Assembly: GCA_921293015.1 (NCBI GenBank) | Contig: OV121091.1 | Location: 11,685,755 to 11,749,754, forward strand | From: Phorcus lineatus | Taxonomy: Eukaryota > Mollusca > Gastropoda > Trochida > Trochidae | Length of the DNA stretch: 64,000 bases | Direction of reading: 5' to 3' | Part shown: piece by piece, positions 1-64,000 of the stretch | Numbering within the stretch: position 1 is the first letter of the stretch | How the letters are laid out: each line of letters begins with the position of its first letter | Made by a program: the position numbers and the translations under genes | Notes under the pieces: generated by a model | What the model saw: only the letters and a program-made list of their open reading frames with translations | The model's database searches: none | What the model was told of the DNA's origin: nothing

Positions 1-63
1 AACAAATTAAATCTAGCAGGAGCTTATGTTTTCCAACGTTATCTATCCTTGAGGAGGTTGCTA

Positions 64-697
64 TATACAGCTGCATGTCAAAAGTTTGTTCACATACCTG
101 AATATACTAGTGCAAATATCATGTAATTTGAGATTCCTTTGAGGTATCGTAGCTTTGCGAAAAAGAAGCGTTTAATATTGAATTTTCAATACACATATGT
201 AGATCCATTCTTCTTTAAGGCAAATGTTTATCGTACCCCACAATTACCTGTAACAGTTTTAGCAGGTCATTGAAATGACCAGGGGTCAAAATTTCGAAAA
301 CACTCAGTTTTATTTTCCCACAAAATCCTTTATAATGTATCAACTGCTTTAAAAATAAGTCACGTTTCTTCTTTAGCACAAAATCAATGTGCTTATGTTG
401 GTTTTAATCTCAGGGAGTGAATATGGAACATTTAATTTGACATTTAACGAAATCCAAATTTCGAAAATGTTGCCCCTTCTGTCTATATCTATATGCAAAA
501 ATTCGAATTTTTTGCACGAGAGACCAGACTATCCTAAAATGAGTTCAAGAATGGTTATTTCACACACTGGCAGTGGGTAATTAATTGTCAGTCTTGCTGA
601 AGCTATTCTATTGACTCTGAAACAAAACCCAAATTACTTGATATTTGCACTACGATTCAGTGGTAAGTGAACAAACTTTCGGTATGCAGCTGTAGGT
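64..697. mobile_element. Inverted-repeat (MITE-like) element near the left edge
   Basis: Two diverged arms face each other. The left arm (about 64-140) carries TACAGCTGCAT, AGTTTGTTCAC and GTGCAAATATCA in that order. The right arm (about 629-697) carries the same blocks in reverse complement. The roughly 490 bases between them have no convincing coding sequence. A non-autonomous DNA transposon with long terminal inverted repeats explains this, and the mismatches suggest an old insertion. The exact ends and target-site duplication were not resolved. Confidence 0.55.
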
Positions 698-2867
698 GTA
701 ATAAAAGTTATACTGTTTCACAGATCTGTCTGTATCATGACCAGCCAGAGCGAATGAACTATTACCAGAAGTCTACCAACACTAGACAAATGAATATATG
801 ATTGAAGGAGATCATGGTATCATTATCGGTGCAACTTTCAAAACGTGTCTGGATTTACAAGTTGGAGATACTAGGCTTAGTGCATCAAGCAGCTGATGAA
901 AATCCTGATGATTTATACAGGAGAGTAATGAACACAGATATATGAAGGGCTTCTTGATTGGCAGTTAAATGATTTCTAAGTCCTGGAAGGTTACAGTCAT
1001 GAATTAGAAGTACGGACGCATATCCCTGTAGTGACAAGTTGCGACCCCTTGCAATTGATTATACATGTATATCAAACATTTCTGTAGTTCTTGGAATACT
1101 AGGATTCCTTGTTTCAATGGTTACCTCACCGTGAATAATTTGAAAAGCAGGAATTGTGTCAGTATAATTGGCAGTGTGCTGGTTATATTTCTATTAAATG
1201 TGATTGTGTATTGTTACGTTAAAATGTATACAGACAAAACAGTCGAGCAAAAGTATATTTTCAAACTGATTAAAATGCACAAACTTTGTGTGAATAAAGT
1301 TTAGCAAATGTTATTCAAAAGGAAGGCTATTCTAAATCATCCGCCCTTGCTCACACCGGTCGGGTTCGAATCTCGACATGACTAAGGACAAAGATTCATA
1401 ATGTAGCAAGAACACACTATACATGTAGGATATCAGCAGACTAAGCTGTATTCTGTCTTGGTATTCCTCACATCCCGCCCTATGAAGATATGAGCAATAA
1501 TCGCAAACATTGTTTTCCCACAATAATAAAGTTTCATCCATTGAAACTTTTGTTCTTTATGAAACCAAATTATAAATTTCCTTAATAACTTTAAATCATA
1601 AGTACTTATTAGTATAAGATAAAAGTAAATTATATATAATTCAAGTTTGGCAAATGATAGTAATGTTATGTTTTGCAAATGATAAAATCCTCGTCAGTCA
1701 TACTTCTTTTAACCCAATTGACTCACTTATCTCGGGATTTTCGTTAGGAAGTTGAAGTACATTAAAATCAATCAGTTACACAGAAGCGTATGGATTGTCA
1801 GTTTTTAGCTCTCCGTTATCTTACAGATGGCATGCATTTCAGTCAGATAGCATTGAAGTCCTTTTGTTGTCATTATCAATTTCGTCGTGTGTTCGGTTCC
1901 TTCCTACTAAATCTGATGTCCTTTGTCACATTTAAAAAAAAATTCTATAGGATTTAAATGAAAGTGGGAATATAGTGACAGTGGTTTTCAGTGCCATTTC
2001 CATCCTTTAAATGCACAATGCTTGTATCTAAAAGTAAGACAGCGTATTGGTAAAACTCATACTAGTGCTTTTTTTACCTAATACCTGAGAATGACTTTTC
2101 TATTTCAAACTAAACATTCATGGAGAAATTCAATCCAAATAGCCATAACCATGGACGTGTAACAATAAAAAAACAATTAAGGCAATAAGCAATGTCCTTA
2201 CAAGAGCAGTGTTTGTTAAAACTTTCAGAAAGATATGACGTTAATTATGTTGTATATGAGAGATTTCAATCATTTCTTAATTAAAAATTATAATCTAACT
2301 GCACATCTGTTTATCCCTAAAGGTGCGATTTATCATTTTATCATGATTTATTGATGACATGTAGGCAGTAACAGACGTTACAGTTTACAGCAGACTACCA
2401 GATGGTATGGGCACATCTCATGTCAAAGTTGATTGAGGAATGACAAGATACAGAAGCATCCATTGCAATAAGTCTAGACACACGCTTCTGTTCTGTTTCT
2501 GACAATTATCTAATCATCATTTCTAATTGTATGTTTGGAGTTTCACACTGGCTCAACATTGAAGAAATTTATTCTTTTTTTTGTATTTTTTTTTCTGTTG
2601 ACACCATCCAATTTTCTAATAACGGTATCACTCTAACAGCCATAGTGAAGTATCAAAGTCCTTAACAAATTTATTTTGTAATAGTCACAAAACGATATTC
2701 CCATGTCAGGAAATTTTTATATATCATTATGTATTATATTAGCTAAACATATGTAAATTTAATCCAATAGAGAAAATATCATATTCATTATTAATTAGCT
2801 TTTTTTCATTTTACATTTATTATCTACATTTGCTTGTGTGTGAGCATGATGACTCACATCCTAATAC
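698..2867. other. Intergenic, no gene seen
   Basis: AT-rich DNA with only short, unsupported open frames and no splice-linked exons. A tRNA-like B-box (GGTTCGAATC) lies at about 1373-1382 without a recognisable A-box or cloverleaf; it is probably a SINE scrap. Nothing else is supportable here. Confidence 0.6.
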
Positions 2868-2873
2868 TTTATT
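2868..2873 (-). terminator. Possible polyadenylation signal of the first GRHPR-like gene
   Basis: TTTATT on the plus strand reads AATAAA on the minus strand, about 125 bases beyond the stop codon of the upstream gene, a normal 3' UTR distance. The region is AT-rich, so a chance match is possible. Confidence 0.3.
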
Positions 2874-2997
2874 AAATGTACATATACGAGACCAAAAAAA
2901 CATACATGACAGGGTTGGATGTCGTGAAGAATAAATTGATTCAAAATGAAAGAATATCCTCATGATGGTCTTATGAATGTGTTATGGGCTTGTTGGT

Positions 2998-5900
2998 TTA
3001 TAAAGCAGAGAAAGGAAGCGGTTTTCTATCCAGTCCTGCAAGAATGTTATCTAAAGTCATTTCACACATGGTGACTCTCGTCCTCTCTGTCGCACTGCCA
3101 ATATGTGGCGTAATGATACAGTTGTCAAGTTTGAGAAGGCAGTGATCAGGCGGAAGTGGTTCAGGGGAGGAAACATCAAGGGCAGCTCCTGCAATGTCAC
3201 CATCAACTAAAGCTTCATAGAGATCCTCTTGGTTAACGAGGAGTCCTCTCGATACGTTAAAAAAAATGGCAGTTTTTTTCATCTTCATAAATGTTTCTCG
3301 GTTAAACATACCCTTGTTGCTTTTATTTATAGAACAGGTTGCAATTACATAGTCAGACTGAGAAAGCAGATCGTCAAAAGCCACAAACTCAGCCCTAACT
3401 TCTTTCGCTTCTTCCTTGGGACTTCTTCCACAGTAGAGGATTTTGGAAGGATTAAATCCATTCAACCTTAAAGCAACAGCAAGGCCTATACTACCAAGAC
3501 CAACGATGCCAATCACAGATCCACCTATTTCCTTGCCCGCCATCCAGAGACCATTGTCCCAGCGAGTGCCCCACACTCCATTCTTCACAGAATCCATACC
3601 TATGCACATATTACGTTAAAATCAAAATAAGACTTGGAACTCCAAAAATTAGTTAATGCAAATAAATTTAACTAAGCATATATATCTTTAAATTACTGTG
3701 TTACATCTGTAATTATAGTTATAAGAATAATCCATTAAAAAACTCCACATTTTGAAATTTACCAAAATTTAATGTACGTTATTTACCTAAATGATTAACT
3801 TAGAGCGCAATGTCAAACTATGATGCGAGCAACAATTGTTTTCACATCTTTGATACGATTTATGAAACATTTGGATAGAATGAATCCTTAATCAAAGGTA
3901 AATCATAAAACAGATTCACAAATATTCTTCTGTGCTTTTTGGCATCAAGAAATACACAACCTGGTTTGAAATTCCTTGCCACAGTAAGAAGGAGGCCTAT
4001 GGTGTGTTCAGCAACTGCAACAGCTAGTGTAGGTGTCGGTGTATAACCAACAGCTAACCCACGTCTCCTGCACCCCTCCAGATCAATGTGTTCAACACCA
4101 ACTGAGAGAGTTCCAACCACCTTCAGCTGATCCCCTGAAATACATGCAAGATCCTTGGTCTCATCTACAAACAATCCCATTGAAAATCAAAATAAAGACG
4201 GTTTGATCCATCTTGATCTATCTCCTTCCTAATACCCTGATCTCATTCAAGCCAAATCCCTCGTTTTGCTTGCTGCATGATATTCGCGGTTATGCTCACC
4301 TGTTATTTTTTCAGTCAATGAAATGTCGTTAGTTACGGAGCTTGAAGCTACTAGCTTGAACTTAACGGATATTTTTTCATCCGGGTTGTGCCGTTGTTGC
4401 TGAATGCAAGCCGGCTGGTTAGATAGCTATCGATACAGGGATTTGGCTTGAATGAGATCAGGGGTATTAGGAAGAGTTAGGGCGGATTCATATACGCTTA
4501 TTTAGCAGGATGGGTTTGATCATGCCAACCTTTGTGCCTGTCTTCCCGTGATTTTATTTATTATAAAAAAAGAATAATGTTATCAAATAGAATAAAGGAG
4601 TTTGGACTAAACATAATCGCCTTAATTCATTAAAGATTGTCAAAAGCAAACTCGAACTCGTGATAAAATCAATTGTATTAGGGTTTGCTTTCTGCCAGTT
4701 CTTTTGCATGGATTAATGAACAAAAACATGGACTCCGCTACTGATCATGACTCAGTTGCCATGGTAATTTGATATAAATATAAGTTGATATATATTTCAT
4801 TATGTAGTTTTGCAAGCTCAGTTAGCAATAAACCTAAAAAATTCACTTTTCGATAATTCGATTTCTTCAAAACACGGCCGAACATAAGAGTACTGTAATG
4901 GCCACCTGCTACTGTCCATTTGAAAATAGTAATAGGGATATTCAGTGTAAATGTTTCTTTGATTGAATTAATGTTATTAATATCATTACATCATCATTGC
5001 TAAAAGAGTAATTCTCATTCCTGACAAAGTTTCTATTATTGTTAGTTGTCATTATGTAGATATCATTGTGTTCTATTTTTATCAAGATTCACATGGCTAA
5101 TTTACATAAAGCCGGTTAATTTGAGCCCTAGATGAAGTGAATGATGACGATTACAAGGTAAAGTCAAAAGATTGATCATAATCGTAATTATTCTTAATCA
5201 AAGGTTCCACTTATCTGTAGTTTCATCTTTGGTGCATATATGACGTCGTAAAATAATGTGATTGATCAGTATTCTCTGTCTTGCCGCTCGCCTGATCATG
5301 AATTTATCGGCAGCCGCCATTTTAACTTTGACAGTGACAGCGATTTTACGCAAATGAGGGTCGATGTTGTATTTATGAAGAGAATATTTAAGTAAATTTG
5401 AATCTTTCCTAGTTGCCAATGAAGTGTTATTATTGTAATCGGAACAGTACATAACTGCCGATTGTCAATTTATTAAGTTTGAGAAGAGGGGATTTTCAAT
5501 AATGGATAGTGATGTAGTGTTTTAGCGATTTGACTTGGCTTGCCGTTGGTCCTACATGAGTATAATCATGACTGAGCACAGAAACTGGCAAATAAACAAT
5601 GAGTTTACATCAAAAGAAACTTATAGCGTACTTTCAAATTTTATCTTTAAAATACGTCCATGGTACAACGAAGATATTAATTTGCAATTGGAAACGTTAA
5701 GTAGTCCACTTGTAAACAAGTAGGTCAGAGGGATTTATTCCGTTTAAGATCAAGATGTAACACTGAAAGGGTAGTAACTTCCATTTACACTGGAACACAG
5801 AGACAAATGAAAAAGCGATAATTCACATGCATACCGAGTTAAATGAGACAAACATGTTTAAAAGTTATCTTATCTTCAGGTCACAGCTCGTCAACCTGGT

Positions 5901-6611
5901 ATTCATGCCGTGGCATAAACCACTGCGGCAAATCTACTATCTCTGTGTTTACTGACAATGATATTGCACTGTCATCCTCATCGTAGTATTTGAATACTTT
6001 TATTAGCAGCTAAAAAAGTTGTGCCAAGATACACAAGAATGTTGAAAATGGTACAGTTAAACAAAGCTTAAAGAATTGGACTTTTTCAAACCTTACAAAT
6101 TTGAATGATAAAAATATATCATTGAACATAAATCTTTTTCTTCAAAACATGGCCGAACATATGAGTACATAACTGCCGACTGTCAATTAGTAAGTCGTTA
6201 GATGAAGGCAATAAACAGTTTAATCTATATAAGTCATTTATATTACTGTGTTTATCGCAATTAAATCGTACAACAATAACATTTTTTTATTTTTGCATGT
6301 ATAAAACAGTTTTAAATCAGAAAAACGTTAATAAGAAACCGTTAATAGAAGATATCTTAATAACTCTATGAATAAAAATCTATGTAAATTTACATACCAG
6401 CAGCGTTAAGTAGTTGAAGGTCAACTTTGTCCGGTGCTTGTACAAAAATAGCCTCTGGCTTGTATTGCCTGACCCTCTGAATGAAGACTTCATGAGGCAT
6501 ATATCCTTCCTCCTCCCACTCGATTACTTCACACCTCTCCCCCAGACGCTTCAGTCCCTGTGGTAGGATTCCCCGAGAGAGAAACACCACGGGACGAAGT
6601 TTCTCATTCAT
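2998..6611 (-). CDS. Glyoxylate/hydroxypyruvate reductase-like protein, copy A
   Basis: Three coding exons read 6611-6398, 4134-3961 and 3599-2998 (214, 174 and 602 nt). They encode 329 aa; human GRHPR has 328. The family is D-isomer-specific 2-hydroxyacid dehydrogenases, which reduce glyoxylate and hydroxypyruvate with NAD(P)H. Visible features are LSVGVEHID in the substrate domain, the Rossmann motif GLGSIG, the catalytic arginine in NVSRG, the glutamate in SPEPLPPDH and the histidine in PHIGSAT. The start at 6611 was chosen because MNEKLRP aligns with MSENLRP of copy B; an in-frame ATG at 6629 would add six residues. Two oddities against copy B: an extra residue after GYTP (PTPTLAVAVAEH), and an exon 2 donor of GTTGTG, where copy B has GTAACA. 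The frame is otherwise intact, so I call it a gene rather than a pseudogene. Confidence 0.88.
4224..4474. mobile_element. Inverted-repeat element in intron 1 of GRHPR copy A
   Basis: Arms of about 38 bases (4224-4261 and 4437-4474) are near-perfect reverse complements centred on GATCTCATTCAAGCCAAATC, separated by about 176 bases. The interior and right part recur at about 16370-16560, so this is a dispersed family and not a local fold. Confidence 0.7.
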
Positions 6612-7424
6612 GGCCGGAGTAATTATCAAGGGAGAATACTCCTGATCACTTATTGTGTGTTCATCCTGTCGCTCTTAAATAACAAATGCAGAAGATAATA
6701 TCTGTAGATACATGGTTATAACGTCTTGTCATAAGTATGTAAGATCATGAACATTGCGATAGGCTTTTAACCAGAGATGGTAACCGGGAATCGAACTCGA
6801 TATTTTGCGAGAATAGCTTTTTGCTGTAAAAATGCTTGAAATAAATGTATTTTAGAAAAGGCATATCCGTTCACTGATGCAAAGAACTTTTATCTTTCAT
6901 AACGCTTTTTAACAGTCATTTTATGCTATGCAATATGACGTAAACGTAATCTATGTTCGATGTATATACATGTATGTTATATTACTATATTTATGTTTCC
7001 AATAAAATAGAAAACTTAGTCGTGTATATTTTTACTCAACTTTCGTCATCAATTGATAGTTACTCTTCTACCCTGCAGTCTAAGTTGGTAGAATGTTTGT
7101 GTCAGTGAAAAAAATAGTTCATATTCGAAAAACAATTATAAAGAAGTATTTTTTCTACAAAGTTATTTCCTCCAACAACTGACTGATTTTAATAGAGCTC
7201 AAATTTCGGTCAATTTTTACTATGAACTACTGTAGGTCTTTTGTTTTGATAAGTTTGTGTTCATTTTATTCTGTTATTTATTTCTTCGGATAAACGTTCT
7301 TTTGTCAGAATTATACACACAATGGTTTGCGAGGAAAAACTATCAAGTAATTAAAGAACAAAATTGGCGAAATGTTTTTTAATGGAAATGTTAAAAAAAA
7401 AGTCTGAAGCACATTACTGTCTAA

Positions 7425-7520
<96 letters not shown>

Positions 7521-9033
7521 GATAAAAATAATATATGGAAAATGGTCCTGATTTGGAGAGTTTTGACCATGGCTTGGTAACTTATAATTTCATATTAAAA
7601 GGATTGTAATGAGCAAATCATTCCTACTTAATATCAGTATAACCTGAATAAGCATACAGCTAAAAACATATGACAAAATGATTTAGTTTGAAAACATGCA
7701 GTTTAGCAGTCTTAGCATGATTTTATGCATATGAATCCGATTGTGATGCATTCCGGAATATTTATCACCTAAATGCTTGTCGAGCATGACAAATTAATTC
7801 CTATTTATATAATAATTACATATAATTGTACAAATTTTTTTTACATAATTAAACCGTTATTTTCTGTTAATTTACAAACATTTCTGCAAATGTTGATCGA
7901 TATCAAGTAAAATATTCTATTTTATAGTTGGGTTTACTGAAACTTATTTTAAAAATACAATTGAATATTATACAGTCATTAAGAATATTTTGATCGGAAC
8001 CAAGCATCGGTCACTTTGCCCTTACACAAAATAGGTCAAAAATAGCCACCGGCAGCGGTGTTATTAACAATTAACGTCTTTTATGAAGTAAGCTTTACCA
8101 GATAAAAATCGATAAGAGATTTGCACAGCAATAATTTTCAAAGATTTAAATACCTTATTTCTTTAACCTGATCAATTTGCAAAGCCAATAGTTTCACTTA
8201 ATGGTTATTCTTATTCAGTAACTCTTTAGATAATGGAGGAAGGCCGGATACAAAGCCCGTTATTAAGTACATCAAACATAAAAAGTATATTCCAGGAAGG
8301 ACAATATAATTGACATGGCTTCAATAAATGGCTTTCAACTTTTCTTTCGATATTTTGATTTCAAAAATGAAAATACCCGATAATAGCTTGATTGAACATA
8401 TGAAAATTAATTTTAAAACATAAATTCATGAAAAAAAGCCTTACCTTCGAGACATAATTGGCGGGAAAGTGCAATGTCATGCCTCCCACACTTTAAAGAA
8501 AAAGACAACAGTCTTTGTCTCTCGTTAAAACGGCCAAAAGCTTTTTGATTGCCAGTTGTAAAACCCTGTCTTTGCAATACATTAACAGTCTAAAGTTTAT
8601 ACAATGACGTTTTGTGTCGAATTCAATGACAATTATTATAACATTTGAGAATACTTTAATTTTCCTAACTTTATTTAGTTCAATTGCAGACAATTTGTCA
8701 AAATATAGATTAGAAAGCTTTTCCGTTGGTACCATGTTAATAAATTATTTGTCAATGGCCTAACATTGAAATACAACGCTGGAACCTTGAGTGCTGAAAA
8801 ATGTTTTTATTTCTGGGTACTGCAAAATGACAAAAGACAAATCAATCATATGTGATATATTCGTCTTGTCATAAAGAATGTCGATAAAGCACTTATATCC
8901 CATAAAAAAGAAACTTTTGACAATAACGATCGAAGGAATATACGTAATTTAGACAAGATGTAAAAATTTGTAAAGAATATTAGAACGGTCAACAATAAAT
9001 CCTCTCAGATTGACAATTTCATCAAGTCCTTTG
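6612..9033. other. Region between the two GRHPR-like genes
   Basis: This 2.4 kb holds the 5' flank of copy A and the 3' flank of copy B. A TTTATT at 8806-8811 reads AATAAA on the minus strand about 220 bases past copy B's stop and may be its poly(A) signal. It also contains a long AT microsatellite (listed separately). No exon could be supported. Confidence 0.6.
7428..7517. repeat. (AT)n microsatellite, about 45 units
   Basis: Uninterrupted alternating AT for about 90 bases, lying between the two tandem GRHPR-like genes. Read or assembly length is likely to be uncertain here. Confidence 0.97.
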
Positions 9034-12000
9034 TTATATTGCAGATATAGGAAGAGGAGTTCCCTGCAGACCTGCCAGAATGTTGTCAACGGTGATGTTA
9101 CACATAGCCGTTCTTGTCGTCTCTGTTGCGCTGCCGAGATGAGGAATCACTACGCAGTTGTCAAGTTTTATCAGTGGGTGATCAGGCGGAAGTGGTTCAG
9201 GGGAAGTGACGTCAAGACCTGCAGCACCGATATCGCCATTGACCAAAGCTTCCAAAAGATCCTTTTGATTAACCAAGACTCCTCGGGACACATTAACAAA
9301 GATTGCAGTCTTCTTCATCTTCTCAAAAGCTTTCTTATCAAACAATCCCTTGTTGCTTTCATTTATTGAACAGGTCGCAATAACGAAGTCAGATTTAGAA
9401 AGGAGTTCGTCAAATGTTACAAACTCAGCCCCAAATTCCTTCGCTTCCGTCTTTGGATTTCTTCCACAATAGAGGATTTTGGACGGGTTGAAACCTCTTA
9501 GCTTCGAAGCAACAGCCTGACCGATCCTACCAAGACCAACGATGCCAATCACAGATCCGCCAATTTCCTTGCCCGCCATCCAAAGACCATTATCCCAGCG
9601 AGTCCCCCACACTCCATTCTTCACAGACTCCATACCTATGCAAATGTAATATGATTAACACAAACGAATGTATTTGCATTCTAAGACCTATCGTCTGAGC
9701 ATGGGCAATGAGAAAGTTGATATTATTAAACTGATTATCGGTGGACTTGATACTTTGGAAAGAACAGTATCCAACATCATGTTACCTGGTTTAAACTTCC
9801 TGGCTGTGGCTAGTACTATCCCAAGCGCATGTTCAGCAACAGCATTAGTGAGAGCGCCAGGGGTGTACCCTACAGCAATACCACGCTTTCTACATTCTTC
9901 AAGATCCACGTGCTCCAGACCCACTGACATCGTACCGACCACCTTTAATTGATCACCTGAAATATATAGAGGATACTGAACGGTGGAAATTGGATACTAA
10001 ACGAGTTTCCGTGTAATACAATCTTATTAACTACTTTATTATTTCGAATACGACGAGCGAGGGAAATATATAGAGGATAATAAACGGTGTAGATAGTATA
10101 CTAAACGAGTTTCCGTGTAATACAATCTTATTACCTACTTTATGATTTCGAATACGACGAGCGATGGCAAATTTCATAAAGAGGATACTAAACGAGTTTC
10201 CGTGTAATACTATTTTATAAACTACTTTATCATTTCGAATACGACGAGCGATGGCACATTTCATTGCAATTGATTCACGAGCAAAGCAATGTAATAAATT
10301 GAAGGAAGTTTTTTATGTGTTTATTACAGGTACACGAATACATTTACTGACCATTATTGCGAACAGAGAAATAGAGCTAAAACTAAAATTACCCGAGTAC
10401 GGTCACCGTGATGTAAAATGTACAGCAGAATGATAATCTATCATGTGGCAATGAGTAGATGCATCAGTATTGATTAATCACAATTTACAAATATCTATTT
10501 TATTTTTTATATTGTTATGTAAATCACTCCTCAGTTTTAAGATTACCGTAACACGTGGTGAAATGGGGACATTTAAATTAGCATAAATGTTTTTAAGTTG
10601 GATTTGTATGTACACAAAAAAGACAATTTCATATTAGTTTTATATCGAATATAAATATAAATTCAATAATCATTTGAGTACAAATATTGACTGCCATGTA
10701 TATTTATTATAATATTTTATGCAAAAGTAATGAATTTAATATATATTCATTACTTTTGCTGAGAACCACTTTCTCTCCTTAATTTAATGTAGTACATTAA
10801 GTGACGTCAAATTTCTATACTAAATTGTATAAAATTGTGTCACTTGGGTTTAAGATTATCTCATGATCAAATCTTATGAAAGACAAATTAATGCAAAAAG
10901 GTTGTTATTTCCATGATATATTCTAGGTGTCACTCATTTCTCGAATCCATATGTAAACAACAAGTCATCTTTTGCAAACCGAGCTCATAAATATAATGCT
11001 GAGTTCGAAGAAATGTCTATTTATCTTAATTATTTATTGATCATCAACAGTTTCACTGCTTATAAAGTCTAAACTTATGTAATTTAAGTCTGTAAAGACT
11101 TTATCTTGTCTTTCCGTGTCAAATTATCCTGTTCAATAAGTCTCTTCTAATTCAGTATGTACCTCTCTTATCTGGTTTTGACAAGATGAATCTGGTTCAC
11201 AGGTGCACATATTGTTATTATGCATACTTCAAAATCGTGCTGAAGAGTGACACCAGAGGATTACTGTGCCCTACATTTGTTAACACGTCTAGGCCACGTG
11301 GTCGAGGTCAAACTGATATCAAATTCTCATGTAAACCAAGATGCGCTCATCTCCTATATATGTTATATTCAAATATACATCATTAAAAAGTTTACAATAG
11401 ATACCGCAGAAGTTAAATTAAGGCAAACATAGCCAAGTATATGAATAATGCTAGTGACTGCAATTTTGTCAATAATTTATATAGAATTGAATACAATTTT
11501 AAGAAAGTGTATTAAAAATGATTTTACTTTGCGAAATTGAGTCTCATAGAAATCTGTCTGAATCTCAACAGTAACTAAATACAATTTATTGCTTATCAAA
11601 ATACGTAAATATGATTTCACGCATGTTCAAGACCTTAATTGTTACCTGCTAATCCATCGTTACTGTGTAATCCTTAAACAAGGTTAAGGTTTGAGGGGAA
11701 TGCCGTAATTCTCGTAAAGCAACTAAAACTTCTTACCACTTTGCATCATATTTTGTCTGATACTTCAATAATCACAATAACATTGGGTACAACTTTGAAC
11801 AGGATTTATTGTCAATATAACACCATATACATGTACTTATCCAATTAAGCATTTAACATATAGGAATAATTAAAAGTCATCTATAATGTATCATAAATAA
11901 AAAAATATCATAACCATGTACCATCGGTAGAGAGCCTCACTACGTACCTGCTGCATCGAGCAGTTGCCGGTCGACCCGGTCTGGAGGGTGCACGAAGACA

Positions 12001-12161
12001 GCGGAGGGCTTACATTGCCTTACCCTCTCGACAAATACGTCCTGGGGGATAGAACCCTTGCCCTCCCACTCGATGACCTCGCATTTCTCCCTCAGACGCT
12101 TCAAGCCCGCGGGTGGGGCTCCACGGGAGACGAACACGAGGGGACGAAGATTCTCACTCAT
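9034..12161 (-). CDS. Glyoxylate/hydroxypyruvate reductase-like protein, copy B
   Basis: Three coding exons read 12161-11948, 9956-9786 and 9635-9034 (214, 171 and 602 nt). They encode 328 aa, the same length as human GRHPR. Reading phase is kept at both junctions, and the donors (GTACGT, GTAACA) look good. The protein shows MSVGLEHVD, the nucleotide-binding motif GLGRIG, the catalytic arginine of NVSRG, the glutamate of SPEPLPPDH and the histidine of PHLGSAT. It should act in glyoxylate and hydroxypyruvate reduction in the cytosol or peroxisome; no clear C-terminal peroxisomal signal is seen (it ends PISAI). Exons 1 and 3 match copy A in length exactly, and a 17-base block before the start codon is also shared, so the pair is a tandem duplication. 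Copy B keeps the usual loop length after GYTP and looks the more conventional of the two. Confidence 0.93.
9960..10258. repeat. Three-copy tandem repeat in intron 1 of GRHPR copy B
   Basis: Three successive units of roughly 80-105 bases each contain ACTAAACGAGTTTCCGTGTA followed by TTTCGAATACGACGAGCG. The differences between units are small. Related pieces in reverse orientation (ATTGTATTACA...) occur at about 53047 and 53281 in the lectin gene, so the unit belongs to a dispersed family. Confidence 0.75.
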
Positions 12162-12639
12162 TGCAGTATAGAAATAATCAAGGGAGAATACTCAAACAAT
12201 CTTCAGCTGAACAGGAAACAGGATGAGAGAATTTGACCTCGTTGTCAACACTTTAATTTCTTGTGTACACATTGTATCGGGTGACGTTGTCTTTCGAACA
12301 ATGGGATTATGTATTGTGTATGTCTCGTGTATTTTACCATTGTAACACCATTATTGTAACCGTTTATATGCAGGCAAGTGGTAGCATGGGATTGCAATTT
12401 CAGGGGAACATTTTTACTTACTATTAGAACTCGTGAAAATGTCACTGTTGCTTATCAAGCTTTTTACAATAATGAACATTTTGTTGACCTTAACACCACA
12501 GATGAATGTGCTGAAAGTGTTTCACACATTACACACAAGCTCCTTTGTTCTGCTCGGGTATTCATTTTTCATACTACTTGTTACTCATATTGTGCATGGT
12601 ATGCACATGGCTAGGTCTTCATCATCTAGGTGTTCATAA

Positions 12640-12775
12640 TGAAGGTGTGAACACCTTCTTCTTCTTCTTCATGTTCATCATGAACACCTTCTTCTTGGTG
12701 TTCATCACGAACACCTCCTTCTTGTTCATCATTAGCACCTTCTTCTTGCTGTTCATTATGAACACCTGGTTTAGC
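12640..12775. repeat. Short tandem/palindromic repeat rich in GAACACCTTCTTCTT
   Basis: About five degenerate copies of GAACACCTTCTTCTT alternate with palindromic TGTTCATCATGAACA-like stretches. The open frame through it is low-complexity and not a credible gene. Confidence 0.75.
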
Positions 12776-13312
12776 AAAGTTCATCTCATACGATGTAATG
12801 TTTTGTTGTAATTATTATTTCTACACGGGATAAATACAAAATTTGATATATCAATCGAAACATGGGTTCGACACTTTGACATTATTGTTTCAGTTACTAA
12901 TTTGGCTATCGTTTCTGACATGATAGATGATCGTTTTCTGTAACAGATGCCTCCTATTCACAAATGATTTTGATCAATTATTTCAGTTTCAGAATATCTT
13001 CATTTGAACCATTTTGAAGGACTAAGTTTCATTTTGTAGACGTTTTACATACCCCGTCATTCGGACCCCGCTGTTACTCCAAGGCCATAGTTTCTTTTGT
13101 TCGGCGAAAGAGGAGTCAACGGTTGCAATTTTACAAAATATATGGAAAACAATGTGATAAAGACACGAAATAACTTCTTCATAGAAAAACATGTCATTTT
13201 GTATACGGATTGGTGAAGTGTTAAGCTCGTGTGTAGAAAAGTCACCGACCTCGACCTCGGGTCTTGCTCACGTGAAACATGAGAACTCAACCTAACTATT
13301 ACATAATCAAAA

Positions 13313-13480
13313 TTAAAGGAGCAATACTATGTTTTTTAAATAAAAAATGTGCAAAAATTCGCGAAAAGTAAATATATACAATTACAAATATACAATATAC
13401 CATGTTCAATTAAGCTATGCTACTCCATTTGTTTACCTCAAATGATAAAAAGGTATTCACACTAAAATGGCCTACAGGGG
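13313..13480. mobile_element. MITE-like element, partial copy
   Basis: It begins with TTAAAGGAGCAA, resembling the terminal inverted repeat of the best copy at 55685-55932. It contains the family's core, ATTCACACTAAAATGGCC, near 13458. The far end could not be placed. Confidence 0.5.
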
Positions 13481-13577
13481 CTATTGCTTTATATATTTGC
13501 AGCCAAATCCGCGGAAATAAATGTTTCGTTCAGTACACTATCGGCAGTCATGCTTAATTACTGAGGTCAAGTAATAA

Positions 13578-13720
13578 ACAGAATACTAAATTTCCTTCCA
13601 TTTAATACTTTCGTTAATGTTTTGGTATCAAACTCGCTTTCGCTCGTTTTATATTTCATCATTTACTCGTTTAATAAAAATAGTATGTAATGGAAGGTCG
13701 TTTAGTATCCTGTATTTATT
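13578..13720. repeat. Foldback with a CTCGCTTTCGCTCG centre
   Basis: The left arm (AATACTAAATTTCCTTCCAT) and right arm (ATGGAAGGTCGTTTAGTATC) are imperfect reverse complements. The CTCGCTTTCGCTCG motif lies between them. Similar centres are found in two stronger foldbacks at 56537-56645 and 59545-59658. Confidence 0.6.
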
Positions 13721-15227
13721 ACCACGGATGATCTGGTTCACTAATGAGGTCATTTGACTCACCAAAGATTAAACAGTTTGCACTAACCTATGTTAATTTG
13801 GGAAAATTTGAAGAATTATTTTTCAAAAAACGTTTTTCTGCCTTTATAAGAAAGATTATGTATTTATTTTCATACATACATCTTTATGAATACAATAGTT
13901 ATTGAATTATTGCCCGTTTCTCATTTATTCATGTTGATATAAAGACAACCAGGTGTTACAAAGTCAGTTAATTTATTCAATAAAAATATATAAGTACATC
14001 CCACTTATGATAAAAAAATATTTGCCATTCCCATTACAAGCACAATTGATAGTTGTTGTTTCAGTATGTTCACTTAAGGATGTTTTTGGGATGACATTTC
14101 AAAAGATGTTTATTAAAAAGGTTCATTACAAATAGACATGTATTGAGTTCAATTTCATAATGTATTTTATAATGATCAAACAGGTTCTCAGTCGATTTCA
14201 TCAAACGAAATAAATTTCATTTATTCCATACGTGTTCTGAGTATCTTTTGGAGATCATTTTGTTTATTTGCGTAACCAGTGAAAGTTATTCAACGATAAT
14301 GACGTCATAATGCCCTTCTATTTTTGCAAACACCGGTGGCCGCTTAAAATTTTCAGTTCATCATAATTTTCAAGTTTGTTATTTTCTCCGCTTCATATGC
14401 TTGATATATAAAAACCTTTAATCTAATATTGGTTACCTGTTAATACAAAATTGTATACATGTATGATGTGTTTTAGTTTTTAAATGATTTACAATCAACT
14501 CGGTAATGATCGCTAGAACATCCATCATACATGTCATATACATGTACATGTCAAATATATGTAAACACTTTCAATTTTGACGTGCGCTAAGTTTAGGGGA
14601 TTATATAATATCCTGATCACTTTGGTGTCCCTCTTAACAAAGAAAAGGACATTGGCAGTCACTGCAACTGTGGCTAGAGACACCCATGTATCAATCAAAC
14701 ACCTGACAAAAATAAAATAGGTACGGTATCAGGTATATTAAGGGATTTGTTTTAGTAAATTACCTTTGAAGAGTTCACGTTCTAAAAAATAAAGAAAGAA
14801 TGAGTATGTATTTAAAAGTATGCATTTAAATAACGAAAACAATATGTTTACAAACAACGAAGGTTTCAGTTTGATATTACCCATTTTAATGACTGATATC
14901 ATCAAATATTTGAACATTTCACACGAGATTACAGTTTTGTCCATTAATTTTCTAATGCATGATATTTGGTTATAAAGAAATCTTAACTTGATGTGTAATT
15001 ACCTCTTCGTTTTTTTTAGTATGTTGATTAAATTTATGTACCGTGTTCATAATTTAGGTTGTGTATTTCTATAACATATACCCTTGCTTAATTGTATATG
15101 TTTTATTGTATGTATTTTAATATTTATACGGCGATACTAAACTAGTGTAATACCGCTGCACATTATTACGTCATAATAATGTGTGGTTATGACGTCACAA
15201 TATTGGCACCGCCGTCACAATGGCAGC

Positions 15228-15385
15228 CAAATCCGCGCATTCAATGAAGTAATCACCTCAAGTTGTGCCTGAATTTCAGTGCACTACCAACCATGGTTCG
15301 CTAGTTCCAGGCGATGCTCACAGGTTTCACCGCAATGCATGGTCACAATGGTGTTGCGGGCTTTCTCCTTGCAATAACAGTGGAA
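15228..15385 (+). mobile_element. SINE fragment (core only)
   Basis: Its reverse complement matches the middle of the SINE copy at 17798-18092, with shared blocks AGCCCGCAACACCATTGTG, GCGGTGAAAC and AACTAGCGAACCATG. The tRNA-like head is missing. The insertion is opposite in orientation to the other two copies. Confidence 0.7.
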
Positions 15386-15979
15386 CCCCGATCTAGGTAA
15401 AAAGGGCGTTAGACCCAAAATCACCTTACAAAAATCTCATTCTGTCCCATCATGATTCCAAGCATGAAATTAAACGATAGTTTACTCTCTTACATATTTA
15501 TTTAACAAACAAGTAGCTGTATTTAACCCAAATATAATGAATGTATATACATTTCATAATGTCTAAATATATCACAATGTAAACATTACAAGTACAAACT
15601 GAATGTATGCAATTTTATTCTATTAAATGTTATGTCACTTTTATTTTGAATAAAAAATTCTCAACCACGTTATATATATATGAATAAAGTTCACAATCTG
15701 GAGATTGATGTTCAGCTCCCAGGTATTAGATTTTGAAAAATATGAAGTTAGAAGTAAAAACAATCCATTTTAATGGCTATAGCGCTATGCGTTGCTATGC
15801 ATAATGTATAATGTTAAATATTCAAATAGCGTGATATTACTGTTTTGTGTCAACTCATTTTAAAAGGATTCCTGTTTAGATAATAGGTTTACCTAATCTA
15901 ACAAAACACGTCATATTTTACATAAAAACGAACGATGACTTTTCCTTCAAAAGAAAATTACATAAGCATTGACTAAGGT

Positions 15980-18900
15980 TTATTCGTGAATGCTTGTTGA
16001 AGGTATGATAATCTCAGCTTTCGAATCAATGTCAATTCGTCCATATTGCTCCTTAAAGAGTAACAGTATTGGCACTGTAATTGCCACACAGCCGAGGAGG
16101 GTCCAGTTCATCCACAAGACACCTGCAATAGTAGACTGTGACACTGAGTGTGTTTCATGAATTTTGTCAATCTATCCCAACAGAGGTAGCTCCTATACAA
16201 CCTCTGTCCTAATACAAGCATTTCACGGTCTAGAATGTAGAAATCTTATTGGATGCAATCAAAGTTAATTGTGCAATGAGCGACGCCGAAACAATAATAT
16301 CATTAAAAGGTTTGTCCGTATGCTTTAGGAAGGCTAAATTTTTCTCGAATATGCATTTTGCACTTTGCACGGAGCGTGAAGCTACTATCTTGAACTCAAC
16401 GGATTTTCCCATCCGGGTTGTGCCGCTGTTGCTGAATGCGAGCCGTCTCATGGGCTGGTTAGATAGCTAGCGATACAAGGGTTTTGGCTTGAAGGAGATC
16501 AGGGTACTAGGGAGGAACATGATGGGATTCATATACGCTGATTTAGCTGGATGTGTTACAAATGGGTTGTGTTATAATCATGCTCTTATTATATATATGT
16601 CCCCTTGATTTCGTTCCCACAAAAATATCCCTTAGGTACTGTACTTTTAACCTTGGGTCAACGAGGTTTGGTCTAGCAATTACATATACGTTATCTGAGG
16701 AAGGCACCTATTCACAATAATATGTACAATTACATTTAACAAACGAACCAAAATCAAGTAATGTAAATTAAAAATGATTTGGAAAATATCTTAAACGTTT
16801 GCGAGAAATTGTGTTATTGCGGATATTGTGATCCCAAGTGTAACGTTTGTTTACTGTCTACATTATATGCATTTCTAAGATAAAGTAAATACCGTATATC
16901 GCCATCACCAAGTATTATCTCAATTATTTGCATTTTCACTTCATGCATATTTACCAATATTTGGAATCTGTAGCACACTGAGGAAGATGATTCCAGTGAG
17001 GCTGTTAATGAGGGTGAGGGTACCAGCCGTGACCCCCTCAGCTATGGGGTAGGAAGACTCGCACCCCAGCTCGAAGAAGAGAGGCACCGATCCGTAAATA
17101 AACATTCCGATAAGGATGGAAGAGATGTATATTGATGCTGAAAATGAAAATAATATTCCCCTTAGTGTCCCGCATTCATTATTCTCTCCCGTCATAAATT
17201 CCTATACAACCTCTGTCTAATACGAAGGTTTCTCGGGCTTCAGGCAGTTCCCCCTACCGGCGCAATAGTGCAACTTAAACTATCTGGCATTATTTCAGCC
17301 AATGAAAACACCGAATGCATTATTGACATATTTGTTGTCACATAGGCCTATGCAATGACAGACGTTGTACAGGAACATATCTCTGTTAGGAGAGAATGGG
17401 CATTCATGTGATGCAGGACAAACTAGATAAGTTTACGAGAAAGAACGATGTAGAGGATTTACAATAGTGCCAATAACTGTTGTCACCCTGAACAATGATT
17501 TGGAAAAGGAAAAGATCATTCTACAACTAGTTATTGTTGCATATGTTAGGACAGAAGCATTTCTTGTAAGTAAAAATTAAACACAGTTTACAACAGGCGT
17601 TGTATGTCGTTAGTTACTGCCAAAATATTCACTTACTTTTGAAAAAGAGAAATTTGACACGAATGAGTCGGTGGATTACATTGGTAGAAAATGTACATAA
17701 TGGTAAATTAGCATATGATCCTTTGCATGTGCAGAGAATTATTCATGATGCACAGTTAACACTGCGTGGCGCCACCGCTGTGGTTTTCGTTTGCAAAGAG
17801 GTGAGGTGATATGGGGTTTAACGCCGCTTTCATGCGTATTTCACTTAAATCGCGGCTGCTAGTAATATTGCAGGGAGAAAGCCCGCAACACCATTGTGGA
17901 TATGCAATGCGGTGAAACTTGCAGACATCGGTTGGAACTAGCGAACCATGAGTGGTTTTGCACTGAAATTCAGTGAAGCATTGCACACAAATCCGACTGC
18001 GTGTAGAACAGTTCTCTACTGCCGACCAAGTCGCCGAGCCCCTGGCGGGATTCAAATCACAGACCTCTTTATCCGAAGCCAATAGCGCTACTGTTGGTAA
18101 GTATGTTAGCATTAGCAACAGCTTCGTTGTTCCATGCATTAACAAGGGCGTTTGATAATTCAAGCAGGGTATAGAGATAATATAGGTAATCCATATGCCA
18201 AATGGCACGGTCGATTTGGTCCCAAGCATGTACAATGAGGTTCTGGACTTTAACCTGACCACGGTAATCGATGATCACCCTGAGTCTGCAAAACTTCTAT
18301 TTGGACTGTGTGTGCAGGTTCATCCTGGTATGGTTTTAATAACAGCCTATACAAAAATGGGGAAATGATGAATTTATGTATCATAGTCTTTGGAAAAGTG
18401 TAGATTCACTATGAACAAAATGAAAACCAGAAATTCACAGAAACAGACTAATAACCTTAAGAAAGGGGTTAAACTCATGTTAATAAGATCAGGTCTTTTA
18501 AAACTAGATCTTGAAGACCTGATATTGATACGATGTTTTCAAGATATACATTTCTAAACAATATAGATCACCAATTCTACGTTGACGCATATTTATCCTG
18601 TTTTACCTATATCGAAATATTCTTCTTTCAGCTGAATCACCACGAACCATGTGGTTGCCGCTGTCGCGAACACAAACATGCAAATGAGCAACAGTTTCAT
18701 ATGTCGCATGAATAGGTCGGATATTCTGAAAAAGAGACAATACTTTAAATGAACAGTACCATTTTTTAGAATTAACTTGTTAATTGAAGCGAAGAATTTT
18801 ATGTATTTGGTTTTTCGGTTTGAAAGCAAAAGTGATCAAAAAGATGTAACCTCCAATTTCAAACTTGAAAACGAGACTTGTCATATTTTTATGTTTGTGT

Positions 18901-19983
18901 TTACTTGGTTTATATATCATTCATATATTCATTCTTTATATTCTCAAAATTGATAGTCTCGCATACAATTTCCGAAGAATTTGGATTGCAAAGAAAATAG
19001 AACTTTTTACATGTGAATACAATCTTCATTATTACAAATCACCTTTATTTAAAAGAGGGAGGGGGAGACTTTTTGTTCTTCATTTAAACAAATTATCAGA
19101 ATTTTATTATCTTGAGGTGTCTTGGCACAAAGTTGATTAACCAATTCAATATTTTCATTGGATAAGCATTATATACCTGGACAAAACTAATGCAGTGATA
19201 CATCCAGCTATAGTTGAATAGAATCCAATCCACCCACTTGTTTTCTGCAGAAGAAATAGCGATATATGTAAATCAATCTGAAACTGATCACACGTTTTGA
19301 GTCATCAAATATTTGTACTTATACTTCTGAAACGCCACTTTGTGATTAGGGATATTTTCTTTGGGGTTTGTTGCACGTTTAAGACATATAAAGTGTTCTC
19401 ACAAAAACGAAAATATTTGTTTCCAATCTCAAGACAATGTATTTAGATTAAATAGAGAGAGTTTTAAAACGAACGTATCATGACGTTAAGGTATGCGAAT
19501 CCAATTCTATCTCAAATGATTAAAAGGTGTTCACACGAAAATGGCCGCCTGTTGTTTTAGCATGACACTTGTCATTGATTATTTCCTCCACAACTACAGA
19601 GAATCGGGTTGAGTTATGAGTTTTTTAAACCCTCTGACGATAATATATATATATTTGGCATTAATGTAAGTTTATTGTTGAGAATTTGGAGATTTAAAAA
19701 AGAAAACGTGCTGCTGCCGCTATGATGTTAAGAAGTAAGTACTTTTTAACTTCTTTATGTGCTTGGATTAACACGAAACTCTTTGATAACTCTTTATGAC
19801 GTCATACTTGTTAACATCACCTGTGATACGTTGACATCGTTCAGTAGGACATTCAGGACCGTGCCAAACACTCCATAAACTCCCGTAGGTATACTGTAGG
19901 CTAGTAGAATCAACAGGAACCGCTTATGACTGCAATGTATTTCAAGAAATAATTATATCAATAATAAATAACAATCCTCATCT

Positions 19984-20016
<33 letters not shown>

Positions 20017-23000
20017 ACAGAAATACATATGAGAGAAATTTACAGAAAGAGTTTATTGTTAAATTGAAATTCCTAATACAAGTTTTTAGAAATGTTGAAT
20101 TTAGGTTTGCATGGAAGAGAAGAAAAATTAAATCTGCATTGCCCATGTTATTCAACAGTCATTTATGTTAACAAGAAAAAAATAGAAATAAGTTTATTTC
20201 AAATATTTGCTTACGTGAAAAGTTGTTTAAGACCCTTGAAATAGTCGGTGCGTTCAAGTGAAGCGGAGAGACTTGGTGGTGAAGGGGGTTTGGCAGGGAA
20301 ATACACTAACACCGTGAAGAATAACAGAATCGATACTCCACACTCTGTAAGCCGAGGAACTAATGTTAATCTTAAAGCGAGACTGCGTCCACAATAGAAA
20401 TGAGACTTTTCGTTATCAACCAGGGCCAATTAGTTGTTAGGCAAGAGTCTGCAAACTTCAGGCTAATTAGCCCGGGTCGATAACGCTGAGTCTCATTTCC
20501 ATTATGGACGCATTCTCGCTTTAACATTAACTTACTTAAATAGCATCAGAACTCAACACTATGTCAGACAGGAAAATCTAACATTACAATGGAAGACATG
20601 TTTTAAGACAATGGAAGACAAGTTTCGCACCATATGCTTAATCCTTTATCAGGTGGACTGGAAAGTAACAACAATGATTATGGAAATCTAATCACGTCTT
20701 CCTTTGCCATGCATTTATTATATACATGTTTATGTGCCCTTGGTATCTCCTTACACGCTACCTGATAAGGAATTATAATATGCTCAAAGGAATCTATCAT
20801 CAAGATAGTCTTGCCTTAAAGAATGAACTTGAACACTAACAAATTTAAACAAAAAAGGTTAAATGACAAATATTTAATTACATGAATAATGTTCATATTG
20901 AAATTTATTTGTTATTTTGCGACTTAGAACAATAGTGTACATTCAATAATTCTAACAAGAGCTTAAAAGAATGTTATATGAGAATTGTATGATATAGGTG
21001 TCTCGTTGAATAAAAAGGCGTTTCAAGCAAATAAGAATGTACAAATTGGAAGAAATGTTTTGGAAACACACAGTGACTTACCGAGATAAAGAAGTTTCAT
21101 GATGCCATCCCTCTCAATAGTTGGGTCAGTAGATGCTGACGAATTTTCTGTTGCCTGAACAACGGGACTAGTTTTACTGAAAACCAATGAGAAACTGTTA
21201 TTTTATTTTTAGTTGGTGGACAATGAAGCGACAGAGTGCATTTTTAAAATGACATTTAATCTAATATTTCTAAATCATCTAAGAATTTCATTGAGAAGAG
21301 ATATTTGTAGATTCGTAACAGTTTGTGTCTCACTTTAGGACGATATTTGTCATGTTTAACTTGTGGTTTTCAGGCTCGGGAACCATCAGTGGACCTGAAA
21401 TAGACAGAACATACACATTATACTTTGGGAATTGCACAGTATAGAGACAAGCCATCATCAGACATGAGTTTGTGTTGATAATAATGAGATTAATAATACA
21501 AGGTTTCAAATTCTGGGGTTTTTAATGACAAAAAACCCAGATTGTTCCGAGATCGTGTCAGATTGAGTGGTTAAGATTGGTTAGGAACTACACTACAATA
21601 TACTACACGACAAAATTAGTCTTCCTTTTAACTTCTCATCGAAAAATATGTTCAACGAATGAACTAAGGTGTGATGTTAATATTTACATCACTATCGAAT
21701 TGACGAGGAACTTTCTTTGAATGAAGATTTTGTCTGTCAATAAAGTTTCTCATCGCAAATCAAACTACATTTATTAATTCAATTCAAATCAATTCCAGCA
21801 TCAAAGGATCATCAATAAATGATTTAATTTATTATTCTAATTTATTTAATCAATTACTCAATCCACGAAAACAAAATGAAGGAATAGGCTTTTACAATCA
21901 CAAGACAACTGTAAAGTCGGTCAACACTCGTTAGTGATATCGAGAGGAATTTGTTGCTCAACGTACCAATGATGAAGGCGAGAGATACGCCGATATAACA
22001 CATCACCATACAAATAGCAGTGGCAGTGGCCCTCTGTTTTGGAGGAAACCAGGTGGATGATAGCAAGGCTGGACCAGCAAAAGGGACTGTCCCTCCGACT
22101 CCGTTTAGCAAGGATCCAATATTAATCAACCTAAGGACATCGAATGGATTCACAATTCTCATTTGGATTGCAATGAGTTTTGGAAAAAAAATTTTCGTTC
22201 TTCAGATGATACACCAGGACTAAACTTTATAAAATTATTTCTTCTCCCAGTTGATAGTTCAAGTAAGCATTTGTTCAAGACATCAACCTTTATCATTCAA
22301 ATGCTTTTTATTAGTTAAAGTCATCATTGCCAAACTCTTTTGATTTCGTTTAAACTATGAGTATGCTTTTCGAGTCAATTTTGTCACACTTTTTCAATGA
22401 TATTATTTTAAAGGTAATTATTGGCTGTTGCTGATAATTAAAATTGATGTTTATCGATTCATCATAGTGTTACAACGGTTAAATTTTGAAAACATGAACA
22501 AGTTAAACTCATATATTTTACATGTAGGAATGAGTATGCAAGTTGATTGAAATTATATGAAACAAATATTAAATAAATAAACAGCAAATATGATTTTTGG
22601 CTTATAAAACAGATAAAAGTTATGAAAAATACGCAACGTGTATGCCACTTTGACAATCAAGCGTGTATAACAATATGGTCATTACAGGAAAGTTCTAACC
22701 AAGAATACGAATATGCCCTCTCTAATCCTCTTTTAATGTCATTCAAGAAATATTTATATTTTCAAGCATTGGTTTAACCTCACTCACCACGTTGCTATAT
22801 ATGGTTCGGTTGTAAAACATCTAACCGTTGACCCCATCATGATAAGTGCCACACATACAAGCAGGGATACCCTCAGACCTATTAAAATTGGATGCTTTTC
22901 GATTGATTTTTTAAAATATCATGTTTATTAAATTCAATTTCATCTCTATAAACATTCTTACGAAGCGCTGCGTGTCATATATATTAAAAACCAATTTAAA

Positions 23001-24297
23001 TGCTTATTTAATATTATCTCAGTCAGAATCTAATCATATAACAACAACAGTGCAATCGTTTACATCTATATAAAATTATTGTTAATAATTCATATTTATA
23101 GCAGTTATTTTTAAAAAGAACAATGTAAATAATGAAAAAACGAACATGGCTCACTATTAATTACAACTGTGCATCCATGACCGATTGATTGGTTACATTC
23201 GAATATGCCTTTATTCAAAACTTTAGGTAAATTAAAATGGTATATAACGAAAAGCACAGTAGCTGATCCCAGAAAGTGATTAATACCAATTTTACATGCA
23301 ACTGTATCCCTTCAACAACTGTTTAATTCATGAATAAATTTTAAAACATGTTTGAAATTGTAATTGTATATTTTATCCTGCGATCTGTTTGACAAATTTA
23401 GATGTCTGGGAATGACAAGTACAAATTACAGAAATGTGTCATTTATTTAAAACCCTCTTCATTCGACAACGCTATTCTTCCAAAAGGTTTGAAGTAATCC
23501 GTCGGGAAAATTTTGATCTTAGAAAAGTACAGTAAAACATGCCATTTTTGTCACCTACATTTTTGGAAAAGCCGTTTTAGCTCTGCATCTCTTCTAAAAG
23601 TGTTCAGCACGAAAACAAAATTTCAAAACTTTCGGAAAAATAGGATTTCTATTTCTGCTAAAAGATGGGCAGATCGGCGGGATATTTAGTTTTGCTGTAT
23701 ACACCTTTGACCATGATTCCAATAACATTCATTCCTAATTCTTCTCATCATCCACATGTTCACTTCAAGATAATTAAATATCCACGACTCACCTTTAACA
23801 TCCATCAGCCACGCCATTGGTATCATGAATATAAAATACATAATATTACCCCAGTTTGCTAGCATGCCAACATTGCCATCAGTCCATCCGAACACCAACT
23901 TGGCTGACTGGGCAATAGGACCGAAAGTATTCCACACCGCAGCTTGAAGTAAAGCAGCGAAGGAGAATACGGCCAAAACATACCATCTTCTCTTGTAAAG
24001 GGTAACTTCTTTCCAGTTTTGCAGTAGAGGAAAATCCTCCTTTGATGAGGATAATGTCATAGTCAAATCACCATTTTCAGCGAAATGCCCGGGTTTATAC
24101 TCTTTCGATGAAGATAATGCCATAGTCAAATCACCATTTTCAGAGAAATGCCCGGGTTTATACTCCTTCGATGAGGATAATTCCATTGCATAATCACCAT
24201 TTTCAGACAATTGCCTAGTATAATCCTCTACTGCCGAGGATAATTCCCCTGTCAAATTACCATTTTCTGAGATTTTTCCGGTGTTAACCTTCATCAT
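15980..24297 (-). CDS. SLC49A4/DIRC2-like lysosomal transporter, copy 1
   Basis: Eleven exons: 24297-23793, 22878-22788, 22130-21967, 21394-21334, 21176-21082, 20344-20215, 19929-19821, 19244-19177, 18725-18607, 17137-16955 and 16122-15980. All junctions keep phase and give 555 aa. The family is a 12-helix major-facilitator group. Human SLC49A4 is a lysosomal membrane transporter; recent work reports proton-coupled pyridoxine export, which I recall and did not verify. Diagnostic matches are VWNTFGPIAQS after helix 1, GTVPFAGPAL plus TWF...QRATATAI, YFPAKPPSPPS, GWIGFYSTIAG and FFELGCE...PIAEGVTAG. The N-terminus has four 21-residue repeats of the form SENGDLTMALSSSKEYKPGHF (residues 10-93). 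The last unit ends in EDFPLL (87-92), an acidic dileucine motif of the kind that sends the human protein to lysosomes. The start is the first of two consecutive ATGs; a splice acceptor just upstream suggests a non-coding first exon. Confidence 0.9.
16370..16560. mobile_element. Partial copy of the 4224-4474 inverted-repeat family
   Basis: Shared blocks with 4337-4513 include CATCCGGGTTGTGCCG, TTGCTGAATGC, GGCTGGTTAGATAGCTA and GGATTCATATACGCT. It lies in intron 10 of the first transporter gene. The left arm is lost or diverged. Confidence 0.7.
17173..17403. mobile_element. Short inverted-repeat element next to transporter exon 10
   Basis: The left end (ATTCTCTCCC...CCTATACAACCTCTGTC) and right end (GACAGACGTTGTACAGGAAC...GGAGAGAATG) are imperfect inverted repeats of about 45 bases around a 140-base interior. 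The element starts about 35 bases intronward of the exon 10 acceptor. A small hairpin at 36561-36640 and a piece at 16168-16205 carry the same CTCCCAACAGAGGTAG-type sequence. Confidence 0.6.
17798..18092 (-). mobile_element. tRNA-derived SINE, near full length
   Basis: It matches 26136-26415 over almost its whole length. On the minus strand the head carries a B-box-like GATTTGAATCCCG, and the plus-strand start has GAGGTGAGGTGATATGGGGTT then TAACGCCGCTTTC. It sits in intron 9 of transporter copy 1. An adjoining open frame on the minus strand is not a gene. Confidence 0.8.
19508..19780. mobile_element. MITE-like element, copy in transporter intron 7
   Basis: Contains the family core AATGATTAAAAGGTGTTCACA followed by AAAATGGCCGCC, then a GGGTTGAGTTATGAG block that also occurs in reverse complement at about 39515. 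The ends are degraded. Confidence 0.5.
19985..20016. repeat. (ATC)n microsatellite, about 11 units
   Basis: A perfect ATC/TCA run just intronward of transporter exon 7 (19821-19929). It is not coding. Confidence 0.95.
20364..20531. mobile_element. Foldback element abutting the exon 6 acceptor of transporter copy 1
   Basis: Two arms of about 69 bases (20364-20432 and 20463-20531) are strong reverse complements around a 30-base loop, with shared blocks AAAGCGAGACTGCGTCCA, AATGAGAC and CTAATTAG. A half copy recurs at about 58768-58800, so it is a dispersed family. It begins only about 19 bases from the start of exon 6 (20344). Confidence 0.85.
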
Positions 24298-24852
24298 AAC
24301 TTTTCCTATATCAAATAGTGCATGATAATGCGTACAGGTACATTAATGCAACAACATATCGCGTTCTCTGATAGTATCAGAATTGTGTTGTTTAATCATT
24401 AATTCATTATCAACATGTGTTGTCATGATGTACATTCATAAACAACAGGTATACATTCATTTATATGTCATTTAGCTTGAGTTATTGATCTCATTAAATC
24501 TTTTTATTACAAATATGCTTACCATTATTCCTGTGAAATATATTTCGCCAAGTGTGTCCTCGACACATCGATATCTGCACCGCAAGTGGTACGTGAACAA
24601 ATTGTTAATGCATTAAAATACAATGACTGTGTTAGCATGTCTAAATAATTCATAATTTGCAATTAATTTTTTGGTGTTTTTCTGTTATGAACTTATGTAG
24701 AATCATATTTAACTATAGTTAGAAGGCGTTTGCTTGAACTATTTTACCCTAACAAAATATTCAACAGGGAAAATTGCAAACGTTTGCAAATAGATAAAAC
24801 ATAAAATCTTTCATATGTTACCTTATAGCCATTATTACCCATCGATTATGCC

Positions 24853-24985
24853 AAGCAACGATTGTTTCAGCATGAGTTACCGTAATTTGTCGTCTGTGAC
24901 GACATAAAACCATTGTTCGTGACGTCACTGTAGCGGGCCATCGCAAAGGAAGCAGGTCGTTTTCTGAATATGTCTTTGCGTTTTA
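24853..24985. repeat. Dispersed repeat carrying TGACGTCA
   Basis: Shares AGCAACGATTGTTTCAG, CCATTGTTCGTGACGTCACT and GCGGGCC...CGCAAAG with 59383-59500. The two copies are alignable over about 120 bases. Both lie outside coding sequence. Confidence 0.75.
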
Positions 24986-25261
24986 AGTGGAATAGAATGT
25001 AATAAAGAAAATAGAGTAATAGTTTAGGAAAGTAAGGGGTAAGCATCGGAATTCGATTCAAATCTATTAGGCCTGGGACTGAAGTTAGCATTCGCCAAAA
25101 CTGATTAGACGAACAGCTCTCACGCTCAATGTCAACTGACTCGCTGAGTAAAAGAATCTCCGAGGTTTGAGGATAGCGGGTCGACGATAGGTTCCTTCGA
25201 CAACCAGGGAACCGGTAGCCGTACATAGCCAGTCCTCTCAGCAAAAGTGGTGTAAAGCGAC

Positions 25262-25600
25262 CGGATAAGCGACCCGGAAAGTGTGCCCTTTCAACTACAA
25301 AAGGGTCTTGAATCTTTACATGGCGCGGTTCTGTGTTTCATGCGATGACTTGACAAGTCGTTGGGTTGGACTTGGTGAACATCAACGCACCCATATCGCA
25401 GACCACCCTGATATATCGTAGAGCATATCGGCGCTTTTGAAGTGTGCGGTTTTAACTAGAAAGGGATCTTGTAACTATACATGGTGCGGTTCTGTGTTTC
25501 ATGCAATGACTTGACAAGTCATTGGGTTGGGTTGGACTTATTTGACATCAACGAACCTACATCAAAGACCACCTGATACATCGTAGGGCATATATTTTGA
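25262..25600. repeat. Tandem duplication of about 165 bases
   Basis: The units begin near 25278 and 25440. Each contains GCGGTTCTGTGTTTCATGC, ATGACTTGACAAGTC and ATCGTAG..CATAT in the same order and spacing. The divergence is moderate, so the duplication is not recent. Confidence 0.8.
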
Positions 25601-26127
25601 AAATGGAAAATGCAATTGCACGATCTTTATCTTTATCAATTTTACTTTGCGATTTTCCAATTGTCAAAACAAATTTAAACTCTACACGGTTGTATATTTC
25701 ACCAAGAAAAGAAAACAAAACGAAATAGAATCATATATAAACAACGACACCTCAGTGTTCTTGATCTCGCTGTTAGTTTAATACCGGTGTAAAAATATTA
25801 TACAAATGTGTTTTTATAAGGGAGAATAATAAAGGTATATATCAAATATCTGTGATATCACAGCATATATTGAAGGGGAGTATAGGAACAAATAAAGCTT
25901 TTTTTAAACATTAAACTTGTTACAGTGCCTGTAAAATGGTGAAATGAATATGATGAAATATGTTAAGTTTAGTTAAAATGGTTATTTTTATTCTTAAGTT
26001 TGAAAAAATATTTCAATGCGAAAAAATAAATACCAAAATATTTACCATAAAAATATATATCATATGATCATTTATCATATATTTCCTTATAATCAGACTG
26101 AATTAGTTGACAAAGCGTACATAAAAT

Positions 26128-26427
26128 GATCATGAATGAGGTAAGGTGAGATGATTTCGGGTTTAAAGCCGCTCTCAAAAGTATTTCACTTATATCACGG
26201 CTGCTACTATTAAAGCAGGGAGAAAACCCTCAACACCATTGTGGCTATGCAATCAGGAGAAACCTGCTAGTATTGGCTGGAACTAGCGAAATTCATTGTT
26301 AGCATTGCACCCATACCTTATTGCATACAGAACAGTTTTGTACTGCAGACAAAGGTGCCGAGCCCCTTTCGGGATTCAAACCCCGGACCTCTTAATCCGA
26401 ACCCGAAAGCGCCCAGATCATGAATGA
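26128..26427 (-). mobile_element. tRNA-derived SINE with a 12-base target-site duplication
   Basis: GATCATGAATGA flanks the element at 26128-26139 and 26416-26427. On the minus strand the head reads ...GGGGTTTGAATCCCG..., a good RNA polymerase III B-box, followed by GGGGCTCGGCACC. The body matches the copies at 17798-18092 and 15228-15385. Confidence 0.85.
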
Positions 26428-27559
26428 ATGAAACACAAAATATCCACTGAAGTTTATTTTGAAAGTATAAACATATATATGTAATCTATACAACAGCATT
26501 TAAACGAAAAAAATATTACACTTCTACAAAGAGAGATTAATGTGTTCACACTAAAATGGCGTATGCAGTTTTCACTTACGTAACACCTAATCCAGTTGAT
26601 TAATACTGACGATTTACTCTCTGAAGAAAATATATTTGACACAAACAATAATGAAATGTTGAAAAGAATTTTTTAAATCGTGCTAAGGTTCCTCACACTA
26701 ATATTATTATAAGATATAATATACACTATCTCCTACTATTTCGATGATTAAATTTGCAGAAATTCTGTGATTCTTAAAAATTTTTTAAAACACATATATC
26801 TATATTAATAGGGATCCCTGTTCTCTAAACGGAAATTAGATATGAAAATTATATTGATAAAAATGGAGGATATATACAAGTATTGTGTTTACATTTATAT
26901 TTCATTAGAGAAGGAAACATCAGCAATAAAGATGCAATACACTGATGGTTTAACAATGTTCGAAAATTCGAGAGAAAGGACGTGTTACAATTTTTTACAT
27001 CTATACCACATAATGTTGCGTTATTAACGTTCCGACGACAGGTAATCCGCTTGAGCTTCGAAGTTTAGTTTGATTATTTTCTTTGATTGCGCTGTTTTGG
27101 TATTAAAAGGATATCATATTCATGCCCATGACATACCATGAATAAAGACACATCATACCCATGACACATTCATATCATTATGAGCCTTGCTCTCGCTCGG
27201 GCAATAATATCATTTCGGCCCTCGTCATGTAAACATAGAATGTCATCAACACTCATATAATATCTTCTACATCACTACACATCTTTGAAAGACAAAATCT
27301 AAATGGTCCCGTCCGCTGACGTCATTTCAACATTGAGAATATATCGTCTCTTACAGAGTAAATTTTTAAAATGACTTATAGAATATAGAATAATTCTTCT
27401 ATTCATTTCATGAATTAGTAATTCATTATCTCTCAACCTGCTCATATATAAAAAATATATACAAAATCGAATTAATCAAAAGAGTATGAATGAAACTTTG
27501 ACATTGTACATTTTCTTATGCAAATACAAAATTTAAAATCTTTTTTTCACTTTTAATGC

Positions 27560-28200
27560 AAAAGCATCCCAATGTGAATAATTAATTGATTCGTTGAGAT
27601 CGTATGATTCGTTGAATTTCAGAAGAATCCAGTTGAATAATAGTTATGAAATTGACTTTTATAAACTCGTATGAGGCAAAGACTTCAATGATGTCAAAAT
27701 GGTAGGAATCATTGGATTTTAGGGCATTAATGATTTGTTGAAAACGAGTTAAAGAATTCAAAAGCAACAGCTCTTATACAGGAAATACTCTTTTGGATAA
27801 ATCATCAATTTCATCATCAGAATCAAGAAGTATAATTTAAATTTTTCAATTGTATTCAGAATTAAGAGAGTAAATGAAATCAATGATTATTAAGATATTC
27901 ATGTTAATTACAATGCCATTTTCACTTATAAGGATAAACCTCTTTTGGAAAGATTATCAATTTCTAAATGTAAATATATGACTTAAAGATGTCAATATAG
28001 ATATAAATAGAGAATAAGAGACATCAATGATATTTTGTATTTTGAAGAATTCATTTCCATCAGCTCTTATAATGGTTATACTCTTTGGATAGATCATTGA
28101 TTGCATCGTGAGAGACATTTATGTCATTGATGTCAATTATGAAAGAATCAAATGAAAAAAGAAATGACATCAATTATTTTTTCATGAGAATTAAAAAATA
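27560..28200. repeat. Degenerate long-period tandem repeats
   Basis: Blocks such as CAGCTCTTATA...ACTCTTT-GGATA-ATCAT recur at about 27763, 27940 and 28057. The units are roughly 110-180 bases and heavily diverged. The array lies directly 3' of the second transporter gene. Confidence 0.5.
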
Positions 28201-28208
28201 CAATGTCA

Positions 28209-31200
28209 TCAACTACGATTAAAGTCATATTGTGTTGAAGCGTTGTCATACGCTGTTTGGTTGACCGTAGGTTGGTTTGATGATTGACTAACATCTGGGG
28301 CTGGGATGATAATCTTCGTGGTTGTGTCAATATTCATTCGGGAATAGTTCTCTTTCATCACAAGAAGCAGTGGAATAGCCACACCCACAGAGCCTAGCAG
28401 AGCCCAGTTCATCCACGTCACACCTGACGAACGATGTTAAGAGTTTTAAAAGTGTCGTAACAATTTGGAAAAAAACGAAACGGTACTTTGCAGGATTATC
28501 AATGTGTAAATTTGTTAACATGTAAAATCAATATTTTCGAAGTTTGTTATAATAAAAGCATGATTTTCTTACGTATTCAATTTCAAAATGCTTTTCAAAG
28601 ACGTTTGGTATATAGTCACTGTATCTTATCGGTATTCGAGAATTTGAAGTTATGAAAAAAAATGAATATGAGTTTTTTTCATTTTTTTTTCATAGAATTA
28701 TATTCGAATTGATTTTCAAATGAATAGGCAATAGTCAGAATAGAATAGTTGTAGAACTTGTAACAGACAGTTTAAACAATTGACGTGGTTTAAAAGTAAC
28801 ATTTGATTTTACAACGTACATACAACTCATTACATAACATTTTCGATATCTTCCAAGAATAAAACAGCATCTTGGTGTTATAATGTAGTTCAATAGGGGA
28901 GTCATTCATGTCACAAAGTAGTAGCAATTCCCTCCCCGGTCCACAGATAAGTAATCTATATGGGGAGAGTGTGCGTAAAACACCATACGTCCCAGTTTAC
29001 CTATGTGTGGAATCTGAAGCACGCTGAGGAACAAGATTCCGGTAATGTTGTTGGTAATACCAATAAATGACGTTGTTATTCCTTCAGCTATAGGAAATGC
29101 AGCCTCGCAACCCAGCTCGTAGAACAAAGGGATTGATCCGTTGATGAACACGCCCGTGAGAATAGCAGAAACGTATAGGGATACTGGAAAATAAAAAGAT
29201 TCATAATCCCAGGTAACAAGGATCAAGAAAAAATTCTAATCTTGAACAAAATGATTAAAAAAAGATCAATGAAACAGGTCAAAACAATGGTAGAAACCCT
29301 ATCTAACAAATATGTCGGAATATGCAACGGACAAAAAACGTACCCCATGAGATATATTTTAAGCTCACACAAGGGTATTATCTTTTTTTGCACAGCCTTA
29401 GATAGTAAACTCGTTGATTTAAAAGCTTGAACGTAAAAATTAAAAGGTGACAGCTGACACACTTGATAATTGCAAACAATCTATGACAAAGCAACGTTAT
29501 GTTAATGCCCATGGGTTTTGTTTATCAAAACACCAATACTCGTTCCATATGGGAGGACGGATATAAATGTTTATTTCAACAGCAGTTATGTCATAGCATT
29601 GAATGAATACATGTCTTTGATATTCGAATGGAGAATCATAAAATGATTAAGTTTTACTTTTTCCTATCCAGCTGATACATCTCCCAGTATATACCGTATT
29701 CTAATATCATTTGTAAAAACTTATGTCGAGAGAGAGTCTGATAGGCAAATGACTTCGAAAATTAATCAACAACTAAGCTTAGTGTCAGCTTATAGACTCA
29801 TTGAATAATGTCATTAACTATCAATCCAATGTTTCTGTCTCAATTGCCCTATTAACAATAGAATATTAATAGAATATGAAGTTACAAAAGTAATAATAAT
29901 GACATTAGAATTCAAAGTAACATTTCTATCTGTTACCTTCGCTCTTTACCAGTATAACAGCTTAATAGGAGATGACATTTAGATACCCAAAGCAAAATGA
30001 CAGGAAATCTAGAAGTAACATTCTTATCTGTCACCTTCGTCCTTTTACCATTACGACAACATGTAAGTAGATTAAATTTCAACACTCAAAGCAAAATGAC
30101 ATCAAATTTAAGAGTATTATTCTCATCTGTCATCTTCGTCCTTTTATCAGCTTATTAGGAGATGAAATTTCAACACTCAAAGCGAAGATGAAATTTAAAC
30201 TAATAGAATACTGACATCATATGAAAAGTATCATTATCACCTTCCACCATCGTCCTTTTACCATTATGACAGCGTCATAGGATAAAAAAAATGGAAACAC
30301 AAAAAGAATAATGACATAAAATCTGAAAGTAGAATTTTCATCTGCCACCATCGTCCTTTTACCATTATGAAAGCTTAATAGGATAAAAAATAGAAACACA
30401 AAAAGAATAATGACATAAAATCTGAAAGTAAATACTGACATCAAATCTAAGAGAAACCTTTTCTGTCTTCATCATTCTTTTAAAAGTATGACAGCTTAAT
30501 AGGAGATAAAATTAAAACACTAGAATAATAATAACACCAAATCTGAAAGTAGAATTTTCATCTGCCACGATCGTCCTGTTATCATTATGACAGCGTAATG
30601 ATAAAAACAATAGACACACAAAAAGAATAATGACATGAAATCTGAAGGTAAAATTTTCATCTTTCACCATCATTCTTTTTTATCATTAGGACAGCGTAAT
30701 AGGAGATAAAATGGTAACACAAACAGATTAATGACATAAAATCATAAAGTAGAATTTTCATCTGCCTCCAACGTCCTTTTACCATTATGAAAGCGTAATA
30801 TGATAAAAAAAATGGAAACACAAAAAGAATAATGACATGAAATCTGAAGGTAAAATTTTCATCTTTCACCATCATTCTTTTTTATCATTAGGACAGCGTA
30901 ATAGGAGATAAAATGGTAACACAAACAGATTAATGACATAAAATCATAAAGTAGAATTTTCATCTGCCTCCAACGTCCTTTTACCATTATGAAAGCGTCA
31001 TATGATAAAAAAAAAATTTAACACAAAAAGAATAATGACATAAAATCTGAAAGTAAAATTTTCATCTTTCACCATCGTTTTTTTTTATCATTAAGACATC
31101 TTTAATATGAGATGAAATCGCAAAACTTCAAGAATACTGACATCAAATCTAAGAGAAACCTTTTTCATCTGTCTGCATCATTCTTTTAAAAGTATGACAG

Positions 31201-34200
31201 CTTAATAAGAGATAAAATTAAAACACTAGAATAATAATAACACCAAATCTGAAAGTAAAATTTCCATCTGTCACCATCGTCCTTTTATCATTACGACAGC
31301 TTAATAGTAGATCAAATTGCAAAACGTCAGGAAATCAAATCTAAGAGTAACCTTTTTCATCTGTCAGTATCGTTCTTTCAAAAGTATGACAGCTAAATAG
31401 GAGATAACATAAAACACTAAAATATAAATGATATAAAATCTAAAAGTAACATTTTCAGCTGTCAACGTCGTCCTATTACCACTATGATAGATTAACGGGT
31501 AAACTTGTAGTTACAACACTGACAGCCTGTGGAAACGGGGTAGACATGATAACACCAAACATGTAGAAGAACGGGGGTATGCTCACCCATATCAAAAGGA
31601 ATGTAGCCGAGTAGAAGCACTACAAACCAGGCCGTTACGGCTGTAGCCAGGATGAACAGTAGCAACAGAATTATCCTCATTCGACGCAGAAACATGTCGG
31701 CGATTCTGAAATATTTACTCGAGGCTAGAAATTTATTAAGGTTAGCAATTATTCCCACCCATGTAATTGTATTAAACAATTTAATCTTTACTACGGCGCG
31801 TGTGTTTTCCCCCTTAAGTGTGATTTTTAGAAATTAACTTTGTGTATTTGCTTTATTTCTTGTTAACTTTAACTTAATGATTAACTAAAATTTGTCGGTA
31901 TGACATGATACGATACATAGAAAGAGGTTAAGTTTTGCGATTAAAAAGCCTCGTTTAAAAAAATACCTAGTTCAATATTTTTAAAACGTATTTTGGTTTA
32001 AGTTTTAAACTCCTAATAGCGTTAAAAATTATTTTGATGTAACAGATTCGCACAATATTGGCCTTCAGCTTTACCTTGAAACAAAAAGGCCAGATCCACA
32101 CCCAGCCAACGTAGCATAGAACCCGATCCACCCAGCTGTGTACTTGTCAAACAATCAATTATTATGAAAACTTCAAAATCCAACAAGTTATTTCTTTTTT
32201 AATTTATAGTTAGTAATTATATTTTTGAAATACAATTAGCATCATTTCACTTATGACAGCAAACTATGAAAACTATGTCAATGAAACAGCACACATGCGC
32301 CTGAATATCATATGAACAAAAGCTTGAATATTCGGTTTTATAAAGGATAAACATATATTCTTTCCTATGTCACTTATCTTACCTTATCTTACCAGAAATC
32401 ATTGAGGAAGTTAAACTAGTAAAACTATTTCAGTGAAGCAGCGTACACATGTCCAGTTATCATTTACAAGTTAAAATATGCTTGTGCATAAAAGAACCAA
32501 AAAATATCTACACGTATGTCACTTATCTACTTGAAAGCTGCCGTATTAGACATGAATCATATCCAAACTAAGGTTTCGTTTCTTCTTTTTAATAATATCT
32601 GTTTGCTGAATCGTAGTATTTGGTACAACCGTGGGTGTCTTATAAACTGACAAGTTTTTCGGAAGTTTGAAATATATTCAACTGATTACTTGTGAAATGT
32701 TTATCTTGGCCAGTAAAACATCGAGCACAGCTCCAAATACGCCATACACTCCTACAGGGACACTGTACGTCAACAGGATAAGAAGGAACCGCTTGTGTCT
32801 GTAGGTGTATCCAAATCAAATAGGGATTAATTTTGACAGGGTTCCAATGATTTTCAGATATTTTTAAAATTGCTGATAGAGGTTTAAAAAAGAATATGTT
32901 TCTCACAAGTATACGCTAACTTTGAGAATTAATTCAAGGCTTTAGTTTTAAGGTTTTTTTAACGCGATTAAGAGTTTTCCAGAGTACCGAACATGAATAT
33001 ATCGTTTTAGAGTTCATCCTATTGTATATACATGTTTTTCTTACATATCAAATGTGATACATTATTGGTTTCAATGAGCATCGAGACTAGTCTTATTCGC
33101 GAAGTTACACCTACATTTAAATGTTCACTGGTACTACAATAAGAAAAACAAAATGTTTTGGATGACAACTTATTCATTGTAAAAATCACGTGTCGGATTA
33201 TATGCCCCTCATCAGATAGGATGTAGGTATTCATATATGTTTCACTTATAAATTTCGCTATATACACAATAAGGAAATTTGTTTAGAGAAAATAATGCTT
33301 TACTGAAGTATATCATTTTCAAATGCATTGCAAAGACTATAAGATTCATGTTATTTATATTGTGGGGAATAACAAAATGGGGTGCATAGGCCGCATACCA
33401 TAGCAATGGAAACATCTACCACAATGCATGACTTTTCAAACAGTAGTCTCTAATCTGTCTATTGATTTGAAGAATACAGTTTCGAAATGTATGTCTGACT
33501 ATTTGACGCACTTTATTCTCAATGAACTAGTGTTTAGCGAAAATCTTTGCTTCTCGACACATTAACACTATGGACAACGTTTGCCAGTTGACATTTCTCT
33601 TTAAATTATCCCAAATCAACTTCATTAAGTCAATGTTTGGTATTATATCGATTAAGCTATCTATTACCGTTCACAAATTAGGCGACTTACGTGACGATTT
33701 CTTTCAGACCTTGTTTGTAACTGACCCTCTCAATGGATGCTGTGATGCTAGGTGGAGAAGGGGGTTTGGCAGGGAAATATAAAAGAACCAGTAGGAACAG
33801 TAGTCCGACAGCGCCACATTCTGACATGGAGTAAAGGATAAATGTACATGCATTCATAACAATCAACAGTTTGATGTCCATCTGAAATTGGAATATGTAT
33901 TTATTAATTCAAATATGGATTTAGCTTGATTTTGTAATCTGATTAGGAGAAGCCGTTCTTTGACAAGAACTCTTTTTATGTGAAAAATAAATTTCATATA
34001 ATTTTACCTTTTCAGATTTCAAGCCACACCGATTTTCATTGAGAGTTTTTAGGAGGCGGCATTTATTATATTTATTATCCTCAACGTTTCAAAATAGAAT
34101 GTACATTTTGCATGATGCCGGTTTGGCCAAATGGGCGTCACCCGACGAATACCTTACCTAACCAGAATGGATCCAAAAGCCTCGCAGAAACCTTCTGTTG

Positions 34201-37200
34201 ATAACATTTCTGCTCAAGAGTGTTACCTCAAATACTGACTTTTTTCTTGTTTTTTTTTTGTCTTCAGTTATTATTCTTTAGTCAGTAAATGTCAATATTC
34301 ACAAATGCTAATTCAACATTGTTGTTACCCTACAGCATTTGTTACGATGGAATTTTACTGTTTTACAAGGTTTACTTCAAACACTGTTTTAAAAATGATA
34401 AACTTGGTAATCAATTAAAAGTTTGATGGTTTTCATATCCTTAGATATGGTTCAATCTCAATCAGTTTTGTTATGTGTTATACATGTAGATCCTTTTTAT
34501 CACGAAAATAGTAAAAAAAAAGCATATGCAGTATTTTTCCAAAGTGTATATATCATTACTCCTTGTCCTTGGTTATTTGTAAGCTTTATGAACTTGTTAA
34601 TTTTCAAATTTCATTAGGCACATGGATGGAAATGCCATTGTATTGAATTTTCATTTAATTTAATCCATTGTAGTTATGAAATTACGCATCTTTTTTACAC
34701 GACGCTATAGCTAGAGTAAGGATTATTTACAGGTTCCATTGTTGACATCAATTGTTCCACAGTTTGTCTGATTGATTGTTCCATTAACAAGTAATAAAAT
34801 ATTAAAACTGAGATAGCCTATTATAAAAAGACTGAATGGTAAAACTAAGCTTATACATATCCGATTTTATGTTTGTTGATCTTGTTATGAAAGTGATCTG
34901 TAAACCATTTGACTAAGGTGGATAAATTTTAAATTTTTAAATAATTATCCCAACATTATTTCAGCCAATTCCATTTAAGTGTGATTAATTTTCAAATATC
35001 ATTGTTTGTTGTTCTTACTTTCTCTTGCTTGAAAATCATTATTTTCCATTTAGTGCAGTAATAGATTTGGTTGTTAGAGATATATTTTGCTGTGTGATCT
35101 AAGACTTACCAATGTACATCAGGCGCATTATGCTATCTCTTTGTACTTGGATATCAGTTGCCAATGTCAGGTTGTGGAATGTTTTGTCTGTCACCTGTAT
35201 GGATTCACTGAAGATAGATGAATAAGTTTAGATTAAATTTGACAGGATATACTGTCATCGATAAAACTTAACGGCGATGTAGCACGTTTTGGATATTTCA
35301 TTTGTTCAAATTCAAAAATAGTGTATGCAAGATGAATTTTCTTACGTGAGAAGGACATACATCTCTTAACTCAACCCGCTTATCTTTAGTTCTGAATTCC
35401 TTTTATTGATTGCCTTGTCATTGGTAACTTGTCTTTGTCTTTTCGCGTGACTACCTTATTGAACCCTCTTTCTTGCAGGGAAATTGTTAGACGATTCAGT
35501 ATCTATCAATATAACAATCATCAACTCATTACAAAAGATGTAGTAAAAATCTTACTTTGGTGATAAAATTGTTGTTGTGTTTTCTGACGTCATCGTTGGT
35601 TCAGGCACAACCAAAGGACCTATAAGAAGATCATATGGACAGTCATGTAATTGTAAGGCTCGTTGCATCTGGTTGTTGTGAGTGGTATATTTATATAATG
35701 TCAAACGTTATCTGAGATACCATTGACATATATGTATACAACCATATATACAACAAATCGTTTATAAATCACGGAAGAGACATGGCAGTATAGCAGCAAA
35801 GGAATAAGTATCGTTTTAAACTTCCTTCAAAAGGAGGCGTATTCCAAGAGTATTCACTTTAAAGGGGCGGTAATACGTTTCTTGGATATTTTTTTCTTCC
35901 AATTTCCTTCACCTTGTCTATATTAATGCCAAATAAATCATCTACAGAGGGTCAAACATCTCATTACACATCGCAATTATCCGTAGTCATAGAAAAGAGT
36001 ATCAAGTTTCAAATGCAGTCGGCCATTTTAGTATGAACATCTTATAATCATTCTAGGTGAGGACACAGACCGAACCGAACATGTTATTTTAGTAGAACTC
36101 ATTCTTTTGATTGATAAAGATTGCCTTTCAGTAGGATACATTTATCTTTAGTTTTCGTGAAATTCCTTTGTTTACCTTAAAAACGTGTTAATGCCATTGA
36201 CACTCCATTATTTTGTAGATTTTTTTAGGCATTGATGCGTGACAAAATACAATAATGTTGATCTAATTTGAAAATATTTCAGGTATCTATCTTTACACGT
36301 CAAATATATGACAATCATTAGTTTTCAAAGAAAACAAAACAAACACCTTATACATGCAAATACGCGGAAATCCCAAGCTCAATTTGCATTAACTCTAGAT
36401 TTGAAACCTATTAAACATTATCAATACCAGTTGTTCTTCTATCTGCGTTTTATAAGTTTGTAATTACGTTTGAGGTGTGACACACACCAACAACGGTACA
36501 TAGTCCGGTTTTCGATCACTATCAAGACTTGAAACCTTTGTTGTTTCCCTATTCCAAACTTATTCTCTCCCAAGAAAGGTAGCTTCGTCATGTATTCCGA
36601 TACTAATGGCTGATCTACCTCTGTTGGGAGAGAATGTAAAATACCGAGTAGCCAGAAATCGATACTTTTCAGCACCAGGGAATTTTCCCTCAAATTTCAG
36701 CATTGATATCATTGGTACATATGACCCCAACTACTCACGGAGTGTCTCCTGAAAGAGACGATCTTTGATCAACTAAGTCAGCAGTGTTTTGATAGACAAA
36801 ATAATGGAGGTATGGTACATCTACCTCTGAAGAGGTTTATAATTGGCACTGACCAATGATGAAAGCGACAGCAATGCCAACATAGTTGGCAACAGAAGAG
36901 ATGGCGGTAGACGTGGCACGTTGGTTGGGTCCAAACCAAGTAGCGGAGAAGAGAGCCGGGGCGGCAAATGGTACTGAACCCCCGATACCATTTAGTACAC
37001 ACCCAATGTTTATCAACCTACAAGGACAGTTTGAAATATTCAAAAGTGCAAGACTGACTATTAAGAGAGTACATTTACAATAACATGCTACAATAAAATC
37101 AAGACCGCCGTTTTCATGTTCCTGGCTCGTTTAATATCAATTGATTTGATTAAGAGCAGAACATTGGAAAGAAACTTGTCACAAAGAGGTTAAAAATCTG

Positions 37201-39126
37201 GGTCACTGATAGAAAAACCTAGTTTTACATTACGTTGAGATTTTCAAAACTATTGAAAAGTTTTAACGTCTTTGGGGTTATTTTCTTGGGATTTTTTTCT
37301 GATATTCTGCATTGGCGCTTGTTTTATTTTAAAAATCATCATTTGAAATAAAAAATATTAGATTATATTTTTGTGTTTGTATGATTGCAGCTAGTAAATC
37401 TAACATGGTGATCTTATGTGGTGTGTGAACGAAGAAATTTCACAAACGGTTTTACCATGTTGCTATCTCCGGGTCTGTAGATATGCATTTTATCGAGATC
37501 CCTGCCATTAGAAGCGTACAACAGAACACCATGGCCACACGTAAACCTATTGATTAAAACGCTACAAAGTTTATATGCTATATCAAATGCAAACTATGCT
37601 TGGCAGTTTTTCAATATACATGTAGGATACCAAGACATTTCATACATAACATTATTCAGAAACATAGTCATAGATAACAGAAAACGATACAACAGAACAT
37701 GATTGTTTTCTAATTCATGTATTGACATTTTTGTTTGCTCCTACACTGTTCTATTCAGAATAAAATGACTTCATGTATACATTGTGTATACAATAAAAAA
37801 ACTGCCGGTATATGACAATAATTACTGAGGCTTAAGACTAATAATTTTTGGGACCATTCGTGGACCTTCTTCGGGAACATAGTTATAATTCAAATAGTTA
37901 GATACTTAAAGTTATATTTTATTGTGGAAATGACGTACACATTTTCAAGGTTGAATATTTTTTTTAAAAAACAGTCTGAAAGATGAGGGGTTCAAGATTA
38001 AAATAATATACAATAGTGTAATAGCAAATACATATTTTTAAATATAAATGTCATCAAAGATAATCTAATGTACATGTTTACAAGAATACATTGATATTGT
38101 TAAGTAGATTATACATATGATACACAATATTATTTCAAGGTGTCGGCAATGAATCTTTATTTCTTTATATGTTTAAAAGAGTTGCAATTGATATGTATAT
38201 ACAGAAATGGAATTGCACAATCCAGGAAAGTTCAAGACATAAGGTGTACAGACAATATAAAAGTCTTCTTGTACCAGAGAAATATCTTACATTGTTAACT
38301 AATAAAAAACATAGAAATATTTTCATAAGGATAAGAGCGGGTATTCTCAAATTAAAAGTAAATGAAGGACGATGGCAAGGAATCGATTACAATAAACGTT
38401 TATGTCCTAAGTGCAAAAAAGGAATCGAGGATGAGTTCCATTTTATATTGATTTGTGAATGTTATGTTGAATTGAGAATCCAATATGTACCAAAATTATA
38501 CTATGAAAATCCATCAACCTATAAATTTAATCAATTAGTATCTTCTACTTCTGCAGAAGTATTAAATAATCTATGTAAATATTTATATCTGAGTTTTGAA
38601 TTAAGACAGAATCAAGTTACTTAGAAATTCCCATGTATTGTATCAAGCCCCAAATGTGTTATATTCAAAGAAACGCTTACCATGTATGTTATATACTTAT
38701 TTCATGTATGTTCTATCGTTGTATATGGGCCAATGGCCTTCATACGAATAAAAGACTTGACTTGACTTGACTTGATACACAATAAATATCGGAATGAAAT
38801 TTTCGATAATCTTCACAGAATTTACCTTTAACGTCCAGCACCCAGGCCATAGGTATAAGAACCAGAGACTGGACAATGTTCCCCCAGTTCGCCAGCATCC
38901 CAATATCCGCATCAGTCCAGTTAAAAACTAATTTTGATGATTGAGCTATGGGTCCAAATGTATTCCACACCATGGCCTGCAGAAGACCAGCATAGGAAAA
39001 TATGATCAGTACATACCAGCGTCTCGCATAGGGCTTGATTTCCTTGCTTGAACCGAAGAGGGAGTCCTTTTCATTCACAGATGATTGATTTGAAGCTATA
39101 AGATTGCTCAACTTTTCGTCCTCCAT
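28209..39126 (-). CDS. SLC49A4/DIRC2-like transporter, copy 2
   Basis: Eleven exons: 39126-38826, 37546-37456, 37017-36854, 35619-35556, 35207-35110, 33820-33691, 32798-32690, 32142-32075, 31705-31587, 29183-29001 and 28423-28209. Phase holds throughout and gives 513 aa. Exons 2, 3 and 6-10 have exactly the lengths of copy 1, and exons 4 and 5 are each three bases longer. The same family signatures are present: VWNTFGPIAQS, GSVPFAAPAL, QRATSTAI, YFPAKPPSPPS, AGWIGFYATLAG and FYELGCE...PIAEGIT. The start is taken at the ATG of MEDEKL; an in-frame TTG at 39144 is unlikely to be used, and CAG/GG just upstream looks like the acceptor of a coding first exon. Unlike copy 1 there are no N-terminal repeats and no clear acidic dileucine (the nearest is EKDSLF). 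The C-terminal tail is longer and Asn/Gln/Ser-rich. Substrate and localisation are therefore less certain. Confidence 0.9.
29898..31497. repeat. Minisatellite filling most of intron 9 of transporter copy 2
   Basis: About 15 units of roughly 100 bases. Each contains versions of TTTTCATCTGCCACCATCG, TCCTTTTACCATTATGA, AGCTTAATAGGA and AATAATGACATAAAATCTGA. Some neighbouring units are nearly identical (for example around 30650-30740 and 30840-30930), which suggests recent unit exchange. Open frames on the minus strand here are repeat artefacts. Confidence 0.88.
35859..36200. mobile_element. MITE-like element in intron 3 of transporter copy 2
   Basis: Starts TTTAAAGGGGCGGTAATACG, close to the terminal repeat of the 55685-55932 copy. 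Near 36010-36056 it has the family core in reverse complement (GGCCATTTTAGTATGAACATC). The far end near 36190 has a decayed AACGTGTTAATGCC. Confidence 0.6.
36561..36640. repeat. Small hairpin with CTCTCCCAA / TTGGGAGAG ends
   Basis: TTCTCTCCCAAGAAAGGTAG and CTACCTCTGTTGGGAGAGAA are reverse complements apart from a few bases. The ends resemble those of the element at 17173-17403. It lies in intron 3 of transporter copy 2. Confidence 0.65.
38160..38776 (+). mobile_element. 3' remnant of a non-LTR retrotransposon (LINE)
   Basis: An open frame at about 38169-38624 ends the element's polyprotein. It has the pattern LCPKCKKGIEDEFHF...C, a Cx2C...Hx4C zinc-knuckle-like motif usual at the C-terminus of animal CR1/jockey-type LINE proteins. 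The 3' end is GGGCCAATGGCCTT...AATAAAAG followed by four GACTT repeats (about 38756-38776), a typical LINE tail. The reverse transcriptase and endonuclease are absent. It is 5'-truncated, and it sits antisense in intron 1 of transporter copy 2. Confidence 0.8.
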
Positions 39127-39474
39127 TTTGTCATCAGTTTTCAATTCCCTGTTTGGAAGGTGGAAAATTGTGAAAATTTTTATTTCATGTTCAGCCGTGA
39201 ACGTGAATATATGGATCAGCAGGTCAGTTGGCTCATTCTGACGTGATGTTATCGTCAGTATCTATATATGATAACAAACTGGCCTTGAATTAGGATATCG
39301 ACCGAATCACTATTCTCTTCAGAGATACTAATGGTTATCAGACTAGAAGATATCATCTTGATATATGCATGGCTTGTCACATAACTTGTGTTGACTGAAT
39401 TGAAAGCGGCATTGGCACAATTTGTAGGGAAATATTTCTTCAAATTTTCACCAATTAATATCAATTTATGCGAA

Positions 39475-39755
39475 ATGTTTAAAAGAGGGTCAAAACATCT
39501 TATTATTCAACCCGATCATCCATTGTCGTAGAGAAATAGTATAGTATCAAGCTAAATCACTGGCGATCCTTTTTTGTGAGAACACCTTTTAATCATTAGA
39601 TAGCAAAATGTATTTGCATAGCTTAACTGATCATGGTAGGTTCGTTTTAGAATTGCTTAATTTGATTAAATTACATTGTCTTGCAATTAAATATTTAATT
39701 TCGTTTCATGAGATATCACTTTATTTACTTAAACAACGTGCGACAATCCCTTTAA
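39475..39755. mobile_element. MITE-like element upstream of transporter copy 2
   Basis: The right end AACGTGCGACAATCCCTTTAA matches the terminal repeat of the 55685-55932 copy. The family core is present in reverse complement near 39570 (GAGAACACCTTTTAATCATTA). The left edge is approximate. Confidence 0.6.
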
Positions 39756-39919
39756 AAGATGGGTATAACGGCGTGTATTTAAATTTGTGTGAGGTTACTC
39801 ATAGCTTTGAAACTAACCACATACCGGGTATGCATGATCATGTAGATGTGTTTATGTTATGCATAGATAAGCACTATCATCATTCATGGTCTTTAAGATA
39901 ACTTATCTGACTCCCCTAA

Positions 39920-40240
39920 TTAAAAGTAATAGGACGTCCCCTTATTAGAAATAATAGGACGTCCCCTCATTAGTAGTAACAGGACGACACCTAATTATTA
40001 GTAACAGGACGTCCCATATAAAGCAACAGGACGTCCCCTTATTAAACGTAACAGGACGTCCCCTCATTAGTAGTAACAGAACGTCCCCTCACTGGAAATA
40101 ACAGGACGTCCCCTCACTGGAAATAACAGGACGTCCCCTCACTAGTAGTAACAGTTCGACCCCACATTAGTAGTAGCAGGACGTCCCCTCATTAGTAGTA
40201 ACAGGACATCCACTCATTGGATGTAACAAGACCTTCCCTG
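39920..40240. repeat. Minisatellite, about 25-base unit, roughly 12 copies
   Basis: Repeated ACAGGACGTCCCCTC followed by ATTAGTAGTA or CTGGAAATA spacers. The unit contains the palindrome GGACGTCC. Units are contiguous with few length changes; there are no unique spacers, so it is not a CRISPR array. Confidence 0.9.
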
Positions 40241-43200
40241 TTACTTTCCTCTACAATGTTATTCTAGTGTAATAAAAAAAATTAAATCATTATAAGCCTT
40301 AACTCTTCATAGTATAATGCTATAAAGACCCTGTTATATTACCTTTGACAGATCACGGTTTATCCGCAACATCATTATTTCGAGGTAAAACCATTCTCCT
40401 GTGATACTAATATAAAGTTTATTAATGTTACTCTCGAAATAAACTAACTTGGTGTTAGGAATTAATACGTGCGTTGACTTTAAAATACATGGCCTGGTTA
40501 AATGTAAAGGGGGTCAAACTTTGTTGACAATGAAAGGTATTTATTTCAAATTAAGATGTACGGTGACTGATGACTCAACTAAAAATGAAATAACTTTATT
40601 AATGTTGATGTTTAATACCATATTTTATGAAATGATAAAAACAAATGATTGATGCTTTCAAGAGTGAGCTCCAGGCAACTTTTGAATCCGTTATGCATAT
40701 TGTAGACGAAATAACTTCTTACTGTTTTCATTAATCAAAACAAATTTTCTTCAGTGTTGACTTTGGTGGTATCAAAACATTGATAAATTTAAAATGAAAA
40801 AGTTTTAAAATGTGTAAAACCTGTTGAATTTTGATTAACATATGCCTGATATATTAATCTACAGTTAACATATTTTCCTTGAATAACTTTAATGAGGTTT
40901 TCGTTTCGGAATATACGAGTTAACAACACACGCTATCAGGTAATGGACATTTGTAACAGTTTTAATTTGAGGATAACACTATCTGCGATTGTACATATTA
41001 TTGTACATTTCCTGTCGAGTTTTTGCGGTATTCGAAACCTCAATTCAACCAAGATTCGTGTTGGAAGTTTTAGAGTTTACAATAAATATAATTGAGGTTT
41101 TTGTAGGAGGTTTTAGAGTTCACAATGAAGATACAAACCTTGGTACCGATTTCTCCCCTAAACATCCATATCTTCCGCTTTCAATGTAACCTCAAACGAC
41201 TTGATGTTTTGCCCTGAAAAAGTTAAATTGCTTTGTTATGTGGTTACTGTATACGTCCTTGTTATGTAACCTTCAGATAATAAAACTCAGAGATTTTCCG
41301 AGATGGGGGGAAGCTTTGTCCTTTTTAACATTGCGGGGCTATCATCCTCTTCCCTTCCTTTATACAGCAAGGAAGTCATGACTTGTATAAGGAGGAAAAA
41401 ACAAGTGTAAATATTTCTTCATGATGATAACAATTCAGCCAAAACACAAATTTTTCCATTAATGTAATGTTGAAATTTTTTTGGAAACGAAATAACTTCC
41501 AAATTTAATTAGTATTTTTGTCAATTATACACTTAAATCGTAGTTTGCGTGGAATTTTTTAAAATGTCCTAATATACTTTTAGTTTTAATACTGCCGGTA
41601 ATCTAAATCGGTAAATCCTTTTTAAAAAATATAAATGAATCACTGACTTAAAGTATGGTCGTTCATTAATTTCGTTTTGACATGTTAGGTAGCTGATATG
41701 AAACAAGTAGGAACAATTTCGACATTATTTTGCTTAATTTCAAGTCATCTTAATTCTTTCATTATTTATTTGATAATCTCCACATCATTGAAAAAAATAT
41801 TATTTCATATATTTCAACTTTTAATCAAATTTCGATAACTGTTAATAAAGACAAGTTGGTATATGCAGAACAAAAACATGTCAAGTTTTAAAATGTGTTT
41901 GACATCGATAAAGGAATTAGGAATATTGTTTTCAAAGAAAGCATTATCTGTATCAGATGTATTTTTAAGGTCTACATTGAACACATTTCTACCTGCAGGC
42001 AACGCTCACTATGCAATGTTTGGTATTAAAGTTCTATGTGACAGAAGGAAATATTTTCAACGATAAAAGATCGCCATTGTACATTGTCGTGTTGGAAGCG
42101 TGCTAAGGTGCTACATATTTGCCTTCTTGAGAAATAAATGTTTTGAAAACGGGCGATATTTTGGGACATTTATATATGAAGACGGTTTGAAAATTGAAGG
42201 TGGAAAGATAAAAGCAGAAATTAAAAGTATTTGTTAAAAGATTTTAAAATCAACCGATTCTATTTTGAAGCTGAAATTGTGAAGGACAATACTCTTATTG
42301 ACAACACGGATTAATGAAAGTTAAACCAACATGTTAAACCAAGGTTAAATCAAGGTTTAGTTTGACCACACGGATTAATGAAAGTAAAACCAAGGTTTAG
42401 TAGGACAATCGGTATAATCAAATACTGTTGAGCATGTTTGGTACCACATTAATAACAACACACTTTTAGTTATCATCCATTATCACAATGTTTTCCTCCC
42501 AAGTCTTGACTACCCGGACACTCCTTTATTGCTCCATCGATTTCTGAATTAGCATTTTCGTCACGACTGTTCCACATTGTAAGGGTGTGTCCGACTTCTG
42601 TTAGATAGATAGGGGGAAGGTAGAAGGTGAGAGATACGGGTAGATACAAGCCGCATACCTACATGTGTTTGTACATCCTAAGAGAGCAGTAGCAGTTTCA
42701 CAGTAAGTACAGTACCGGTCAAAAGTAATTTGGGGATAATATCAAACAGTATAAGAAATTTCAGGGATTCAATGCCCGTATACTCTATGTATAACACATG
42801 TATTTTGTTAGGTTAAAATGATCCAAAATAAGGTATCTACATAGATACATTCATATTGTTCAAACAGTACAAATCAATTTTGATGGCTTTATTTATTGTA
42901 TATTTAATTAAGAACCCATGTTTGACAATCTGCTTCCTTAAACTGAGAACAAAGCTTTCCAGACAACTTATTTCATCGTTTCGATATGCCTTAATCTTAA
43001 ACTCTTACGAAGAATACACGTGACAGTAATGATACAATACTTAGCTTAGAGCATCTCAATCATTAATTCATACACAAAACAACTAATGGCTTACGGTCAT
43101 TGGTCGATGATGCCATTGATTCTTTAGATACAATGAAGTTTAAATTTTTTAAAAGAACAGGCCTAGTAGAGAACGTTATACACCTCTAAATGGAGACAAG

Positions 43201-43662
43201 GAAGACAACCAATTGAATAAGAACTGAAGTTTCTGTCTGATGATAAAGTACAGGTGCAACCAGGACCAGTATTTTTGTCTCCTCCTGTACTCACTACTTC
43301 GGTATCAAGAGCTATGTTTTCTCTTCAATGTGTAAACTCTCTTTCAGCTGTTTGGCACTAACCTGTTAGTACTGAGAGAATGTGATTCAATATACCCGGA
43401 GACATTCAAACCTCTGGATCTACCCGATAGGAATAAAATAATACATTTTTTTCCAAACAACACGGATTCACAAGTTGTAAAATTGATTAAAACTCTTTTG
43501 GCAGGATCGGCAAGTATTTTTGTTAACGTAAGTATTTTTCGAATTCCGGTATTGATTTTTTAAAATAGTGTTTATTTCATTAAATGATATTTGACATAAA
43601 TTATACTTATATATTTGAGACAAATGTCAATCCTCTCGACCTTGTCTTTTGAAGCAAGATGC

Positions 43663-43707
43663 CGTAGTAGTATCAGTAGTAATAGTAATAGTAGCAGTAG
43701 TAGTAGC

Positions 43708-43740
<33 letters not shown>

Positions 43741-43782
43741 GGTAGTGGTGGTGGTGGTAGTAGAAGTAGTAGTAATAGTAGC

Positions 43783-43814
<32 letters not shown>

Positions 43815-43845
43815 CAGCAGCAGTATTAGTAGTAGTTGTAGTAGC
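43663..43845. repeat. (AGT)n-rich trinucleotide tract
   Basis: About 180 bases of AGT with interspersed GGT, AGC and AAT triplets. It gives low-complexity poly-Ser, poly-Val and poly-Leu open frames in several reading frames, none of which is a gene. Confidence 0.93.
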
Positions 43846-44738
43846 ATTTGTTTTCTATTTAAGAAATGAATGATAAAGAACTGTTTGATTTGGTAACGAT
43901 GTCAAGGGCAAAGGAGAAGAAAAATGAACCTAAACAAATATGGAGATTTCAAAGAAAAATATCAAAATTACACTGCAAATTTGATAATATTTTGCTGACA
44001 GTTTAAATTTTTATTTCATGAATATGAAAGAGTCATTTATCAATGCATACATTTGAAGATAGTTAACAAAATATGTACTGTCATCCATTAGAGATATGTT
44101 AAGGAAGTCTTTTTACGTTTATCATATTTTTAAAATATCATATTTGTGAAAACAAAATATTTTCAAGAAAACTAAGTAATAATGGGGCAAAACGGAGAAC
44201 AAAGTGTGCATCCTCAAAAAGAAAAATCCTGTATTTTGCTCTGTTATCTTTTACGCTGAAAACAACTCTTTGATCTCATTTGATCCAGAATACCCAATTA
44301 TTATAAAATATTAAAAACTGTGCACCTCCAATTAAGATTATAGATTCAAATCTCCTACTACATTCGACGGAGCATCCATGTTAACTTAGATAGATACATA
44401 TGTACTCTCCCACTGGTTTCTACTGTTATGGGAATAACAATTGTCATTCCTTCACTACCTCAATTAATTCTTCTTCCAGAACCATGTAATCAACAGTTAT
44501 TCTTAGATTAAGCTTAAAAGCATACTTTCTGGTTATGATTTTACCAATATATGTATCAGTCAGAAATAGATCTTTCAACACTATATGTATTAATTGAATA
44601 CGCTTTGCGCTGGGAGTCTTTTGATAATTCCATTGCATAAATTATGCTTGGACATATGTTGCTATTGTTAGATGTATGATGTATGATGTAAATTTATTGT
44701 ATAGTTTATTATCATTCTTATTCAGGATTACATAAAGT

Positions 44739-47700
44739 ATGAAGATTATTGGCATAGTCAGTTTGATCATCGTTATTGAAGGTAAGTTCTTACATATTAT
44801 TATCTATGGAAATATATTTTTATATTAAAAGCTAATGATTTTTTTCTTTGCAACCATTTGAAAAATGAAAATTCAAAACCATGAAGAACAACATACTTAA
44901 CATAAAACAGTTTAACGAAAAGTAGTGATCACCATCATATTTATGAAAATTATTATTAAGTCCTATTGTAAATACTGTAATTATTAAGAGTAAGAACACT
45001 TTTCCTATAGCTCTGAGTTCATGATTTGACAAACAAGTGGTTGTTAAAATTAAACGAAGTCATTATGTGTTGATAATGAAAAGTAATTCAGAATTTTTAC
45101 ATTTTCAAACTGATATAGTCAACCTTATATAAATATGTAATACACATGTAATCACAAGTAAGTGTGACCAAACAAATAAATGATAATTATCTAAATTTCC
45201 TTTGCTCAGAAACATGCTTAAAACGTTCGTATCATCTACAAAAAAATAATTGCAAGCAGTCGATTGTCCAGATCATTAATCACATCCAGTCGGGGTTTGA
45301 ATCCGGCAGGGGACTCGTCCAAATAACTCTTGTATCTCAATTATAATCTGTATGACTACGCATGTGACAATGTATCATTAAGTAACTGTGTATAGGACTT
45401 ACTTCGTTAAAGATATGAGTTTCGTATATCGTATACAGAAACCAGATAGAAATGTACAAAATACATATCGACATATTCATTAAAAATGTTACACATTGCA
45501 ATATGCTCTAAGTTACCTTTTTTCTCAAAATTTCATAACATTTCTGTCTATCCTTTTTTTATCTGTAAATGGGACAAACTGGATACCATGTATATCTGTT
45601 TATGTATTTCTTGCATAGCTGGGTTGAGTTTGTCCAACCCTTGAACAAATTCTACACACAGACTTAACGGCAACTGAATGGAAACAGATTGTACAAAACG
45701 TCTTTGATATCATTTCGATGTCAAAATAGTAAAGTCTATCATCATGAAAACGTAAAAAATTCTTTCTTGTGTAAGTACGAGTTAATCCGCTTGGTTGTTT
45801 GTTTACCTTCCTCATTCGTTCTGAGACAGATAAGAGTAGGCTTTGATTATTTAGTGGGTGTTCGTTCCGGGAAGTGTTAAAAGGTTAAATGAAACTGAAG
45901 TAAATGATGAAGCTTTGATTATAAAGTATACCGGATTGGTAGGGGAAGACGTTATACTTGGTTCCTTAACACACACATACAGTGTAAGTTTTGCAGCAAC
46001 TCCTCACTTGGTCTTTTAACATCAATGACAGGTCAAAGTGATGACTACGTCGCGACGTGGAGCTCAGCTCATCTTCGGTGTGCAGGAAGAGGGGGCTTGT
46101 TTGTCAACCATGGGGCGTCATTGGAACATCTTCGAGGGGTCATTTCGACCACGCCCATCTGGCTAGGAGGAAGGCGTGTCCATACATCATGGGCTTGGGC
46201 AGGTGAAAAAGTTCCTTTTTTTATAAATCTGAAAATCTCTAAACTGAAACACCAATTTTTGCTAGATAATGATGATTGTGATAACTTCACCTTTCTGGGA
46301 AGACATTTTAATCTGACTCTGACTGGTTTGAATTTGTTTGAAATTAGATGTATTGTTAGAAATAGAATTAGATGGATGTCAATATGAAACAAAGACCTAA
46401 GGTTAGAATTGTTGAATGAAATACTTATATCGAATATGTATGCACTAATGCATTTGATACATCGACAACTTATCATTTCCTTTATTGGTTGTATTCAGTT
46501 TTATAAATCTGCGAATACAAGTTAGTATGTACAAGACTTATAGATCTAATTTACTCCAAATGTTCTAGATAAGAGGTGAAAGGACTTTTTCAACCAATTC
46601 AATCAAACTAACGATAATAAATGGTTATGAAAATATAGTTCAATTGTTTCAGTATAAAGAATTAGTTTAGTACAATGACACGTGTGCCAATTTACATCTA
46701 TCAAAGGGGTAATACCAAATGTATTGTGTTGGTGCTGTCATTCCTGGCACGTTTTGCTTACTCTGAGGGTGTGGGTATAAATCATGAGATAAAAACGCAG
46801 AAGAATTTGTCCTATAGCAGAAAGTGTAATACCAAGTACCACAAAGTTTAAATGATTTCGTTATTTATTTCTTATTACATACACACGTATGTTATTTATG
46901 ATGTATCATATAACATCGTATATATCATATTTTCAGACGGAAAACTTTTATATGAGGCTCAAGGGTGTTTCAAACGTCCTCCGAATTTGAACCTTCAGTA
47001 TCATGGTATTACGGAAGTATTTGACTGCTTTCTTAGCTGCAAGTCTGTATACAAATATGGCATCATTTCGGTAAGTTATGTTAAGTTTCATACCCTGACT
47101 CAATGCATGATGAAATTGTTAAACTAAGTTAATGTAGTGAAGCGCTTGATACAGATACATTTGTGAAATACAAAACAAAACAAAACATGACGAGTACCTG
47201 AAAACTTGTGCTTCTTTTAAAATATTCCACAACCTCTCCGAAAATTTCCAAACAATAGTTATAACAACTCAACAATTTTAAGCACGAACTGTAGTGTACG
47301 ATAAACTAAATTGCAAAATGTCTAAAAAGCCTGTAGGCATGCAAATTCTGCATGAATACAGCTTTCAATAATAGCCACAAAGATTATTTCGTTTCACTTT
47401 CATCTGGATCATTAAGCTGTAGGTCCTTACCACAAAACGTATTGAATCGATTGCAGGCTCTGTATGAAAAATAAAATTTGCTCTGAGCACAAAATGACAT
47501 CATTTTTAATTTCGATTTTTAAACCACATGTGCCCAGAATTTCAATATTTTTCTATTGAAACGTTTTTTTCTAAAAATTCCAAATCTATGTATGTTAGAT
47601 ATATAGAGAATTTCATCCAATTGTCCTCTGATATCCAAATTTCAACACAAGTTGACAAAAGTTAAACATACCCGAGGCTTGCTGAGAATATTTATACTTT

Positions 47701-50700
47701 TATCAATAAGTGTGGAATCATTTAATATCAGATGCCAAGGTAAGGTTGTATATATCATGCAAAACATGCTTCATGTTGATTCCATGAAAATTAACATCCC
47801 TGAACACTACACTACCAACAGACTCCAAATGCGGACATTTTTCAGCACCGAGGCGTCATTATGTTTATAGCATAGCACTGTGGTGTCATAACTTGATGAT
47901 GTAAATAACTATGACGTCATGTACTTTTCGCTGGTTGTCAAAATCATATGTCCTTGGTGTTAAGCTAGATATCCGTAAGCTCTGTTCCCTGTGGAACACA
48001 GATTTGGATGAATAAGTGACAAAGAGTATGTTTTAAAAAGTGTGTTCGAGGCTTAAATAACAGCCAAAATACCAGATGACATGTTTTCAATTCAAATCGC
48101 CTTTCTAAAGTTGCATCGTTAACGGTAAAATGGTTAAATTATTACGGTTTTTGTTCAAGTGTAATCGAAAAAACATATGCATTTTTAAAAAATGAGCCAA
48201 AATAAAATCGAAATTCTGAGTCTAATGTACTTGTTCATGATAAATTAGCACTATACCTTTATTTGTTGTTGTTTCTGTTGTAAATACATTTATGAAATTA
48301 CGTTTGAGTCATGGTCGCGCGCCATTGTACGGTTTTCGATCACAAATCTCGACTTTGACCTGTTTAATGTCACTATACTGGAAACATTAGCATCAAAATG
48401 CCAATTTTAAGAAACAACCATTACTTGTTAAACAAATAACACTGTTTAAGAAGTTTGACATATTTGACCAAAACAACATACTCCATTATTTTTTTAATAT
48501 ATATTCATATCGTATGAGTATCAACTACTCTTTCTATTCCAGGGGGACAGATGTACATGTATCGACTACATCGGCAACCTCTCACGTGCTGGACAAGACA
48601 GTTGCAACCAGCCTTGTGCGAGAAACTTTGGAGAAACTTGTGGAGGTTCCGGTTTCATCAGCATTTATCAAAGATGTACGTATATAGACTGATTGCTGCT
48701 AACAAGGGTACTACATATCTGATATTGAGAAATTGGCCATATTCAATGGATAATCCTTAGCTGTATAATGTCAAAATGTGTAGGAAAACGTTAAGATCGT
48801 TCAATACAACAGACATTTTGCGTATGGAGCTTCTTGTATGATAACAATATATACCACAATTCCGTATAGTTGCTATGGTTTTCTTTGTTCAAAGTCTAAG
48901 TGTATTAGTCGACACTAGGATTTCTGAAATATCGATTCTTTTTAGCTACACCAAACAAAATTTAGGAAGCAAAACTTTCCGTTTCATAAAACATGTAAGT
49001 CAGACAGTGTAGTTAATCAGTTAATTATTTCAAATATTTGTGGTACTCATGTCAGTTATTGACTTATTAGGGACAAATGAAAACGTTCTTGTGGTCTTTA
49101 AATGTAATGCGGGCACTTTCTTGGGCAACATGTAGAGGTAATTTTCATTCAATGCTTATTGATGTTAACATTGTTTCAGGGATAGACAATATCAGCTGTC
49201 GATGTCTCAAACACCATGTTCATGTAAACAATAGAAACATTTTTGTAAAAGTAATTCGTCGTAGATAACAAAATATATTTAAGTGATTATTTTGTAAATT
49301 ATAAATTTAAGCGAAGATTGGTAAAAGTCCAATCCGTTTAAATTTTAATCGACAGTTCTATTCTATGCAAGGTGTGACCTAATATGACAAAAACACTTGA
49401 TCTAAACTTGTCAAGATTTGTAAAGTCAGATGAATCAACATTTACTCGATGTATCGGCCAAATTCCTCCTGTTGCCAAGAATCGTAATTTCTTCTCGGCG
49501 CAATCCCTGGAGGTCCCACGCTTCTAGATAAGGGGAGGGTTGTTGACATATCGGACAGAGTCGGTACATCTAGTGCATGTTCCCTTACTTTATGTGGCGT
49601 ACACTTAGGACAAAGGAAACCATGACAACTGGTGAATGTTACGCGAACAGGCCTCTGATATGACAGATATCAAAGCGTTTCGTAGCTCCACAAAAACAAG
49701 TAGAAAAGGAACAAATTATTTTTCCAACTTTTCTCCTTACATCTTTCGAGAATCCACTCGTTTTTTACTACTATGTTGATGTTTTAGGAACCATTTAAAT
49801 ATCTGATGTCTCCTCTGTAAGGCACATGCTTTTTGATTGTGGGATATTGACGTTACAAGCATAAAGGTAATGGGCATTAACGTTTCAGCTACTGATGATT
49901 TCCCTTTCTCCTCGGAATTGAACAATACCGATTTCTCCGACTGTGGCTATCTGAGTGAAGATAGGAACCAGATCGTTATCAGGACGGCTTCCTGTGGAAA
50001 GGATATCACTGAATTCAAACGAGCATTTTGCAAAGGTAAGCAAAGCAAGGGTTAACTTTGTTTCAGTGATATTCAATGTAAATGAACTCGTAACCACTGT
50101 TAAAGAACTGGGCCCAGATTTCCTAAGCTCCAGTTTAATCTCTGCACAGGTCTATATCGATACAGTAGTTTTGACGTTCACGTTACCTTATTTCGTCCAA
50201 TCAAAAGGTTCAATTTTGTTTTGATCACTAGGTGATCGCTAAAGATACATAAAGACTTTAATCATAAAACAAACTGTTTATATCTTAAATAAATTTTAGT
50301 GAAGGCAGTTTCAAGGAGGTTGATCAAAACCCCCTCCCCCTTCTCTTCGTAATACTAAGGCCCTTTAGAATTTCTCCTCGGTTAGTGCGTTTTTTTCCGA
50401 ATAAGGACTCTGGCTTTAACATTTACATACTTATATCAAATGATTCTATCCAGATCCGGGACGGACGATAGAACCAGAAAATTACTATAAAACTTGGGAG
50501 ATGTCATGTCACGGAAGTACGAAAGCTCATGTGACAAGGGCAGATAACCTGTACCTTACTCCTCCCAAGTATTTCTGGATTGGTCTCAACAGAACAACGA
50601 CATGGATATGGGATGACGGTAAACCTAGATTTTCTTCCTTTAGCGCAGGCATTTTTATTAAACCTACTTGGTTTAGAGTATATTTTGATAGGGTTAAACA

Positions 50701-53700
50701 TGTCAAAAGTTGTAAATGTTATTTCTTTTATCAAAAAGTACTGACAACTGCTTAAAATTACCTGTTTAATGGTAATAGGTTTCGTATGGTTGCAATAAGT
50801 CCAACCTAATTTGGAAACATTTTACACATACACACAAAAAGACGCTAAATAAAGACGCTAAATAAACTTCATGAAATATAATGTATGTTTACCTTGACAA
50901 ATCATGAAATTCACATTTAAATGATCAATTAACAGTCTAATATCAAGTGTCTTAAAAGTCATTTATAGTAAAAAAAATTTGGGCTTGACTGAAAAACACT
51001 AAGTTTCATCCATTTCATAACAACAACAGCCTAATGACAAGACAAGTATGTTATTATTTCATTTTTTGCGACTTGACTGCAAATCGCTAATTATGATTTC
51101 CGTTATGTTGGCACATCTCTTACTGTTACTTTGTCCCTTTCCTTAAATACAGGCACTAGCGCCGAACCGGAAGTAGGGACCGTCAGATACGGCGAGAAAC
51201 GGGGTGGCTGTCTGGCAGCGTATGAAGACGAGGCGAAGAAGATATACTTGACAGCTCTTCCTTGCAAGACCAAACTCAGAGTCGTGTGTGTTCACGGTAA
51301 GACGATACTGTAATACGTAAAACATGTGTCATTTTTATCCTTTTTTAACCAAAGTACGAATACTGAATATGATTCATATTTAATGAAAGTGTCTGTTGAC
51401 CATTAAGCTTTATCATTGGTGTTGTCTTTGTAGAAGTGCAGACTGTTTGTGAAAAGTATCTTATTAACGCTAATCGGTTCTGTAAAGTAACAACATAAAG
51501 GTCTTAAAAGTCTATATCTACTCGAAAGTCAAACTATTTATACTAATCAATAAGTCAAATAAATTTTGAAGCTTGAAACTTATGAAAGGATGATATAATC
51601 ACGGATTGGATTTGTGACCGTTTGATGTTGTGAAATGTAAACAGAATATGTGTCATTTCGGCTTTTGCACATATATAAGGTTCCTAATCGATTTCGATAA
51701 AAATCATTACGGTAATTTTTTTACATTATCATAAATGTGTCAAATTATGCTATCAATATCTAAAACTTATTTGTGAAATAGGAGTACCTCCACACGTATC
51801 AACTTCAACAACACAGATTGTTACATCTCTGAAAGAAACAATACGGACAGCATCAACTGAACAAACAACTTCAACAACAGTATCCATACGAGAACTGACA
51901 CCAACTATAGCAAAATCTAAAGCAACAACAACCTCACTTCCTTCAACAACAGTGAAAACAACAACGTTTGAGCAAACGACAAAAACAACAACATCGCCAA
52001 CGTTTAAACCAACAACGACTACAGCTCCAACAACAGTCAAAGCAACAGTCTTGAAAACAACTTCTACAACGTCGAAACCAACGACAACTTCTATAACAAC
52101 ATTCATTCCAACTCCAACAACAACAACAACAACTCCTACGACAAGACTTCCAACGTTAATTACAAAACATCCAACAAGAACAACAACAAGACCTCCAACC
52201 ACGACCGAACCTTCAACACCAACTACGGCGCACTCAACATCAACTTTAGAAATAACCAAATCTACTTTACAACCACCAACAACGTTAAAAACAACAACTA
52301 TAACGTTAAATTCTTCAACAACAAGCTACACAACAAATGGAAACCTTAAAAGTCCAACGAAGCAATCCAACCAAGGCCACAACAACAGTCCAACGACCGC
52401 ATCATCTGGGGATAAAACTTCTCAAAGGGTCACCTCAATTTTACATCCAGTGTTAGGGTCTACCGATAAACCATATGGCCAATACGTAGGTGAAAGTACA
52501 GTTTCAACGGAATACCTTCCAACCGTCGGTCAAACAAGTTCTTCAACCAACAAAATGACCGGACAGAGGTTACAGGTTACGCCAACAGAGAGTAATCAAG
52601 GTCTTCAATCAAATGGTAATTAACGTTCTAGTAATTGTGGCAGATTTCGATAGGATTTTCTTGGAATTAAAGGCACATCAACATGTTCTTGGAAAACATT
52701 TGTCCATATTTCCCCATTAAATAACAGTTGATGAAAAACATATTTTCTTCGGAGGTTGAAACATCCAATTACTTAACGCAATTAGCTCCAGTGTAAAATA
52801 AGATGCCATCATGTCATTTTAGTTGGAACACTTTTAAAACAATTGAATTAGGGGCATGGATTCCACACTTTAATTGATATCAACATTGGCAACAGTGGTA
52901 TCAGTAGATATCATTCGCATATATAAGATAATGTCGTGTAATATCTATACGGCATTGCAACTTACATGGATAGAAATATATATTTTCGTTAGAAACTGCA
53001 TTGTCTTATGTTTATTTAAAAATAAATCTTTTATTCGCTGAATAAGAATTGTATTACATTGAAGATCGTTAAGTATCCCTATATATTTCGTATTAACTCA
53101 GGTCTCTCCATCGGACCCGGAGTTAATTGTTTGTGGTTTTCACTCGTTTAATACGAAATTATTTGCTCCTTAATAGAAAATGTATTATACGGAAATTTTT
53201 TTAGTATCATCTTTATATTTCGTTAGAATTACATAGAAGTTCTGCTTAATCTGCCTTTTCACATAAGTTTATTAATGAAAATTGTATTACAGGGAAGATC
53301 GTTTAGTAACCCCTCTATACCTCTTGTTAACTCAGGTCTCTACATCGGACTGGGAGTGGCAGGGGGCGTGGTTCTGCTGATTCTTCTGATCATTATCCTC
53401 GCCGTGATTACCAGGACAAGAGGGTAATATTTTTAATATTCATGAAAAGCATATAATATAATTTCAGTTTGATTGAAACCAAGTTCTATGATTAGACAAC
53501 TTTGTTTTGTGTATTAGTGCGAGTTTTTGGTGCTGATATTTTTATCACATGTTTTCATTTAAAACGAAGTTAATATAAAATCTACTCTATACGTAGCAAT
53601 CATTGCAAAAAAGAAGTTAACCATCGAAAGAACATTGTTTTCCTTCCTTGTCACAAGTTCTTAATTGCCTCTTTATATAATAATATGCTTCAAACCAAAC

Positions 53701-54483
53701 AATAATAATCGAGGATTTTCTTGCGTTATCAGAAGTGATATTCTAAAGACATCAAATCGGAAAATAATAGAACTTATTTGTGTAAAGATAACTAGGCCAA
53801 AATTACTGGAGTTTAAGTTGGGTTTTTTCCATTTACATAAAGAGTAATACATCTGAATTATTATCAACACTATGTATTTATATAATCAAAAGTATCCAAT
53901 TCAAATCAATTATGTCATCTTTTGAGAATCGGACAAAGAAGCCTCTTTACGATAAACTTTAAATGAAAGAGCACCTAAACCTACTTTTAGCCTTTACTTT
54001 TGAATACGATCTCCAGAGTGTGGCCAGAGATCCGTGATGAACAGCATTTGCATCAAAGCAAAGCAAATATCCCTTAACCTTGTTTTCAATATCATTTCCA
54101 GTGGTCAGTCCAAGATCTACCGTGTGCTGTTGAGGTCGAGACGAAGCCTTTCCCAGCACAGCAACAGCAGTACAGCATCGAAGGACAATCTAGTGGACAA
54201 GTCCTTCTGGGGCAAGACAGCCAAGAGGGTTAAGCTCCAGTCTGTTACCACAGATGACCGGATCATAAAGTGGAGAGACGATAACTGGGGGTTCGAAATG
54301 GAGGATGGAGATGATTCGGTTTTCTCAGAACCACCCTCACCTGTCCAAAATGGACAGATTGCTTCAGTTGGAGTGACCACAAGAGCGTCACTGGCTATTC
54401 CAGATCCTCTGAGGTCAGTGCATTTCGAGGATGAACTTGAGAAGCGAAGAAGCCAGATCTCCACCAGTGGGAAGGTGGATTGA
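44739..54483 (+). CDS. Membrane mucin with C-type-lectin-like and WSC domains
   Basis: Ten coding exons: 44739-44781, 46032-46202, 46937-47070, 48543-48675, 49889-50035, 50454-50618, 51153-51296, 51782-52615, 53336-53423 and 54102-54483. Phase holds throughout and gives 746 aa. A signal peptide (MKIIGIVSLIIVI) comes first. Residues 15-71 are the first half of a C-type-lectin-like domain (WSSAHLRC, IWLGG, SWAWADG). Residues 72-160 are a WSC domain (GCFKRP, FDCFLSC, DRCTC, CNQPC, CGGSGFISIY). Residues 161-209 look like the second half of the first lectin domain (DCGYLS...SC...FCKD). Residues 210-312 are a second lectin-like domain (FWIGLN, WIWDDG, three later cysteines). Residues 313-590 are Thr/Pro/Ser-rich and probably heavily O-glycosylated. 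A transmembrane helix lies at about 592-613 and a 127-aa cytoplasmic tail follows. Canonical EPN/QPD and WND calcium-sugar motifs are absent, so classical sugar binding is doubtful. An acceptor at 44724-44725 shows there is a non-coding exon upstream. It is likely a cell-surface recognition or adhesion protein; ligand unknown. Confidence 0.85.
45250..45330. repeat. tRNA-like B-box, possible SINE scrap
   Basis: GGGGTTTGAATCCGGCAGGG at about 45292-45311 resembles the SINE head, but no full element or cloverleaf can be traced. It lies in intron 1 of the lectin gene. Confidence 0.3.
46937..48675 (+). other. WSC-domain cassette (two exons) nested in the first lectin domain
   Basis: Exons 46937-47070 and 48543-48675 together encode one WSC domain of about 80 residues with eight cysteines. 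The cassette enters and leaves in phase 1. Joining exon 46032-46202 directly to 49889-50035 would stay in frame and give an uninterrupted lectin-like domain. WSC domains are known from polycystin-1, Kremen and fungal stress sensors, where they stand as separate modules. Confidence 0.75.
51952..52350 (+). repeat. ACA-rich coding repeat of the mucin exon
   Basis: A run of ACA/ACG/ACT threonine codons with CCA proline codons gives TTT..P-type repeats. It is inside exon 8 of the lectin gene and is expected to vary in length. The valine-rich frame on the opposite strand is its shadow. Confidence 0.85.
53049..53126 (+). pseudogene. Decayed duplicate of the exon 9 acceptor region
   Basis: Aligns with 53281-53360, which contains the true acceptor and first codons of the transmembrane exon. 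Shared blocks are ATTGTATTACA, GAAGATCGTT and TTAACTCAGGTCTCT.CATCGGAC. After about 25 exon bases it diverges into GGAGTTAATTG, a stop-containing frame. It is not usable as an exon. Confidence 0.75.
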
Positions 54484-54814
54484 TGGAGGAGGTTCTTGAG
54501 CTTGTTGTCAGGACAGAGGATATCAATCAGAGGAAATCCAGTTCTCCGATTCTAAAATTGTATCATAGTTGTGTCATACAGCGATATATTACAGATATCA
54601 GGACAATTTTGCGAACCTGTGAGCTCTCTTAAAGTTGTGGCTCGCCGCTTAATTGGAAATAATGACGAAATCAGGTCAACGTTTTGTGCGTGTCATTGGA
54701 CATATTTGACAAACGAGGCGGGAAGGCACTCGGGGGTATTATAGCTAGGAGGCGTGTTAATCCTGGTGAATGCTATATTTAGCAATGGAACGAACCTACT
54801 TCGCTTATATGTTG

Positions 54815-54975
54815 GCTGGGTATTCTTTTCAACGAAGTGAGCAAATTAGAAAATGTTTGTAAAGTATCCTTTGTCAACGAAGCGAGCAAATCAGAAAATG
54901 ATGGCAGGGTAACCTTTGTCAACCAACGTAGAAAATCAGAAAAAAGCAGGGTATCCCTTGCCAACGAAGAAGTCT
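54815..54975. repeat. Short tandem repeat, about 45-50 bases, three to four units
   Basis: Repeated CAACGAAGCGAGCAAATCAG followed by AAAATG...GTATCCTTTGT. The units are imperfect. It lies about 330 bases after the lectin stop codon, probably in the 3' UTR or just beyond. Confidence 0.75.
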
Positions 54976-55369
54976 TATAAGACGGCCTGATTTTTTTAAG
55001 ATGGTATCTTTAGCACACCATTGGACATTTTAGATATTTCTAACCCTGTCCGTTTTATATCATCAACGTAAAAATCAACACCAGGATTTGTCAAATTATA
55101 GCATATACGTCACGTACACTTTCTTAAGCATATAACACGTGCTGTTAGAAAAAGCAAAATGATGTTTGAATAATATCTTTACCTAGATCTAGTTTTCTTC
55201 CAAATTATGTTGATATGGATACGGATGTCCGGCAGGCAATTTCATGACATATGGTTCCTACTATATAATTACATGTTGATGGATTACAAAAGTGAATGGA
55301 AGATACCTTAAAGCTATAATTATGTATATAATATAGTTGTGAGACTTAGCGTGGTATCGAGAATTATGA

Positions 55370-55670
55370 CGATGATAAATATATCGTGATACGTTGTGTC
55401 TGTCGCGATATGATATTTACCTTCAAAATGTTTTTTTGAAATATCAAGATGTTTGTACAATATTAATATTTTAATGTTTGAAAACCATCCTGCTACATCA
55501 GCGTATTCGTCTCCGCCTTGCTCGATTATTTGATGGACCGAGACAAATACGCTGATGTATCAGGATGTATAAAAAACTAACAATAGTGTATAGTGATATA
55601 TATCGTATCGAATCGTATCGCTATCGATATCGTGATACGTTTCGTATCTTGAAATGTCTGTATCGTCACA
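55370..55670. repeat. TATCGATA-type dispersed repeat with an internal hairpin
   Basis: TATCGTGATACGTT occurs at about 55381 and 55631 around a region rich in TATCG palindromes. Inside it, 55475-55562 is a strong hairpin: CATCCTGCTACATCAGCGTA on the left and TACGCTGATGTATCAGGATG on the right, with about a 30-base loop. Confidence 0.7.
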
Positions 55671-55684
55671 AGTATTATCAACCA

Positions 55685-55932
55685 TTAAAGGAGCAAAAGC
55701 ACGTCTTTTTCAGATAAATAAAATTATGTCACGAAATTAAATGTTACCATTTGAAAGACCATGTTTCTTTATAAAAAGAAACAGTTCTCTATCGAATGTA
55801 CCATGTTCAGTTAAGCTATGCTTATCTATTTCCTTACCGCAAATGATTAAAAGGTGTTCACACACAAATGGCCGCAAGTGGCTAAAATGTAAAGAAACTA
55901 AATTTCCATCCAACGTGCTACTGCCCCTTTAA
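55685..55932. mobile_element. MITE-like element, best complete copy
   Basis: Terminal inverted repeats TTAAAGGAGCAAAAGCACGT (left) and TTAAAGGGGCAGTAGCACGT (right, reverse complement) match at 17 of 20 positions. The core AAATGATTAAAAGGTGTTCA is followed by CAAATGGCCGC. TTAA at both outer ends would suit a TTAA target-site duplication. At least six other copies or fragments occur in this window. Confidence 0.78.
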
Positions 55933-56536
55933 GTGGCAAGGTTTTTCTCTGTTATATTACGACGAACATTATTAAATCTATTATATGTACACTAGTGCTA
56001 TTAGGAAAGATGTTCAATGAAGAGGTCATGTAGTAAAACCTGTAAATATATTTTTTAACAATGTTACTACGATTATGTTAGCAAATTGTTCGAAGTCTTA
56101 AATCCTCATTTTAAAAATCATATAATCACATGAAGTCATCCATATTTTGAAAAATATTGAATGATGAATAGGAAAATTTGGTTTGATTTTAAAGAAACCA
56201 TGTTATCACTATTTTTTGGGCAAGTCGTCGTTGAAAATATGTTCAATAAGTTGTGACTTTGCAATGAAATAAAATGTTATTTATCACCGTTATGCATGGA
56301 CATGAAATATGTTCTTCGTGAATGTCAGTTAGTAACAATGTTAGTCTTCGAAGGTTTTACATTACTGAGATGTGATGTTGTCTGTTTCTGATCAGGATTC
56401 AACTATGTAACTACTTATATCGAAAATAAACTTTTTACCATTCAATTTCACATTTTTAATCGCTACTGCAATGATTGACGATAATATTTCTAATTTGGGA
56501 CAAACTATACATAAATAGAGATTATTATTCGAGGGA

Positions 56537-56645
56537 AGGGGTCATATGACATTTGCGAAACGAGTGTGAATTTTGTACTACCCGAGCGAGAGCGAGGGTT
56601 ATACACAAATTCGCACGAATTTCGTAAAATTCATATGACACACAT
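56537..56645. repeat. Foldback with a CGAGCGAGAGCGAG loop
   Basis: The left arm (GGTCATATGACATTTGCGAA...GTGTGAATT) pairs with the right arm (AATTCGCACGAATTTCGTAA...CATATGACAC). The loop carries CCCGAGCGAGAGCGAGGG. The same structure with the loop reversed is at 59545-59658. Confidence 0.82.
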
Positions 56646-58764
56646 CCAAATGTAATATTGATTCTATTCAATCTTAAACATGGAAATATTCAGAAAACGG
56701 CCTACTGTCCTTCCGACGGCCCGGTACAGTGACGACACGTACAATAGGTTTATGACGTCAGAGTCGACGAAATGGTTCCGTCAGGTAGCATTGACCATTC
56801 ACCTTCCATAAAATTTAACAACCAAAAGGCCCTCTAACATACCAAGTTGTTGATTGGCTAAAGTGAAAGGTCACCTGACACGCCTCCTTTGGATTTGTCC
56901 CCAGATCAAAAACGCAGTGAGAGGCGAGGGATAGCTAGTGATTTTAATGAGAGAGAATTCATTCAAGATAGGCGCCAGAGTTCTTAGAGGCACGGTGATT
57001 CCGTCGAAACTACAGACGCCTTAGGACATCGCAATTATATGTTTTAAACGTTCTTACTCACAAAATAAATCATATCACGTGCAGATAATACCGAAGAGGC
57101 TGTTGCACTCAAAAACATGAATTTTGACGGGTTGGGAGCAAGGTTTGAATAAGTCAGTGATAGAGACTGTTATAATTGAAAGCCATGTGGCGACACCAGT
57201 CTATGTTTAAAGATCGTGAAACTTGTGAAATATACAGATCCAGGTATTGATATTGGAATTTCTTCACACTGTTTTTATTAAAACGTCTTACAAATTCGTA
57301 TTTCTTAAATGAAATTTTCTTTTTATTTCATGTTTTTTAAATTATCTTATTAGACATAAATATGTGTAATCAAAGTCGGATAAGTAAAATACCACCACAT
57401 ATATTTAAAAAAAGAAGACTGTAAAGATTCTGTAAATTTATTCAAGCTAAAAAGTAGTTAAAATGTAAAGAACTATTTGTAGAAAAAGATAAATATAATA
57501 ATTGATAACAAACTAAACATACATACATAAGGAACTTTGTAGTAAGATATTGAATATTGAATTATGATGTAAACTAATACTATTTATGGCATTAACATAT
57601 GTTAAAAGAACAAGTGTACACAAGCCTTACAAAATTGTGATTTCTTTAATTGTATAACGCACTGTTCTGAATTACCTAACACATAAATAAATAGGTAAAA
57701 ATAAAAATGAAGTGACTCTTGGTTTGTATTAAACATATTTGGAATATATTCAATAATTGTTGCAAAGAAAAATTTACATTTTAAATAAAAAAATCTAAAA
57801 AGTACAAAAACAAATTATTCATGCACTTAACATATTGTTATTGCACAAGTTTTGACAACAGACTTAAACTATTTTACTTAAATAAATGTTTAGGATATCT
57901 GTAATTATTCAAATTTGTAAATTGTTTTAATCTAGAATTCTTACAAGGCAGCACGAATGATATTTGCACTGACAATTGTACAACTCCCCTCCCCCCTCCC
58001 CTACCAGAAACCTTTTATATAGGCTTTACTCATGCAATATACGTATTAGATTTTTAATGTTTTTTCTTTGATCCCATTTTCTGTATGATACAGATTCCCA
58101 TTGTTCCGATACCTGTAATTTTGCACTTGATTTTCATAAATTTGATTACGACTTTAAAATAGACAATAATAATTTGAAAGTTTTAGAATCAAATAAAATA
58201 TAATACAAAATTTAGATAATAATAAATCTACACATATCATCACATTGATAACTTGAAGCATTTCAGTTATTTCTATACTTTTAGCAAAGAGGCATTTACA
58301 AGACTTGAGTTGGACATGGTTTGGAATTCAAATAAAATTAAATGAGTGAACCATCTTGGGGATTTCCCCTCCCCTTTCAAAGATGCTGCATAGCCGCAAT
58401 GACATTTTCAAAAAAATATTTGGCAGTTGAGAAAAACAACATTTGGCCTTTCAAAACATCAAACATTGCAATGAAAACACCTGGTCACTTTTCTTAAACT
58501 TGTAAATATGAACACCTTACCTCACTCTATCCATATAGAGACTATCATGAGAAACAAGCAATGTAATATTTCACTGTGAAATCAAGCACATGGATTGCAA
58601 AGGCTGAGCCATTACTATTAGAATGAAATGGACGTAAAAGTAATAAGAATTATCATACTCAAAACATTTATGTTAAGCCCACTGCTACAATAAAAGTCAA
58701 AGGCTTGTTGACACAAGCCTAGCCTTGATTTCTAGCAATATTCAAGACAATAACATGAGCAGGA

Positions 58765-58822
58765 AGTTAAAGCGAGATTGCGACCACAATTAAAATGAGA
58801 ATTGAGGGCGCAGGTTCACTTT
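58765..58822. mobile_element. Half copy of the 20364-20531 foldback family
   Basis: GTTAAAGCGAGATTGCGACC followed by ACAATTAAAATGAGA corresponds to one arm of the element in transporter intron 5. The opposite arm is not present. Confidence 0.6.
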
Positions 58823-59382
58823 TAGGGCAGACAGTGGCAGATCTTGGATAAGGGAGTTCAACACCCCCCTCCTTTTTTTCTGCGCATAAAATGGTCACAT
58901 CCTTTTCAAAATCCCTTTCAAATTTCCTTGAGTCACCAGCAGCGCTTCCATGTAAATTTTCAATTAAAAACTAATTATAAAGAATGGTTTTGGAGGATTA
59001 ACAGAATTTCCCCATCTTATCAATATATACTAATAAGAGCCACTGCAGCCAACATCACATCTGTTGCCAGGAATAAAACCAAATATTGTGCCAGTACCAA
59101 ATACTTTTTGGCTCCACTACAGCATCAATGTATAAAGACATTTAAAATGACATAAAGTAGGTTCCATAAAAACTTATTTGGATTTGATTAACTCCTTAAA
59201 GTGATTTTGCTCAAATCCTGTCACTCAAACATATTCATCCCAAAATAATATTGATACTTCATTTTCTTGTTATTAATAATAATCAGGGAAAGACATTGTA
59301 CATGTTCATAAGTCAAAATTCTTGTCGTCCTTACATGCATACTGGTTATAAAGAATCATAAGAATTAAACACCCAAACTAGC

Positions 59383-59500
59383 AACGATTGTTTCAGTGCT
59401 AGTTACCGTATTATGTCGTCTGTGACGTCATCAAACCATTGTTCGTGACGTCACTTAAGCGGGCCGCCGCAAAGAAAGCAGGCCGCTTTCCGTGTGTTTT
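59383..59500. repeat. Second copy of the TGACGTCA-bearing dispersed repeat
   Basis: Aligns with 24853-24985 and carries two TGACGTCA octamers (59423-59430, 59446-59453). It is followed directly by a foldback at 59545. Confidence 0.75.
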
Positions 59501-59544
59501 AAATGAAATAAGATAGGTTATAAAGAAATTATAACCCTCGGAAA

Positions 59545-59658
59545 TGTGTCATATGACTTTGACAAAACTCGTGTGAACTTGTGTATAACCCTCGCTCTCG
59601 CTCGGGTAATACAAAAATTCACACTCATTTCGTAAAAGTCATATGACACACTTCCTCA
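59545..59658. repeat. Foldback with a CTCGCTCTCGCTCG loop
   Basis: The left arm TCATATGACTTTGACAAAAC...GTGTGAA pairs with TTCACACTCATTTCGTAAAA...TCATATGACA. The loop ACCCTCGCTCTCGCTCGGGT is the reverse complement of that at 56577-56598. Confidence 0.82.
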
Positions 59659-59790
59659 GGTAATAATCTCTATATATTGACATTGCATAAATCAATCAGT
59701 ATTGTAAATGTCAGTGAAAGTAATCAATTTTTGATAAATTAAATCACCAATAATAACGTTGGAATGATTTTTTAAAAATTCCCCGTCATT

Positions 59791-62700
59791 TTAAGATATT
59801 CCTCTAACGGCCTTCAACCAGTTGAGCATTAGTGTGTAGTCCGTGTTCTCCGCCAGCCGAGTCTTCCGCTGCGATAGATCTGACACTAGTTTATTGAACT
59901 GATCTCTCATTTTCCTGTGGATAGTCTCGCGTTCAAGATCTCCCTGAAAAATGAATATTTAATTCATATAAAAATAATTTTTTTTATTTTTCTGTGTATA
60001 CTATTGTGGTCAAGATCTCCCTGAAAAGTAAAAATTCAATACATTAAATGTGTACTTTCATTTTTCTGTTGGTAGTCTAACATTCAACATCTCCCTGAAA
60101 AGTGAATATTTCATTCATGTAAATTTCGCCTTTGATTTTTCTGTGGGTAGTCTTGTTTCAAGATCTCCCTCAAAGTGAATATCTAATTCATATAAATTTG
60201 TTTTTTCATTGTCGGTAGATAGTCTTGAGTTCAAGACCTCCCTGAAAAAAGAATAATTAATTCATAAAAATGTAGAGCAATATTTTAATTGGCTTCAAGT
60301 TTTGTGCTATTTCCCAAGTCAAAGCCAGAACACAATGTGTAATACGAAGACGTTTGACACTTACGTAAACAGGGTTGTTTCCCTTGGACCAAATTAGTTT
60401 TCTTGTTTCTTAGAACTCTCATTCACAAATTAGTTACAAATCAGAATGGCAGATTTTTTAAAATATTTGTTTCAAAGGAGTCAGTTGTTCAACAGACATT
60501 TGACCGATAAGGTTCCTTCTGACAGAGTTTATGATGTTGAAACAGATAACAGAGAAATGAAAAATTCAAAATGACAAAATTGAGAAGATTAACACTGATG
60601 ACAATGAAAGTTTGATGCAAACTCAGTGAGCCAATGTCAAAGTTGTGTAATAACACCTGAAGAAAAGACTTGACCAATGATCATTTTCCCAGTATGTGAC
60701 AAATTTGCTATTCAAATTAATTCTAAAATTATTAAGGTTTTAATGATAAAAAGATTAAAATACAATTACAAGTGATATCACCTTGACAATTAACACTAAT
60801 AATGCATAAAAATTCTTCAAATTTGTTGAACACAATAACAGTACACGGGTACACAAACCTCAAGTGGATCTGTTCGAACTCGCATGATGAAATCTTTAAC
60901 TTCCCCCTGACACTTGACCGGTGGACACTGACCTCTACACATGTACTCCAGACTGTCCAGCTTATGGAAATTCTGTAATTTGATTTTGCAACATGTCAAT
61001 TTTCATATCAGCCAGACCTAAAAAACAGCCCTTTAACTTACGGCCATTGGTCATGGTATAGACTGCATCGCAAATGAATTTTCAGATTGGGCAGCAATAT
61101 GGGTTCTGTGCCCTTACCTTAATCACATTTGCAAAACACCCATTATCATTGACTGGTAAATGATAAAAGGAATTATCGTGATCAAGCTTAAAATGTATCA
61201 TCAAACAGATCAGATTTGAGGCTTAAAAGATGCCTTGGAGATTTCTCAAAAGAAAGCTTGACCACCTTGCATGCTTATTGGAGATAAACAATGAGAATAT
61301 CAAATTTGAATAATGAAAATTAATCATATTTCCATATGCTTGTGATGATAGGTATAGAATCAACTCTACATTAATATTTGCTAGTACATCTGTCAAAGAA
61401 TCTAGTAAGTCTCTAAACCCAAAATCACGAAATATGGTATCAAGACATCGCACATATCAGGTATCAATTACATAATCCCTCATATAATAATTCACTATTG
61501 TTTACACGATGATGTGATTGGTCCACTAATGACTATAGGTTTTGACTGCGCTAAACTGGTGTAAGAACGTGCGAGCAAGGAGGATGCTTTCAGACCATTG
61601 CGGAGAGGAAACCACCTGGTAGAAGACTTTGAATCCCGCCATAGTCAATATTTAAAAACTTTTATTCCTCGGACCACAGTCAGTTCTAATCTATGCAACT
61701 TAATCAAAGAACATTTATGTCATTTCTTAGTTACCTCCCTTGATTGTATTTTACCTGATAGAAGAGTTTCCTGTCCCGACCTGTGTTGATATGTTTCTGG
61801 TTTTCAATGAGGTTAAAATTGTTTTTCACCAGGCCTAGATACTGCTGAATACCACGCTCTGTGACAAACTTCTCTCTTTCAGCCGATAGTGCCTGAAAAG
61901 GTATAACAAAATTTAGTTTAAAATGTTCAATAAAAGATGAGGTTTCTCAATGCATTTTTCCTTAGAACCCTCGGTTACAAGTAGACCTTTCTGTGATACA
62001 AAATCTTGATATGTTGTATCCTTTCATGCAATCATTAATGTTGTCTTTAACTGCAGAGGCTGATCTACAGGGGTGGTGTTTCAGGGCCCCCCCCCCCCTT
62101 TCTGAATTTCTGAAAATTGACAGTAAAATGAGTGAACCCCCTCCTTTCCAATATGTCCACCCCTTCAAAATCCCTTCAACCTTCACTGACCTGGGCCTAG
62201 TTTTTTACAAGCATTCTTATACCTAATATAATTGATAGTACCATATTTCAAGATTGGCTTATGGCTATCTTCGCACTTAGAGAGCTTAAGAAGCCTAAGC
62301 CTTAGTTGGTTCAATCAAGCATTTAGATAGATAAAGAGAAAGGTTATATAATCAAGTGGGGCAGATCAAGGAATTTTGAAGGAGGGAATTTTGAAAGGGG
62401 GGGTGGTTTAACCTTCAAAAAGGGGGTAGAGTTTACTGTCGAAGGTTTCCAACTTTACGTTTGATTGAACATGCACTCCTTATGATTATCCATGATTATC
62501 CACAGTAGAATAAAAAGTGTACATATCAATGATGCCATTTTAGTGTAACATCTTTTCATTATTTGAGAAAGGAAAATGGATTTGCTAAGCGTGACGGAAC
62601 TCTGTACATCTATTTTAAAGACCCTTGTATTGATTGATTAAGATTTTCCTACAATAGGTAACAATTGTTTTCCTTTTCGTAATATCACATGTTATAGTGA

Positions 62701-63850
62701 ATTTAAGACATGTTTATAACATAAATAATTTTTTCATGCAAAACATTTGTTAAAATTACATATGTATATATATAATTATGATTTAAGCATAAATTTGTTG
62801 ATAACTTACTTTCCAGGCAGGGCTCATGTATTCATGTCCATCGGCAAAAATGAGCTGAAAACCAAAATAAAATTAAATGTTAGATATATGATGAAACTGA
62901 AAAGGAGAATAAATTAGCTAGCACGTTGAGTGAGTGAGTAATTGTTTAACACTCCTTGGGCAATATTTCAGCGGCGTTGCTAGCAGGTTCTACGACACTA
63001 ACGCCATCTTTAATTTTGTTTCAGGTAAAGCTATACATAAACAAGAATCATCTATTCCTCTTCTAGTTTTTAAGTGTTGATTTAAAATTGACAATATGAA
63101 CAAAAGTAATAATTTGAAAGGGCTGTGTGCAGAATTTTCAGACCAGAATGTGAGACTTTTTCAATCATTTTGAATGGGGGGGGGGGAAGATGAACCCACT
63201 GATCATCCTAACCCCTCCTTCATCCATTATTGGGGGAGCTTATGTAAGTTATGCCTTATCAAATTTACCATCTGAAATATTTTGAATGTTCTCAATGAAA
63301 TTATGCACAGGTAAAGATGAATTATAAATATTACTGTAAGGTTGCTTATTTTATAACTTTTACAAAGCGTAAAAAGTGTAGCGTTTACAAAGGATGAGCA
63401 TATGCTCCATTCGACCAGTTTAAACTTCACCTCTATGCTCTAGGCTATTTGTATAAACAGTTGATAAGACCAAGGATATGATTTAAACACAAAACTGATC
63501 AAACAAGTTTTGGAAACTCCTTTCATTATTTTACGTCTGTTTTATTTAAGATATTGTATTCATATTCAATTTTGAATTTGATAATAGTTACAGATAAATA
63601 TTATAGTTTAGTGTGCAGGCAGGTTTCGGTCAGGGCTGTCAAGTTTTTGAGCTAGCCAGCCCTGTGGTCTTGCATAAAATCTTGGGAGTTTCATACCCTG
63701 CTAATACAAACCCACCTCGAGGATGACGACACTGGCTTTAAGCACCATCTCACAGAAGAGTCTGACCTCATATGCTCCATACTCAAACTGTTTCTGAGGT
63801 CCTCGGTTCTCCACACTCTCAGGCAGTTGTCTGCACGAGGACATCACTGT
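59791..63850 (-). CDS. Unrecognised protein, last five exons (5' part beyond the window)
   Basis: Exons 63850-63716, 62854-62810, 61892-61755, 60972-60859 and 59943-59791 (135, 45, 138, 114 and 153 nt) all start and end in phase 0 with good AG/GT sites. They encode about 194 C-terminal residues ending in NWLKAVRGIS and a TAA stop. The upstream exons lie past the right edge. The sequence is charged and looks mainly helical, with no signal peptide or membrane segment in this part. Recognisable strings are GAYEVRLFCEMVLKASVVIL, FADGHEYMSPAWK, a short cysteine cluster (MCRGQCPPVKCQ) and DFIMRVRTDPLE. I do not recognise the family. Strict phase-0 exons and sound splice sites argue that it is a real, conserved cytosolic protein. 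Confidence 0.72.
62060..62440. repeat. G/C-run dispersed repeat
   Basis: Runs of eight to ten C or G, with CCCCTTCAAAATCCCTTCAA at about 62160 and its reverse-complement relative GGAATTTTGAAGGAGGG at about 62370. Similar text occurs near 58850 and 63175. It is a common style of interspersed repeat in marine invertebrates and lies in an intron of the unrecognised gene. Confidence 0.5.
62520..62680. mobile_element. MITE-like element, fragment
   Basis: GATGCCATTTTAGTGTAACA followed by TCTTTTCATTATTTGAGAAAGG is the reverse complement of the family core found at 55848-55884. It lies in an intron of the unrecognised gene. Confidence 0.5.
62935..63012. mobile_element. SINE fragment with GAGTGAGTGAG start
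   Basis: TGAGTGAGTGAGTAATTGTT, then GGGCAATATTTCAGCGGCGT, matches the non-tRNA end of a SINE widespread in molluscs as I know it. Only about 75 bases remain. Confidence 0.6.
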
Positions 63851-64000
63851 CTGAAATAGAATAGAGGATAGGGCACATTCTTTGATAATTTTCATGCAAT
63901 AAAAATACAACCAATGGCTCTGTAGCTCATCAGACTATGTATGATTTATTTATATGTACATATATTTATATACTTTTTACTTTTAACTTCATATCTTTAT

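What the first reader, a model, noticed from the sequence alone, without database searches (positions are those of the whole stretch)
46032..50035. A WSC domain nested inside a C-type-lectin-like domain, on a symmetric two-exon cassette
Exon 46032-46202 ends at the WxWxDG motif of a lectin-like domain. Exon 49889-50035 supplies what looks like its second half (DCGYLS, SC, FCKD), in the same relation as exons 50454-50618 and 51153-51296 in the second lectin domain. Between them lie two exons encoding a complete WSC domain, phase 1 in and phase 1 out. Either the protein has a WSC domain inserted at the start of the lectin long loop, or splicing chooses between a WSC-plus and a WSC-minus lectin. 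Polycystin-1 carries both modules but side by side. I know of no nested case.
Basis: partly seen in the sequence, partly recalled or inferred. Interest (0 to 1): 0.82.

Follow-up and report, generated by a model that had tools for sequence, protein, structure and literature searches.

The report
WSC domain nested in lectin domain
A mollusc-like genome carries a family of probable cell-surface receptor genes in which one recognition module (WSC) appears to sit in the middle of another (a C-type lectin fold), at the loop where such lectins usually hold their ligand; the exon order recurs in about 25 gene copies, so it looks like a stable design and not a one-off.

Summary
Observation confirmed. 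Ten exons (44739-54483, +) give a 746-aa type I membrane protein: signal peptide, lectin N-half, WSC on two exons, presumed lectin C-half, second lectin domain, Thr-rich stalk, TM, tail. The window gene alone does not prove nesting: its skip-join has no Pfam hit and exon 49889-50035 is barely recognisable (268 of 2000 shuffles as good; 127 of 2000). The case rests on the family: 25 loci, window included, have N-half, WSC and the next lectin N-half in order; no such pair without a WSC was seen. In the 11 loci read, a three-cysteine exon follows the WSC (in nine the picker demanded that pattern; background control). Re-joined halves hit solved NK-type lectin folds across both halves (best 1.5e-5). 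Pfam Lectin_C matches 9 of 10 re-joins at E<=0.1, much of it from the N-half; the WSC profile hits yeast Wsc1. Best reading: a WSC took the place of the long loop of a lectin-like domain without canonical Ca-site motifs. WSC skipping would be in frame but is untested. No RNA, no fold model.

The parts
44739..44781 (+). Exon 1, presumed signal peptide (MKIIGIVSLIIVIE), phase 0-1
   Evidence: hydrophobic start, no signal-peptide program run
46032..46202 (+). Exon 2, N-half of lectin-like domain 1 (one Cys, WxG, WxW), phase 1-1
46937..47070 (+). Exon 3, WSC first part; its first residues complete WxWxDG, phase 1-0
48543..48675 (+). Exon 4, WSC second part (CTC ... C ... CGG), phase 0-1
49889..50035 (+). 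Exon 5, presumed C-half of lectin-like domain 1 (three Cys), phase 1-1
   Evidence: by position, phase and Cys and by its counterparts; not secured by its own sequence
50454..50618 (+). Exon 6, N-half of lectin-like domain 2, phase 1-1
51153..51296 (+). Exon 7, C-half of lectin-like domain 2, phase 1-1
51782..52615 (+). Exon 8, Thr-rich mucin-like stalk, phase 1-1
53336..53423 (+). Exon 9, transmembrane segment (by eye), phase 1-2
54102..54483 (+). Exon 10, cytoplasmic tail and stop

Best explanation
The gene encodes a type I membrane receptor whose first C-type-lectin-like domain is built from exons 2 and 5 and carries a WSC domain (exons 3-4) in place of its long loop. Shown: exon order, phases and frames; the same order in 25 loci; lectin-like signal across both halves in the family; no WND and no EPN/QPD in the C-halves read. 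Inferred: the ancestral domain had a lectin intron after WxWx (phase 1) and a symmetric phase-1 WSC cassette landed there. The loop leaves and re-enters the lectin core at one place (recalled) and the first and last strands of the WSC sheet are neighbours, so both can fold; the four lectin cysteines pair across the insert; the WSC sits at the tip where lectins bind ligand, so that it, and not a calcium site, does the recognition. Binding is then passed through stalk and TM to the tail. A microbial or matrix glycan ligand is a guess from fungal WSC lectins.
For: Gene model, GT-AG throughout, phases 1-1/1-0/0-1/1-1 over exons 2-5. A gene on another contig, bounded by eye, with the same order and phases. 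25 loci with N-half, WSC, next N-half in order, 0 such pairs without WSC (rows typed and, for the window). Skip-joined profile: 27 solved sequences at E<=0.01, CD94-like 8umo 28.4 bits (1.5e-5) and CLEC5A 2yhf 27.8, both halves aligned; N-halves alone give these two 22.8 and 18.0. Against lectin domain 2: 44.2, 0 of 200 shuffles of the C-part columns reach it (max 35.6); C against C2 17.4, 0 of 200 (max 13.6); with background three-Cys segments in place of shuffles 1 of 120 reaches the real score. The nine relatives' C-halves are more alike than all 62 background segments picked by the same rule. Pfam Lectin_C in 9 of 10 skip-joins, WSC in 5 of 9, both at E<=0.1; WSC profile to yeast Wsc1 7pz2 1e-5. 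WSC exons constrained: dN/dS 0.24-0.53 in 5 of 6 pairs, sixth saturated. Lectin intron downstream of WIGL described for fish genes (passage, PMC514892); WSC strands 1 and 5 adjacent (passage, PMC9024836).
Against: Window exon 5 is not secured by its own sequence and its skip-join has no Pfam hit. The C-half exons of nine relatives were picked by a script that demanded phase 1-1 and three Cys, so those traits are partly by construction; a candidate by the same rule turns up in 82 of 291 background intervals against 9 of 9 real ones. C-halves against 16 conventional C-halves: 13.8, 3 of 200 shuffles reach it; the C-half profile alone finds nothing in the PDB. In c7a the C-half adds 1.4 bits to Lectin_C (29.9; N-half with DG typed on 28.5). 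The N-half profile also matches unrelated HtpG chains at E about 0.01. c7b-c7d dN/dS is 1.7 on the first WSC exon. The Wsc1 paper sees no evident ligand pocket on WSC domains (passage). No transcript, no structure model, no other species; 14 of 25 loci were not read.
Confidence: 0.7

Rival explanations
1. Alternative splicing: the two WSC exons are a cassette; cells make both a WSC-less lectin and a WSC-bearing form, the latter perhaps with a broken first lectin domain.
For: Skipping keeps the frame in the window and in the relatives as modelled; in 6 of 11 skip-joins the join gives WxWxD; the N-half donor is weak in 11 of 11 loci (mean 1.9 of 4 consensus positions against 3.7 for the first WSC exon).
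Against: No N-half/next-N-half pair without a WSC was found; WSC exons are constrained; 5 of 11 skip-joins have no D there (A in the window, c7a, c7f; H in c7d; G in c7g). No isoform evidence either way.
Confidence: 0.17
2. Not nested: the N-half exon is a remnant or free-standing half domain, the exon after the WSC is an unrelated cysteine-rich linker, and only the second lectin domain folds.
For: Window exon 5 fails the sequence tests on its own; C-halves elsewhere were picked with a Cys rule.
Against: C-halves of the family align with lectin domain 2 beyond 200 of 200 column shuffles and 119 of 120 background sets; skip-joins hold exactly four Cys in 10 of 11, five in c7f.
Confidence: 0.1
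3. Assembly or gene-model artefact: exons of two genes interleaved.
For: No transcript; one array (c7d, L062) is visibly rearranged.
Against: Same order in 9 loci with intact exons and splice sites on five contigs (C7, C11, C17, C19, C29).
Confidence: 0.03

Closest known systems
Polycystin-1 / sea-urchin REJ family
   Same: WSC and C-type lectin domains in one membrane protein family (passage, PMC1934368)
   Different: Side-by-side WSC-then-lectin arrangements also seem to occur in this genome (C12, C17, C37, C39; my own HMMs, some matches weak).
Bivalve C-type-lectin-domain proteins with WSC (PMC10140915)
   Same: WSC named among domains combined with lectin domains in bivalves (passages)
   Different: WSC occurs once in the text; nothing about a nested order in the passages seen (figures not held)
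Group V (NK-type) lectin-like receptors: CD94, CLEC5A, KLRG1
   Same: Among the closest solved folds of the joined halves; no Ca-site-2 motifs
   Different: No inserted domain; type II topology (recalled)
Yeast Wsc1 and human Kremen1 WSC domains
   Same: Sequence match to Wsc1; 8 Cys in the window. Six relatives have 6, and the two missing ones match the C27-C86 pair of Wsc1 by position (PMC9024836 passage)
   Different: Not inserted in another domain

Membership tests
C-type lectin-like domain (domain 1) | Four core Cys, WIGL-like motif, WxW | tested here: met
   W43, G45, W53, W55 and three C-half Cys in 10 of 10, first Cys in 9 of 10; the C-half Cys were demanded by the picker in most relatives
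C-type lectin-like domain (domain 1) | Significant profile match over both halves | tested here: met
   family; the window member alone not met:
C-type lectin-like domain (domain 1) | Exon 5 of the window is the C-half | tested here: inconclusive
Ca-dependent C-type lectin (sugar-binding) | EPN/QPD with WND | tested here: not met
   no W[NDS]D in 11 of 11 skip-joins; [EQ]P[ND] strings in 3 of 11 (c7b, c7d, c11), all in the N-half
WSC domain (PF01822) | Pfam match over the curated cut-off | tested here: inconclusive
   window 26.4 against 27.8 bits, E 8.4e-6; 5 of 9 members at E<=0.1; profile hit to Wsc1 1e-5
WSC domain (PF01822) | Eight cysteines | tested here: met
   window 8; of eight fully modelled relatives six have 6 and two have 7
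Nested (discontinuous) domain architecture | Host halves flank guest in one transcript | not testable with these tools
   no RNA; genomic order and phases only
Nested (discontinuous) domain architecture | Predicted fold with closed host domain | not testable with these tools

The most novel reading that the evidence does not exclude
A receptor family in which the ligand-binding loop of a lectin fold has been exchanged wholesale for another recognition module, and in which the symmetric phase-1 cassette can be skipped so that one gene makes a WSC-tipped and a plain lectin-like receptor, diversified by local gene duplication.
Probability: 0.15. Interest if true: 0.78.

Novelty: new variant of a known kind. 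Interest (0 to 1): 0.62.

Why it matters
C-type lectin folds are among the widely used recognition modules of animals and vary most in the long loop. A family that put a second whole module into that loop, at an intron, would be a natural case of domain grafting by exon shuffling, a template for loop engineering, and a warning that profile scans report such proteins as separate or missing domains. It also points to a multi-copy receptor set of possible immune interest in a mollusc-like genome.

Tried and rejected
Pfam and PDB on single exons and joins: C-half alone too short. Chimeras E2+E7 (26.1 bits) and E6+E5 (20.8; E6 alone, with G typed on, 14.7): E2 takes an ordinary C-half; E5's gain stops at profile position 89. 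In the relative c7a, N2+C gave no Lectin_C hit and N+C2 42.0 bits. C-half profile against PDB: nothing. C-half against 16 conventional C-halves: weak (one shuffle gave an odd score of 130.7). A possible other C-half at 49595-49651 (8.6 bits) was rejected by eye: one Cys only, inside the intron before exon 5. Lectin HMMs made from this genome's other lectins gave only chance-level matches at exons 2, 6 and 7 of the window and none at exon 5. Myosin used to place the genome: best PDB matches are squid and scallop myosins (species of the entries recalled), so mollusc; genus not determined. Rows dropped: c7d from A1-A3, c7_10 from A2 (its second WSC exon was mis-phased at the time; start corrected; no GT donor), so 10, 9 and 10 of 11 were aligned; A6 used 4 of 6 loci with a domain-2 C-half hit. 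From the locus count I left out three lone or overlapping matches (C7:7669950, C7:14622223, C17:48520270) and the C2/TM rows.

Papers: only search listings and found passages were seen (searches; passages 64-68, 92-95). PMC13114784 has no lectin or WSC, PMC12842671 no WSC. No nested WSC/lectin case was seen in the listings of searches; these cover open-licence papers only and list a part of the hits, and PMC8242945 was not opened.

Full report
What is there. On the + strand, ten exons from 44739 to 54483, all with GT-AG borders, give an open frame of 746 aa: signal peptide, exon 2, two WSC exons, exon 5, a second lectin-like domain (exons 6-7), a Thr-rich stalk, a transmembrane exon and a tail (one search was a first try with wrong borders). 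Exon phases are 0-1, 1-1, 1-0, 0-1, then 1-1 for exons 5 to 8, 1-2, 2-0. No close copy was found: a search with the 299-aa ectodomain gave six of its own exons and six weak matches in the WSC part, and the tail matched only itself.

What each piece is. The WSC pair gives Pfam WSC 26.4 bits (cut-off 27.8); against relatives, with the window left out, 40.6 bits, 0 of 2000 shuffles. Exon 2 resembles the first half of C-type lectin domains (leave-one-out 9.9 bits, 0 of 2000 shuffles, best shuffle 9.1). The second lectin-like domain passes Pfam. Exon 5 has little signal of its own: no Pfam match, leave-one-out 1.5 bits with 268 of 2000 shuffles as good, summed pairwise score reached by 127 of 2000 shuffles, while each of nine relatives beats 300 of 300 shuffles. 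Against exon-like three-Cys segments from background DNA it does somewhat better (3 of 62 as similar to the relatives). Its cysteines are 17 and 12 apart; nine relatives have 18-23 and 8. Placement limits widened to admit it fit 250 of 19600 random placements, and 17 of 623 intronic windows have its G+C or more.

The family. A weak WSC match on contig C7 (L016) lies in a gene with the same exons in the same order and phases, borders set by eye: N-half, WSC a, WSC b, C-half, linker, second lectin domain, TM (three of the borders were one or two bases off and its frame breaks after the linker; one search has the domain-2 exons). Searching the genome with that protein and with two further members and grouping the exon matches by script gives 25 loci, the window included (its row), with N-half, WSC (one or both exons) and the next N-half in order; pairs without a WSC: 0. 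Six further fragments are incomplete. One of the 25 (C7:14617710) is jumbled. A C-half is seen in 15 of 25: ten by search, the window by gene model, four by reading. The search scores only the best candidates, so counts are lower bounds; 14 loci were not read.

Eleven loci were read: the window and c7a, c7b, c7d, c7e, c7f, c7_10, c11, c19, c29, c7g. All have the order. Nine have intact exons with GT and AG over the four exons; c7_10 has no GT donor after WSC b, and c7d is degenerate. In the relatives other than c7a, exon borders were picked by script for the expected phases, and the C-half also for three cysteines, so phases and C-half cysteines there are not independent. HMM matches made before that rule found the C-half in c7b, c7d and c7e (E 0.0014, 0.0017, 0.00014) and only weakly elsewhere. 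The rule finds a candidate in 9 of 9 real intervals, 1 of 9 antisense ones and 82 of 291 background intervals; real splice scores average 1.67 against 0.95, and 0 of 62 background candidates reach the real median.

Is the C-half a lectin half? In A1 (10 joined copies) W43, G45, W53, W55 and the three C-half cysteines are invariant and the first cysteine is in 9 of 10. The A1 profile matches 27 solved sequences at E<=0.01, CD94-like and CLEC5A chains at the top, the two printed alignments running over both halves. N-halves alone give 22.8 bits for 8umo and 18.0 for 2yhf against 28.4 and 27.8. Against lectin domain 2 (A6), A1 scores 44.2; shuffling only the C-part columns gives at most 35.6 in 200 trials; C against C2 alone 17.4, shuffles at most 13.6 in 200. 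With sets of ten background three-Cys segments instead, 1 of 120 reaches the real score of 17.3; without the window the nine score 16.4. Each of nine relatives is more like the others than any of 62 background candidates. Pfam Lectin_C at E<=0.1 is found in 9 of 10 skip-joins, the window's being the miss, but in c7a the N-half supplies 28.5 of 29.9 bits. Weaker still: against 16 conventional C-halves 3 of 200 shuffles did as well, and the C-half profile alone found no solved structure.

Where the insert sits. The junction follows WxWx; in the alignment to the CD94-like chain the gap between the halves falls between that strand and the next cysteine, which I take as the long-loop region. That region carries Ca sites I-III and is highly variable (passages, PMC7618208). 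No skip-join has WND, and the EPN/QPN strings (3 of 11) are in N-halves. The first codon of the WSC exon gives D after WxWx in 9 of 11 loci (H in c7d, A in c7g), and the exon's consensus opening DNSxPF looks like the DGSP that follows WxW in ordinary lectins (recalled). An intron downstream of WIGL is described for fish lectin genes (passage, PMC514892).

How it may work. Shown: order, frames, constraint (dN/dS of WSC exons 0.24-0.53 in five of six overlapping pairs, the sixth saturated; c7b-c7d 1.7 on the first WSC exon, c7d being degenerate). Inferred: the WSC stands where a lectin holds its ligand. The WSC sheet order puts its first and last strands side by side (passage, PMC9024836), so its ends should be close, as an insertion needs. 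A fungal WSC lectin binds beta-glucan, yet the same paper finds no evident ligand pocket on Wsc1 (passages), and Kremen uses its WSC for protein contact (passages, PMC5014086), so the ligand is open. Six of eight fully modelled relatives have six WSC cysteines (two have seven); the two missing ones match by position the pair that bridges strand 1 and loop 5 in Wsc1, a joint loss as expected of one disulfide. Tails of c7a and c7b carry repeated tyrosine motifs; the window's tail is unlike them by eye and unique by search.

Splicing. Leaving out the WSC keeps the frame, and 6 of 11 skip-joins give WxWxD. The N-half donor is weak in 11 of 11 loci (mean 1.9 of 4 consensus positions, against 3.7 for WSC a and 3.1 for the C-half). 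This is compatible with regulated skipping but is not evidence of it. RNA is needed.

Known or not. WSC plus lectin domain is known, in polycystin-1 relatives (PMC1934368) and in bivalves (PMC10140915). A WSC inside a lectin domain was not seen in the listings of searches of open-licence papers. The same genome also seems to have WSC followed by a lectin domain side by side (C12, C17:6.38 Mb, C37, C39), some matches weak; the C17 locus also has a lectin match before its WSC. I call it a new variant of a known kind. The genome is mollusc-like by its myosins.

Noticed in passing
L062 (C7:14600800-14609100): N-half plus WSC-a unit repeated five times (about 866 bp apart); N copies 2 and 3 and WSC-a copy 4 frame-shifted, WSC b with an in-frame stop; also a 214-bp unit x3 at 5490-6135.
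   Followed up: partly
eleven loci incl. window 46203: The splice donor after the lectin N-half is weak in all eleven loci read.
   Followed up: partly
L058 and L057 (C7:14644-14660 kb): Tails of two relatives carry repeated YSHL...YDIA...YNHL-like tyrosine motifs, suggestive of signalling.
   Followed up: no
C12:33.486 Mb, C37:32.42 Mb, C17:6.378 Mb, C39:28.79 Mb: Other loci with WSC next to, not visibly inside, lectin domains; some matches weak.
   Followed up: partly
L066 (C29:33942400-33946300): WSC a, WSC b and C-half matches are each reported in a 358-aa open frame, perhaps one frame with introns read through.
   Followed up: no
window 2998-4180 and 9034-9633, minus: Two tandem copies that look like hydroxypyruvate/glyoxylate reductase (by eye).
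   Followed up: no
window 21854-24297, 28906-29226, 38740-39144, minus: Pieces that look like duplicated membrane transporter genes (by eye), with a 63-bp repeat at 24040-24215.
   Followed up: no
C2:56.25-57.07 Mb: An array of about ten or more muscle-type myosin heavy-chain genes (matches; one exon compared).
   Followed up: no
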